Part shown: piece after piece, positions 1-64,000 of the stretch
Position numbering within the stretch: position 1 is the first letter of the stretch
Layout: each line of letters starts with the position of its first letter
From: Megalonaias nervosa
Taxonomy: Eukaryota > Mollusca > Bivalvia > Unionida > Unionidae
DNA length: 64,000 nucleotides
NCBI GenBank assembly: GCA_016617855.1
Contig: JAECUM010004364.1
Coordinates: 1-64,000, forward strand
Direction of reading: 5' to 3'
Made by a program: the position numbers and the translations under genes
Notes under the pieces: generated by a model
Told to the model about the DNA's origin: nothing
The model's database searches: none
The model's input: the letters and a program-made list of their open reading frames with translations, nothing else

Positions 1-138
1 TTTATATACTTTGACCAAGAAATGACCAACATATGAGAAATAAAACTGGCTTTCTTCATTTGTGGATGCGTGTGAAACTGATATGATTAGAAAATGAAGC
101 TCGCAGTAGGTGTATGTATGTATATATATATATATATA

Positions 139-390
139 GGGGCCCCGAGTGGCCGAGTGGTCTAAAGCGCTCTCCGTTACGGATCACTGCCATCTCACCT
201 CTGTCTGCGTGGGTTCGAGTCTAGGATTCGGCGAATGTGGATATGTGAGAAAGCTTGCCAGTAGCTTCTCGTGGGTCAGTGGTTCTTTCCTGGGATTTCC
301 CGGTTTCTTCCTCCAATCATTAATACTGGCTACTGCCATGTATATGTAGCCTATCGTATAAGCGTTGAAAAATGTTAAGCCCCAATACAG
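139..390 (+). mobile_element. SINE family A, copy 1 (tRNA-derived)
   Basis: The tRNA-like head starts at GGGGCCCCGAGTGGCCGAG, with an A-box-like GTGGCCGAGTGG and a B-box-like GGGTTCGAGTC about 55 bases later. A body of about 170 bases ends in an A-rich tail that runs into an (AT)n tract. The same sequence recurs at 49428-49678 and, more diverged, at 53827-54065, which proves a dispersed family. It is flanked by (AT)n on both sides (121-138 and 391-441), so target duplications cannot be read. The short ORFs across it are not genes. Confidence 0.85.
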
Positions 391-395
391 TAACA

Positions 396-441
<46 letters not shown>
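391..441. repeat. (AT)n microsatellite
   Basis: Pure alternating AT following the SINE-A tail. Confidence 0.95.
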
Positions 442-442
<1 letters not shown>

Positions 443-700
443 CGATGACGGATAAAAAACAAAAGCTGGCAGCCAGGCAGCTGAATCAGAGATATTCAAA
501 GAACAGGCCTGACCCAGGAGTAGTTAGGATGAATACCATATTACAATACAAATTAGCATTTGTAAAGCCTCTAAAAATCACACTAGACACCTGACACCAT
601 TTATATTATAGACAATCAGAATAGGCATAATTTATGTTGTAGATGATCAGATGAAACTTGTCTATCAAGTTTGGATTTTGCACTGTTGAGATTAGTTGTG

Positions 701-703
<3 letters not shown>

Positions 704-757
<54 letters not shown>
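704..757. repeat. (AT)n microsatellite
   Basis: Alternating TA for about 54 bases, the source of an artefactual Tyr-Ile repeat ORF. Confidence 0.95.
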
Positions 758-764
<7 letters not shown>

Positions 765-2310
765 ATGTTAGCGGGCTTTCCAAAAGTGTAATTTGCTTGA
801 TTATGTCAACCCTCCAACAACGCCAGTTTCTACTCTCTTTATTTGTTTGTTACCGGTGACAAAACCAAGACATGAACAGCCTTGTATCCAGGAACTATTT
901 GAAATTTTGCACATCAGACTTCACCAGATTATTTAGAATATCTTTTATTTTGCTAATCTTTTGCTACTTCAGATTTGCTGATATAATTTCAAAATATGCA
1001 AAGTATTCCATCATATACAATAGTACACACATTTTAGTACAATATTAAGTTGGAGTTAATGTTATATTACTTTGTGAATTAATTAAAGTTTTCAAATTAT
1101 TCATTGACTCTACGTCGGTTCTTTTTAGGTAATTTCTTACTCTTGACTCAGCTTTTCTTATTGTCACTGATTTTGTGTTCGACGCTTGTGGAATATGGCA
1201 GAGATAACCTTAAAGATATTATCGGCTGGATTATTGGAGATGTTTTCAATTAAAAAAAAAAAAAAACAAAAAAACAAATACTGTGAAAAATCCTTGATAA
1301 AAGTTTCCTGTGATGGGTATTTCTTCCTTTCTGTGTGGTCTTTTGTTGGGATTTTGGGCTACAGTGACAGTGTTATTGTCTTCGGCTCAAAAATAAATAC
1401 ATGCAAATGACAGCAAACAATGTAATTTCGACTAGATTAATACACTCCAGACAGCAGACTACAGACTCTAAATTCCACTCCAGACTCCACTCCACTCCAC
1501 TCTATATTTTATACTATTCCAACACTTCTCATCGTCTGCTATATACAACATAAACGATTCAAGCTAATTTGTCACTTGAGATAAAAACCGAACTGAATTC
1601 TGAAATTGACTACAATATATCTGAGAGCATTGTAGTATGTCAAACTAGTCTGGATTCATGCAAATTTAGGACAAAATCAAAACCTCACACGCATACTCTA
1701 CCAGATATCACTTTGGTGAGATATCCAAGATCATCATCGTCATGTATCGGCAGATCAGAGTGCCATTTTAGCTTGTAATGAAAGGCAGAAATACCATAGA
1801 GATAGAAGAACCATCAACCATTAAATATCGAACTCAATCTATTACAGTGGCGCTGCCCTCAATTAAACAGGACGGGTGTGATTTATCGGTAGGGGCTATA
1901 TAAAAAAGCCAGGTTGGGTGTGTTTTATCGGCTATATAAAAAACTTTCATGCTAACAAGTACACTTTTGAACAGAGTTTCATGATCATGTCACGCCCGTT
2001 GTTTTAGACCATACATCGACATTAATATTATGGCTCATGTTTGCGAACACAAAATACATTAGGTCAACGAGATTTTTTGGGGTGGGTGGGTGACCAAATG
2101 GGACAAGATCAACACACTTAAGCTAAGTACTTTACGATTAATACTGAGATAAGATTAAAGAATAACCAAGCAATAACACATGCTACCAAACGACTTCAGG
2201 GTGATTCATGAATATATAAAGGGTATCATCACATACTGACTTACCAATATTACATAAATACTAATTCAGTTCCTCGATCATATCTATATCAGTAATTTTT
2301 ACAAACTCAT
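758..2310. other. intergenic, no gene recognised
   Basis: Only short AT-rich ORFs without recognisable domains. It includes a short A-run (1249-1266), an ACTCC-rich stretch (1478-1502) and a short GGTTGGGTGTG / GGGTGTG partial repeat near 1872-1925. I see nothing gene-like. Confidence 0.6.
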
Positions 2311-2311
2311 C

Positions 2312-2614
2312 TCCTGTGGCCTAGTGGTTAGAGCGTCCGCCTCGGATGCGGGAGGTCAAGGGTTCGAACTCCGGCCGAGTCATACCAAAGACTTATAAAA
2401 AATAGTACAAACAGCTACCTCGCTAGGCGTTCAGCATTAAGAGATTAGTGTTTGGACTGGTCGGCCCGGTGTCAGGATAATGTGACTGCGTGGGACATCA
2501 TGCTGCATGTCTGCGGCATGATGCCCCAGTGCCAGACATCACTATAAACTGCCACACTGCAGACATCGTAGCGATATGACTGAAAAATTGCTAAAGCTAC
2601 GTTAAAAATCCATA

Positions 2615-2660
<46 letters not shown>
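2312..2660 (+). mobile_element. SINE family B, copy 1, with (AC)n tail
   Basis: The tRNA-like head (GTGGCCTAGTGGTTAGAGCG; B box GGGTTCGAACTCC) is followed by about 230 bases of body and ends in (AC)n at 2613-2660. A second full copy lies inverted at 2940-3335, and a 3' end alone lies at 26825-26930. All three run into AC repeats, so the AC tract is part of the element's tail rather than chance sequence. Confidence 0.88.
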
Positions 2661-2662
<2 letters not shown>

Positions 2663-2937
2663 TATATTTCATATTTATTTCACCGTCTATGCATACGCTG
2701 TGTTACTATAGATACTGAGGAGATATTTACAGAAAAGGTTTTTAATCCGCGATGATCTGATGACAATCATGAACTGTATTCTAACATTTCAGAAGAACAC
2801 GTATTTCAATCCATCAAGCGTGGGCATTCGGTAATCAATTACCTTGCGCTGCAGTTTTACTAATGTCTGTATCACACCCAGCCCGCTGTTTACAATATAT
2901 TACGATTTTTACACAAAATCCAATAGTTTGTTGTTGC

Positions 2938-2939
<2 letters not shown>

Positions 2940-3022
<83 letters not shown>

Positions 3023-3335
3023 GATTTGTATTTTTAACGTAGCTTTAACAATTTTTCAGTCATATCGCTACGATGTCTGCATTGTGACAGTTTATAGTGA
3101 TGTCCCGCACTGGGGCATCATGCCGCAGACATGTAGCATGATGTCCCACCCAGTCACATTATCCTGACACTAGGCCGACCAGTCCTAACACTAACCTCTT
3201 AATGCTGAGCGCCAAGCGAGGCAGCTGTTAGTACCATTTTGTAAAGTCTTTGGTATGACTCGGCCGGGGTTCGAACCCGCTACCTCCCGCATCCGAAGCG
3301 GAAGTTCTAACCACTAGGCCACCGGAGCGGTAGGA
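2940..3335 (-). mobile_element. SINE family B, copy 2, inverted, with long (GT)n
   Basis: Read on the minus strand from about 3330 this repeats copy 1: head GTGGCCTAGTGGTTAGAACT, B box GGGTTCGAACCCC, same body, ending in a CA/GT tract of about 85 bases (2940-3024). Together with copy 1 it forms a head-outside, tail-inside inverted pair around about 280 bases of unique DNA. Confidence 0.88.
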
Positions 3336-3339
3336 AGGT

Positions 3340-5777
3340 GGGTGGGGTGGATGGTGTGAGAAAGCTTCCCCACTCCTTGAGGTTTTTGGTTATCGTTATC
3401 TAAGAAAGATCGACCACGGCGTTATTGCCCGGATCGAGTAAACAGTAAAATAAACAATCAAATTAATGGATGGAATAACAGAAATTTGAGCAGAAATATA
3501 AAACAGAATAACACGAGCCCTAGTATGAAAAATACAACAAATTAATCAAATACATAAACAAAAATGGAAATCGAAAATGACACTTGAATGATTCGTTTTC
3601 TCATAGAGTTACAAATTTATGCGAATTTCAGTTAGCCGTTCTGTTACTGATGAACTAATTTCAGCGCATGATGGAGTGACAGATCGAACTCAGATTGCCA
3701 TGACAGCTTCACCTGATGTTTCCGGTGGTTCCCAAATCACTGCTGGTGATCGGTCTCCGTTTCCGTCTTTTTCCTTCTCTCTGCCTCTGTCTCTGTCTCT
3801 ATCTCTCTCTTTAGCCTCTTGGTTGCATAATGTGCTCTTTTAGCCACTGTACAATACAGGTGTGTAGAGCTATTTTCTTTCTTGAAAAATAAAATATAGC
3901 ACCCAGCCTAAATACATGTCAGGTTTGTCTTCTCCTGGGATCAACAAATATTCCCACTCAGATGCGCTAGGTATCGTCTATGGAACTCAACAGACCTAGC
4001 CATGGTCATTCGCGCTGATACTCAAGTAACCTATTATCATAAATCGATTTCTTGTTAGCGGCTACAGCATTCTTAACTGAAAACCATGACATAATTAGAC
4101 CTCTCTGATACTATTATTGCCCCGCTGTGGCTATAAATTTACCAGCTGACCTATCAGTCGACACACTCCTCAACTATCGGTTGAAGAGAATTCACAACTT
4201 AATCACATACGAATTAATGGACTTCTTCACTCCTTGTCTTAACTACGTTACTTTTGCTAATTAGAGATTTATTGACATACATTCCAGACACAGGAAAATT
4301 AATCCTCATCATAAATCATACAAATCATTTAAGACAGATAATTTACATATTCACCCAATTTACGTCAGAAGAAATGCATGAAATCTTACTTCATGATTTA
4401 TTTTACATACAACAACTAAATCCAAACTCATTCATATAACGAAATATTGTATGATATTCTTACAACACATCAATCATATAACGACACGATTTTTTCTGAA
4501 CTCAAGGAAAAATTGGAGCATGAATTTAAATGAATAAACTCAACAACTAATTACAAACTTACATCAATGTGTATATGGTATGTAATCGAGACTAGCCTGG
4601 TGCTTTATTCGAGCCCTAGCTCGCTTATTATCAGAGAATTCCCTCCTTCTTTTCTCTAGATACGGGTCTCACAAATTTCCGACCCACTTGTCCCGTGGAC
4701 TATTACTTAACGAGACGAGTACATTCTACTGATCTCGGAGGCAGCTCCCCCTTTCTTGGACTGATACACACACACCCGCCAAAAATCTTTATCATTCCCA
4801 TCGAAGTCAGAAAATTTTCCCCAGTTCTCCTTTATTAATAACTATTCTGGAAAATATCATTTTATGGCACCTGTTTCAAATGGACGAAATTTCCTATGAT
4901 TCTCCCCTGGTACGTATCAAGTCTGGACATTTTATCACTATGACCTCGCGTTAACATTTCATTCTCGTCTATTCCTAACTGTTAACCACGCGGGTCCTAA
5001 TTAAAATTTAACTCATGCCCCAAGCAGAGCAGATACTATACCTCGCAGTCAACAATTTATAGCGAGACTATCCAAGACATGAATCTTAATGGGTACGTGT
5101 CACGCTGACCACGAACGAATGTACTGTAAAATTATCTACAGAACTATTATACAAAATTTCGCACCATTACAGTTGTCATATTAGGTTCTCTCCCTGTCCT
5201 CAGACTTTCGTTTACGTGATACCTCTGAGGAAACTAGTTCATATGTATAACTGGTATAAATTATATTCCTAAACGATTCCTAAATGACTAAAGAATCATC
5301 GCATTCGGCTTTTCTAGCATTAAATTCACTCATGATGAATATCATTTTTATTCGTTTGTTGTATTGGACATATCATTTCATACAGTAGTGAAACGTTCCT
5401 AAAAAGTAATATTCAGAACAATCAGGGTTATGCACATTATGAAAGCATCGGTGTCAAACTGCTATTTATTTATTTTTAACCATAAACTTAACTATTTCGA
5501 ATCTATAACATTAAAGTACTTAAACATATGCTTTTAAATTAACAAATCTTAATCGCCCTGATTCCTTTTGCATTTTTCAATTACATTGCATACATATTCT
5601 TATTCTGAAATATTTAAGACATAACAATTAACATGATATTTATTGATATACTCTACAAATTGGGGAAATATTCAAGTTTTATTTTAATCAATATACATTG
5701 ATAAAATTAAATGTAACCACGCGGAATGTTGTACCCTAAAGATCTGAGCTAGCCCCTTTAAAAGATATAAAGGTGGG
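3340..5777. other. intergenic, no gene recognised
   Basis: AT-rich DNA with a pyrimidine (TCTC) tract at 3764-3812 and no ORF with recognisable domains. It ends at the left TIR of the virus-like element. Confidence 0.6.
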
Positions 5778-6013
5778 CAGCAGAGAGGGTGAACAGACCA
5801 TTTGCTCGAGTCTTTATTTATGAAAAATAAAGGTTCCTACAAAAGCTGAAAATACAAGGTCAATAACGCTAAACTAAAAACCTTTAACCGACCGAGGTTT
5901 CTCTACTTGGTTAGCTCATTTTGTTACTTTATCTTTAACGTTTGTTTTCATTTCTTATGGCGTGCTTATTTTCGTACCCGGACATTCACTGCTGGTCATC
6001 ACCCTCTCTGCTA
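5778..6013 (+). repeat. Left terminal inverted repeat
   Basis: Begins CAGCAGAGAGGGTGAACAG and matches the reverse complement of 19422-19658. The outer ~95 bases differ at only one position and the inner half is roughly 85-90% identical. The inner boundary is itself the reverse complement of the outer end (TCACCCTCTCTGCT), so each TIR has its own inverted ends. Contains an AATAAA-like word and no ORF of note. Confidence 0.95.
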
Positions 6014-6072
6014 CTCTGTTTTTATCCAAAAATGTTATCGAGACTTATACGATACCTCGACCTAGGATCATG

Positions 6073-6520
6073 TTAATTTATTGTGATAAATCCGTGTGGG
6101 GTAGCTTGTGCTTTTGAAAATAAGTTTTTGAATTTCATCATGTCCATGTCCCCTGAACACCAAGTCTGATGAATGTTTCGCAGAGTATGTGTATCGACGC
6201 CATTAAACACAACTAAAATATTACAGTTATCTCTGATCACTTTAGGTATTTGTGTATAGCGCTGGGTAACATAGATCACGTCAGTATTTTTGTGTCTGCC
6301 TCGAGAAAATATCCGAGCTGGATTTGATTGTTTGTCTAGCATCACATCATCGTATACAATGAGATTATTAATAAGTCCATCAAGGTCATCTACAGATGGC
6401 GCTTCATCAATATTGGCAATAAAATCAATAATATCATTGCCGTCTTCTACCAACAATTTTGCGTTTTCATTAAAATCTTTAAGTACTTCGTAACATCTCT
6501 GATCATCTACAGATGGCGCT
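6073..6520 (-). pseudogene. Viral packaging ATPase remnant (FtsK/HerA-type), C-terminal part
   Basis: Packaging ATPases of this virus group pump the genome into the capsid. The visible part carries a Walker-B-like LIVYDDVML, then RGRHKN, an IYVTQRY sensor-like motif and a closing HGFITIN. These are in the order typical of the A32/adintovirus family, and the C-terminus looks complete. The Walker A loop (GxxGxGKT) and the first ~100 residues are missing. Upstream, the reading frame runs straight into truncated helicase sequence at about 6520-6530, in a different frame. This looks like an internal deletion that fused helicase and ATPase remnants. It cannot hydrolyse ATP as it stands. The minus-strand 3' end sits 60 bp from the left TIR. 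Confidence 0.75.
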
Positions 6521-6522
6521 AC

Positions 6523-7073
6523 AGAATATAACTTACCCCACTTGAGCCATCTTCGTAATAATCTACACATGTTTTTAACCACTCATTTGGAGACTGTCCA
6601 ACAAAGGGTGGCAGTTGACCATGATCACCACACATTATCACAGCAGTATTTGTCGTTAATAACCAGTCAAGAAATGTTTTTAATACTTCCATCGATACCG
6701 TACAAATTTCATCCCAGATAATAATCTTAGGGATATATTTCTCACCCATCCGCGATGGAGTCCATGCATCTCCGCACCATCGGAAGAAACTGTAAGTTTG
6801 AGATTTTACCCCTCGTTCGTTCATTTCTCTGGCAAGCCTGTGTGTGGGTGTTAAAACAATCATATCTGAACTTCTAAATAATTCAATCGCGCGTATTGTT
6901 TTACCAGAACCACCACACCCATTGAGATAAACGGTTTTATGTCTGGCTACAGGATCATACACAGATGGTGCTGCCGATTTTGATACTTGATTGCTGTTCT
7001 TGTAATACATTTCCTTAATTTCAACGTTGGCAGATTCGGAATAACTAATATATTTTCTTGTTTTATTCTCCAT
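6523..7073 (-). pseudogene. SF1 helicase domain, truncated (probably fused to PolB C-terminus)
   Basis: Walker A GCGGSGKT (about residues 52-59), motif Ia VLTPTHRLAREM, Walker B IIIWDE and motif III GDHGQLPP identify a Pif1/RecD-like superfamily 1 helicase N-terminal half. Motifs IV-VI are absent because the frame ends at 6519-6523 against the ATPase remnant. The 5' side overlaps the end of the polymerase in another frame, with no clear start codon context. I infer it was once the C-terminal domain of one polymerase-helicase protein, separated now by a frameshift. A role in strand unwinding during protein-primed replication is the family expectation. Alternative: an independent helicase gene. 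Confidence 0.75.
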
Positions 7074-7079
7074 GATCCC

Positions 7080-9096
7080 AATTCACCAGCGCCAAGCAAT
7101 TTATCTAACAAATCCAAATATTTGTTATTTATATAAAATGAATCTGCGGCAACTCTAACCGTGGTATCAACAAATCTGTTTATCATCGATAATAAGTTTA
7201 TCGAAACGTACGCGAGCATCGAAGATCTCAAATGAGTAAACTGCGGTGACTCACCATCGGTATAACTAACAATTGTACCTAATTTAGTTCCATCCGACAA
7301 CCAAGCATCATTTCGGTTTGTAAATGTACCTCTCTCCGTTGTATCAGTAATTATAAAATCGAGTTCAGCATCGTCGATGATTAATCTTGTACACGTTCGT
7401 TTATGATCACACGCTCCACCCTGAGTAAACTTACCGATTATTTTTCTGCCGAGATCCTTTGCAACTTTCTCATTATTTTCTTTTCTGTATTTAGACACAT
7501 TATTAATAAGTTCAGTAATTCATCCTCGTCAAGATTAGGAAATTCTTTCTGATATCTTTTTCTGCATCAAACTTATCTGGTTCTGGCAACCAAACTTGTT
7601 TCTGCGGACGATACGATATTATCGCTTCACTTACAACCAACGATATTAATATTTTTACATCAATCATATATCGTAATAGTACTATTGGAGCCCAAAATTT
7701 TTCTGAAAAATGTCTTCCAAACCAAGCATAAACAATCGGATGGAGATTTTCCGTAAACGAATCCAGTCAGATCAAAATCTGGTAAAGTACCATTTCTCGC
7801 AACTCTGGTCATCTCGTGTGTTGGATGACCAAATCTTTCATAATGTTCAGAACACTCTCCGTATCCAAGAAAACTTCCAGGATAACACGCTACCATATCA
7901 ACTGATATAACGTCGTTATAGTCGTATTTAGTATTCCATAATCCGCCGTGTCCGTATTCGATACAACTACGTTGGACATCAACGAGAAATTCCGGCCTTG
8001 TAGGTTTCCAACCATTTTTCTCCTGAGCAAAGTGAGCAGCAACTGATGGAACGGTAAAACAGTTATTCAGTAATTGTTCGATAACATCATTATCGTCCGT
8101 GTATTTGAACGCAAGATTATTCATTTCGTCGTGGAGAAATTCTGCACGATAAATTTCTCCGCTAGGCCGTACAAACTGATCATAATTTCCGTCATCGGAA
8201 CTTTGAAACAGCCAAACAGATACAGGGTCACTCTTACTGATACTTTTGATCAAATCAAACATACAATCATGATAAAATTTAACTGTTCTGTCTCGTGGAA
8301 ATACTGTTACCGCGGACGTCCATGCATGTGCGTTATGATCAATAATCGTTATCGGAGCTCCTCTTGATTCACACTTCGATTTGTATAAAATCTCTTCGGT
8401 TAATGTCTTCACTGTTATTGGGAATTTTAATTTCTTTCCCAGTTCAGCAACGTCGCTGATAGACGCTCCGGTATCTTTAACTGTTTCTGCCCACTCGTTT
8501 ATTTTGTTTACGTCTTAGATACGTATAACACGTTTCCACGTATCGCGTTTGTGAAGTGTTCTGTAACTCGCTCAGCTACACAATTTATCCTTTGAGATCA
8601 TCAACGCTAGGTTTATCATTTAACGGATATAACGCATAAACAACTGCAGCTACAGGATACGCTCGTTCGTAATATGGTTTGTCAATACCAGTCAATGTTC
8701 CTGGTTTGGAATTTTTATTCAACGTGTCGATGCTACTTCCAACATTCACGCGGACAGGGTCGCGTTTGTCACGGATAATCCAAGTGTCGTCGTCTGTCTG
8801 AACAATAATTTTATTAGAATAAAATATCTTTGATTGTCGAGATAGTCAATGATTCTTCCTGCGCGCGAATCATTCATTGTAGCATCGATAACATTTTTGA
8901 TTCTGAATGTTGACCACACATGAGACGCATCTTCGTCGCGAAATTCCTTCTTGGCTTCACGGATACGATCAGTTACATCTTTATTTACCAAAGCCAGATC
9001 TTGCATCGAAAAACTAAATTTAGGTTTCGGCAGTTTGTCAAGATTGAATCTGGCTCCAGAAGGCTTAATTGCGGATAATCTCTCAAACTCCTGCAT
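7080..9096 (-). pseudogene. Protein-primed type B DNA polymerase, multiply frameshifted
   Basis: Replicates the element's genome. The 9096 start (ATG after AATTATAAT) opens an N-terminal ORF that breaks near 8830. Coding sense continues in other frames through about 8590 and again from about 8510 to 7660, then in pieces to 7090. Recognisable parts are a YxGG-like YGHGGL, motif A (SVDMVACYPG), a motif-B-side SEAIISY followed by GKFTQGG, and motif C (VAADSFYI), all in the correct order. I see no convincing exonuclease motifs, perhaps because of frame decay. About 670 codons remain. At least five frame changes or stops (around 8830, 8590, 8515, 7690 and 7560-7500) make this copy non-functional unless they are sequencing errors. 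It is divergent from the plus-strand gene at 9149. Confidence 0.85.
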
Positions 9097-9148
9097 ATTA
9101 TAATTAAAACAAAATATATATTTAAATTGAAGTATAAATATGAATATA
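9097..9148. promoter_or_regulatory. Divergent promoter gap between PolB and the plus-strand genes
   Basis: About 50 AT-rich bases separate the oppositely oriented starts. Each start is directly preceded by an ATATA/TATAAT-like word (AATTATAAT before the polymerase ATG; AATATA before the plus-strand ATG), as at other starts in this element. The promoter role is inferred. Confidence 0.45.
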
Positions 9149-9428
9149 ATGATTCAAACAAAGAATAAATGCAGACTGCTGATGATTGGTTATTCAACTC
9201 CTTGTAATAAAGCCTGCGTAAATGAATTCCGTGGATACCACATGCAGAGTGTTCGGAACGGAAGTCTAGGACCAAAACCGTGCTTAAAATGTGATATTGG
9301 GGTCAGGGGAGAAACTCAGTTGTGTGTGCAATGAGATGGTTAAAAAATACAGCGTGCTGAAACGATACTATGATAAAAAAATAACGCCGAAGAATCTAGA
9401 TTTTCAAAACAATGATTTAGACAAATAA
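9149..9428 (+). pseudogene. Small cysteine-rich (zinc-ribbon-like) protein, one frameshift
   Basis: The first 62 residues carry C-x3-C and C-x2-C pairs (PCNKAC; PCLKC) and then QLC, suggesting a small zinc-binding fold. The frame stops at 9332-9334, but a lysine-rich tail (about 30 codons, ending TAA at 9426-9428) continues in a second frame, so the original product was about 93 residues. I choose the second ATG (9149), which sits behind the AATATA word; an in-frame ATG at 9140 is possible. It lies 14 bp before the HNH gene and probably shares a transcript with it. No function is known to me; nucleic-acid binding is a guess. Confidence 0.6.
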
Positions 9429-9441
9429 TATTATTATACAA

Positions 9442-10023
9442 ATGGAACAAAATGAATTTGTGAAGCATCCAATCATCAAGGATTATGAAGCATCTCATGA
9501 TGGTGTAAGCAGAAACTGTCGATTAAAAAAACCAGTCGGTACTGTTGAAAATATCGGTTATCTCAGATTTAGTGTTGGAAAAGAAAGATATTACTCACAT
9601 AGATTCGTGTACGAATGTTTTCATGGAGTAATCGAAGAGGGACTTGTGATCGATCATATTGATCGGAATCCAAAAAATAATTATTTATTTAATTTACGAG
9701 TTATTACACAAAGTCAGAATTCTGCGTGTGGAAATACTGGGAGGTGTAAGAAATTTGGAAAGCGGGTTATTAAATCTGTAAATTTAGAAACAGGCGAAGA
9801 AATGATATTCCAATCAATGATTGCAGCTGCTAAATATTTTGGTATTTGCATACCTTCAGTACAACGTGTCACAGATAATATAACCAAATCGGCATTTTCA
9901 AATATATATGATCAGCTTATGATTTTAAATATCACATACATGAAGGGAGATAACGCCGTCCTCTCTGATAGAGTACTTAAGCACTTGTCCCGCTTTTTAC
10001 TGCGAAATATTACATTACTGTAG
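9442..10023 (+). CDS. NUMOD4-HNH homing-type endonuclease
   Basis: 193 residues, uninterrupted. Residues ~10-40 match a NUMOD4 segment (IIKDYEASHDGVSRN). Residues ~53-95 form an HNH_3 nuclease core (HRFVYECFHG, then VIDHIDRNPKNN with the catalytic His and the closing Asn). Residues ~112-150 resemble NUMOD1 (LETGEEMIFQS, AAKYFGI). Such enzymes nick or cut DNA site-specifically and spread with phage or large-virus genomes. It is one of few intact ORFs in this element. The last ~25 residues look unrelated to the family and may come from readthrough after the original stop. Possible roles are selfish homing or DNA processing during replication; the sequence does not decide between them. Confidence 0.85.
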   Translation: MEQNEFVKHPIIKDYEASHDGVSRNCRLKKPVGTVENIGYLRFSVGKERYYSHRFVYECFHGVIEEGLVIDHIDRNPKNNYLFNLRVITQSQNSACGNTGRCKKFGKRVIKSVNLETGEEMIFQSMIAAAKYFGICIPSVQRVTDNITKSAFSNIYDQLMILNITYMKGDNAVLSDRVLKHLSRFLLRNITLL

Positions 10024-10284
10024 CGATTTATTTTTTTGTGTGTGTGTCGTATTCAGTAACATAACTGTCTGTAGTCAGTGGATCAGTATAATTTGTAACA
10101 GAAAAGGATATTTACATCTTTTGACTCTCCTGACCAATTCAGATCATTCACAAGTTGATGTACATTATCTTGCGTGAATTACAGGTAAGTTATTTTTAGA
10201 CCTTCCAGGTATGCAATGTACACTCAGTAGGTCACGCAACATCTGTTTACAGAACTCCCAACGACATCCGGTAGATTTATTTCA

Positions 10285-10440
10285 GAAATTGAAATAAATT
10301 CACAATGCCATTTATTTATTCAGCATAATAATTTCTGAAACGTGTGTGAGATTTATTTCAGAAATTAAAATAAATTCACACTACAGTTTATTTATTCAGT
10401 ACAGGTATAGGTAATTTCATAATAATTTCTGAAACTTATG
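10285..10440. repeat. Two-copy ~80-bp repeat rich in TTTCAGAAA words
   Basis: A block with ATTTATTTCAGAAATT, AAATAAATTCACA, TTTATTTATTCAG and ATAATTTCTGAAAC occurs twice (about 10272-10348 and 10349-10437). The TTTCAGAAA/TTTCTGAAA words foreshadow the larger palindromic arrays to the right. Confidence 0.75.
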
Positions 10441-10452
10441 CTTGTAAGAATT

Positions 10453-10810
10453 GGACAGTGGCGCAGTGTTATAACTTTGGATTGTCATACTGACGCCTCG
10501 GGTTTTATCCCCGTGGCAGACGTATCGTCGACGGTGGGCGTTATGATGCCAATTGTTCTTAAAGTGGAGGGTTCCAAAACCCCAAGGAATTTCATGTACA
10601 CTTCCTCACCACGTCAAACACGTGGTGGATGTTGTTTTTCACTCACCCCGGGGTTTGATATTGGGGGGAGTGTACATGAAATTAAAAAACCTAGACAGCT
10701 CTCTGAATTTCTAAAATTTCGTTTCGTACATTTAGGAATTCGCCGGAAGTGTGTCTATGAAACCTGGAACCCCTCAAAAATAAACAGTAGGGTGATGTGG
10801 ACTCTTTAAC
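10453..10810 (+). mobile_element. Possible tRNA-derived SINE inside the viral element
   Basis: CAGTGGCGCAGTGTTATAAC resembles an A box and CGGGTTTTATCCCC a B box about 45 bases later, as in other SINE heads. The rest has no match in the window, so only the head supports the call. An ORF of 123 codons spans it but has no recognisable domain. Confidence 0.35.
10588..10683. repeat. Nested hairpin: 15-bp arms plus inner 8-bp palindrome
   Basis: AATTTCATGTACACT (10588-10602) is perfectly repeated in inverse at 10669-10683. Inside it, CACCACGT (10607-10614) pairs with ACGTGGTG (10620-10627). It could be a foldback structure, a small MITE-like insert, or an RNA hairpin. Confidence 0.8.
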
Positions 10811-10920
10811 CTTGTGACCTCACTGAAGGGTACCCCACACAAGGACATTCAGAAAGAATGTCGCCGGAAAGAAAAAGTCTCATGGGATGCCTGTGGGCCA
10901 TAAGAAAGGCCTTTTCAAAA

Positions 10921-10990
10921 AAACTAGGGTCATCAATGGAATGACCCAATAAACTAGGGTCATCAATGGAATGACCAAAAAAACTAGGAC
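10921..10990. repeat. 30-bp tandem duplication
   Basis: AAACTAGGGTCATCAATGGA plus ATGACC occurs at 10921 and 10951, followed by a partial third unit from 10981. Confidence 0.9.
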
Positions 10991-11055
10991 CTCATGGGCT
11001 TTACTGGCAATGAAGGGACCCCGTGGAAAGGTTGATTGATCATCATTGCTGCTGT

Positions 11056-11510
11056 GTATTTTTATTCTGATTCAGATTTGCATTTTTATGTTCAGAAATA
11101 TTTTTATTCTAATTCAGAAATATTTTTATTTTTCTTATTAATATTTTAATTTTTGCTATTATTATTCTGATTCAGATTTTTATTTTTATTATTCTGATTC
11201 AGAAATATTTGTATTTTTCTGATTCAGAAATATTTTTATTTGTATTATTAATATTTTTATTTTATTTTTGTTATTCTGATTCAGAAATATTTTATTATTT
11301 TTACATTCAGAAATATTTTTTATTCTGACTCAGATTTTTATTTTTATATTCAGAAATATTTTTATTCTGATTCAGAAATATTTTTATTTTTATTTTTATA
11401 TTCAGAAATATTTTATTTTTATTTTTATATTCAGAAATATTTTTGTATTATTTTTATTATTTTTACTCTTCAGAAAATTTTTATTTTGATTTAAATAAAT
11501 ATTTATTATA
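11056..11510. repeat. AT-rich array of palindromic TTCTGATTCAGAA words (left block)
   Basis: More than a dozen copies of ATTCAGAAATATTTTTATT, often with the near-palindrome TTCTGATTCAGAA. The spacing is irregular, so this is an iterated-word array rather than a simple satellite. It ends at the start of the small ORF at 11515. Confidence 0.85.
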
Positions 11511-11514
11511 TAAT

Positions 11515-11949
11515 GAATTAAAAAAATATCAATGCTGTTATTTCTGCGATTGAAAAATTACAACATGACGGTATAAAATTGCCTGTTGAACTTAATCCTA
11601 AAAAATTATTTGTGATTTTGAATCATTACAACAACGAAGATTCGAAAACAGGTATACATTACCAGCTGATTACAAATTCATAAAGTTGATTCAACAATCA
11701 ATGATGTAATCCTTGACATCAGTTACAGATACGCAGGTTAAAAAATTTGTTTCACTCGCACACTCAATAGAAAAAATTAGGTCAGAATAATCTCACGAAT
11801 ACGAAACAAAAAGAATTGTGCATGCTCGTATAAGACAGTTGAGAGAGATTATGTCTGCTTGTAATGTCAGTGATGATTGTGATTGTGAAAACGATGTCAC
11901 CAGTGACTGCAGTGGCGACGAAACTAACTGTGACTGTGGTACCATCTAA
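11515..11949 (+). pseudogene. Small broken ORF with Asp/Cys-rich C-terminus
   Basis: Reading on the plus strand gives a protein-like stretch (KLQHDGIKLPVELNPKKLF, later RIVHARIRQLREIMSACN) interrupted by a stop two codons after the ATG, a frameshift near 11625 and further stops near 11710 and 11787. It ends with a tail full of Asp, Cys and Ser (SDDCDCEND, NCDCGTI) and a TAA at 11947-11949. Coding sense is supported by codon-like composition between two non-coding AT arrays. The acidic, cysteine-rich tail suggests metal or protein binding. I do not recognise the family. Confidence 0.45.
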
Positions 11950-11984
11950 ACAACAGGGATAATTTATTTCTAAATACAGTAAAA

Positions 11985-12412
11985 AAAAAAATATTTATTT
12001 ATTTGTATTCAGAATCAGATTATAATATTTATTTAGAATCAGATAATAATATTTATTCAGAATCAGATTATAATATTTATTTTTTATTCTGATAATAATA
12101 TTTGTTCAGAATCAGGTTATAATATTTATTTTGGAATCATATAATAATATTTATTCAGAATCATATTATAATATTTATTCAGAATAAGATTATAATATTT
12201 ATTCAGAATCAGATTATAGTAATAATATTTATTTTTTATTCTGATAATAATATTTACTCAGAATCAGATTATGGTAATATTTATTTTTATTCTGATAATA
12301 ATATTTACTCAGAATCAGATTATAATATTTACTCAGAATCAGATAATAATAATAATATTTATTTTTTATTGTGATAATAATATTTACTCAGATTTATTTA
12401 GATAATTTTATT
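11985..12412. repeat. AT-rich array of TCAGAATCAGATTATAATATT words (right block)
   Basis: About a dozen copies of ATTCAGAATCAGATTATAAT / TTCTGATAATAATATTTA. The core TTCAGAATCAGA is essentially the reverse complement of the left array's word, so the two arrays face each other across the small ORF. There is no gene here. Confidence 0.85.
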
Positions 12413-12462
12413 TGACAGATTTTTTTAATTTTTTTTTTATTTTTTTTTTCCTGGTTTAGATC

Positions 12463-13907
12463 TTACAATCTCACATGCAGATTAATATGCAATGATTCAT
12501 TTCTCAAATCCAACAAGTGTCCAGTTTGGTCAGTAAGTTTGAAATGTATCCTTGATAATAGCGGATTATGTACACGCAAATAAACAGGATTAATTGGTTC
12601 TGATACAATTAAATATCCTAGTGGAACTTGTGGTGTAAATGTGTATAAAATGTATCCTTGCTGGGCTTGATTTGACTTTTCAGGGTCTACTTGATAGATG
12701 CAATCAATAACGTCACATACTAGATTAACTGCGATCGTCGATGTGAGATTTACAATACCAGGTGAAATATGGCTACCTCCACCGTGTGGATTGTTGTTGT
12801 GTTTGAGAATACCTGGTGGTGGTGCTATTTTTCTCCATGATTCAAGTTCTTTTGGAAAATATTCATCGATAAGATCATTAACTGACTTTTTCATTTCAGT
12901 AGTGTCAAATCCAGGAATTATAAATGTTGGTAATTGTTTTTCTGTTATTTTATAATGATCAAGAAATATTTGATTCAATTTTGGTGTTGTATATAATCGG
13001 TCAAGAGTAGTTGCTCTTGCTTTAATAACCCGATTAGCAAGAATTAGTTCTGACATAATCTTATTTAAGTGTTGTATCTTCTCAATTATCTGTTGTTTTG
13101 TATCATCGTTATAATAATGTAATAAGGAAGAAAATAGATTTTGTAAATCATTAAATACCCGAAAGTATTCAGATTTAGCTTCGTCTGATCTTGTTTTGAA
13201 AAATTTTTCATCAACTATATCCCTCCATAAATGCCCCTCTTGAATAGCAGTAAATACTGATCTTCCTAATTTGGGAATTTTGTGCCGTCAAAATCAGTAA
13301 AATAACCATATCTAATATCAGTCGGAATAAACTGCCATGAAGGAATTTCTCGATACTCTGGAATTTTTATGTATGTTTCTTTGTCTGTCTTAAAGTCATC
13401 AATTTTAGGTTCTGGAGGTCCATTATCAACAGGTGGAACTTCTGGCCATCCTAACATAGTTTTAATCGACGATTGATTTATATCGACGGCATAATCTGGA
13501 GTTGATATTTCTATCGCGGAAGATAATGTTGGCTCATGAACCGTGATAGCTATATTGGATTCTTTTCCTATAATAGATTTAATGCGTTGGAACTCATCGT
13601 TGATTTGTTCTATTTGATAACTGCCTGTTGGAATATCAACAACTTGCCAATCGGGAGTTCCATCAGGTTTATTCTTATTTGCAAATACTAACGAGTTGTT
13701 TGAGGGCAACGCACCGAATGATTTTGATCTGATATTTGGCCAACTACAATAAACTCGTAATTGTGCTAGCGCTAATTCTTTCGCTGGAATTGCAGTTGGA
13801 AAAACCACATTAAACTCAGGATTGGTTGAACTCGTTGATATCATTGTTGTCCTTGGCGGTGCTGTATTAACGACGATCTGTTGTAGTAGTTCTTGCGATG
13901 ACGACAT
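12463..13907 (-). pseudogene. Minor capsid/penton-like structural protein, one frameshift
   Basis: The real start is the ATG at 13907 (MSSSQELLQ), directly behind an (ATT)n tract; upstream Ile codons are microsatellite. The N-terminal part (to about 13268) has ELALAQLRVYCSWPNIR, IPTGSYQIEQIND and a TMLGWP segment. The C-terminal part (12463-13265, no start needed) ends with PVYLRVHNPLLSRIHFKLTD and a closing LHINLHVRL. Both blocks are characteristic, in this order, of one Polinton-group structural protein of about 480 codons. A single +1/-1 slip at about 13266-13270 separates them. Assignment as penton/minor capsid is from family resemblance; an anchoring or vertex role in the virion follows from that. 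It is the last gene of the right-hand array. Confidence 0.7.
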
Positions 13908-13911
13908 TATT

Positions 13912-13973
<62 letters not shown>

Positions 13974-13990
13974 CATTATTATTATTATTT
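13908..13990. repeat. (ATT)n microsatellite abutting a viral start codon
   Basis: About 80 bases of ATT/ATC repeats immediately upstream of the minor capsid ATG, where the other genes of the array have short AT-rich leaders. Confidence 0.95.
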
Positions 13991-14022
13991 TAAATCAGGA
14001 ATACTGATTTGATCTTGCTCCA

Positions 14023-14465
14023 TTATTTTTCGTCAAATACTTCATTGAAAGTTTTTATCATCGTTGTGAACTCCTCATCGGATATTTTACCATCACTGAG
14101 ATACGACGAAATCAGCGATGATAGTTTAGAATATGCTAACATCGCCGCGTGCAGTTTTATTGTGTACTCGTGTAATTTTGCGTTTGTGCATGTAGCTATC
14201 TTTTTCGCAAAAATACTGAAAATACCAGCAATTGTTATTGCAGCCGAAACATGATTGTTACAACTACAGGTGCGGTCATTGTTATTGTTGATAATATCAC
14301 ACCAGTTCCAGCGATGATAGCAGAAACTGAATACACAACTACGTCAACGACAACCACGCGTCTGCGATATTTTTTTACTTTTACTGTATAATTGTCAACG
14401 ATATTTTTTAGTTTAGTTTGCCATGTACATACTTGATTGTATCTGTACTCCTGAACGTCGACCAT
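14023..14465 (-). pseudogene. Small membrane protein with helical C-terminus, one frameshift
   Basis: The first 76 codons contain a basic segment (KVKKYRRR) followed by a hydrophobic stretch (VVVDVVVYSVSAIIAGTG, then TITMTAPVVVTI). The frame slips at about 14250, and the sense continues with a second hydrophobic segment (AAITIAGIFSIF), a helical region and a C-terminal acidic SDGKISDEEF motif, ending TAA at 14023-14025. That gives about 147 residues with two probable membrane hairpin segments. Comparable small proteins sit beside the fibre gene in related elements (my recollection). The ATG lies 11 bp after the fibre stop, implying co-expression. Function unknown. Confidence 0.6.
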
Positions 14466-14475
14466 TACATTTTTA

Positions 14476-15602
14476 TTAAGTAATTAATTGAGGTGTTTCA
14501 GCGACAAATTCCAGACACCAACGGTAAGACGCTGCGGTTAATTGTTTATCAGATGGTTCCAGTATAAATATTTCTTCGGCATCTTTATTTAACACAATAG
14601 ACACAGTTCCAAAAAAATCATCGGTTGAATGACGCCATGGATATGTGGTAAATATCCTAAATATTTTGCAGAGCTGAACACGGACAGCCTGTACACACCA
14701 GTGACTTCCGGGGTGTGTTTGATAGTGTTATTTTTCTGTGACCATGTTGATGATCCTGATGATATTGTGTATACCACATTGATGATCTGCTTGTGAGGAA
14801 TTTTAATCAGATTAGTTTTTTGAACGATATCAGGAATTCCTCTGACAATATCGTTGAGTCTTGTGTTAATATCAGAAAGTTTAATATCAACAACCGCTGG
14901 ACTTCCAAAAAATTCATTAATGGCTCTGTTTACGTTTCTACGAAAATTTAGAAACGTCTGTACGTGATTAGGAAATTCAGTTTTAAATACAATCATTCCA
15001 TCGTTGATTGTCGTCAACGAAGTTGTCATCGGGATGTTGCTATCGTTGACGTATTTCTTCGTTGCAGCGTCAAAATCTGATTCTGGTGTTCTGAGATTAT
15101 TAATTCCATTGTTGTTCATGTCGAGAAATGCACGCATCATGCCACCGTTAACTGATATGAACTTGGATTCTTGATCATCGACGTATTTTTTTGTTGCAGC
15201 GTCTTTGTCTGCGGCTGGATCTACAAGACCAATAATTTTATTATTAGTCATATTAAGATCGCCAGTCATTGAATCACCTGTTTTTCTTACACGTTCACCT
15301 ATACTATCTCGTATCGACGATGGAGTAACAACACTAGGAACAAGTTTGCCATCTTTGACGTATACAGGTATAATACCTTCTCGCGTTCCTTGAGCACGAA
15401 CAATAATATCGTTGATTGAAACATTGCTCGTCATTACTTTTCCTTCACGGTTCTGAAATACTACAAGTTCGTTTGGTTCAATATTTGCAAGATTTAGGAG
15501 GTCAGATAATTCATCATTTATCTGTTTCGTTACTTGCCTGAGTAAATCTTCACCTGATGTTTGTTGTTTGCGCTGCGATGCTCTTCCGTAAATATCTACC
15601 AT
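14476..15602 (-). pseudogene. Fibre protein with phage-tail-like repeats, C-terminal frameshift
   Basis: An N-terminal anchoring region (coiled-coil-like, residues 15-40) is followed by two copies of a tail-fibre repeat at residues ~108-143 and ~152-187 (MTGDLNMTNNKI, then DAATKKYVDD / DAATKKYVND). These are the repeats that form beta-helical or trimeric shafts in phage tail fibres. A distal domain of about 150 residues is probably the host-binding head. The frame breaks at about 14650; the sense continues in another frame to TAA at 14476-14478, giving about 375 residues. Expected role: receptor attachment at capsid vertices. The starting ATG (15602) follows AAAATATA. Confidence 0.8.
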
Positions 15603-15619
15603 TATATTTTAATGTCTGT

Positions 15620-16039
15620 TTAAAACGTTGGTGGACGACTGTGTCGTCTGGTGGTATAATCGTGCACGACTTTATGAGGTGGTTTTGTTGACAATGATTC
15701 AGCGTCGAGTACGGCGAGTACTTCACGTCCACATATTGGCGGATCGGTTATTGTCTGTGTTGGTAATATTGAATACCAGATTGGCATATTACCAGCTAAA
15801 TTAATATATCGTAAAAACTCTTTTGGTGGTTGTAACCCGTACGAGTCAAAATAAACAATTCCACGTGGATAAATCGCGTACGCAACCCAATGAGTACCAG
15901 GACGTGAACTTTCATCGAGATTAATGATACCAGTTTCAACATTGTTTGGTTTGTGCGGTAGCTGATCACGCATGAAAACACCTCTGAAGTTTTTGATGTT
16001 TAGGTTTTTATCAGCATCAAGTAAATCAAAATTGGACAT
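15620..16039 (-). CDS. Adenain-like maturation protease
   Basis: Cysteine protease of the adenovirus protease/ULP1 clan that cleaves virion precursors. From the ATG at 16039, residues 17-30 read NFRGVFMRDQLPHK, His50 lies in GTHWVAY, Asp65 in YFDSYG and Cys103 in PICG, giving the expected His-Asp-Cys triad order and spacing. Length is 139 codons. The segment after Cys103 departs from the usual family C-terminus, so a late frame change is possible. There is no stop codon between this ORF and the pX-like reading frame upstream, so the true start is uncertain and a fused product cannot be excluded. It is followed 18 bp later by the fibre ATG. Confidence 0.8.
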   Translation of the reverse strand: MSNFDLLDADKNLNIKNFRGVFMRDQLPHKPNNVETGIINLDESSRPGTHWVAYAIYPRGIVYFDSYGLQPPKEFLRYINLAGNMPIWYSILPTQTITDPPICGREVLAVLDAESLSTKPPHKVVHDYTTRRHSRPPTF

Positions 16040-16042
16040 AGG

Positions 16043-16519
16043 AAGAATCAACGATGTGTCCCGGGCAGTATTAGACCTTTTCCGTAGCACGAATGGGGAG
16101 TTCCTGGCAGTCTTAGACCATTTCCCTTTTTTTTTAGATCTTTTTATTCCTTGTCCTGTTGCTTTCTTTAATGCCATTCCAGCAGCAGTTCCAACAGCAC
16201 CAAGTGGAGCAGCTTTTGCACCAGCTGGGGCTGCAGCGGCTATCAATGCTGGTATAGCTGTGAGAAGTGGAAATATACCACCCGACTTAGCGATGTCTTT
16301 AATGGCACCCGCTGAAAGATTAAGTCGTATGCCGTTCTTTGATTGTTTGGCTTCATTGAAGTGCCTGAGTTGACGTTCTGTCAGTGATAGTTTATTTGAA
16401 CCACCTGTGATTTGTTATTTTTTAGTGATGTTTTTACTCCACAGTTTTCTTTTTATACTGATTGTATGTTTTTTAATCTGTCCAGGAATCAGACTGACGT
16501 TGACCTGATGATATGACAT
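16043..16519 (-). pseudogene. pX-like core/minor virion protein, one nonsense codon
   Basis: Starts at ATG 16519 behind AATTATA. An N-terminal beta-like VNVSLIPGQ is followed by an in-frame TAA near 16418. The same frame then continues through TERQLRHFNEAK, a LNLSAGAI helix, GGIFPLLTAIP and an Ala/Gly-rich hydrophobic run (IAAAAPAGAKAAPLG), and a basic tail (KRSKKKGKW). This mix of a hydrophobic LPLL-type segment and a basic tail is typical of the pX-like proteins of Polinton/adintovirus virions, which bind DNA inside the capsid. The frame runs on without a stop into the protease. Confidence 0.65.
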
Positions 16520-16564
16520 TATAATTATCATGAGCGATTTAATTACTGATCGCTCGCGATCCAA

Positions 16565-17895
16565 TTACATGTTTTCTACTGGGGCATCAATTACTCTCAT
16601 TCGTCCACCAACACCTTCAAGTAGCATTGTTTTATCACTGAGTATAACGGCGATTGCTCTATAACCACCAGCGGGTAGTCGAGCTACACGAGCTCGAAAG
16701 TGTATATCAATGACAGACTGCCTGAACAAATCCAAGTATTCTAGCGAAAAGTAATAGATCGGATACAGCTTTGTAAAATCCCGCTGAGATATCTGCAAAC
16801 CAGAATCAACATTCTGATCACGTCCCATAAATGTCATCAAACGATGATAAGCGCGTGCAACGTGATTGTTATCAAAATTCAGCAACACTTCTTCAGAAGG
16901 TTCTTGATGTCCATTTATCCTCAAAGAAACCTCAGTAACTCCAAGCGTATCAAACACCATTGGATTTCGTTCCTGCGAATCTATTCTGGCATTTTCCTGA
17001 AACGCGATGAATATATGTCGTGGTGCTGACACCCCCTGCTGTGATGCTATCCACCATGTGAATAACCCAGCAGCATTACTTTGAATACTGTCTGTGGTCA
17101 TCGTCAACCATGACAATGTTGATTTACCACCTTGGTCCATGAAAGAGAGTAACCGTTGTTCTTCGGCAAGTGATGAAGACATTACTGGCATCCACAACGA
17201 AAGTTTTGTTAGTATCACTTTACCTGTATTAACGGCAGCATCACGCTATATGGCATCATTGTCGGTGGCTTTTCTAACAAGTACCACTGTGTGTTTAGCG
17301 CCAAACATAACCTGCAGAATCCAAATATATGTGACAGTGGAATCGCACATGAGAACTCTTCATCACCATTCAGCATTGCTCGACGTGCTGCAAATTCCAA
17401 GTTGTAATTTTCATTCATCGATGCAACTTCAGTTCCAGCTGCATTTAGTGTTACGTTTCTATTTTCTGGATGATCAGTTGTGTCCTTGTGAAACATCATT
17501 GATGGACCAGCTGATCTTGAGTAATCATCGCTGTATCTTGCAAGGCCACGTATTGTCGTGGCAACATCAACATTTTACAGGCATGATGCAATATTCTTTC
17601 CGTCAATCATGTATGTGGCGCTGTTAAATAATGCCATGACGCCATTATTAACAAAACCAACTCGGTCACCACTTCTGTATGCTGTATCATCTGCTTTTAA
17701 AAGTCTACCTTCGATCTCAATGAATGCCTCAGCGGGCAAGAAATATCTGCTTGTATCCTGAACTTGTAATTCGATTCTTCCTCGTGCGTTAGGTACACGT
17801 GCGTCGTAAGAATAATACTGATAATCGCGCACAGACTCATCTTTGAGTACTAGCGCATCCATGTCAAATGCTGGATCAGATACACATTTAAACAT
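16565..17895 (-). pseudogene. Major capsid protein (double jelly roll), two stops and a frameshift
   Basis: Hexon-like building block of the icosahedral shell. The ATG at 17895 follows TATAATAAAG. N-terminal landmarks are DYQYYSYDAR, IELQVQDTSRYFLPAEAFI and NNGVMALFN. The middle has a CAIPLSHIFGFC hinge. The C-terminal jelly roll includes HIFIAFQ, NPMVFDTLGV, DFTKLYPIYYFSL and a closing AIAVILSDKTMLLEGVG. Total span is 443 codons, normal for the family. Breaks: an in-frame TAA at 17575-17577, a frame slip near 17290-17310, and a TAG near 17240 in the third frame. The C-terminal 217 codons are intact. Identification as MCP is strong; expression as a full protein is not possible as read. Confidence 0.85.
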
Positions 17896-17909
17896 CTTTA
17901 TTATATTTG

Positions 17910-18356
17910 TTATCGTCTAACACGAAGACCACTTCCTGCTATCAGACTAGCAGTTAAATTTTTTTCTTTTTCTGATAGTGGTACACCAGCTAACTCTGCT
18001 AGTTTTTGATTTCCAGCTTGATTTATTATTTTACTAACGTTTGCAGGCATCACTTCAGTGATGGGTAATTTTACTGGCTGAGGTTTTCGTCGTATTAATC
18101 GTGCTAGACTATCCATGATTGCTGAGAATGCTTTGCTGGCAACATCACCAACAACACCAATACCTTTTTCACGAACAACGTCAATAGCTTTCATTCCCAG
18201 TTGCTTTGCAATCGGTATTGCTTTTGGGGTTATCCTTCTAAATAGACCCTGAACAACGTCACCGAGTCCATCACCGGAGATCGCTTTATAGGTTGGTAAT
18301 CTCGAATTTATCACCCTGACCATTACAGGTCCACGTTGAGCATTATGTATAATCAT
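17910..18356 (-). CDS. Small basic virion-like protein
   Basis: 148 residues, uninterrupted. Gly-rich amphipathic DGLGDVVQGLF followed by RRITPKAIP, another helix (VVGDVASKAFSAIMDSL), then RLIRRKP and a basic C-terminus (GSGLRVRR). The size, charge and position directly upstream of the capsid gene (15 bp gap) fit a minor inner-capsid protein comparable to adenovirus pVI or pX-type proteins, but I cannot assign the family. Start context AATAAG-ATG matches its neighbours. Confidence 0.6.
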   Translation of the reverse strand: MIIHNAQRGPVMVRVINSRLPTYKAISGDGLGDVVQGLFRRITPKAIPIAKQLGMKAIDVVREKGIGVVGDVASKAFSAIMDSLARLIRRKPQPVKLPITEVMPANVSKIINQAGNQKLAELAGVPLSEKEKNLTASLIAGSGLRVRR

Positions 18357-18375
18357 CTTATTTTATATTATTTCT

Positions 18376-19392
18376 TTAATCAGTGAAATAATCATCGGCG
18401 ATTTCATTAATGAGGGACCGATACACATTAATATCCATGATACCGCCTGTAAATAATCTCTGACAAATAGCAGCTGCTTCATTAATAATTTCTGGGGAAT
18501 TATTCCTGGCTCGTTTTCCACTAATCAGAGTTTCTAATGGTTCAACATCGGCAAGGATATTATTGGGACATGGAGTAATAAGACCACTTCCTCCAGCAAC
18601 AAGACCACTTCCAGTTGTTTCTTTCTTACTTGGTGAACGTGATTCCCTCCTTCATTTGATTTCTTCAGATACTAAATCTTCTTCTTCTTTTTGTTTCCTT
18701 GTTCGTTCAACCTCTTGAAATTTCGACTTCATTTTTTTTCTTTTTGTTTCCTTGATTGTTTAGCTTCTTCAAGTTGCCGCTTCATTTCTTCTTCTCTTTG
18801 TCTCCTTTCTTGTATTACATGTTTATTACGCTCATTTACTGTCTGGATAAAAATATTAAAATCTCCAACATCTTCATCAGATCTGATTTGCGGAGTATTA
18901 GTATGGATGCGATATACATCCCTAAACGAATCGGCAGCTTTTGTAGTTTTAACATATTCTGGTTTTACATACTTATCTCTATCGTGATATCCAAACGCGG
19001 CAATGTCAAATAATTGGTTTTGGTCCTTGATAGCGGCAATACCTTCCGGCGTAAATTTTTCTGTTACCTTAATTTTGACTCATGGCAGTGGCTGTGGTTG
19101 ATCTTCAGGTTGTGGTTGAGGAGGTTGAATGGGTGGTGGTTGAGCTGCTTGAATACGCCAGCAATATCAACAGGTAATGTTTCGAGAGCTTTTTGTGTTG
19201 CCTCGGTTGCTGTAACAATTTTTTTATTGTTGGTTCGACAGTTGGTTTAAATAATTGTTCTGCACCTTCTACAAATTCCACCTGAGACTCCTGACGCGCT
19301 TGTAATTTTTGTTTGACGGAATCACGGACGGGGAGATATTTCTTAATTGCCTCTAGTCGCTCTCGAGCTAATCTAGCTGTATGAGATTCCAT
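18376..19392 (-). pseudogene. Coiled-coil, Pro/Gln-rich protein, heavily broken
   Basis: First gene of the right-hand array, 30 bp inside the right TIR. The ATG at 19392 follows ATATCAATA. An N-terminal helix (RERLEAIKKYLPVRDS) leads to a frame slip in an A-run near 19220, another slip near 19160, a proline/glutamine-rich linker (PPPIQPPQPQPEDQPQP), a stop near 19080, and a folded-looking segment (VTEKFTPEGIAAIKD; DIAAFGYHDRDKY). It ends in a charged coiled coil (ERRQREEEMKRQLEEAK), another slip near 18735, a stop near 18655 and a C-terminus ending DDYFTD at 18376-18378. Original length was about 335 residues. Function unknown; a scaffold or internal virion protein is plausible from composition and position. 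Confidence 0.55.
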
Positions 19393-19421
19393 TATTGATA
19401 TAACGATGATTTAATTTACAG

Positions 19422-19658
19422 CAGCAGAGAGGGTGACGACCAACAGTGAGTGTCCGGGTACGAAAACAAGCACGCTATAAGAAATGAAAACAAAACGTCA
19501 AAAATAAAGTAATAAAATGAGCTAACCCAATTAGAGAAATCTCGGTCATTTAGAGGCTTCGGTTTGGCGTTATTGACCTTGTATTTTCAGCTTTTGTAGG
19601 AACCTTTATTTTTCATAAATAAAGACTCGAGCAAATGGTCTGTTCATCCTCTCTGCTG
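19422..19658 (-). repeat. Right terminal inverted repeat
   Basis: Reverse complement of the left TIR. The outer end reads CCTCTCTGCTG on the plus strand and the inner end CAGCAGAGAGGGTGACG. Confidence 0.95.
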
Positions 19659-19979
19659 TTAGGGGACATTGGAATCGTTATACCACTATCTAAGAACGGA
19701 TGTTGTATTTGTTTTGTAAGTGGGGGGAAATCCTGAAAAAATATCGGCCATAATACGATGCTCGTGGACAGGAGAGAAATGCACATGATTCATTTGTATG
19801 ATTTTCACAGAAAAAGCTATAAATTAACAAATGTATTTTAAGATAAACTCGGTCTATTCCACGCTCAAATTTTATTTTACTTTATGTTTGCCACAATTTG
19901 GCGATTTACTCAAGTGGACATTGTCCAGGGTTATGGCACTGAAAAAAGTTTCCTGAGCTAAGTATACATTATCTGGTAA

Positions 19980-20064
<85 letters not shown>

Positions 20065-21684
20065 TCTAAACTTTTGAAAACGGGGTTTAACCCCTTTGTT
20101 ATTACTTCACACTTCTTTCTGATGATTCTATCATAGAGGCTGCATCCTGGTTCCTCCAATCATACAAACAAAAATCTTTCTCAAAAATATATGACCAATG
20201 ACAGGGATGCAATTTATTACATTAGACTGAGTTTTCCCAGTCTGGAGTAACATTTGTTACTCGGAGTGTTGAGTAAGATAGAGGACGGCAGGTTTTCGGT
20301 AGGACGCGTTGGTGATATCATTTGGTTACTCTGATCTTGTCATTCATCATAGTTACACATTCTCGAATAGTTAATCGTCGAATTTCTAATAAATTCATCA
20401 TAAACTTCTGATGATAACATTTAAAGTGTTATTTAAAATACACATGTTGTATTACAACAAATGTGGTGCTCTAAAATGATTTTATTTAAGTTCAAAGTGA
20501 GGAGACCTTGACGGGGAAAAAAGAACACCGCCCAAAAACACTTTAAGAGAAAAACACTAAAAAGGAAAGAGCGAATCCAAACTGTGGTTTCTGACCAAAG
20601 GACCAAAAAAACCAGTTACAGTGTGGATATGATCCCACTACGTTTTGTTTCAAAGGTGGACTCTCTTGGTGATTACACTTATCCATCAAAACTTTGGTCG
20701 TATATAGGCTGCAGTGAGTACAATTTCAGAGTAGGTTCTATTATGATGACACGCAAGATAGGCTAAATTTATTTATCAAATTTTGTTAATAAATTAATTC
20801 ATTAAGTTACAACCCGTGTTCAAGCAAACAAGTTACGCATCAGAAAACAATGTCAAATGTATACTGTATACTGTATATCACTGCTTTGAATAACGGAAAT
20901 ACACCGCCTAATAATTAACACAGAGAAACAAATCGTGGCAATTGACAGAGGGAGATTAAGTATGTGGTAAACATTTAATTCAAATGAACAACTGATGTTA
21001 AACTCTCAAAATTTAAGGTTGTAAACCGTTTATAGTACAGTCCGCAAAGATAACCAAATAGGCTTTTGACCAACCCTTTGACCCGTGGAGAATAGAAAGT
21101 CGATTAGATGTTGCTTAACACCTAGTTCGGTGATTTACTTTTGGTCAGTCGGACAAAGAGTGTCTTTTGTACGACTGCTGATGACAGAGCATTCGGAACA
21201 TTCGGTTTTGAGCCTCGATCTGGCTGTGCAAATTTTCACCTGTGACATTTGGTGGCAGTTGTGGGATATGCCATTTCAATACCTCTCATCATGTTATATT
21301 ATGAGCTGAAAAAGGGTCGTTCCTGATGGAGACCTAAGGACATAGTTCTCAAAGGCAGGGGTATGCGTCATAGTACTTGCATGGGACTTAGTCTCGGACA
21401 GATTATGTGGTAGAGCACGCGGCTAGCCAGTGCCGGATTACCAAATAGGCAGAGTAGGTACCGGCCGAGGAGGCCCCGCGACAACGGATCAATAATATTG
21501 AATTGATTTGATCTTGGCGTATTAGGAGATAATTTGAGAGGGGGGCCCCGAGATTTCGACTGCCTTGTGGCCTCCACAGGGTTTAATCCGGCACTGCGGC
21601 TAGCATTCAAAAGATGTGGGTTTGTGTACGGATTTCCTGTAACACCGATGAAGCATAAATAAAGTTTGTTCCTATGGGGGTGTG
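19659..21684. other. intergenic, no gene recognised
   Basis: Contains an (AT)n tract at 19981-20060 and AT-rich unique DNA. Short ORFs have no recognisable domain. Confidence 0.6.
19981..20060. repeat. (AT)n microsatellite
   Basis: About 80 bases of alternating AT. Confidence 0.95.
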
Positions 21685-22850
21685 TCAGAAGTGCCAGGTC
21701 AAGGTCATCATAATCTGCGAAAAATAGTTTCCGCTACAAATTTTGAGTTTTGAACGGCTTTGTGTTGTAATCAGAATGGCTTCAGTTTTATCATCATTCA
21801 TCTGCAGCTTGTCACATGTCATCCATGATTTCACATCAGAAATGCACCTCTCTACGCCTTGGATGGTAGCATCAACTTCATTTGGATGGCTAGATTTGTA
21901 TATTTGGGTGTCTTGAGCGTACAATTGGTAAGACACTGGATGATGATCTATGACACTTGAGAGCGGCTGTGTGTATAGAATGAAGCGAACAGGTCCAAGA
22001 ACAGACCCCTGTGGAACACCACAACATAGATCAACAGGGCTGGAAAGCATTCCATTTGCGGATACAATTTTGTGTCCTGCCGACCAAGTAGGACTTGAAC
22101 CACAGTAAGGCTGTATCGTGAATGCCAAATACATGCTGGAGACGGTGAAGTAATATATTATGGTCTATTGTGTCAAATGCTGCAGACAAGTCAAGGAGAG
22201 TGAGAACTGTAATCTTTCCGCTATCCAAAGCAGAGAGAAGGTCATTAACTACTTTCAGAAGAGTAGTTTCAGTACTGTACAGACTGTACATTGCTAAAAA
22301 GACTGTTTGAATTCAGATGAGATACAAGTTGGGATAGAACAACTTTTTCTAAGATTTTTTTACATGAATGGGAGTTTAGAAACTGGGCAGTAGTTCTTTA
22401 AATCGTTATGGTCTAGTGTTGGTTTTCTTCAGCAGGGGTTTTTCAATGGCAGTTTTGAAAAATGATGGGAATTCCCCGGATGAGAGAGAGGTGTTAATAA
22501 CATCAGTTAGTGACGGCAATATTGGATCTAAACACTCAAGCAGCAGTGATGATGGAATTGGATCAAGTTCACATGACTTTGGTGCACTCTTCATCACGAT
22601 TGTACGTACTAAATCCATAGAGACAGGTTCAATTGCTGCTAACAGTTGCCGCTGAAATTCTGTATCGCAACTGTATGGTGACGACGAGTCAATTGAAAAT
22701 GTGTGGTCAAGCTTTTCTCTAATGTTTTGTACTTTGTCACGGAAGAAATTTGCAAACAGGTCCGGAAGTTCGACTGGAGAGAAGGTAGTTGGAAGTGGTG
22801 TGCATTTGTTCCTTGACATTAGCTTGTTGGTAATCTCGAAGAGCTCTTTG
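21685..22850 (-). pseudogene. LINE reverse transcriptase fragment (Jockey/CR1/L2-like)
   Basis: Three minus-strand pieces in different frames cover the pre-RT linker (22819-22406: SCELDPIPSSLLLECLDPIL), RT motifs 1-4 (22291-22031: STETTLLKVVNDLL, LLDLSAAFDTIDHN, WFKSYLVGR) and the palm to thumb (22134-21685: GVPQGSVLGP, then YAQDTQIY). The catalytic YADD box reads YAQD, so this copy is dead. The endonuclease and 3' end are missing. The clade is judged from motif wording only. Confidence 0.85.
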
Positions 22851-23039
22851 CAGTGGAACTTTCCGTGATCTTAGTACTGTAGTGGGCTGATTTCGCTGCA
22901 TGGACTGAATGAAAATGATGCAGATATGACCACTAACATGTCCGCTATTGTGACCAAGGCTGAAAATCTGACCTACTTGACCTTAAGCTCAAGTTAAAAC
23001 ATTTTGTACTTCATTCGGCTCATGAACAGTGGTTTGTAT

Positions 23040-23600
23040 ATTAAATACTAATGAACCAAGGTCAATTCAAAGTCTACTACTAAGAAACGAGGGTCAGTTT
23101 AATGTCTACAACTAAGAATTGGTGTAAATTCAAAGTCTGCTATTAAGAAATGATGGTCATCTCAAAGTCTACCGCTAAGAAACGAGTGTCAGTTCAAAAA
23201 CTACAACTAAGAAACGAGTGTTAATTCAAAGTCTACTATTAAGAACGAGTGTCAGTCAGTTCAAAGTCTACAACAAAGAGTGTTAATTTAAAGTCTACTA
23301 TTAAGAACGAGTGTCAGTCAGTTCAAAGTCTACAACAAAGAGTGTTAATTTAAAGTCTACTATTAAGAAACGAGGGTCAATTTAATGTCTACAACTAAGA
23401 AACGAGTGTTAATTCAAAGTCTACTATTAAGGAACGTGTGTCAGTTCAAAGTCTACTATTAAGGAACGTGTGTCAATTCAAAGTCTACTATTAAGGAACG
23501 TGTGTCAATTCAAAGTCTACTATTAAGGAACGTGTGTCAATTCAAAGTCTACTATTAAGGAATGTGTGTCAATTCAAAGTCTACTACTAAGAAATGATCC
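23040..23600. repeat. Minisatellite, ~33-bp unit
   Basis: About 17 diverged units of the type AATTCAAAGTCTACTATTAA plus GGAACGTGTGTC. The last five units (23440-23600) are nearly identical, suggesting recent expansion at that end. Confidence 0.92.
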
Positions 23601-24965
23601 TGGTGTATACCAGCTGTTCATTTTCTTTCGAAGAATCTCTGTTAAATTACACTGAAAACTATGTTTTCATTTTGAGATCAAATTTCTACCGCTCTCGGTT
23701 TCTTATCTATAAAACATTTTATATCGTGTCTCTTTTCTTCTTCATTAATATCACCTTCGATTGAATTTAAGTGTGGGTGGATACTAGCTGGAAAAAAATT
23801 AGTGTCGAATTCGTTTTATTGTCAGATGCTTCTTTTGGCCCCCACTGAAATGCCATCAGTGTTTCAAATTTCAGTAAATCACCAGGTAAAATGTGTTCTT
23901 AGAAGCTCTTGCATTGTTCGTTTTTAAAAGAAATGTAGTGCATTATGGGCTTGATGTTACAGTGCCCACATTGATAGCGTCAATAATAGTTCATTTGTAG
24001 TAATGTCATCAGCAACTGAGTTTAGTATTGGCGTGTGGTCATAAATTTGCCCTTGGAAAGCCCAAGCTGGCAGCCGATACGACATAATTCAACTAAAATT
24101 GTAATTTTCTGCAAATCATACCAAGACCAATATAGCACACACTGTACTTAAATACTATTATGGTCACACACTGATAGTCGATTTTTTGTTCTTTCTATTG
24201 ATTATGTTTAATATTTTCTTGCCATTGAAAGAATTTATTTAAAAATTTGAATAGATGCTATACCAACAAAAATCTCTCCTGAAATAGTGCTAACAGTGTC
24301 ATAATCGGGAAAAATACATATAGCCGGTTGTCCTCTGACTCCGTCTTTCAAATCTAGAAAAGTAGATAGTTCCCGGATTATTTAGAGAATTCTTATCACT
24401 CTTGACATCAATGTGGCCCCTCGTGGTACAATGCATCATTAACAGTTGCAATTGCAACCTCTAATGATACAGCAGGACTTCGTTAGAGTATGCGAAAACA
24501 TTTAAACTCAGCATCTAAATTGATAGTCTACCCGAGTGGACGGCTATATGAATGCATTAAGTTTCGCAAGTGACTTTGACAGCCATTTACTTGTCTCTAT
24601 CTATCCTTCCATTTCCACCTTAGCTCATATATTTCGTTTGATATCCTGAATAAAATAATAACACGAAAGGCAGGAGGGGGAAAATGGAGAGAATTTATTG
24701 AGGTCACAGGTCAAAGTCCAAGGCTCATAAACAAATACAGGCTTATACACTTGGCTCTTGTAGTAAAGCCTTAGGCAAGGTTTTGAGCAGGCCATCTAGT
24801 CCATGGGCAGTTGTCGTTTTATTTCCTTCAGTGAGAATTTGTACCATAAAGGTCAGGGTCAAATGTAAAGTTAAACTCCAAATGATAATATCTAATTATA
24901 TCAAGCAATACTAAACATTTGGTTTCTTCGAGCAAGTCACTTTGAAATGTAAGAATAAGCATATA
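23601..24965. other. intergenic, no gene recognised
   Basis: AT-rich unique sequence without domain-bearing ORFs or visible repeats. Confidence 0.55.
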
Positions 24966-24979
24966 CAATATTGACGTCA

Positions 24980-25112
24980 ATTTGTATGTGCCTGTCTTCG
25001 GCAGGATATATGACGCTGCGGCTGTGCCCGTCTTTGACGGGAAATATGCTGTTGCGTCTGTGCGTGTCTTTGACTTGAGATATGATGCTGTGGTTGTGCC
25101 TGTCGGTCCATG
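24980..25112. repeat. Three-copy ~42-bp tandem repeat
   Basis: Units of the type GTGCCTGTCTTCGGCAGGAT followed by ATATGACGCTGCGGCT. They give a minus-strand Thr/Ala/Ser-rich peptide repeat, which I treat as incidental. Confidence 0.8.
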
Positions 25113-26820
25113 CATTAGGTTAAGTTTCCGCGCAATAACTTGAGTTTAGTTCAAATACCTTACAACTTTGTACAAGTCAAATGTTGTTGGGTTTGAGGTA
25201 ATAGGTTTAAAAGGTCAAGGTGGCTATAGGCCGAACACAGAAAATTATTTATTCCTGATGCCTCGAGTTCAATTGAACACATCTGACCAAAATCAAGTTC
25301 ATTGTCTACCTGACCAGAATCATTTGTATTCTGTAAACAATACATAAAAAGTATTTTATCTATGAATGTCGGTTTAATATTAGAATTATTATTATTAATA
25401 GAAGTAAACATATTTATCTTGGTCTGAGTTAAGGACATTGTGCACATTGTGTTTACCATATATTTTATTATAATTTCAGTAACAGGGCTTGTCTAATTAA
25501 AGCTCGGATTGTTCTGAAAATAAATTTGTGTCCTACATCCTGGCTCCTTTTCGAGTCTTATTTTTTAAAAAAAGAGGATATTGTTCATCTAGAAATTATT
25601 AATTCATGCTAAGATACTGAGGATGAATCATTTGTTGTGTTCCGTGTTTGATTTGGGCTGAACTTATTTAATTTAGATTATTCTTCTCTGGGAATGCAAA
25701 GTGCTCTATAATATTATTGAAAAAAGAAATTAAAAGGGAATTATAGTGAATTCAAACAAGGAATCCTTCGATTATATTACTGTGATTCAACCAAGGACTG
25801 TTGGCACATCATTACAATTCAGGTCGTTCGTACATTAGTTGGAGACTACATGCCGTTACAGGCACATCAACACCTTCAGCACAAGAATTTATTTAGAATA
25901 TCACTAAAGCTTATTCAGAACTTTATTCAACAGGACTTGGGGTAGTAATTCTAGGATTATTTAGGATTTAATTCGCAATACCGTAAGTTCTTTTTACATT
26001 TTCACTTTTGTATTTTGTGGAATAAATTACGTTGAATTTTACAGAGCTTGTTGCTTCAGACTCTTTTCTATTACTTAATTTAATACCATAGAGTCGTAAT
26101 AAAGGTCTAAAGGCAAATGGTCAAAAAGTCTCTATGAACTCACATGTAGGAAAGAGTATTCCGTGATTCTCGAGTGCCACTGCATTCACATTCACTAAAA
26201 TTTATGAGTTGGTTACCTATGACGATATAAAAAGGCTTTCCAAGTTTGGAGAAAACATGTTGAAAGGTCAAAATTACACTGGTCAGAAGTGGTTACTTTA
26301 CACCGCCTCACATCAGCACTTCATGTCTGCATCATAGTTTATGTCTTCATTAGATGCTGCAAAAGAACTAGTAATTTCAAGCTGGACGGTGTAATATCCA
26401 CGGTTCGACAGCCTCAAGAAAAACCCATTTATAGTAATGTCAATTTTCTTAGTTTGTATATATTTCATTCAATTTCAATAGGTGATTTTGCGGGGGGAGG
26501 GGGGGGGCTCCACCACTATGATACTAACAGACTACATATGTTATGAATGATGCATTGACGACATGGATATTGCAGACTACGTTTTTCCTTTCTACGTTCT
26601 AAAGCACCGTAGACCAAATCCTTTCCAACCTGCCTACGCAGGCGATGCAATGGTTGGTAAGAAACTTTTAGTGTGTCCTACAACTCCTTGAGTTTCTTAA
26701 CATTTCGCTACCAAGCTCGCATTGTGTATTAAAAACGTAAATGGAAAACGTCTAGGTTCTAACAAGAGTACCGTGAACAGTATCGAATACGCCCACCCAA
26801 TGTTTAATTCTCCTCTATGT
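25113..26820. other. intergenic, no gene recognised
   Basis: AT-rich; includes an 18-base G-rich run with one A (26491-26508). No convincing coding sequence. Confidence 0.55.
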
Positions 26821-26824
26821 TGCT

Positions 26825-26930
26825 AGACATCACTATAAACTTCCATACTGCAGATATCGTAGCGATATGACTACAAATTTTTAAACCTATGTTAAAAATC
26901 TAAATCACACACACACACACGCACAGAGGC
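26825..26930 (+). mobile_element. SINE family B, 5'-truncated copy 3
   Basis: Matches only the last ~85 bases of the family B body (GACATCACTATAAACTTCC, ATCGTAGCGATATGACT) plus a short (AC)n tail. The head is missing, as expected of a 5'-truncated insertion. Confidence 0.85.
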
Positions 26931-28764
26931 ACTAGGTTGAGCATCGTACGCAGGAAATGCCTTGCTGCACAATGCGAGTCGTGGAACTGGAAAATTTTCG
27001 TTTTTCTGGTGCCTGATACTGTGTTGTGGATGAGGTCCACTGCGATCTGAGGTATATGGCCGTGTCCGGACGTGAAGGAACAGGGCCATCTGGTCAGGGA
27101 TGACGTGGTTCTTGTGGTTGGGTCGGGGTACGGGACATGGATTGATGTAGCCAGTTCAATATTCTGACATGCAAGATGGTAACTGAGGCTGATGTTCTTC
27201 TCAATATCTCTCCCCAGTAAAATAAATGATATGGTTTTGAACCCTTGCGTGAAAGCTGATGATGTTTTTGTACCTCAAGGTATGCTTCTGCACCTACCCC
27301 TTTAGTACCATAGAATTTCCGCCCACTGACTTCTGTTCATAATATTCAAAGAATGACAACCAGAGTAAGCTACACATGCATATCGGTTGTCAGTCTGGTC
27401 TCGCCCTAGTCCGATAAATACCCCCCTCCCAAATCTGTGTTGTTACTGATGGATGATATGTGGGTTTGATGTCAACTGTTCATTAAAATGTGCAATTTTG
27501 CTGCATGCAGATCTTTCCGGAACAAAGCTGCGTACACTTTAGACACATACTTGGTAACAGCCACATCAAGCGCAAAATTCAAAATGGCCACAGGACAGAG
27601 GATTGTGCTATTCCACGTGGATTTACAAGTCATCAAACATAGTATTTGCTCCGGAAATATAATGTACATACTACTTAAAAACACCCTTCAGCCGACGGTA
27701 GTTCCACAGCCACGAGAAATACCAGTAAATGTATAAAAATTTACAACAATGTGTGCAGCCAAAACTGACTGCAGATTTTTGCATGTTTTAATGAATAGGT
27801 GATATTATCTCCTTAACCGCCAATCAATATCATCAAGGGGGAGGAGCTACTTTATCGGACTAGTTTCGCCCATGGTCTAAATCTGCAAGACAAAAATAGA
27901 GTAGACAATATATACAGGTGTAGTGCCTCACGCGTCCTGCTTGGTACGTGTACGTGCAGAGATGACAATTACCTGTGAAAGGACGCATGTGACCTGTATA
28001 CCCGGTAGGTAGAGAATTCTGGTGTCGCTATCAATACTTACGATGTGGGCGCTAAATTATCAGCTCTGATAATGTTACTTACAGAAGGACAATTTTCGAC
28101 CGACTATACAAGCAAAATTGCTGAAGCATCGCTTATAGTAACCACGAAGTGGGCGCAATGAGTAAACTGAAGCCAAATTAATATAAACGAATTTTTTTCT
28201 ATAGTACACATCTGCACATAGAAAAGAAACTAAATCATCTTTACTGATACTTACGAAGTGAACGTTACAATATCCACTGCAAGACCATGTTACTTGTAGG
28301 AAAGAGACAATGGCATTCTATACAGGTAAATATCAGTCAAGTGTCAGGCATATAGCAATGAAGTCGACGCTATCACTAGATAATATAGAAACCTTACCTG
28401 TATGTATTCGGATGTAGCGGAAATTATACAGCAATATTAAACATGTTATCATATCACACACCAGACCTGTACTTATTCATATAGTTATAACAAAGTGAAG
28501 TGACACCATCACGACATATGCAGGGACGTACCAAAGGTGCCTATAGCAAGTGAAGACGTCAAACTATTAACACTGAAAAGTAGAAAATTTTGTCATCGAC
28601 GAAATAAAAAACACAAAAGTTGAAAATTTACAGAGTATACTTCCCTTCAAAGATGCAACTCCTACAACTTGTTTTGAGGTAGATAATTTCCAACCTGCTC
28701 GTACGGATTTTGCGAGGCCTCTCTGTAGAGATGGCGCTACTTGGCACGAGTGGAAGTACATGTA
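26931..28764. other. intergenic, no gene recognised
   Basis: ORFs of up to 82 codons lack recognisable domains. Ends at the hAT-like element. Confidence 0.5.
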
Positions 28765-29887
28765 CAGACATGCCTACCGTCCCGCATTTTGCGTATTAGT
28801 CCCGCAAAATGCCCAAATTTGCCTTTGCGTCCCGCAAATACGCATTTAGTGTTGAAAATCCGCAAAAGTGGGGATAAAAAATCTGCATGTCATGAAATAT
28901 GCTATCACCGACCAGAACAGGAAATTATCAAATCTGCGCATGCGCTATGGTTTAAAATAGTCATTGCAAACACGTGTGATCTGAGGCGGTTCTAATACAA
29001 AAGTCTACATTCACAGATTCTTTTATATTCTGTTTACAATGAATTGTTTCTTGATTCTGGACAAAAATTCATGGCTTCTAAAAAGCAATTGGATATTGAA
29101 GAAAATGATTCAAAACTTACATCAAAAGAACGCTCAATGTTTTTGTAAAGAATACGCTGATGAGTATGAATTCTTCAAGCCAGGAAAAAATGCAAACACA
29201 AATGCTTTCTGCAACATCTGTAATTGTGAATTTTCAATAAAGTCTGGAGGAATGTTCGATATACGCAGACACGTTTCAGGAAAAAGGCATTCCAACCTTG
29301 AAAAAGAAGTTAAACGATCTAAGAAAATTGTTGGATTTTTTTATTTTATTATAGGCTGGATCAAGTGCGACTTCATTTCAATGCCTAAGTCTGATGTAAT
29401 TAGAACTGAAGTTATGTTAGTAGATATTATTACTGAACTCAATCTGCCTATGAGTGCACTTGATACATTTTCAAAGGCTTTTAAAATTATGTTTAGTGAC
29501 TCTGACATTGCTAAACAATTTTAGTGTGGTAGAGCAAAAGGAACTGCTATTGTTAAAGAAAGAGCGGCCCATACTACATTAAAATTAGCTGAAAGAATGC
29601 GGAATTGCCCATTCACTGTTTCTACAGATGGAAGCAATGATTAAGAAAACTTCAAGATCTTTCCTGGACTTGAATTTTGTATATTTGTATATATTGTAAA
29701 TAGGTGGGTACTGGATTTTATACAAAAGTATTTATTATAAATATGCATTAATAGTATTTAATGGTGTTTTGAGAGAATTTATTATGTTTATTCACTCTAA
29801 CATTCTTATGTTCCTCATTTTCATGCTCTGTCCCTCATTTTTGGTGGTGGCGTTCCTCAAAAACGTTTTCTGGGGTAGGCATGTCTG
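28765..29887 (+). mobile_element. hAT-like DNA transposon, internally deleted (1.1 kb)
   Basis: The ends are perfect 14-bp inverted repeats, CAGACATGCCTACC at 28765-28778 and its complement at 29874-29887, flanked by ACATGTA on both sides (28758-28764 and 29888-29894). A 7-bp exact duplicate is compatible with an 8-bp hAT target duplication with one change. The interior carries only the N-terminal part of a transposase, so the element is non-autonomous. Confidence 0.8.
29071..29650 (+). pseudogene. hAT-type transposase N-terminal fragment with BED-like zinc finger
   Basis: An ATG at 29071 opens a short charged N-terminus that breaks at about 29140. The sense continues in a second frame with a C2H2/BED-like finger (FCNICNCEF, then HVSGKRH), a helical part (EVMLVDIITELNLPMSALD), a TAG at 29522-29524, and a last segment ending TVSTDGSND just before another stop. 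The TDGSND box resembles the start of the catalytic core in hAT-like transposases; everything after it is deleted. Not functional. Confidence 0.65.
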
Positions 29888-32160
29888 ACATGTAGTACCT
29901 GAAGGAGTCACAGGAATTGGCGCCAATCACAGTGTCAAGAGGAGATCACTCTAACTGCCATCTAGGTGGGCATATAACTTTTAGCTTTTCATCTGAAACG
30001 TTTTAATCAAGGAGGGCTGGATTGCGAGGTATTAGTAGTTCTCATAAGGTATTATGATTGGATAAAGTATTTGAAGATTCTTGTGTTCCAAAGCAATGAG
30101 GGGGTTAACCGAGAAATGGGCCCAGTGCCCCACTGATATTCCCACTTGGGAAGCACCAAAGTTCAAGGCAGAGAGCTTAGGAGGCCTAGTGGACTAACTG
30201 ATCCTGTAACTGGACGTGGAAACCTGGGGTTGAAACATAAAAGTGGGGGCAGACCACCCCTTCAACTGTCTGTAGGCCTGGTAACATTTCTGCATTAAGT
30301 CACTTACTATTGCTGTAGTGGAAGCAACAGAAGGCCCATTTTAGATTCTGCTCCTGAAAGCCTCTCCAAACTTCTGTTCTTTCACCTGACCCACTGAAGG
30401 GTCTGATCCAACCAAGTCTTCTGAGAACTCATTGACATCTACTAAAATGAGTTTGTCATCCTAACTTCTCAGGGTGAGACAGGACTATCCCTTCTTGTCC
30501 CCATCTTTGGTGAAGCGGACATTATGATTGTTGGTACATTGTTATGTCCTAATTCCATGTAGTGGAAGTTGTTCTTCTCTGCTTGGAGACTGACAATCCT
30601 CTCTTAACATAAGAGTTGAGTGCCATCACCCTATCCCCATATTTCTTTGACATGGAAACTGGAAAGGAGAATCTACTGCCTGCCCAGTCTGCTGAGACAC
30701 TGGCCGGTTCAACAATGCATGGTTGAAGCCTTAAGCTTCATAAAGATTATACATGAACACATAGAAAAAAAAAATAGGCTTGGGGGTGGGGATGATCCGA
30801 GCCCTCTCCCAAATGGGTTGTCAAAGCCCAGCTCTTTCCCACTGAAAAAGGTATGTATATGACCCAATACCCTTTCCACTGCCTGGTGTGTAAACCTGGT
30901 GCATGGATGCCAGACAGCAAGTGATAGGTGCCAATCACCTTACCTGGAGCCTAGTGACATAAACCTGGTGACCAGTAATAATTTCCCAGTGTACAGCACC
31001 CTGTACAGTGTCTGGACACAGACAAAAAGACTGGTCTGGTGATGAAGATGTGATGGAGGAGTCTCTTTTTGGGGAAGTCAAGTCTGAGAAAAGAGATAAC
31101 TTTGATCTGTAACAAGTCTCCTTGATTGAGAAGAATTCTGCACTATTCTTGAGCTTGGGTGGGGAGATTCACAACCTTGTATTGGGAAGTTCCCTACACC
31201 AGAAAGTGACAGCTTAATTTCCCCATGAAGGGTCAGTTATGCCTAGTGAAAGCAGGTGATTTCTGTGCTACAGAAAGAGTTATGGACCCCTCCCTTATCA
31301 GATATGGCAGATTTTCTACATTGGGAAGTACCGAAGAAACCTTCTGAGAACTGAGGTTTTCCAGTGAAGTAAATTAGGAAGCTTTACCATCATATCCCTA
31401 TAGGCATGTTGACTAAATCCCCCACACATCTGACCAAGGGAACACAAAAATTACATCTATATATGATCACAATGCGCATGCTGAGCAGGAGGGGTGAGTA
31501 CCCTAAGCGGCCTTTTTTATTTCCACATTTACACAAAGCACCGCATACTTAGTGAGGTACAAAGAATCTCCATAAAATCTAACAAAAATGGACATGCACA
31601 ACTGAAATGTATGCAAAGACTTCAGAAAAAAGATCGTTTAAAACACAAAAATGTAGGTAAATGACTGATATAACTAGATACATCAAAAGATTACTTTGAT
31701 ATTAAATTCAAGAGTGCCCATTGAAAAAGGACAATATTCCAAAAGGACAATGGGCAATATTCCAAAAGGACAAAAGGAAAAGGACAATATCCAAATGACA
31801 GAAATAACAAAGGAATCAGACTGGAGTCATGTCAATAGTTCTGGACCTCCAGTTAGTAATATTCACCTTGGGTTTGAGACTTGCACCAGGACCAGAGACA
31901 ACAATGCAATAATAGCTGGTATTGTATTACTGCTATTTAAATAATACACTCCACCTTATGCCAGGCATTATCTAATAAAACAAACAACAGGTGGAAACTA
32001 AGGCAATATAAAGCATGGTAACAAGTAAAATACAGAGATAAAACAAAATTCAAGCAGAGATTGACACAAATAAACACCATTTATTTACAAGATGCATACA
32101 ACAAAAAGCAAAACAGTGAAAAAAAATACACAAATACAAGGACCAAAAGACACTCAAGAG
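29888..32160. other. intergenic, no gene recognised
   Basis: No domain-bearing ORF. Short internal repeats of CCAAAAGGACAAT occur at 31738-31795. Confidence 0.5.
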
Positions 32161-33430
32161 ACAGGTAGGCCTGATTCCACTAACCTGCCTTAGATACCTT
32201 AACAGCTGACGATTTCACCACACAGGCCTATGTAATATAAACTTTCTCCCAAATTTAAATCATGCTGATTACTGTATCCTATGAAAATAATTATTTCTAA
32301 GTTTGGGGCATAAATAATATGATCCAAGTCATGCTCATGATTTAAGTCCTCCGAGATCTAGGTTGTAGAAACCCAAGTTCTACAGAAAGTGTATGTGAGA
32401 TACACTACTCTAGATCATAATTGGTAACAAGCTCAGGGAATCAGTAGGAAGGCATCTCATTAATAAGCACAGATCCCACTTATTACAGTCTGTCAAAGAC
32501 AATGACAGCATAAGCTTTTCACTAAGGTTAAATGAAGTCCAATCTGAATTCAGTCTCCAGAGTGGTAACAAACCTTAGTCAAGCCAATAAAAAGAATATG
32601 CACTGACTTGGCTCCTAATCAAACTCCTCCAACATCTTCATAATATAACACTATTTAACAAGTTTAATCAAAATCTAATAAGAAATGTAGCAGATAGTGT
32701 TAACAAACTCAGCCAAGCATATGCATGGTCAAGTCATTAATATGCACGAATTGCACTTGCAATCACAATGGACCAAGATCATTATGACATAGGTCTATTT
32801 ACCAAGTTTGATCAAAATGCTATGAAAAATAGTCTCAAGAGTGGCAATAAAAACCTTAGTCAATCTGATGCATGAACAGCTCATAAATATGCATGTCATG
32901 CTCACATTAAAAAAATCATCCATCTTCATGATATAAGCTTACTTACCAACCTTAATAATGATATGGTCAGAATGAGTCATTAAGGTGCTGACAAGCTTTT
33001 AATTATTAATCAAATGCAAAATCACCTTATATACATGGATCTTACTCAAAACTGTACTCATCCAAAGTCTTAATGATTTTAGCCTGGCAACCAAGTTTGA
33101 TCAAAATCTGTTCAGAAACATCCCTCGAGTGGTAGCGAGCACAGCCTACAACTTGCAAGTTCACTCCTCATTATAATATTCAGATCACATGCATTATCAA
33201 ACTCGTGTGAGATCTTGATCAGACAAGCCCATATTAGAAGTCTGGTCAAAATCAGATCAAAACTATGGCTTACAGATTGGTACACAAGCACAACCCAACT
33301 GAGGCAAGATCACCTCACTCTTATGCATAGATCTTGTTCATTACTGAACTCATTCAAGATCCTGAAGATGTAAGCCGATATTCCAAGTCAGACCAAAATC
33401 ATTCCAGAGTGGATGAAACAAAAAAGACAA
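32160..33430. repeat. Degenerate repeat family, ~150-bp units (block 1)
   Basis: Recurring phrases (CAGAGTGGTAACAA, TTAATATGCACAGATC, TTGATCAAAATC) recur about every 150 bases. The same phrases make up 38330-38970, so this is an old dispersed or tandem repeat family. It has no coding potential that I can see. Confidence 0.6.
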
Positions 33431-34014
33431 ACGCTCAACCTTTCTCCATTGTTAACTAAGAACAAAAAAAGGTTGCTTATGACGGGTAGTCTCTTTTAAC
33501 AGGTCTGTGCAGCTGTGCAGGGAGAGTTTTCAATGCTGCATTTCAATCGCATTTAAGAAGGAAAACATCCATACTTACTGCACATCATATATTCTGTTCT
33601 TTATTCATAGTTCTTTCTGAAACATTACATGCATTCATATAAATAAAAAATTATACAGCACTAAAAATACATAGCTCATGAACATAATTTTTATAAGAAG
33701 TTCACATGTAGTCTGTTGGCATTAAGGCATATGAATTGGAAAGTCAGGAATTCATCTTTGCTTTGACATTTCTTTACATTACTAAAATTACCCAATAAAC
33801 AGTGTGGGAGCCACAGGAGCTAAGTTTATTAAGTGTTGGACTCATAATTCAAGGCTGTGAGTTTGACACCCACTTCCCCAGGCCAGTGTGGGCTGGTTGC
33901 CTCATTGTATTCTAGCAAATGGCACTGAGCTCCTATTTTCTTGGCATGATATGGCCAATAATTGAACCCCAAGAATCAACAAACCGATTTTCTCTTTTAA
34001 AACATTAGAAGGCC
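33431..34014. other. intergenic with a weak tRNA-like SINE head
   Basis: GGGAGCCACAGGAGCTAAG at 33808 and GTGAGTTTGACACCC at 33857 resemble A and B boxes; there is no second copy in the window, so the SINE call is weak. The rest is AT-rich. Confidence 0.3.
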
Positions 34015-34039
34015 AGATTTTGAAGGTCTTTGGTGTAAA

Positions 34040-34215
34040 GAACTTAAGTGTCCTTCGTATAAAGAAGTTGTGTCCTTGTGCAGAATAATTAAATGTCCTT
34101 CGTGTAAAGAACTTAATTGTCCTTTGTGTAAAGAACTTCAGTGTCCTCTGTGTAAAAAACTTAAATGTTCGTTCTGTGAAGAATTTAAGTGTCCTTTGTG
34201 CAAAGAACTTAAGTG
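34040..34215. repeat. ~25-bp tandem repeat
   Basis: About seven units of TTAAGTGTCCTTTGTGTAAA plus GAAC, moderately diverged. Confidence 0.88.
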
Positions 34216-37039
34216 CCTTTGTCAGTGTTCACATCATCTTTGAAAGTTTAGGAAAATGAAGGTAGCATTTTCCCAAATTTCAGCCAAAATAGGTCTTGGA
34301 AATCTAGGCTGGTGGTCTTTAAAGGTTTGGGAAAAGAATTTTATCATTCAGAATTCTGCGTGAACCCTGTTTGAGTAAATTATTATCTTCCACACTTTCT
34401 TCATTTATAAAAAAGATCAAGTACAAACAGGTGTCTCTTACTGTATGTTACTAATAATTATCAACTCAAAATTACAATTTACTGCTTTAGTTTTTAACAG
34501 CATTTAAAATGAATTATTGGATGTATCATGTTGAAGAAATGGGAGTCGGGTGCCTTTAATCAACAACTCACCAAGGCAGTTGACCCAGACTGGCCTGGGC
34601 AGGTATCAGCAATATATCTGATGCTCTATAAACAGAGTTATTGAAATTCCTCTCAAGAAATTTGCCGAGTATTTATGACAAAATGAGCATTATTGATACA
34701 CAAAAAATTCATTCATGATCATCATTTAAATAATATGAAAAAACATTTCATTGGAGGTTCCTGAAAGTGTTCTTTATGAACAGGTGTCCTCAATCTAGTC
34801 TAGGAATCCTGCCTTTATTTCTGGTTGTTTTTGCTACAAACTTTGGACAATATGAATCATGGTTCTTTTACAGCCCTGCAGTTTATTTCAGAGACTTGAA
34901 ACAAGTTTTCAAGAAGTATTTTGTCTTGTGGAAGATGAGCCTTCTCCAGACATTATTTTGTTAAATGTCCATATTGTGTCATTTTTGATTCAACAAATTT
35001 TATTCCATTTTATCTATTTTTCATTAGATTTGGACAACAGGTATATAACAAAATTCTTAACTAATTGCATGAGAATAAAAGTTTCTAAATTCCCTGTGGT
35101 GTCAGTGTACTCTCTTCAAAAATCCTTCAATATGGATCATTTTGAGCCAACTGATAGTTGTTTTCAATTATTAATTGGGAGAAGAAAAAAAATCACAGAA
35201 ATCAGGAAATTCAATGAAGATTCTAATGCCTGTAATTAAAACAAGTAATGTATTTTATTCAGATTTAATGTCTTGTATTTCCTCTCTATAAACTGAAGGA
35301 GTTTTAATGACAACCTCTCAAATTCTGAGACTTTTCAAGGTTGTACGAACCATGTGATCTGTAGATAACTAAGACAAAACAAAGGATGAATACAGCAAAA
35401 TAGATAGGTAGATAAAAGTGCCATATTTAATCTGAAATCAACCTTGTGTTGTTACCACATATAATTCTAACCCACTTCTTGAAGATACTACATAAAGAAG
35501 CATGATGTTTGAACATCTGCATCTATTTCTCTAGTGAAACATTACAGCCAACTTGCAGTATATTTATTTTGGAGCTACAATGATATTTTCACAATCAGCA
35601 GCCTGTATGGATTTTCAGTTCTGGATTTCATCACTGGAGAATCATCTAATTTTGCTGCAATCTGTTTATATTCTTCAATATTTTGCCTCATGTGATCATT
35701 AAAAATTGCTATGGCCCATTCTGATCTATCCTCTCAAGAATCTTCTGAAAAAAAAAAGCAAATTTAGTTGCAAGATAAATCCTAAATTATTTTATGAACA
35801 TACAATATTTTCCATGTCTAATAAGTATAATGCCAGACTGTATATATTACATATGGCATTAATTCTCTAATATGCTGTGCTGCAAACATTTGGCATTAAT
35901 TTAACTTAAATGTATAAAGTTTATAATAATAATAATAATAATAACTTTTGTTATTGTTATTATTATTATTGTCTGCAGTAAAATAATGAGGACCTAACAT
36001 GCGTGCTGATTTCAAATGAGGTATATGCACACTCACTATATTCCCAGACAGTATGTTTGGGGGGTGGGAGTCGAAACGATCTAAAAAAATGGGTGGTTTG
36101 AGGTCCCATGGGGTTTCAGTGCACATCACCTAAAAAAGCAATGTTGTCTAATTGAGAATAGTTATCTTTACATAAAACTGAAAATTTAAAAAAAGGAAGG
36201 AAATAACATGTTTCATTTGAATCACTTGATATACTTAACCAAAAAGAGTTGGTAGACTTAGCATTGTCCTCTGCACACATACCCACACTCACATAAACAC
36301 AACAACACAGAGATAAAAAATATACCAAGTTTCTGTCTTTAAAATCAGAGGACAGTGGAATATTTTCTTAACCAGATACAGTTTTTGTTGATCTAAAAGT
36401 TTGGGGGGGGGGGGAAGAATACAAATGTCACTTGTGCTCGTTTTAGCACTCATTTTGAGACTGGATGGTACTGTTGTTCAAACTTTCCACAAGTTCTTGT
36501 TGAATTTTTCTCCACATAGAAAATTATCTACCTGCATCTACATTGCTGTGTGGAAGTGGCAAACATGTTGGTTGGTTTTGCTGTTCTGTATGGTCCAGAA
36601 TGGCTAATGTCAAAACAGTGTTTGCAATATTTGCAAAAATATTAACTGCTTCCCTTTGCTGCTGTACTTCACAAAGTGGAACCTTGTCCTTGAGTTCTGA
36701 TATTTAGTTTTACTGAGCTGAGCTCATTCTGCACATTGCTTAGCTTTATCTAAAACATTTTAACATTTTACCCTAAAAAATTAACCATACTTGTACACTA
36801 TTTAGACTACTGAAATAATTGTTTTGCATTTTATATATAGAGTAAAATCTGACTTCAAAGAAACATTCCTGCTGATCATAAACTTGCCAATAATCTTTAA
36901 TAATGATGGCTTTAACATTCTCATTCAAGGCAAGGATATGTGAAGACTTTTGTTCTTCAACATGCATCTCAATGACTTTATCCAACTCAAATGAATTGGG
37001 TTGTTCTACTTAGTGTACATACACAGATTTAGACTAATG
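34216..37039. other. intergenic, no gene recognised
   Basis: AT-rich; (AAT)n at 35922-35941 and a poly-G run at 36403-36413. A 126-codon plus-strand ORF (34859-35239) has no recognisable domain. Confidence 0.5.
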
Positions 37040-37198
37040 GGCTCTCCCACAGCAGTGTGCAAAGGACTTGATGCGTAATGGTCATTCCCACAGCAGTGTA
37101 CAAAGGACTTGATATGTAATGGTCACTCCCACAGCAGTGTACAAAGGACTTGAAGTGTAATGGTCACTCCCACAGCAGTGTACAAAGGACTTGACATC
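37040..37198. repeat. 41-bp tandem repeat, four units
   Basis: Units TCCCACAGCAGTGTACAAAG followed by GACTTGATATGTAATGGTCA, nearly identical. Confidence 0.93.
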
Positions 37199-38329
37199 AT
37201 TCTAGCTATTCTCCATCAATTCAGTAATCGGTGAAATTGTGGTTGTTATCACTGACCACCTTATTTTTAACTGCCTCTCTGATAAATAGCTGTCTAAACT
37301 GCCATGAGGACCATTTTACTTGGTCTCTAAGCCCGACTATTTACTTTTCATATGGACTACATGTTTCAGATATGTATAGCGGTGGTCAAAAAATTTCTCT
37401 GATTTTGTTTTCCAAGAATATTTAAAGTCATGTTTTTTTAAATGACAATGTGTCAGGGGTTTGGGAGTCCAAAATTGTGTTTTTCCAAAATTATGGGGTT
37501 TATTGAGTGTGACATGCTGTGTTATGGCAGGTACGTAAATGAAACAAATCCTATGATTTCTATCTTTTACAAAAGATTGAATATATTTGTTCACTTGTTC
37601 ATAAATACCACTCGAAATGAGCACTCATTCAAGATTCTATATATCACATGACAAAAACTATATTTTATTTGATGAAACTTCAGAATAATATAATGAAGTG
37701 ATTTTGAAATACATTCAGATGCCCTAGTTGTTTGGCCCTGAACTGCATTATGTCATGACATTATTTGTTATGCCATATGGTGGTATCTAATATTTCAAAT
37801 GTACAACAAAAGCCCACTGAAAGGACTGATATTGTACAGGCAGACATGTTACATACAAAACAAGAGCCCACTGAGTGGACTGATATTGTACACTACAGGC
37901 AGATATATTAAATAGAGATAAAGAGTCCACCTCGATGGATCTGAAGCAATCATGAAATCATTTCTTATATCCTTTTATCTTTTTAATTGTTTAGTACTAA
38001 AATCATCTCAAACATTCCTGTGAAACTTAAACAACAAAAGTATATTTGTATGTGTTTGTTTCACAATATAAAAAGTGCAGCACATCAATCTTTTGCCAAA
38101 CCTTTGACCTTGAATCTCAAATCCTGGAAAGAAGATCATTAAATGTGTCTCAGATTCTGTCAAAATACCTGTATACTACAATTGGTTCAAACCCTAATTA
38201 ACATTTGTGATGGGTGGAGATATAATGAGTATTCAAGCTGTTCTTCAGATATATCCACCAACTGGTTTGATATAAATCAATTCATATGGTACCTGTGTGT
38301 GTTACCAGGCTCATAAGCCAGCACTGAAA

Positions 38330-38970
38330 AAAAAGAAGAGTCTCAAGTGGGTTTGATATCACTCACCCGAATGTATAACTTCAACAGACGACCATTTCAC
38401 TAAGCAGTTATATGTAGCAATTGTAAGAATACAACCTATGTAAACCATCTCCCATACTTTATATGATGATTTACCTAATTTGCTAATTTCCTGAAACAGT
38501 TATTTCCAAAGAAAAGGCTTAATTAATATGCAGTCTCTTGCTGATAAATGATGCAAGATTACTTCATTAACATGGCATGCATTTTGGTCGTCACTTAACC
38601 CATTGAAGGTCTAAGCCCATATTTTAAGTCTGATCAAAACTGGATCAGAAATATGGTCTCATGGGTGGTAACAAGCTTAGCTAATCAGGTGTAAGATCAT
38701 GTCATTAGTATGCACAGATCTCACTAATTATCAAACTTGTCTGAGATCTTAATGATATAAAATCAGAGTTATGGCCAGCAGAATGGTAACAAGGTTAGTC
38801 AACCAGGTTCAAGATTGCCTCATTAATATGCATGGATCTCACTCACTGCTTAATAATGTCCCAAATGTATTATTAATAGTGTGAGTAAAGTCAGATCAGA
38901 TGTATGGACTCCAGAGTGGTAACAAGTATTTGTTGATGGATGGATGATAGTTTGACACATGACGCACAAT
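38330..38970. repeat. Degenerate repeat family, ~150-bp units (block 2)
   Basis: Shares phrases with 32160-33430 (GAGTGGTAACAAG, TTAATATGCATGGATCTCAC, GATCAGA), in the same orientation. Confidence 0.6.
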
Positions 38971-39014
38971 AGATGCAAGGTCATACCATAAGCTCAACTA
39001 GCCTTATGGTCATG

Positions 39015-39137
39015 TGAACTAAAATAAAACCTAGTCAAGACCTTTGACCTAGAATTTAATAAATAAAACCTAGTCAAGACCTTTGACCTAGAATTTAATA
39101 AATAAAACCTAGTCAAGACCTTTGACCTAGAAATTAA
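39015..39137. repeat. 38-bp tandem repeat, three units
   Basis: Units AATAAAACCTAGTCAAGACC followed by TTTGACCTAGAATTTAAT; nearly perfect. Confidence 0.93.
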
Positions 39138-39701
39138 TGTCAGAATGCTGACAATCAACATTTTTCCACTCCAACAAACAGTAAAATACAAAGTCTGATC
39201 AAAATTCATTAATATATTTACATATCACTGTGGTTCAGCTGCATGAAGGTTTTAAAAAGATTAAGGTTTTACATGACACAAAATTTCTTATAATAAAATT
39301 TTTTTTCTATAATACCTATCCAATCATAATATACAGCATCCCATTTGGCCACCATATTGCCATATGTGATACATGTCAAACATGATAAAAGGATCATATA
39401 CTTATATTTCTAATATTTAAAATCAATTTGTGACAAATACAACTATTTGGTAAAAAAAAAAAATTATTTTGTCATGAAAATGAAAAATTGCTGTTATTAT
39501 CATTAAAGTCGTAACAAGATTACTCATGAATTACTGCACATTCCTTATGGATGGAAACTACCAATGTACCGATACTGTGAGAAATTACTGAGGTACATAA
39601 CATCAGAACAAATTACCATAGTAAACCATTATACAGTGCACTTCTAGTGATCATGTATGTATCGTCAAAGAAACAATTTACTCTAAAAATTGGTTTCTTC
39701 T

Positions 39702-41955
39702 TCAAATCTTTACCTTACCAAAATACCTTACAAGAATAGGTAAGAGCCTGGAGAGACCATCTTTGGACCCAAAGGTATGGAAGGCAACTTCTGAACTGAA
39801 GGCACATTTGGTGTATTGACTACACATGGCAAGATGCAGCTTTAGGAAATGTGAAGATTTTCTTGCCTGTAAATCCAGTGGCTGCATTCTTAAGAGGCTC
39901 CCGAAGGTAACCTGTTTTGCTGCAGCCATTGGTCCCACCTGGTCTAATTGAGTATTCTGGGATGAAAGCTAGAGGACCTCCATATCATGGCTTGTATAAG
40001 GTCAACAATGGAATAGTTATGCTTGAATGCAATACTTGTTGAAACTGCCCCAACTTTATGAGCTGAAATGTGTAGCAAGTTCATTTGATGTTGGGTTAAT
40101 TCTCTGTATGCAGAGTAGATCACCCATCTTATCCAGAATAATAGAGCCTGCACTGAGACATCATCCTTTACATCTTTCAGAGGTAGGAATGGATGGGACT
40201 TCCCTCCCTCTGCAGTGGCTTGATTCTTTACAGGTGCCACTTCAAAACTCTCACCAGGTCATGTGTATCACCTTGAGTTGAAAGTTCCAGGCTAGAATGA
40301 GGTTTCACCACAAAAGATGGATTTCCCATGAGCATAAGCCTGTTCTTGACAATGAAGCAGGGGTTGTCATTGGTCAACATTCTGAGAGTGGTTCAAAAGG
40401 TGCCTTATTAAGCCTGATGAGTAACCATGGTAGATTCTACTTTGGGTACAAAGCCAGTGCCTTTAGGTGATTATGAAATCAAAATCTGACAGAAGATCAG
40501 AGTGGTCTTTGTTTTGTCCTATATCCTCCCTTCTGAGATGGTAGCCTTTTATCAGGGCTGAAGATAATTGTTTCTCTTCAAAGAATCAAAGAGGAAGTCA
40601 GCAATTAGGGGTGTTGATGTATTAAGTGGTGAAGTGTGTTCACATTCAAACTATTGTAAGAAAATTCTCCACTTTGCCATAGAAGCTTTCGATGTGTAGG
40701 CCGTTATTGCTTGAGTCATTCTCCCCACCACTGGTTGCAAGAACTGTTTGTTCTTGAGGGCTTGTTTAATAAGATCAAGACATGCAGGTTAAACATCTCT
40801 GGATTCGGATGAAATTCCTGCAATCATGGTTGCATAAGCAGATAATATCTATCATTTCCTTGGGGTTTCCACTGACAGGTTTATAAAGCTGTTTACTGAT
40901 TTGTCATACTTGAGGAAGCAACCATTCCATTTTATGGCAAAAGTGTCCAGGACTGGTGAGACAAAAGGTCTGGAGTATTGCATTCCACCTTGTTGCAAAT
41001 ATATATCTACCAGTGGTTGATCCCATTGGGTATATATGCGACTGAAAACCAATGGATAAAGTGGCCATTTTGTTTGTATTGATTCAATCAGGACAAATAC
41101 ATTTAATCTGCCTGACAAAATATGAATGTGGACTTTGTGGAGATGTATAGAGATGTGATTTCTCCTTGCCTTGTGATATAATTCACCACAGTGGGATTGT
41201 TGAATAAAATGCCCTTCCATGTAGATTCTCCAGCCACCAGCTTTCTCTATGGCTTTCATCTTTAAGATACTGATATGCAATAGATAATCCCATGTGGGCC
41301 ACTCTCCACTTGTCTCCTGGAATGAAGGAAGGATATGTGCACCCCACCCAGCTATCCTCACATTTGCACAAACTGTCAGCTTTGGAGACTGAACTTGCAA
41401 GGGAACATCCAACATAAGCCAAGTGTGCTTCTTCAAGTTGCTGAGATAGGACCACACATCCTTTGAGACTGGCAATGTTTGTTCCAAGGGATAAAATTTT
41501 GGCTTCCATTTGGACATCAGTATTATTTGTAATGTCACTATAAATAAACAATAAGGTCTGATGACACAATGAGTAAAGGAAAAGGAATTCTCAGGCTGAG
41601 ACTGTTCTGTGTAAACAATGATGCCACTGTTGAACTGGTTTTCAATGCACATTTCTGTGCGAATTCCTTACCCAACTGGATAATATGCAGCCTGTATGAT
41701 ATCAGATTTTTCCTTGCTGACAAGGAATTCATGACTGAGGAAGAATTTAACAAGGGATTTCATGTCTTGATTCAAAATATAAATCACCTGGTAATTTTGA
41801 TGAATGTTATGCAGGTAGTTGCAAGTCACAGATGTGGAGATGGTCCTGAAGTGAGTTATTACTCTGTTCAAAATGTGTATGAGTATCCTGGGACTGATGT
41901 TCAGGGATGAAACAATGGAAAGCATTTCTTTCTTTGACTGGTTGACAAGTAACAT
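39702..41955 (-). pseudogene. DIRS/Ngaro-type retroelement remnant (RT/RNase H and tyrosine recombinase)
   Basis: On the minus strand, 41652-40852 holds an RNase H-like region (VCANVRIAGWGAHI, HISILKMKAIE, HIHILSGRLNVF, then a WPLYPLVFSRI block and DPLVDIY-like sequence), the layout seen downstream of the reverse transcriptase in DIRS-order elements. Further on, 40240-39944 resembles the C-terminal half of their tyrosine recombinase (LLFWIRWVIYSAY, ISAHKVGAVSTSIAF, AMIWRSSSF). The HxxR arginine is replaced by Gly and no nucleophilic Tyr is visible. Several frame changes break both domains, and upstream RT motifs are not clear. Element limits are unknown. Confidence 0.65.
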
Positions 41956-42231
41956 TGGCCTCTTAGACCAGGGAGGTCTCTAATAAAACCCCCGTGATTT
42001 TATGCTGTAAAAGATCTCTACTGCCCTTTTCTGGATATGACTGTTGATTTCTCACTGCAGGATGGAAGCTGATAAACTGTTTTCTGCTTGTTGGAAAATT
42101 GAAAATCAAGATGAAGTCCAACGTGGAGTCTCATGCTCCAACATTCCAAACCAACTGTTACGTGTTATTAAAGGACTTCCAGTCCATTTGTACTGAGAAG
42201 TGTTTTACATTCCAGACCTGCAATATCGGCT

Positions 42232-42422
42232 GGGTATGAATCCAACTTCATTCAGCTGGGGGACTCACCTGCCCCATAACTTCACTATGATAAGCAACAA
42301 CTGAAGCCCAAAGGAGAAGGCATTTCATATAAAACTTTTGGAAATAACAGCTATAATGAATGCCTTTTACAGCAGGGGAGACCATTTGTGCCAGATGTAG
42401 TGGTCACTTACCTTGAACTGGG
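42232..42422 (+). repeat. Inverted repeat, left arm (~190 bp)
   Basis: Near-identical in inverse to 43128-43318 (about 95% by eye; e.g. ACTTCACTATGATAAGCAAC and AAAACTTTTGGAAATAACAG in both). The spacer is about 700 bp. Confidence 0.9.
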
Positions 42423-43127
42423 GTGGGGGTGCCAAAACACCCAACATACGTATCTTGGCCAAGGAATGTCCACACTAGCTCCTAGAACAATGTAACATTC
42501 CAGATCAGACACTCTCACAGTGGACTTCTGCTTGGCTGATTCTCTGTCCAAAAGGGGTCAGACCTTGCACAGTGAGTGGTGCCCTCTTTGAGGAGAATAG
42601 ATTAGCTCCTCTTGCAATCAGGGGATACAAACATATTTAGATGTCATGGTACATCAGACATCATGGTAGCGTGACAGCAAATACTGATCAGACATGCTAA
42701 CTAACTTGAACCTGAAAAGGCCTAAATCACTCACCTTGTTTCCCAAGTGAAATCATTCATGAGTTTTGACTTCACTCAACTTGGATAAGTTTAAAGCCTT
42801 AGCCAAAACCTCAGTGAAGCTGCAATTGTACAAGACATGCTTTCTGAAAGCATTAACCATGACATGCAGGGTGAGTGGGTTGCACACCCTTTCAATGGCT
42901 CTGAAAAATCTCAGTTCTGATGAGGTGGTTCAACGGTCCTAATGACACAACCGGGTTTCATAGCTAAAACCAGGCTGCCATTTGTGGGCAAGCAAAAAGC
43001 TGTCATCTGCTCTCTCTTCTCCATGGACATGTCAAGAGGAGCAGTGACGCAAACCCAGACAATCACCAGACCCATTTAAGGTTTGCACAACCTCCACACA
43101 GGAATGGGTTTTAGTGCCCAAACTAAT

Positions 43128-43318
43128 ATCCCCACCCCAGTTCAAGGTAAGCGACCACTACATCTGGCACAAATGGTCTCCCCTGCTGTAAAAGACATTC
43201 ATTATAGCTGTTATTTCCAAAAGTTTTATATGAAATGCCTTCTCCTCTGGGCTTCAGTTGTTGCTTATCATAGTGAAGTTATGGAGCAGGTGAGTCCTCC
43301 AGCTGAATGAAGTTGGAT
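43128..43318 (-). repeat. Inverted repeat, right arm (~190 bp)
   Basis: Partner of 42232-42422. It lies about 480 bp beyond the DPP3 stop codon and next to the DIRS-like remnant, so it may be a pair of inverted terminal repeats or a duplicated end of that element. Confidence 0.9.
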
Positions 43319-43797
43319 CCATATAAACTGTAACGTTCTATTTGGGTTTCATCTGAATAATTTCTAATGTAAGCCATTGCTCAACTTGCCACTAATGAGG
43401 GGACTGACTGAAGCATGTTCATACATACAACCAATGAGAACTATATATTTCCCATGTAGCAGCATGCATACACCCAACTGAGAACTGTTCTTGGGTTACA
43501 TAATTTTTCTTTTCAGTGTGTGTGTGTGTGTGTGTCTGTGTGCATGTGTACTGGAACAACTTCATGACTGTGTGGGTAATAAATTAATACCCTTGCTTTA
43601 AACATTAGTTTAACTTTGATGGTGAATTTAGTTACCATCAATTAAAACATTGTCAATTTTTTTAAAAATGGGGTGAATATGACCTGGTTTGGATGCCCCT
43701 GATATTGGTAACATTTGTTTCATTGGTGTTCATGAATCAAGCAAACTCAGTTACCATATTTTGAATTGTCTGCCACTCTTGTTTAGCTCTTACCCAT

Positions 43798-43943
43798 TTA
43801 ATGCATCTTAGGAAAGTGTTCTGCATCCCTGTCCCATAGTTCTTGTATGATGTCATCAATTTCAGTGTTTGGAAATCTTTCTTTAAAGGACTGGATCAGA
43901 CCAGTTGGTGTTGTCTCGTAGCTCTTCAAAGTCACTTTCTGAT
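43798..43943 (-). CDS. DPP3: DPP3 terminal coding exon
   Basis: Acceptor TTTTTGCAG precedes 43943. Encodes [18 protein letters not shown] and ends HFPKMH, stop TAA at 43798-43800. I find no clear minus-strand polyadenylation signal close by. Confidence 0.9.
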
Positions 43944-46900
43944 CTGCAAAAATCCGGACATAAAGTCATACAAGACTTTTCTCGATCAGTTCTCAATTCA
44001 TGACTGACGAATTGGTATGTGTGTATCAACTTCATCTTCTATTTCTTATAATGCCTGGATGTTTTTCTGCTAAAAACAGCTTAGACAGAAATTATTTTAA
44101 AATGTGCCATATTTAAATTATAATTCCTGGCAGTTATCATATCTTGAGTAGTCTTCAGAGCTGTTCTATTTAAATATACATGGTTCTCAGGGAAGGTAGT
44201 ACTTCTATAAAATATATGCCAGGGTACTCTGATTACTCATTGACATAAATTGCATTTATGAGTTGATACTCCATGGTGACTGCCTTTCCTGCATCCCAAG
44301 TACATTTTACTGGAACAGATTTATTAATAACTGTCATCTTTAATTAAATACAAATTTTCATCAGAAATATTTTGATTACATGTAACTGTAACTGAATAAA
44401 TTACAATCCAAATTCTCTGTAAACAAGATTACTTACAAAATGACTAGCTTTTCATGAACATATACCTACAAACAAATCTGAAATATTCTGAACTCTTAAC
44501 AAAACTGGGAGAATTCGGATTTTTTTAGATCAAATTGTTGTGACTACAATTTTAGATCTGGCCTCATTTGCTTTGTTTTATCTCATAACATTCAGATTGA
44601 AAGATATATATGTTTATGACAGTGAGTGACATATATATGTTGATGACAGTGAGTGACATATATATGTTTATGACAGTGAGTGACATATATGTTTATGACA
44701 GCGAGTGACATATATATGTTTATGACAGTGAGTGAGCTTTCATTCATATAGAAAACAAGTAAAACTCTCTAATTGACAAAAACTGTTGCAAGAATATGTT
44801 CAAGTTTGAGGAAGTTCAGCTGGTGAATTGGATTATTTTTTCTTTTTTTCAAAATGTAAAGAACTTTAAGTTACAAAGATATACCTTAGATGTAATTCTC
44901 ACTCTCAAAATGCATAAAAAAACACAGAAATTCTGCAATCTGTATAGAGATATATAATGATAAATCAACTGAAATCAAATTAATGCCATTTCTCAGTGCA
45001 AGATAGGCTATAGATGGCAGCTGGTATAACTAGTGAGGAAGAACCCAGAAAGCCCCAGTAGGAACTGATGACGCAGGGGAAGCTACTGGCTAACTTTCTA
45101 ACATATCACCATATCAAGAACACCTTCTCAAGACAAGAAATATTTATGAAACTTTTCTTGGCCTCATCTTTGTATTCAACTCAATATAAATGAAAACTTC
45201 AATAAAAGGCACATTTTCAAGGAATTTCAGTGACCCTTATAGTCAGGTTTTACTTTTTATATAAATGCATAGCATAGTTTGAGTTATTACACACTCTTCG
45301 CAGCTACTGATAAAAGGGGAGATAGTCCATTTTGAACACTACTGCACTGTGAGATACACTGCATACACAGACTGCAAGTACACTTAGTAGACCATTACCT
45401 TCTTGACAAATTTACACCGAAACATCTTTTGTCAAATTATCAAATCACTTTGATCATATTCAACATCAGTCATTAATCTGGTTATATTTCTCTCTGGTAA
45501 TCTCACTCCATATGTATGCATTTCATGCAAGATCTTGTTGATGAGGTAAATTATACTTAATTCATAAAACACAGACCTACCAGTACAATCACAAAGAACC
45601 AGCATTTACTGACCTTCCAACACTGTGTTGTGCTGAACAAACATCTTTCTGGGTTGTTTTCTTGCTATCACTATGTCTCTAAGTGACAGAAAATGGGGTT
45701 CTTCTTTATCGTTTACATCAGAGTAGCGGTCATACATGGCTTTCCCAGCTTCAAAGTCTCCAGTTGATTTGTACACCTAGTGTTGAGATGAGAGAATAAA
45801 AAATTACATTTCACACAGTATTGTCAGAGCAGTGTATTTTATACAACAAAATTATTATGCAATGGTTCTTTTCTGTATTTACCATATATATTGGAACATG
45901 ATAAAATAATAATTTTTTTTCCTGTCCCAGAACTTATGGTGAAACTTTTTTCACCTAGGTCATATGTCCCAAGACTTTAGAAACTAAATAAATTTGTGTT
46001 GAATTGGAGCCCCCCCACCCCTTGCTGGTTGAAATAAAATAACAAAATGCTTATTTGATAATAAAATGAAAGAAACTACCCTTGTGTTGTTATTATTTAT
46101 TCCTTTTTTTCCATCATGAGCTTTAACGAATAAAATATATCCATGAACTCCGTATATGTAGCATAGGCATCCATAATGCAGTGTGTATTGCTTATGTCAG
46201 ATAACACATTACACATTGTTCATTGACATGAACATTGAGAAACAAATCGTGTTTGGTTATACTCAAAGGTTTGAATGTCTTATCCAACTGAAAACTGGAT
46301 CCAACAAAATTGCAAAGAGAGGGAAATAATCAACTAGTTGCTTGAAGATAACTACCATTCATGCATGACATGATGTTAGGTGCAAAATAACCAATACTGA
46401 ATTATATCCAGAATAAATATAAGACATTATCTCGCAAATAAAATCATGATTTGAAAATACATTTGCTTGAGGCAAGTGACAATCTTTTCACCAGCATTAG
46501 TTACAAAAAGTATTATTAAAGCAAGTTATTGCAGTGTATACTATTTACACACAAACATCAATGCCCGTATGTATTAATTATAACTACAGATGCCAAGCAA
46601 ATCGAAGCCCAGATGGTGAATAAACACAATTGGCAGCAAGCAGCAAACTCACTGTCTGAACTTACTGACAGGACATCAAAGGCAAAGGTTGTTTTTATTA
46701 CCAAGCAAGCTGACCTCGGAAGCCGACTTTGGATTCTTTTTCTTTTTTTGAATATACAAAGCCAGCCAAGATGTGGAAGCTCACTTTGGTTCCTTTTCAC
46801 CAGTATTCATGGGAATTTTGAAAATAAATTAAAACAATGAAACAATTTTTACAGTGACACAATATAGTGCTTTGTGCACGGACATCAATGACCCAGCATT

Positions 46901-49900
46901 GCCCAGAAGATTGGAGAAAATAAAATCATTTGATGAATTTTTGTTAAGGCCAGAAGAGAAGATGATTTTGCCAACAATATAATCATTAACATAGACAAAA
47001 TTCTAGTGTACTTTGCTCTCATTCCTGGACGGACTGCTGATAAGAGGGGGGTTAAAAGTGTGAGAATTAGCAAGACTGGTGCTGATTTTAAAAATTCTGA
47101 CTTCAGTTCTTGCAGTTCCCACTTCAGGAGATGTCTTGTTTCCATCAATAATTTTTCATGCCACAAGAAAGCAAAAAAAATATTCATGCACCGAAAGAAT
47201 GGATCGTGCATGTGCTGGAGAAGGATTGTGTTGACGAGATGCTGATGTAGTGGATTAAAGAGTTTTATCTCAAAGTACAAAGTTTTATATTTTTTTAAAT
47301 AAAATTTCAGGTGGAGTGCATTTTCCAACACGTAATTTTTGAATGATTTAGAAGGTGTCCACAACTTATGATGTGAAAAAACAATGTGTCCCAGAACATA
47401 CAGTGGACAAAAAAAGTACATTAAAAATTAATTTATCGTGTCGCAACAAACAGAGTGATCATGATTTATGTGAGGGTTACATTCTGACATGCACATGTAA
47501 TTTGAGATTTACGTAAATTAAGATGTTTTCCTCCGTAGAAATTCAGTATGTTACAAATTGGGGGATGCTTCCGCAAAGTAGACTAAAATAAAAATTAATA
47601 AAAGTTTTCATAAAAAACATAGGAAAACAAACATAAAACATAGGAAACATAAAATAAAAACATGAAATCATGAATTTTAATCAACAGAACATATGTACAT
47701 GTAATTAAAAAACGAAAGCTGCATGGAACAGTAGTGTTGATACCTTCTTTGAAAACGTTTACATATCCTGTTCGGAACTGTCTGTAGAGACAACAAGAAG
47801 AGATAGGCTTGAACATGCAGGCATGCGACTTGAAGTGAAAGTCTCATCTGGAGATGACACTCTAAAGAAAGAGTCCAGCATAGTCCGAATCTTATGTTCT
47901 CTTTTTTTCTCATAAAAGCTCTTCATAACAAGCAACTGCATCCATGTGTTGAATAAGTGAACTTCGATTTGTACCTGGACCATTATCCTCCATTAAGCAG
48001 TGACATGACTTAAGACATCAGACAAAACTTTCAATGTCAAAGTCCAAGCATGTTGCTGCTCACAAGCCTCTGGCTGGCTGGCAAAAGCTTTTTGTTCTTC
48101 ATCCACAATATTCTTGCTCCAAATTCAACAGGTCTTCATTTGTCAACTCCTCAGCATCAAATTCCAAAAGCTGCTCAATGACAATCTCTTGTAATGTCTC
48201 TTCTGCCAGTCTGACCTTGTTTGCAGCCTTTACACTGGCCTTATTTGCTAATGCAATGGTGTCATCAATATCTAAGCCATCAGAAGAATGATAAAACTTA
48301 GAACAAAGTTTTTTCCAAACGCCATTCTTGCAGTGTGGTGAAACCTCCTGCCATGACATATTTACAAATTGCAAGGCATCCTTGATGTTGAATGCCTTTC
48401 AGTAATCTTTCACTGTGATGTTCCATTCATTTGTTTGCTTCACCAAATCATTTAAAACTGACTGCAGATAATATGATTGGAAAGCCTTTATGACACCCTG
48501 ATCCACTGCATGCAAAAGGGATGTGGTATCGGTGGCAAATATATGACTTCAATGTTTTCAGAATAGTCTTCAATAGTTCTAGGATGGCTGTGGGCATTGT
48601 CTAAAATTAATAAGATTTTGAATGGAATGCCTTCTCTCTGGCAATAATTTTTAAACTCACAATGCAGGTCCTTCTCAAAGTATTGCTTGAACACTGCACT
48701 GATCATCCAACCTTTCTTATGAGCGTACCATCTATACAAGCAACTCCAAACATTCACACCCCTTCAAGGCCTTGGGATTTTCAGAATGATAAATCATGAT
48801 AAGTTTCAACCTGCAGTCACCTTGTGCACTGCCTTGCAGGAGAAGTGTACAGTGGTCTTTAGCAGCTTTAAATCTGGGCGCAGTCTTCTCTTTCATTGAA
48901 ATGTAGGTGCGGTCAGGCATCTTCTTCCAGTATAGGCTGGTTGCGTAGACATTCAAAATCTGCTTTGCTGAGTAATCAGCACTTTCAATAATTTTCTGCA
49001 GTCTGGTGGGAAAACCTCTTGCAGCTTCTTTGTCAGCTGATGCTGCTTTACTACTTGTTTTGACATTTTTAAAGCCAAACGTGCTTTAAACTTGTGCCAA
49101 TACTGGCATGAAAATCTTTTTCATCACCTTCTACAGATACCATGAGAACATCATACAGGCTAGAGGCTTTAGCACACACAATTGTTTGGCCACGAGAAAT
49201 TTTTTTCTTATGCTGATCATCAAGCCATGCCGCCAACATCCTTTCCATCCTGTCCATTATGTTGGGGCAGGTATAGCAACTTTTCTGGTTTGAAAGTGAG
49301 ATTCCAGCTTTCACACTTGCTTTTATTTTTTCTGTACTGTCAAGTATTGTTCTACATGTACTTTCACTAAGGTTCAAAGCATGCTTTATCATGGCGATAC
49401 TCTGACCAGCTTCATACCTTTTCACTAGGGGCCCCGAGTGGCTGAGTGGCCTAAAGTGCTCTCCGTTACGGATCACTGCCATCTCACCTCTGTCTGCGTG
49501 GGTTCGTGTCTAGGATTCGGCTAATGTGGATAAGTGAGAAAGCTTGCCAGTAGCTTCTCGAGGGTCGGTGGTTCTTTCTGGGGATTTCCCAGTTTCTTCC
49601 TCCACCATTAATACTGGCTGCCATGTATAGCCTATCGTGTGCTGAAAAATGGCATTAAGCCCCACAACAACAACAACCACCTTTTCACTACTTCAAGTTT
49701 AACCTCTAAGAAATAGCCTTCCTTGGTCTCTTCGGACTAACATTTGCTTGTCGTTTAGATGCCATCACTAATAATGTTAAAAAATTTGAACAAATAATTT
49801 ACTTTGTAACAAACAATTTGTACATGTACATATGTACGCAGCACAGAGGCCATAATAAACAAAATGGTGGGCACGTAAGAGGTGGGCATTGTGGGTAATG

Positions 49901-52900
49901 TTTGCATGTGACAGTGGCACAATCTACATGTAGGACAGAAGTTATCTCAATGGTAGAAATCATTTTTGCATTTTCCCATCTCGCGTTATTTAGAATTTGC
50001 ATGAATTGAGATCACATAAATCATGATCATATTGTATACGATAAAAAAAGGGAGCATGAACAACTGTGACCAGGATGTAGGTTCAAATCCTGTCAGATCA
50101 GGCTCAGCCTTCCACTGTAGTTAGTTTCTGGGATAGCTGACATATACCAACACAACAGTTTTTCCTGGACATACTCATGAAACTAATTCATTCAGAACAT
50201 TCTATACTTTTGGACTTGTGACAGGATATTTAGGATTATTTGGGTTTAATTTTTAATACTGTGTCTCTTAAATTTTCACTTATGGATTGTGAAGAAATAA
50301 ACTGTTAGTCATTTTATTAAACTTGATGGTTTCATTCTTTCTGTTATATAGTTTAAGGCCTTGAGTCATAACATCAGAACTAGGTCTGTCTGTCAGAAAG
50401 TGTTTGCATAATACTCTTCCCCACCAACCCCATTCCTGCATGATACAAAGTAAAAGAATACAATTTTTTACATGGGGAGATAATAAAGTATAATCTTGCA
50501 GACCCTGAAATGGGTAAATTGACCAAATTTGTATTAATTCTGCATTTATTTGCTTTCTGTTTGCAATTCAGCTATTATTTCATATTTCATTTACATTCTC
50601 AAAAATGCATTTTGTGTTTACTGCTTTCATTCATCATTTCCTTTTATTTTTGTTCCTTGGGAATGCATTTACCAAAGTCGGCTTTCATTTTTCAATAATT
50701 CCAATTTTTATGAACTGACTGCGTTTTCTACATTTTGATTAGATGTGATGTGATACTGATCTGGAATTTTTTTTACACATCAATAAATTCTGCGGACTAC
50801 TTTTGATTCCCTGTGTCCAGATCATTTGATGTAAAGTTTTATCTATATCAACGCTTTAGACCCTAATAATAACAAGTTCCCACCCACCCACTCCTGTGAT
50901 TTCCAACAAAAAATGACAAGCCACAGATTAAAATCGACCATTAGAAGTTAAAACAATGTAATTGCATAGACCTTCCTGCACTCCAACACTCACCCCTTTT
51001 GCCAAAGAAGGCATATGGCAGGCTTTAGAAGCCAATCTTCGGAAATTATTGCATTTCACCTCGACAACATGTTACAGCAGCGGTTATTAAAGGTCAGGGT
51101 CATGTCAACCATGGGATCACACTAAAAATGGACACGATTTTGCTTTTGAAAGATCGGAATGTGTAGAAAGTAACAACGACGTTGCTATAACAACACGTGC
51201 CATACACAAGCGTAATTTTTGAAAAAAGGAATATTCCTGGTTTAACTGCAACAACCATTTTTTTATATTAAAATAATGATCATAACAATATATCACTGGC
51301 ATGACCCGCTATGACATTCTACCCTGTATCACTGTATAAAGAATCAATGAAACTTGGCTGGTGAAGTTAGGACTATGTATTCTATCGCAGTTAAGAGGCT
51401 AATGAAAGAATACTTCGAGGTACATAAAAGTGAATGTTTTATTGATTAAATCTGCTGATCTGATGTTAGAAAGGAAGTAAACTGGAATTATAAGGATTAA
51501 ATGATCATGGTTGGGTATTTATCAATGTGTAAATTTTACCTAATCACTCACAAAGTTTACATAAAGTCCACGATCATTTAATCCTATAATAATATTAAAC
51601 AGAGAAAACTAAAGTGTGCTTTAATAAAATAAAATAGACATTAAAATTCAGAACAGAACTTAATTACAACCCCTTAATTCTTGGATAATTCAAACATTTT
51701 CAACGAAACAAAAAAAATCATACTCAGGCAACATTTGATTGCTTAGTTAGAAAATTATCCAAATAATCAGTTAATGCAGACAAATGGAATGTGCTATAAT
51801 TTAATATGACCAAGACATTTTTCTTTTGTTTATATTCCTAATAATTTTATACATGGTTTCCAGGAAGAAATGAAATCAAGAAGCAATATTCCAAGGAGGT
51901 ACAATAAATATGGGACATTTTTTCCACACCCATCATATGTGTTCATGGAACATGACTACATCATGACAGTGCCTGAAAAGAACATTTGGATGGGCAATGG
52001 TCATATTACATAACCTATCATATTTGTGCTGTTGCATACAGTCTAAACACTTGCAATGTAGCTAGCATATGGTAATCAAACAGAAGAGTAATTCTGTACA
52101 TGCTGGCTTTTAAAAATTGCAAAACCACTGTCATGTTTAGATGTTCAGTTCTAATATTAAATGCAAACCTTGCTACCATGACTACTCTCACTTTAAATGG
52201 AACAATATCCTACACTTTTAACAGAAATTTATATATATTTATACAAATATATTAAAAAGCTTATTTTTGCAGAAAATAAACTCTTAAAAACTTGTATTCT
52301 GCAACAAGCAATTTGTCCACAGAACACAAATGCCCCACAAACAGAGCCTGAGAAAGCAACATAAATTCAAAACAAAACTCTGCAGGCAGAAAAAGTTAAC
52401 ACTATGTCCCTACTGTATTTATGATGCGGCATGATAATTTTACAATAAAGCATATACCATGCATACTCACTTATACGTCAGTACAATGCAAATAACATAG
52501 GCCCTGATCTGCTAATGCATAATGCATAACTGCCAACCCTAACAATGTAATAAAATATCATGTACTCATTATGTTCAACTAAAAAGCTTGAAAAGTACGC
52601 TTAAACTTTGAATAGGTCCAGTACAGTTTCATAAAGTGCAGTTCCAAACTATGTGGAGCTCAATAACAATCTCTTAACTTGATGTAATCCAAGGCTCTTT
52701 TTCTCATTTTATGTGGCAATGGCAATCATCTCTCTCACCATGAGACATACTCAAATCAACACATGAAGACCAACAAACATAACTGTCTTCCATCCTACTT
52801 TTTGCCCACAAGAACCTAAATCATCCTTTCAATACTGTATTATCCAAACTTTTAAAATGTACCTTATTCCTTTCATCTTTAACATGTATAATTTGTTGGA

Positions 52901-55900
52901 TGCCATTGTTAAAAATCTATAAGCAAACAGCTTGATCATGCAGACATATTGCATGAAAAGCTATGCACAGTTTAAAGCAAATAAGTTAGTCTTTTTCTTT
53001 GACTAACTCCATTTAAACTAATATGAAATCCAGACCAGAATCAACCATGGGCAACTTGAAACCAGTATCCCGATTTTACCACAACTATCACATTTCTGGA
53101 ACTTTTGCTTTTATTCCATAAGTCCATATTTTAAGGGTCATTTCTGGAAAACTTATAGATAAATTGTAAGGGTTAACAGGTCTTAATCTACCTGCATATC
53201 AGGGTCAATGTTATTTGTTCTAAGGATAACTCCTTATGCACTGTATAGACACAGATCTGCTGGTGCATCATACAATGGCAAACTGGGGTCTGTGCAATTT
53301 GCAGATTGACTTTACTTATATGGGAATATATATGGTAATTCTGACATCATCTTTAACCAACCTGTAGTTTTCTCAGAAAATTTCCAATTGCAGGCTTTCC
53401 AACTGGAATGATCTTGGATCTGTCAAGTGTCAAGAGAATATCTTCCTTTCCATCTTCATGCACTGTCTTCCTAATGGTGACAAGACCCTCCCCTGCTTCA
53501 AGCATCACACGCAGAATGACAAAGCGAGCATTCATATGTGCCTGGCGCCACTTAAATGATTCAGGGGAATAAAACTCCAGTGCAAGGAGACCAGCTCTGG
53601 CCATATTCAGCCAATTAATGTAAATAATGTCATCAGCGTTATCATCTTCAAAGCCAAAAATTCTGAAAATACAAATCCAGTGAAAAGGGTTAATGTCAAT
53701 TTCAAAAACAACAAATGTGGAAAACAGTAAATGAATCTGACATGATAAAGAAATCTGATCTGAAGGGATACTATTTATGTAGTTGATTAAAATCTTATGC
53801 TCCAAGGAGTAGCTTTCCTTATCTGTGGCCCCAGGTGACTGAGTGTTTTCAGGCACTCACCTTTACAGATCACTGACATCATGGCCTTGTCCAGATGGGT
53901 TTGAGTTTCTGGGTCAGCCAATGTGGGTATGTGAGAAAGCTTGTCAGTAACTTCCTGAGGGTCGGTGGATCATTCTGGGTCCTTCTTCCACCAAATAGTC
54001 TGGCCACCATATAAACCTTATCGTGTGTGCATTAAATCCCACAAAACCTAACCAAGGCTATTTTGGAATGTTTGTACAAACAGACCCTGAAATCGGTGTT
54101 CTGTATGCTTTTCACCTGCCATTCATTTACATTTCATTTGCATTCCATTCACAATGTCATTACATTAATGCAACTTGTTACATCAATTTCACTGATTATC
54201 CACAGTGACAAATTGTCAGTGTAAAGAATCTGATCCTTCCTTGTCAAGCAAAACGGCTTTCAACCATGAAAATTAAGTAGCAAGCCAAATTATTGGTTTA
54301 ACAGATCTTCAAATCCATTCATGAAATGAATCTCATTTCAATTTATCATTTATAGTTCAGCACTTGTGTTCTGCATTTCATTTTGGGTTCATTACACTGG
54401 TAAAGTTACCCAATTCAATGGTTTGATATATTTTCCTTACTAAACACTGCAGAACTTGTAAAGTCTATAAAATCTGTATTTTTAAAATGTATGCATCAAG
54501 GACATGAATTAGAATTCAAATGTAGCATTTGAACTTATCCACACCAAGTGTATGTATGTATGTATGTATGTATGTATGTATGTATGTATGTATGTAGTGT
54601 TTTATGCCGCACCAGCATAATATTTGGGCCTAACTAAAAGTTTTAAAAATGTAAAATTGTAGACCTTTTTAAATAAATGTAAAAATGTACAAGATAAAAT
54701 ACAAAAGTAAAAATATTAAAATTCAGTAAAAGTATACATTTAGATGTATATAATATTTTAAGTTAGGATAAGGGATCTTCCCCAAGCAAATGGGGATTGC
54801 AGGGTAGTTTTGCCTTTATATGTCTGTCCTTACTCTTTACACCTAAGTAACTAGACAAAAAACAGTACAGATCTTTCTTTCCAGATTGTATGACCAAACC
54901 ATGTTTCTGTATTATCTGGAATATTAACCAGTTGTGAGATTGAAGGTTTTGAAAAGCACTCAGTGTGCAAAGGGAACACAAAAGGATTATGAAATTTGTT
55001 TCATAACAGGCTTCAGTGTAGCTCACAGCTTTGAGAATGGCTGCAATTTCTACTGCAAAAACTGAAACTTTATCCAGTAACTGGCTCAAAATGGTTCCAT
55101 GAATCATTGCAATGGCAGCTCCAACCTTGTTTCCATATTTCAAACTGTCTGCATTCTGGGCTCTGATTTCATTGAATTTACTCTGAAAAGCAGAAGACTT
55201 GCTAAAGACTTTTTGAATCAGCAAAGATCAAATATTATTTGGAGGAAGGAGTGTTGATAACCAACGTGGTAATTCTGAAACAGTATTCTCCAATATTTCC
55301 AATATTACATTTTTGTTCTTCTAGCATGCAGAAAACAAACTAACCTATGGATGACAAAAAGGCTGGTTTACTGTATGCTATAAATGCAAGCAAATGCAGG
55401 AGTTGGACAAGTCTGATTAGATGATATTTTTGGGGTTGAACATATCTACCTGAGGGCATCCTGAGAAAGACAGAGAAATATTCCCACACATTCTGCTCGG
55501 CACTCTTCATAAGTTGAGGCAATGGTGGAAAATTTTGAGTCCCAGGTTTCACTCTGTTGGTACCAGCTCTTGATCTACAAGACAAATCAAAATTATTTTT
55601 TTTTTGCCACCTAAATTAAATAAGATCATCACGTCTGGCCTGTCAAGATGTTACAATACTCCCATGCTGTAGAATGAAAACAGCACTGCATTCAATGATA
55701 GAGAAGTGTTAAAACAGGCCTATTTCTGTTGGTAGGTCACAGACTGCAAACATACATGGCAGTTGTACAACAGGCTGACTTTTACTTGGTTCCATAACAA
55801 GATTTTACGTAGAACCAGTCTGACATCTGGCATAATATTATTATTGTTCAAATTGTTTGATAGTGACACAGGGACCATAACAACACCTGCTCTAAACTTT

Positions 55901-58900
55901 GCTTTGCAAACCCTAGGGTTAACTAGAGTTATTTGAGATGGGAAACACTGTAAAGGGCTCTGCTAACTACAATTTGCTGGGTAGGGCTTTAAATGGAGAA
56001 ACTTGAGCTGGGAAACAAAATTTGAAGGATGTGCATTCAGAGGCCATAATTATTGCAAATTATGACATGAAATGCTTGAAATCCAACTGAGTCAAGGTCT
56101 TATCTAAATAAAACAGCATACTAAAGTTGGTTAAAAAAAAATCCATCGATCCTTCGGAAAGCAATGCTGTGGAAACTATACACAGAAGGATACCCAATCA
56201 GTTTCTATGACTTTCATTTCATGTTCTCATCAACATAAAGCTTCATATATCTGCTTGAAATCCAATAATCCCTAGTAAACTAACACTTTGGAAACCGAAG
56301 TCAGGTCAACAGAAAATCAGGGGCAATAACTCCTGTCAATAATGTCTTATAAGGATAGAAATTAAATTAATCCAAGTTCTTATCATTGTAAAGGTTCTTT
56401 TTTAATAGGATTCATATACAAAACCAAATCGTTAGTAAAATTATGCTGCAAAAACCAAGATTAGGAAGATGAAATCAATACCCTTGTTCCGCATATATGC
56501 AAAAGTTTACCAATATTCATACCATTAATTCTGAGTCACAGTGGCCAAGTGGTTACCATGTCAGGCTTGTGACAAAGAGGTTGCAGGTTCAAATAATACC
56601 ATCAGATCAGCCTGGGTCAGCTACTGTGGTGCATCCCTGGGCAAGGCACTTTACTCCAATTGCCTCAGCACTAAGTAACCTACTTGTGTTGCCGTGCTGT
56701 AAAACACCAAATTGAACTAAGCCACTAATTCTATCAGCTTTACAGTTACAAACTGTTGACTAAAAGTAAATTAATCTTGACCTTCAAGAAAAGATGGTAA
56801 CACACCATTTAGTTTCGATGTGTAAATTTAAAAATATCCTGCCAATAGGCTGGTTTGAGTAAAACTACCAAGAAGAATAATATTGGAAGAGTTTGTACAA
56901 AATTACACAAGCATCCATACACACTGATTCCATTTTCCATGGGCAGTGTCATTTGTACATTTTTTACACTGGATGATTGCTTAGGTAAACATTCAGTACA
57001 ATCAAAGTTACAAACAGATACCACCCCCCACCACCCCGAAAAGTTAGCTAAATGACATGGCATTGCCTATCACCATGCTTCCAATCTATGCCACCAGGTG
57101 TATAGCCTGATCCTGGGACAAATTTTACACTGCTGTAAATATCCATTTCTCTTTTTATATATAGTTAATGTATATATTGTTATATTGTAGGAATCTGGTC
57201 ATTATGAGCCAAGAACAAGTCCCCGACTCCAGGGGCGTGACCCAGGATGTATATTGGATGTACGAGTGCATGCATCCCCTTTCCTTGTGACCCAGGATAT
57301 ATATTGGATGTAAGAGTGCATGCATCCCCTTTCCTTGTGACCCAGGATATATACTGGATGTAAGAGTGCATGCATCCCCTTTCCTTGTGACCCAGGATAT
57401 ATAGGATGTACAAGTGCATGCATCCCCTTTCCTTGTGCCCAATAAATGTATATATAATTGTAGGATTAGAATATTAACAGTTTCCAAGTTATAAGCCAGA
57501 GTCAAGTTGCCAATCTCAGGGGCACAACCCAGGTTCTGTGCTGGATATATGTCTAATTTTCTCTCATCATGCCCTTCAGGCATATATGGAGCTAGCTTAC
57601 AGTTTCCAAATTATGACACAGAAGCAAGTCCCCTTCTCTTGGGCCTTTATAGCATATAAGTTTGATTTAATCATGTTCTTCAACCATTACATAGAAGATG
57701 TGGATCTCATGTTTCCAAGCTATGACCCTGGGAGAAGTACCCAACCTAATAAGCATGACCTGTGGTTGTACTGGATAGTATACCTGACTTTATACTGTTA
57801 TTGGATGAGGATCTCAACAGTTTCCAACTGTTGAGATTCCATCCAATCCAAGTTGTGACCCAGGGGCAGCATCCCCACATGGCCTGCTCCTGAGACAAGA
57901 TGAAGGTGTAACCCAAAAGCCCATTACATATATTATAGCCTGGCCTTGATAAAGATGGCATAAATTAATGTTTTGATATCTTACTGTACTTAAAATATTG
58001 AGACTCGGTTTTTAAAAAAATTATCCCTAGTAACTAGTCCCATTCCAAGGGTCATATTAAAATTTTAAAACCGTTGTTTATTTCTAAAGACCACTCCAAT
58101 CAATTTCCATGTTTAAAATTTATATATTTAAAGCTGTACGAGATACACTATATTAGTAACGGAGGGACAGACAGACACATGGGCAGGAAGACATAATCCC
58201 TACATTCTTAAAAAAAATGCATGGAGATCAAAATTAATGTTAATTTTCTTGAACTTATTTAAACATTATGACTGTCAATGATAATTATGAAAAGTTTTCA
58301 AATAATATAAATATTTTGACAAAATCAATGAATGGTCAACAGAGTACATCTTCCATGAAACAACTTGTTCATGACATGAGAAACATGAAAGAAATTTACA
58401 TGTGTCTGAATATAAAGATATAACTAATAACATACACATTAATTATACTGACAAGATGTTGATTTTTATTTTAATTACTAATTATATTCCTAATACAAGT
58501 ATGAACAACAGAAACTCCAGCCATTAAAACACTCCTTTCCATCTACCCTATTAATATAAACTGCAATTTCCCATTCAAATGTCAGGACTGAAGAAAGAAT
58601 GGTTGTGAGGTACATACAAGCAGTGAACTGGAACAGAAAAACTGTAAATAACTAATGCATATTGCAGGTAAATATTATTTTTATTACTATTATTAGTAGT
58701 TATTATTATTGTTATTACCTCAAGTTTTATATTTGGAAAAATAAAGCTTCTGAAGACGGGGGTTTTTGTGTGAAGCTGTCAATAGGTGATTACTTGGTAT
58801 TTGTAATAGATGAGTTCCTCAAAGAATTGAAGTATACTAAAGTATCAGATTTAAGTTACAGATTATCCATGGTAAAGGAACACTACATGTAGGACAGTCA

Positions 58901-61900
58901 CTTCAGAACTTATAAGTGATTTCATGCATATCTGCTGGGTCATCAAGTTCACAAAATAGCTTTATTTTCTGAAATGTTAACATTTATGGATCCAAAATAT
59001 TACTGCTCTCTCAACTAGATTTTACACAGGATTCAACAAGTTCCTAATTGGATTTTACATGGGATTCAATGAGCTCTTAACTGGATTTTTTAAACCAAAT
59101 TCTATCTATATCTTATATCCAGATTCTAAAAATACTTTCCAGAGATTACTGGGAAAAAAAATTCATGTATCACCCTACCAGAAATAAATATACGGCAATT
59201 TTTTCACACAGAATATGGATGCAAATAAACTATCATGGAGGAATTTACTCCAATGCAGGTCAAAATATTTTTCCTGCAAGCTACACATGATTTAATTATG
59301 ATGTTTTAGAGGGAAAATAATTCAGTTCAGTATACAAATTTACAAATAAATTGTATCCAAGTGCGGAGCAACAGATTTCTGTGCATCATCAAAGTCTGAA
59401 ACTCATGCACATATTAACAGACATGATTTTGGTCTTCCATAAAAAAAGCTGAAAAAATTTTAAGGGGGGTTTGGGGGTCCTCCCCAATGGTGTCTCGGGG
59501 GCAGCGCCCCCGATCCGGCGCTCCAGGGTGCCAAAGGCCCCCAGCCAAAAACGCATTTTACACTCATGAAAAACTGCTCCTGGTGCAACTTATGATCATA
59601 AAATAAACCAAAATAATCATTTGAAAAACTAATAAACTTACCAAAAATGTTCAACTTGACTTCAATAATTTCACAATATTTATAGTCACATGAATTTGTT
59701 CTCCAATACTATTGATGCAGAAGTTATTTCATGTGCATGTCAGTGTTCACATTGTAATTAAGTCACAATAATGTGTCCATTTTTGCAGCAAATATATTAT
59801 ACTTCTCTCTTTTCATAACAAATCTGTAAAATAAACACTGATGTACATCAACTATATACAAATAATCCCATACATTCACTTGTCTTTTTTGCCACTGGAC
59901 ACAACCTGTTGATATGCTAGCCGAGCTCTTTCTATGGCTTTGGCAAAGATTTCTTTAGTCTTCCTTTTTGTCACCACCGACTTTTTTGGCTCAATGTGAA
60001 TTGTTTCTTTTCCTTCTCAACGAGAGCCTTTTTCCTTTCAAGCTAGTGCTTGTATTGGTGACATACAGTGCATATATTCTGACAGAGGGCTACATTTGTT
60101 CTCTCATGCAAGAAATCTTTCTTCTTATATAATTAATTGCACTTTTTTCCAGATGCCTTCTGAGCTTCAATTTTTCCGTATCCAGCTTCTTTTGTAGGTG
60201 CTGTTCCAAGCTCTTCTAACTGCGATTACCATAATTCAGATCTTTCTTGCAGAGGTCACAAAATTCCAGTCCTCTAGCATTCAGTTTTCTTATAAACTGA
60301 CCAACTAAATTTCCGTCAACTTTTTTCTCCAGCCATTCCCATTTCCACACATTTTTTAAACCTTTATCTAAACTTTTCGTGTCATGGTCTCTCTCAACAA
60401 CTTGGGACGCCATGTTTTGCAAGCATGCTTCTTCTTTCCATTGCCATCAGTTTCCATTACACGAAGATTCATTGGATGAATTTAAACTTTTGACCAATCA
60501 GAATATTCTTTACAAGAGTCATGTGCTAACTAATATACGGAACGAATACTTTACAAGGGTCGTTGCGGAATGGGACTGGACAGACCGTTGTTAAAAACCG
60601 GATCGGAGATGATATAAAAAATGCATTGTATCAAGAAAAATCTTATTCAAGTCAGGAGAAAAGCAAATTCCGCTTCAAAATGGAGAAAAATCATGTCTGG
60701 TATTAAACTATTTTATGCTCTTGGGACATGAATAATAATTATTTTTTTCCATGACCCAAGACTTATAAGCATGTAAAACGAATCCAGCCTTTTCAATAAC
60801 CTCATCAATAAACTCTTCTAAACTATGATTGTTTTTGTTATTATTTTGAAGGTACATATTTTCTGATCTCCCCAACAGGAAATTAAATAAAGGTAAATAC
60901 TAGTACTTACACAGTGCAAATCATGCTTAGCATCAATTCTATTTTTGTTTATTCCCAAAAATATTAGATGTTTATTTTGCATCATTTATTGTTTTCACCA
61001 AATCGCAGTATTTCATATTACATTTCAGCTAGATGTACATTGCTGTTTCATTTACTTCGATCCACGTGCTCACAAGTTACTGTTTATCAATGATATAAGC
61101 AATCCTTCAAACTGAGGTAATCCTTATGAAAATGTACAGATGCTTAATTGTACAGGGCACATAACCAGCATATATTCACATAACTGTCACATGTTTATGA
61201 AAGAATGATTATAATAAAGGCTAAAATTCAGAATATAGACTGACCAAGATCATCACCAATCTATTTCAGTTTTGTTTTGGCTGAACAAAACCATAATTTT
61301 CTATACACTGGGAAGTCAGTTGTTTAGGCATCTCCTTAGTTTATAAATGGCAGATTTGTCTTTTGTTTTATGAAAGTAATTCAGGGCAATTAATCTTTTA
61401 AACCAAGAAACTGGCTCGGGTCAAGAAGGAATTTTGTCTGGCAGCTATGCCAGTACTTTGATGTGTATCTTCCTTGTATTCATTAATATTATCATGATTC
61501 CTGTACCTGTGTAAAGGTCAATTACATGAAAGTAAACTACAACTGAGTATTTACAGTATTACTATTAGTTTTGAAGCCTTATTTCTGAAACTTCTTTATT
61601 GTATTTTGGAGATGTTATTTACGTTTTAGTGCAGTGGAGTGTATGATTCGAATCCAATGAATGTACTTCATTCAGTGCAAGTTCAAACCTTATATGTACA
61701 TGTGGTGGGGCCACTATATATACTCACTAAATGCGAATGTCAAGTCAAACACTATTGTTATTCATTTTTGTCATACTGGGATCACATATTAATGAGTCAG
61801 GTATTTACACTTTTAAGGCCAAATAAAAACTTAGTTACAGGTGCAATGATCCAAACTTCTAATGCAATAGCATGTAATAAAACAATAATTAACTATAGCC

Positions 61901-62358
61901 AAATGGGAAAATTACTGTTACACCAACATTGTCATCGTCTGAACAAATTATACACAAATCTGAATTAAGTTGGCATAATTTAAAAAAAACAACAGGAAAA
62001 TTAAAGAGATTTATTGACTTTTCAACAAATTATTTAAACTTATAACATTTCCATGTAATGTCATAAAATGATTGCTTACCTTACAATCACAATTTGGTAA
62101 ATAATAAATGTATTGTTTCTGTTGGTAATCATTATTTATCACCAAATATATGGCAAAAGTGTATTGTTGTCTACTTTATTTATGTTGGCAAACATAGCAC
62201 TAACTGGTCATCTCTTATGAATATCCTTCTAACTTAAGAATTAATGTGAATACAAGAATGTTTACAAGTCATCCATTAATGAAAATATTACTCACTCTCT
62301 CTCCAGTCTCTGTGTGCTTCACATTCTCTATGTCGAAATTAAACTTCCCATCCTCCTC
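43798..62358 (-). CDS. DPP3: Dipeptidyl peptidase 3, C-terminal five coding exons
   Basis: Zinc aminopeptidase (family M49) that removes dipeptides from peptide N-termini in the cytosol. Five exons, 62296-62358, 55450-55574, 53362-53662, 45614-45776 and 43798-43943, join in phase (63+125+301+163+146 = 798 bases) to give 265 codons and a stop. Each internal boundary has AG acceptor and GT donor signals. Landmarks in order: [24 protein letters not shown], the zinc-ligand motif EECRAE (its second Glu binds zinc in the family), [63 protein letters not shown] and a closing [12 protein letters not shown]. The N-terminal half with HELLGH lies beyond the right edge. The reading frame is intact, so the gene is probably functional. 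Introns of 1.7, 7.6, 1.8 and 6.7 kb are loaded with transposons. Confidence 0.93.
44605..44735. repeat. 25-bp tandem repeat, five units
   Basis: Units ATATATGTTTATGACAGTGA followed by GTGAC, in the last DPP3 intron (43944-45613). The rest of that intron shows nothing recognisable. Confidence 0.93.
45614..45776 (-). CDS. DPP3: DPP3 exon (penultimate)
   Basis: Acceptor CTAG before 45776 and donor GTCAGT after 45614. Encodes [18 protein letters not shown] to [11 protein letters not shown]. Confidence 0.92.
46529..47421. other. Intronic DNA with unassigned protein-like stretches
   Basis: A plus-strand ORF (46529-46840) and overlapping ORFs on both strands at 46885-47421 look slightly protein-like (plus strand around 46887: [20 protein letters not shown]) but match no family I know and are broken. 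Possibly a decayed transposon beside the Tigger copy. Confidence 0.25.
47759..49765 (-). pseudogene. Tigger/pogo-type transposase (TIGD-like), decayed and SINE-interrupted
   Basis: Minus-strand Tc1/mariner-superfamily transposase lying in a DPP3 intron. The ATG at 49765 starts [22 protein letters not shown] insertion at 49428-49678 follows, then a CENP-B-type DNA-binding region ([30 protein letters not shown]) and the DDE catalytic core in several frames: [31 protein letters not shown] and, in another frame, VDQGVIKAF. The first catalytic Asp box reads VYATSLYW, so that Asp is lost, while the second and third survive. A premature TGA lies near 48400. The C-terminal tail ([18 protein letters not shown]) ends at 47759. 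No terminal repeats were located. Confidence 0.85.
49428..49678 (+). mobile_element. SINE family A, copy 2, with 12-bp target duplication
   Basis: A full copy close to that at 139, with an ACAACAACAACA-type tail. It is flanked by ACCTTTTCACTA on both sides (49416-49427 and 49679-49690). It interrupts the Tigger transposase pseudogene, so it is younger than that insertion. Confidence 0.93.
49800..53361. other. DPP3 intron, left-hand part, no gene recognised
   Basis: A weak SINE-like fragment near 50056-50130 (GGATGTAGGTTCAAATCCTG as a B box). Otherwise AT-rich DNA without coding features. Confidence 0.4.
53362..53662 (-). CDS. DPP3: DPP3 exon (catalytic-domain core)
   Basis: Acceptor TTTTCAG before 53662 and donor GTTGGT after 53362. 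Encodes [17 protein letters not shown] to NFLRKLQ. Confidence 0.94.
53827..54065 (+). mobile_element. SINE family A, copy 3, diverged
   Basis: GGCCCCAGGTGACTGAGTG through GTGAGAAAGCTTGTCAGTAA to ATTAAATCCCACAAAACC aligns along the whole family A consensus with many changes and small gaps, so it is an older insertion. It lies in the DPP3 intron. Confidence 0.8.
54549..54597. repeat. (GTAT)n microsatellite
   Basis: About twelve GTAT units, followed by GTGTTTTATGCCGCACCAGC, which resembles a repeat I associate with gastropod genomes (recollection). Confidence 0.9.
54763..55185 (-). pseudogene. LINE RNase H domain fragment
   Basis: Reads [18 protein letters not shown], then [18 protein letters not shown], a [17 protein letters not shown] segment, and [14 protein letters not shown] before the end. 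This matches the order of the RNase H domain in Jockey/I-type LINEs, with the catalytic acidic residues partly lost. No RT is recognisable upstream, so only this end survives, in a DPP3 intron. Confidence 0.6.
55450..55574 (-). CDS. DPP3: DPP3 exon with zinc-ligand EECRAE
   Basis: Acceptor CTTGTAG before 55574 and donor GTAGAT after 55450. Encodes [16 protein letters not shown] to FLCLSQDAL. Confidence 0.93.
56527..56722 (+). mobile_element. SINE family C (tRNA head, L2/MIR-like tail)
   Basis: Head CAGTGGCCAAGTGGTTACC (A box) and GGTTGCAGGTTCAAATAAT (B box), then CCCTGGGCAAGGCACTTTAC followed by TCCAATTGCCTCAG, a tail resembling CORE-SINE/L2-type 3' ends. One copy in the window. Confidence 0.65.
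57236..57437. repeat. ~58-bp tandem repeat, four units
   Basis: Units GTGACCCAGGATATATATTG followed by GATGTAAGAGTGCATGCATC and CCCTTTCCTT. Nearly identical; the last unit is slightly shorter. The unit length is not a multiple of three, yet all three minus-strand frames are open, so the overlapping ORFs are artefacts. Confidence 0.93.
59461..59560. repeat. Isolated GC-rich block
   Basis: GGGGGGTTTGGGGGTCCTCC and GGGGGCAGCGCCCCCGATCC stand out from AT-rich surroundings. Probably the edge of a dispersed repeat. Confidence 0.4.
59880..60413 (-). pseudogene. Zinc-finger N-terminal fragment of a transposase-like gene
   Basis: From ATG 60413: [18 protein letters not shown], then [20 protein letters not shown] and a CxxC finger start ([16 protein letters not shown]), a TAG, and the same frame continuing through [10 protein letters not shown] (the finger's His) to a basic region with another stop. 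Similar fingers head several DNA-transposon-derived proteins; I cannot name the family. It sits in a DPP3 intron. Confidence 0.45.
62296..62358 (-). CDS. DPP3: DPP3 exon (first in window)
   Basis: 63 bases between acceptor TTTCTAG and donor GTGAGT. Encodes [19 protein letters not shown] and joins in phase 0 to the next exon. Confidence 0.88.
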
Positions 62359-62399
62359 CTAGAAATAAAAAAGAAAATTTTATGGTAAGAGAGAAAACT

Positions 62400-62615
62400 A
62401 ATTTTATTCATATAACAAGATGTTTATCTGGTGACCATGAATCCCCTCATCAAATGGAGCATATATTGTGTAGCTATGAGTATGGAGGACTGATGCCAAG
62501 ACACTGGGAATGAATCTTTGCAATGGTAAACACCATGACAGCCAGGTCTGGATAGGATTCAAGCCCTTTACTCATCAGTTGTGAGTAAAAAACTAATGAC
62601 TCAGCCACCATGTGG
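62400..62615 (-). mobile_element. Possible SINE (minus strand)
   Basis: On the minus strand, CATGGTGGCTGAGTCATTAG resembles an A box and GGGCTTGAATCCTATCC a B box. Single copy in the window, so tentative. Confidence 0.35.
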
Positions 62616-62639
62616 AGGAAAGAAATATTACTTATGAAT

Positions 62640-63600
62640 ACACTACTCACGGAGATGCATCAACAAGCAAAGTTTCATTGGTGAAGGGTCAAAATAAACT
62701 TTCATTAGTCTATATATAATGGGGTTCAGAAGGATCAACCAAAGAATTTACTAAAAATACAAAACATCTCTTAAGCTGTATAATTAGGTCAAAGTGTCTT
62801 GGTTTTAGTAAAGATGAACTACTGTAACTGAAATAGATACATAATAAATTTTAATAAATGTAGGGAAAATAGGTTAAATGATATTAAAGGCAGAAAACCC
62901 TAAACAAATAGCAGAAAATATGCGTATCACTTCATTTTGAAAATTAGGACACAGTTACAGTTTTTGTATGGATGTGTTTACTCCTGTTGAGATGCATCCA
63001 TATAACAATTTTCAAAATTGCAGGTGAAACAGGGTAGAATATACTGAGGTGTAATGAATGGATAGCTGAAAATACTAAAGTTATTCAAACAAGATAATTC
63101 TGATATAGTTGGCTTGCTCTGCCAGAAATGCATCCTCATAGTTACATAAATGTTGGTAAAATAATGTCCAGGAAGTCAAGTTTACAAATTAGGTCACTGT
63201 GATATCCTTTTGATATGGCTGCCTCACTGTTGTTGGGATGCATCCACATTTTTTCCGATGTATAGATTTTCACAAATGCAAGTGAATTTGTTTTAAGATA
63301 TTGAAGACTTATAAAATAACAGCTAAAAATACAAGATTCACTTAAGCATAAAAATTGGATCAGAGACCCAAGTCTAACTTACCCAACTTACTCTCCTGAG
63401 ATGCATCCTCATACCCAATTTTCATGAGTGTAGGGGAAATAGAGTTCAATATATCTGGGTTTCAATGAAGGGCTGAAAAAGTTCCTTAAGCATGCAAATT
63501 TGGTCATAGTGACCTAGTTTTGATATGGCTTACTTACTCTGAGATTTATCCACATACAAATATTTATTGTATAGATAAAGTTGCATGCAGTATATTGAAT
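62640..63600. repeat. Degenerate ~200-bp tandem repeat
   Basis: Phrases GATGCATCC, AATTTTCA-ATTGCAGG, GGTCATAGTGACCTAGTTTTG and GATATGGCT recur about every 180-220 bases, four to five times. Non-coding, in the DPP3 intron beyond the last visible exon. Confidence 0.55.
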
Positions 63601-64000
63601 TTTCTCTGCATTATAAAGTTGGAAATTCACTCTGAAAACCATATTTTATGGTCAAATTTAAACTTTTCAACGGAAATATTTACATTTTTTTAAAAATATA
63701 ATTGAGAAGAGTCATAATTATTTTTCTATTTTTTCACCAAAATTTTGATCATCTTTGTGCACATTAAGCATCAAATATGAAGCTGAAGAAAAAACAGATC
63801 ATACACTACCAATATTATTCTAATTTTGATACCCTATTTAACCCTTTCAATTTTGACTGCAATTGTAATGCATGAAATCCCCATATTTATATGATCATTC
63901 AATTAGGAGAAGTAGTGACAGGTATTTTCAAGATGGCTGCTGTGATGGCCATATTTGATGTCTGAGGAACACCATAATCATTTAGGACTAACTAGACATC

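Follow-up and report, generated by a model that had tools for sequence, protein, structure and literature searches.

A dead and internally deleted relic, probably of a high-copy Tlr1-type polinton-like virus family, in the genome of the bivalve Megalonaias nervosa

The closest described system is Tlr1 of Tetrahymena thermophila, a polinton-like virus (PLV) which, in the parts of PMC11071308 and PMC4642659 that treat it, is an integrated element with an rve integrase, a fusion of palm and superfamily-1 (SF1) helicase, an ATPase and a capsid module. By this description the family studied here resembles it, with a candidate palm and a candidate capsid gene, but has an animal host and a phospholipase A2 gene. 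Aquintoviricetes PLVs (e.g. Tetraselmis viridis virus S1) and transpovirons likewise have a pPolB-S1H replicase without an exonuclease, according to passages of PMC11071308 and PMC12721341. Unlike those PLVs, our family is integrated, high-copy, found in an animal and equipped with rve, which the relevant sections of PMC11071308 give as absent from most PLVs; unlike the transpovirons, which have no capsid genes, it carries a candidate capsid gene. The same sections state that the first Asp of motif C is replaced in Tlr1-like replicases, that replicases of the Tlr1 type have been reported in elements of protists and in plasmids of giant viruses, and that mavirus pairs rve with an exonuclease-less pPolB, as our family seems to do; mavirus, however, has a separate SF3 helicase and our family a fused SF1 helicase. 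The Polinton/Maverick-adintoviruses (Eupolintoviridae) resemble our family in their animal host, long terminal inverted repeats (TIRs), and an rve integrase and ATPase homologous to those of a canonical family in this genome, but differ in a chromodomain and in a pPolB that has an exonuclease and no helicase fused to it. Target-site duplications of vertebrate Mavericks are 6 bp in the available portion of PMC8097293, as against 5 bp here. In the available part of PMC10120064, animal elements are nearly all canonical Polintons or adintoviruses, with only cnidarian capsid genes outside that cluster.

The window analysed here, a stretch of 64,000 nucleotides, contains an element (Table 1) that we read, with a probability of roughly three in four, as the relic of a high-copy Tlr1-type PLV family in an animal genome, dead and internally deleted. 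The animal host of the original prediction agrees with a DPP3 exon in the window, which scores 148 bits to human and 61 to yeast; a reverse-transcriptase fragment lies in the same window.

Table 1. Features of the element and its flanks, in window positions.
Feature	Position	Strand	Basis or remark
Whole element	5776-19660		ends corrected from 5778-19658
Left target-site duplication, AGGTG	5771..5775	unstranded	4/5 bases match the right one
Left TIR	5776..6015	+	
Packaging ATPase, C-terminal part only	6073..6552	-	Pox_A32 E 8e-6
Junction of ~2.5-kb deletion	6550..6552	unstranded	comparison with siblings
SF1 helicase, first part	6550..7082	-	AAA_19 E 1e-9
pPolB-like replicase region, several broken frames	6947..9153	-	motifs; helicase fusion in siblings
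Motif A, DMVACYPGSF	near 7870-7899		within pPolB-like region
HNH endonuclease gene, phage-like	9421..10023	+	HNH_3 E 2e-14
AT-rich spacer with tandem arrays	10024..12462	unstranded	stretches common to siblings
Candidate minor virion protein	12463..13287	-	no convincing Pfam match; dN/dS 0.39
Second candidate minor virion protein frame	13266..13994	-	no Pfam match; dN/dS 0.34
Fibre gene	14589..15608	-	PHROG tail-fibre E 1e-12
Candidate adenain-type protease	15620..16414	-	Peptidase_C5 E 0.12; dN/dS 0.41
Candidate major capsid protein, three broken pieces	16565..17916	-	DJR-like_dom E 9e-6
Conserved 150-aa frame	17910..18362	-	present in 8 sibling stretches; dN/dS 0.35
Right-end frames (91, 116, 101 aa pieces)	18376..19410	-	in siblings; dN/dS 0.32, 1.30, 0.47
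Right TIR	19420..19660	-	also matched elsewhere in genome
Right target-site duplication, AGGGG	19661..19665	unstranded	4/5 bases match the left one

The matched TIRs of the original prediction are real, and consist of three inverted arm pairs: 5778-5874/19562-19658 (97 nt, 98%), 5909-5948/19488-19527 (40 nt, 88%) and 5941-6015/19420-19494 (75 nt, 92%). The predicted span was thus right in its inverted arms but not in its exact ends, which are of the AG type and lie just inside the imperfect duplication. The left and right TIRs of the window copy differ by K2P = 0.083. The TIR has at least 40 scored matches in the genome, the window copy included, and among the 10 TIR-bearing contigs examined there was no case of TIRs without this interior. 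A perfect 5-bp target duplication flanks five of the eight elements with both ends, the other three being without one; the two sides of the window copy agree at four of five bases, and the chance agreement of a random 5-mer pair is 0.00175 of draws.

The search for sibling copies that had been proposed located the polymerase-like piece at no fewer than 137 scored places in the 2.19-Gb genome (window included), many of them with stops, and all family copies read are integrated. Comparison with these siblings revises the description of the element as nearly complete: at about position 6550, sequence kept in all seven siblings compared (2,499–2,537 bases, as measured in three) is missing from the window copy. 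Lost with it are the rve integrase (E 5.5e-9, siblings only), a parvovirus-type phospholipase A2 gene (E 2.5e-9 in siblings), the end of the helicase and the front of the ATPase; the sibling ATPase frame includes this front part (Pox_A32 E 3e-10). This loss accounts for the missing integrase and for the truncation of ATPase and helicase in the window copy, in which the frames of polymerase and capsid are also interrupted. Pfam gave no rve match in 84 of the 119 stop-to-stop frames, and a first reading from the window alone, that the element has no integrase, was dropped once siblings were found to carry one. A single copy can mislead, the absent integrase being an accident of this one.

The polymerase-like region and the SF1 helicase share one open frame in siblings L034 and L035, with the helicase C-terminal (Pfam E 1.6e-12 in a sibling). 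This is the arrangement of Tlr1-type PLVs, where a single protein carries both the palm and the SF1 helicase, and not that of Eupolintoviridae, in which PolB has an exonuclease and no fused helicase. Judged by eye, motif A is nearly invariant across 18 aligned rows, and the first Asp of motif C is absent in those of the rows that extend to motif C. The layout looks like the exonuclease-less 'Tlr1-like' pPolB-S1H replicase of PLVs and transpovirons, the palm being read from the motifs and the fusion to the helicase, and profile tests being negative. Pfam finds nothing in the region with the threshold relaxed to E 10, the best row of the palm profile against PDB is unrelated (E 0.38), and hhalign of this palm with the canonical palm scores below 20 of 20 shuffles. 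PDB sequence searches with polymerase and helicase pieces gave no useful match, and NCBIfam gave weak helicase-type rows for the helicase and chance-level rows for other pieces. No SF3 helicase was found in the scanned frames, and an HNH-like tail, possible in such replicases, has no Pfam match here. No domain model matched a vOTU domain before the palm; an HNAHAWT motif is seen, which may be a vOTU trace.

The capsid gene is probably of the double-jelly-roll type. The DJR-like_dom score of 25.6 bits lies below the curated cut-off of 27, as does that of sibling L029 (E 1.5e-5), and a third piece has no match; similarity of the capsid frames to double-jelly-roll proteins, whose absence would have spoken against the original prediction, is thus present at a sub-threshold level. 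A low-confidence single-sequence fold model (pLDDT 39; a second model reached 36) has mavirus MCP as its best PDB row (E 0.02) and a virophage MCP as second row in BFVD, and the best PDB sequence match of a capsid piece is at E 0.35. The fibre is the most divergent piece between copies; its one PDB row, an amidase at E 0.003, was judged chance. Neither capsid nor fibre pieces have a tblastn match in phage records. Capsid, helicase and polymerase pieces have no match in viral contigs, where two degenerate DNA patterns gave 2 and 6 loci, all unrelated. The two frames at the left of the structural genes are candidate minor virion proteins, a name given from their position. Between copies, dN/dS is below 0.7 in 17 of 18 gene pieces, with 0.21–0.30 for the capsid pieces against 0.25–0.29 for the ATPase, helicase and main polymerase piece. 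Purifying selection thus bears on nearly all genes including the capsid, and a virion stage of the family is therefore likely.

Of the genes originally named, the HNH and fibre genes are borne out by their family matches, the latter to phage tail fibres. ATPase and helicase are recognised too, but neither gene is whole; the polymerase has its motifs and the fusion in siblings but no Pfam or profile match, the capsid its sub-threshold domain score on broken frames, and the protease a frame whose domain match is weak.

The assignment to the Polinton/Maverick-adintovirus group holds for the wider Polinton/PLV assemblage (TIRs, ATPase, probable capsid, rve in siblings) but not for the definitions of Polintons and adintoviruses in the parts of the literature available, because of the pPolB-S1H layout and because four integrase C-terminal pieces show no chromodomain at E 1; of the Eupolintoviridae traits, the rve integrase is present, in siblings only. 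The same genome holds a second family, a canonical and apparently young Polinton/adintovirus, whose exonuclease and palm parts are matched by PF03175 and whose integrase has a chromodomain (E 2e-9). Identity between the two families is 27–30% in the rve integrase and 25–31% in the ATPase; beyond these, no similarity is detectable in the stretches compared. The studied capsid pieces have no match in the canonical stretches, in which the canonical MCP gene was not located.

These identities, together with the AG-type ends and long TIRs, are what would be expected of an ordinary but diverged Polinton/Maverick-adintovirus with an exonuclease-bearing pPolB and integration by rve and chromodomain; we consider this unlikely, as the helicase is fused, PF03175 matches the canonical family and not this one, the chromodomain is missing from the four pieces, and the duplications are 5-bp and not the 6-bp of PMC8097293 in its available portion. 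The high copy number and the integrated state of all copies read would suit a self-copying transposon that kept virus genes and never formed particles, but capsid constraint equals that of the replication and ATPase genes and the fibre diversity would be compatible with host-receptor use, which makes such an element decidedly improbable. Less probable again is a mavirus-like virophage, to which the sub-threshold fold rows and the rve/exonuclease-less pPolB pairing (PMC11071308, in the sections cited) point, but from which the fused SF1 helicase in place of a separate SF3 enzyme and the poor fold model point away. Contamination of the assembly by foreign DNA has no evidence in its favour and is hardly credible given the many places, often with stops, the insertion duplications, and the host sequences (DPP3 exon, reverse-transcriptase fragment) that the window also contains.

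The Tlr1-type PLV reading is therefore preferred. A distinct lineage, as originally guessed, is favoured, because of the replicase, because the duplication is of 5 bp and because, in the stretches compared, nothing but ATPase and integrase shows detectable similarity to the canonical family, and not on the grounds first given (gene order, fibre and HNH gene). More tentatively, and with doubt prevailing, this may be a branch of Tlr1-type PLVs that infects animals, has not been described before and combines rve, 5-bp duplications, pPolB-S1H and a parvovirus-type phospholipase A2; it would have settled at no fewer than 137 places in a single animal genome, alongside a canonical family distinct from it; the pPolB-S1H branch would then have reached animals. 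The live virus would have had a linear double-stranded genome copied by protein priming with the exonuclease-less pPolB-S1H enzyme and enclosed in a capsid of the double-jelly-roll type that bore a variable fibre; the phospholipase perhaps served membrane crossing at entry, and the viral integrase would have inserted the genome into host chromosomes. The integrated copies decayed afterwards, the window copy losing 2.5 kb and the integrity of its polymerase and capsid frames. If true, the presence of such a Tlr1-type family at high copy number in an animal widens the host range of the pPolB-S1H branch and bears on how often rve integrase was gained, and the presence of a decayed Tlr1-type and a canonical family in one genome offers a testable two-family contrast in one host.

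The HNH gene has best phage tblastn rows of 30–38% identity. The adjacent AT-rich spacer belongs to the element, as stretches of it are shared with siblings, and contains a 24-bp tandem unit at 12006-12351.

The element in the window is almost certainly the relic of an endogenous virus, as the original prediction had it, although the assignment to the Polintons and adintoviruses does not hold up well: its replicase differs from that of the canonical Polinton/adintovirus family in the same genome, and no chromodomain was found in four integrase C-terminal pieces of its own family. With a probability of roughly 0.75, it is instead a polinton-like virus of the Tlr1 type, in which an exonuclease-less, polymerase-like region is fused to a superfamily-1 helicase. 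In one sibling copy (L034) a single 876-aa frame carries the polymerase-like pieces and then the helicase (AAA_19, E 1.6e-12), and in another (L035) a single 822-aa frame comprises N-terminal pieces, the polymerase-like pieces and the helicase start. Motif A, VDMVACYPGSF, is nearly invariant over 18 aligned rows (the window copy, L017, L034, L035 and 14 stop-free copies picked from the 137 polymerase-like matches), and the two rows extending further contain GRKIIGKFTQGG and (A/S)TDSFY. Tlr1-like replicases are described, in the parts of PMC11071308 compared, as having the order TP, vOTU, palm, S1H, with no exonuclease and with the first Asp of motif C missing. The polymerase-like region of our family has no Pfam match up to E 10, its palm profile has no match in the PDB, and hhalign scored this putative palm against a canonical one below 20 of 20 shuffles; its identification therefore depends solely on motifs, order and fusion.

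The canonical family, against which the Polinton/adintovirus reading can be weighed, is picked out by PF03175 as 75 scored candidates with near-equal scores and with exonuclease and palm parts, 37 of which have polymerase frames of 1,366–1,368 aa by our own count. The contigs that carry it, with long open pPolB frames, include C5856 and C7000 (L036, L057, L058), and the family looks young; an integrase with rve and Chromo matches lies near one candidate (L058), as do two BIR (inhibitor-of-apoptosis) frames. Our integrase is 27–30% identical to that of the canonical family (best E 3e-16) and our ATPase 25–31% (best E 2e-10), whereas our other pieces, capsid, protease and helicase included, have no convincing match in 19.6 kb of canonical DNA; no capsid gene was located in that canonical stretch. 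The two families thus have common integrase and ATPase ancestry and different replicases. Among the papers listed by full-text literature searches, none describes a Tlr1-type family in an animal; given that coverage we do not claim priority. The literature was compared in part (PMC11071296, PMC11071308, PMC10120064, PMC4642659, PMC7805220, PMC12721341, PMC3671162, PMC12451622, PMC8097293, PMC2836005 and PMC10328495).

Element termini read AG and then CAGCAGAGAGG, the AG being present in 9 of the 11 termini listed, each from a different element; the window copy has GG, not AG. Duplications were scored by eye, tolerating mutated terminal dinucleotides, and a perfect 5-bp duplication is seen in five of eight elements with both ends (C33214, C9587, C12562, C28920, and C14505, whose left terminus is altered), with 4/5 bases agreeing in the window copy, 3/5 in C11317 and none in C14239; random 5-mer pairs drawn from the window agree fully in 0.00175 of draws. 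The left and right terminal inverted repeats (TIRs) of the window copy differ by K2P 0.083, corresponding to an insertion some 8–40 million years ago on the assumption that the two repeats started out identical and diverged at 1–5 x 10^-9 per site per year. An inverted copy of the terminal 15-mer, matching at 14–15 of 15 bases, lies at the inner edge of all 12 TIRs inspected (six elements, the window copy and five siblings), so that every single TIR has inverted ends of its own.

Features located in the window
Feature	Position	Remark
Left flank duplication	5771-5775	AGGTG
Window copy	5776-19660	bounded by ~240-bp inverted repeats
Left TIR	5776-6015	
24-bp tandem array	12006-12392	AT-rich; separates replication from virion gene block
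Right-end frame	18732-19079	dN/dS 1.30 vs siblings; neighbours 0.32-0.47
Right TIR	19420-19660	
Right flank duplication	19661-19665	AGGGG
Reverse-transcriptase fragment	21685-22164	RVT_1 E 9e-11
CENP-B_N match	49069-49509	weak, E 0.005
DPP3 exon	53353-53856	148 bits to human DPP3 (E 1e-42), 61 to yeast DPP3; Peptidase_M49 E 2e-34

Host copies sharing the TIR, a search for which had been proposed as a check, are plentiful: the 2.19-Gb assembly (54,709 contigs) holds at least 40 scored TIR matches including the window's two, the remainder at 88–92% (a lower bound, from 1,931 first-look candidates), and at least 137 scored matches to the polymerase-like piece including the window, the others at 75–86% amino-acid identity and with open frames reaching 876 aa (likewise a lower bound, from 25,011 candidates). 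In all 10 contigs fetched at TIR matches, picked among the best rows, element genes adjoin the TIR and, apart from local losses, keep the order seen in the window; none presents a TIR lacking the element interior. Close beside some fetched copies (L029 8737-9874, L030, L033 5401-6160) are right-end genes that belong to related elements and are more diverged, which suggests that other subfamilies inserted in clusters or into one another. Arrays resembling the window's 24-bp array occur in L018, L020, L022 and L027.

The window copy had been thought nearly complete; both TIRs are indeed present, but about 2.5 kb is missing relative to all seven siblings compared. In each, the alignment with the window breaks off at 6550-6552 and picks up again at 6550-6555, and the extra sibling DNA (2,499–2,537 bases in the three measured) codes for an integrase (rve matches at E 5.5e-9 and, in a second sibling, at 1.2e-5, which is below the cut-off) and for a phospholipase A2 (Phospholip_A2_4, E 2.5e-9 and 7e-7). 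It also encodes the C-terminal end of the helicase (UvrD_C_2, a weak match at E 0.003) and the front of the ATPase (E 3e-10 for the frame including it). The integrase frames carry a D-D-E pattern, and the phospholipase frames a YCGPGT loop plus an HD pair; a cysteine-rich HNH-like tail behind the sibling helicase is without Pfam support. The window copy itself has broken reading frames for polymerase and capsid and a truncated helicase and ATPase; a Pfam search of 84 of its 119 stop-to-stop frames found no rve. Searched separately, its pieces match Pox_A32 (ATPase, E 8e-6), AAA_19 (helicase, E 1e-9), HNH_3 (E 2e-14), PHROG tail fibre (E 1e-12) and, for the protease candidate, Peptidase_C5 (E 0.12).

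The capsid matches DJR-like_dom (double jelly roll, DJR) below the cut-off in two copies (window E 9e-6, 25.6 bits against 27; a sibling E 1.5e-5), and the L018 capsid piece has no such match. A single-sequence structure model of the larger capsid piece is poor (pLDDT 39). With Foldseek its best PDB row is the mavirus major capsid protein (MCP; E 0.02), rows 2–11 being other proteins, chiefly bacterial adhesins and pilins, and DJR virus capsid chains, many redundant, make up 21 of the best 50 of 310 rows; in BFVD the second row is a virophage MCP and the third a MELD virus protein. Because no row in either database attains E 0.001, the model's likeness to DJR capsids is suggestive only.

Comparison of the window copy with 5–8 sibling stretches per gene gives dN/dS of 0.21–0.68 in 17 of 18 gene pieces. 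Constraint on the capsid pieces (0.21, 0.26 and 0.30) is on a par with that on the ATPase (0.25), the main polymerase piece (0.27) and the helicase (0.29), and we infer that a virion stage existed. Since decay after insertion drives dN/dS towards 1, selection before insertion was probably stronger than measured. Divergence is highest in the fibre, for silent as well as replacement sites.

In the flanks, the DPP3 exon scores higher with the human than with the yeast protein, which marks the host as an animal on this sequence evidence; the RVT_1 and CENP-B_N pieces are host repeats.
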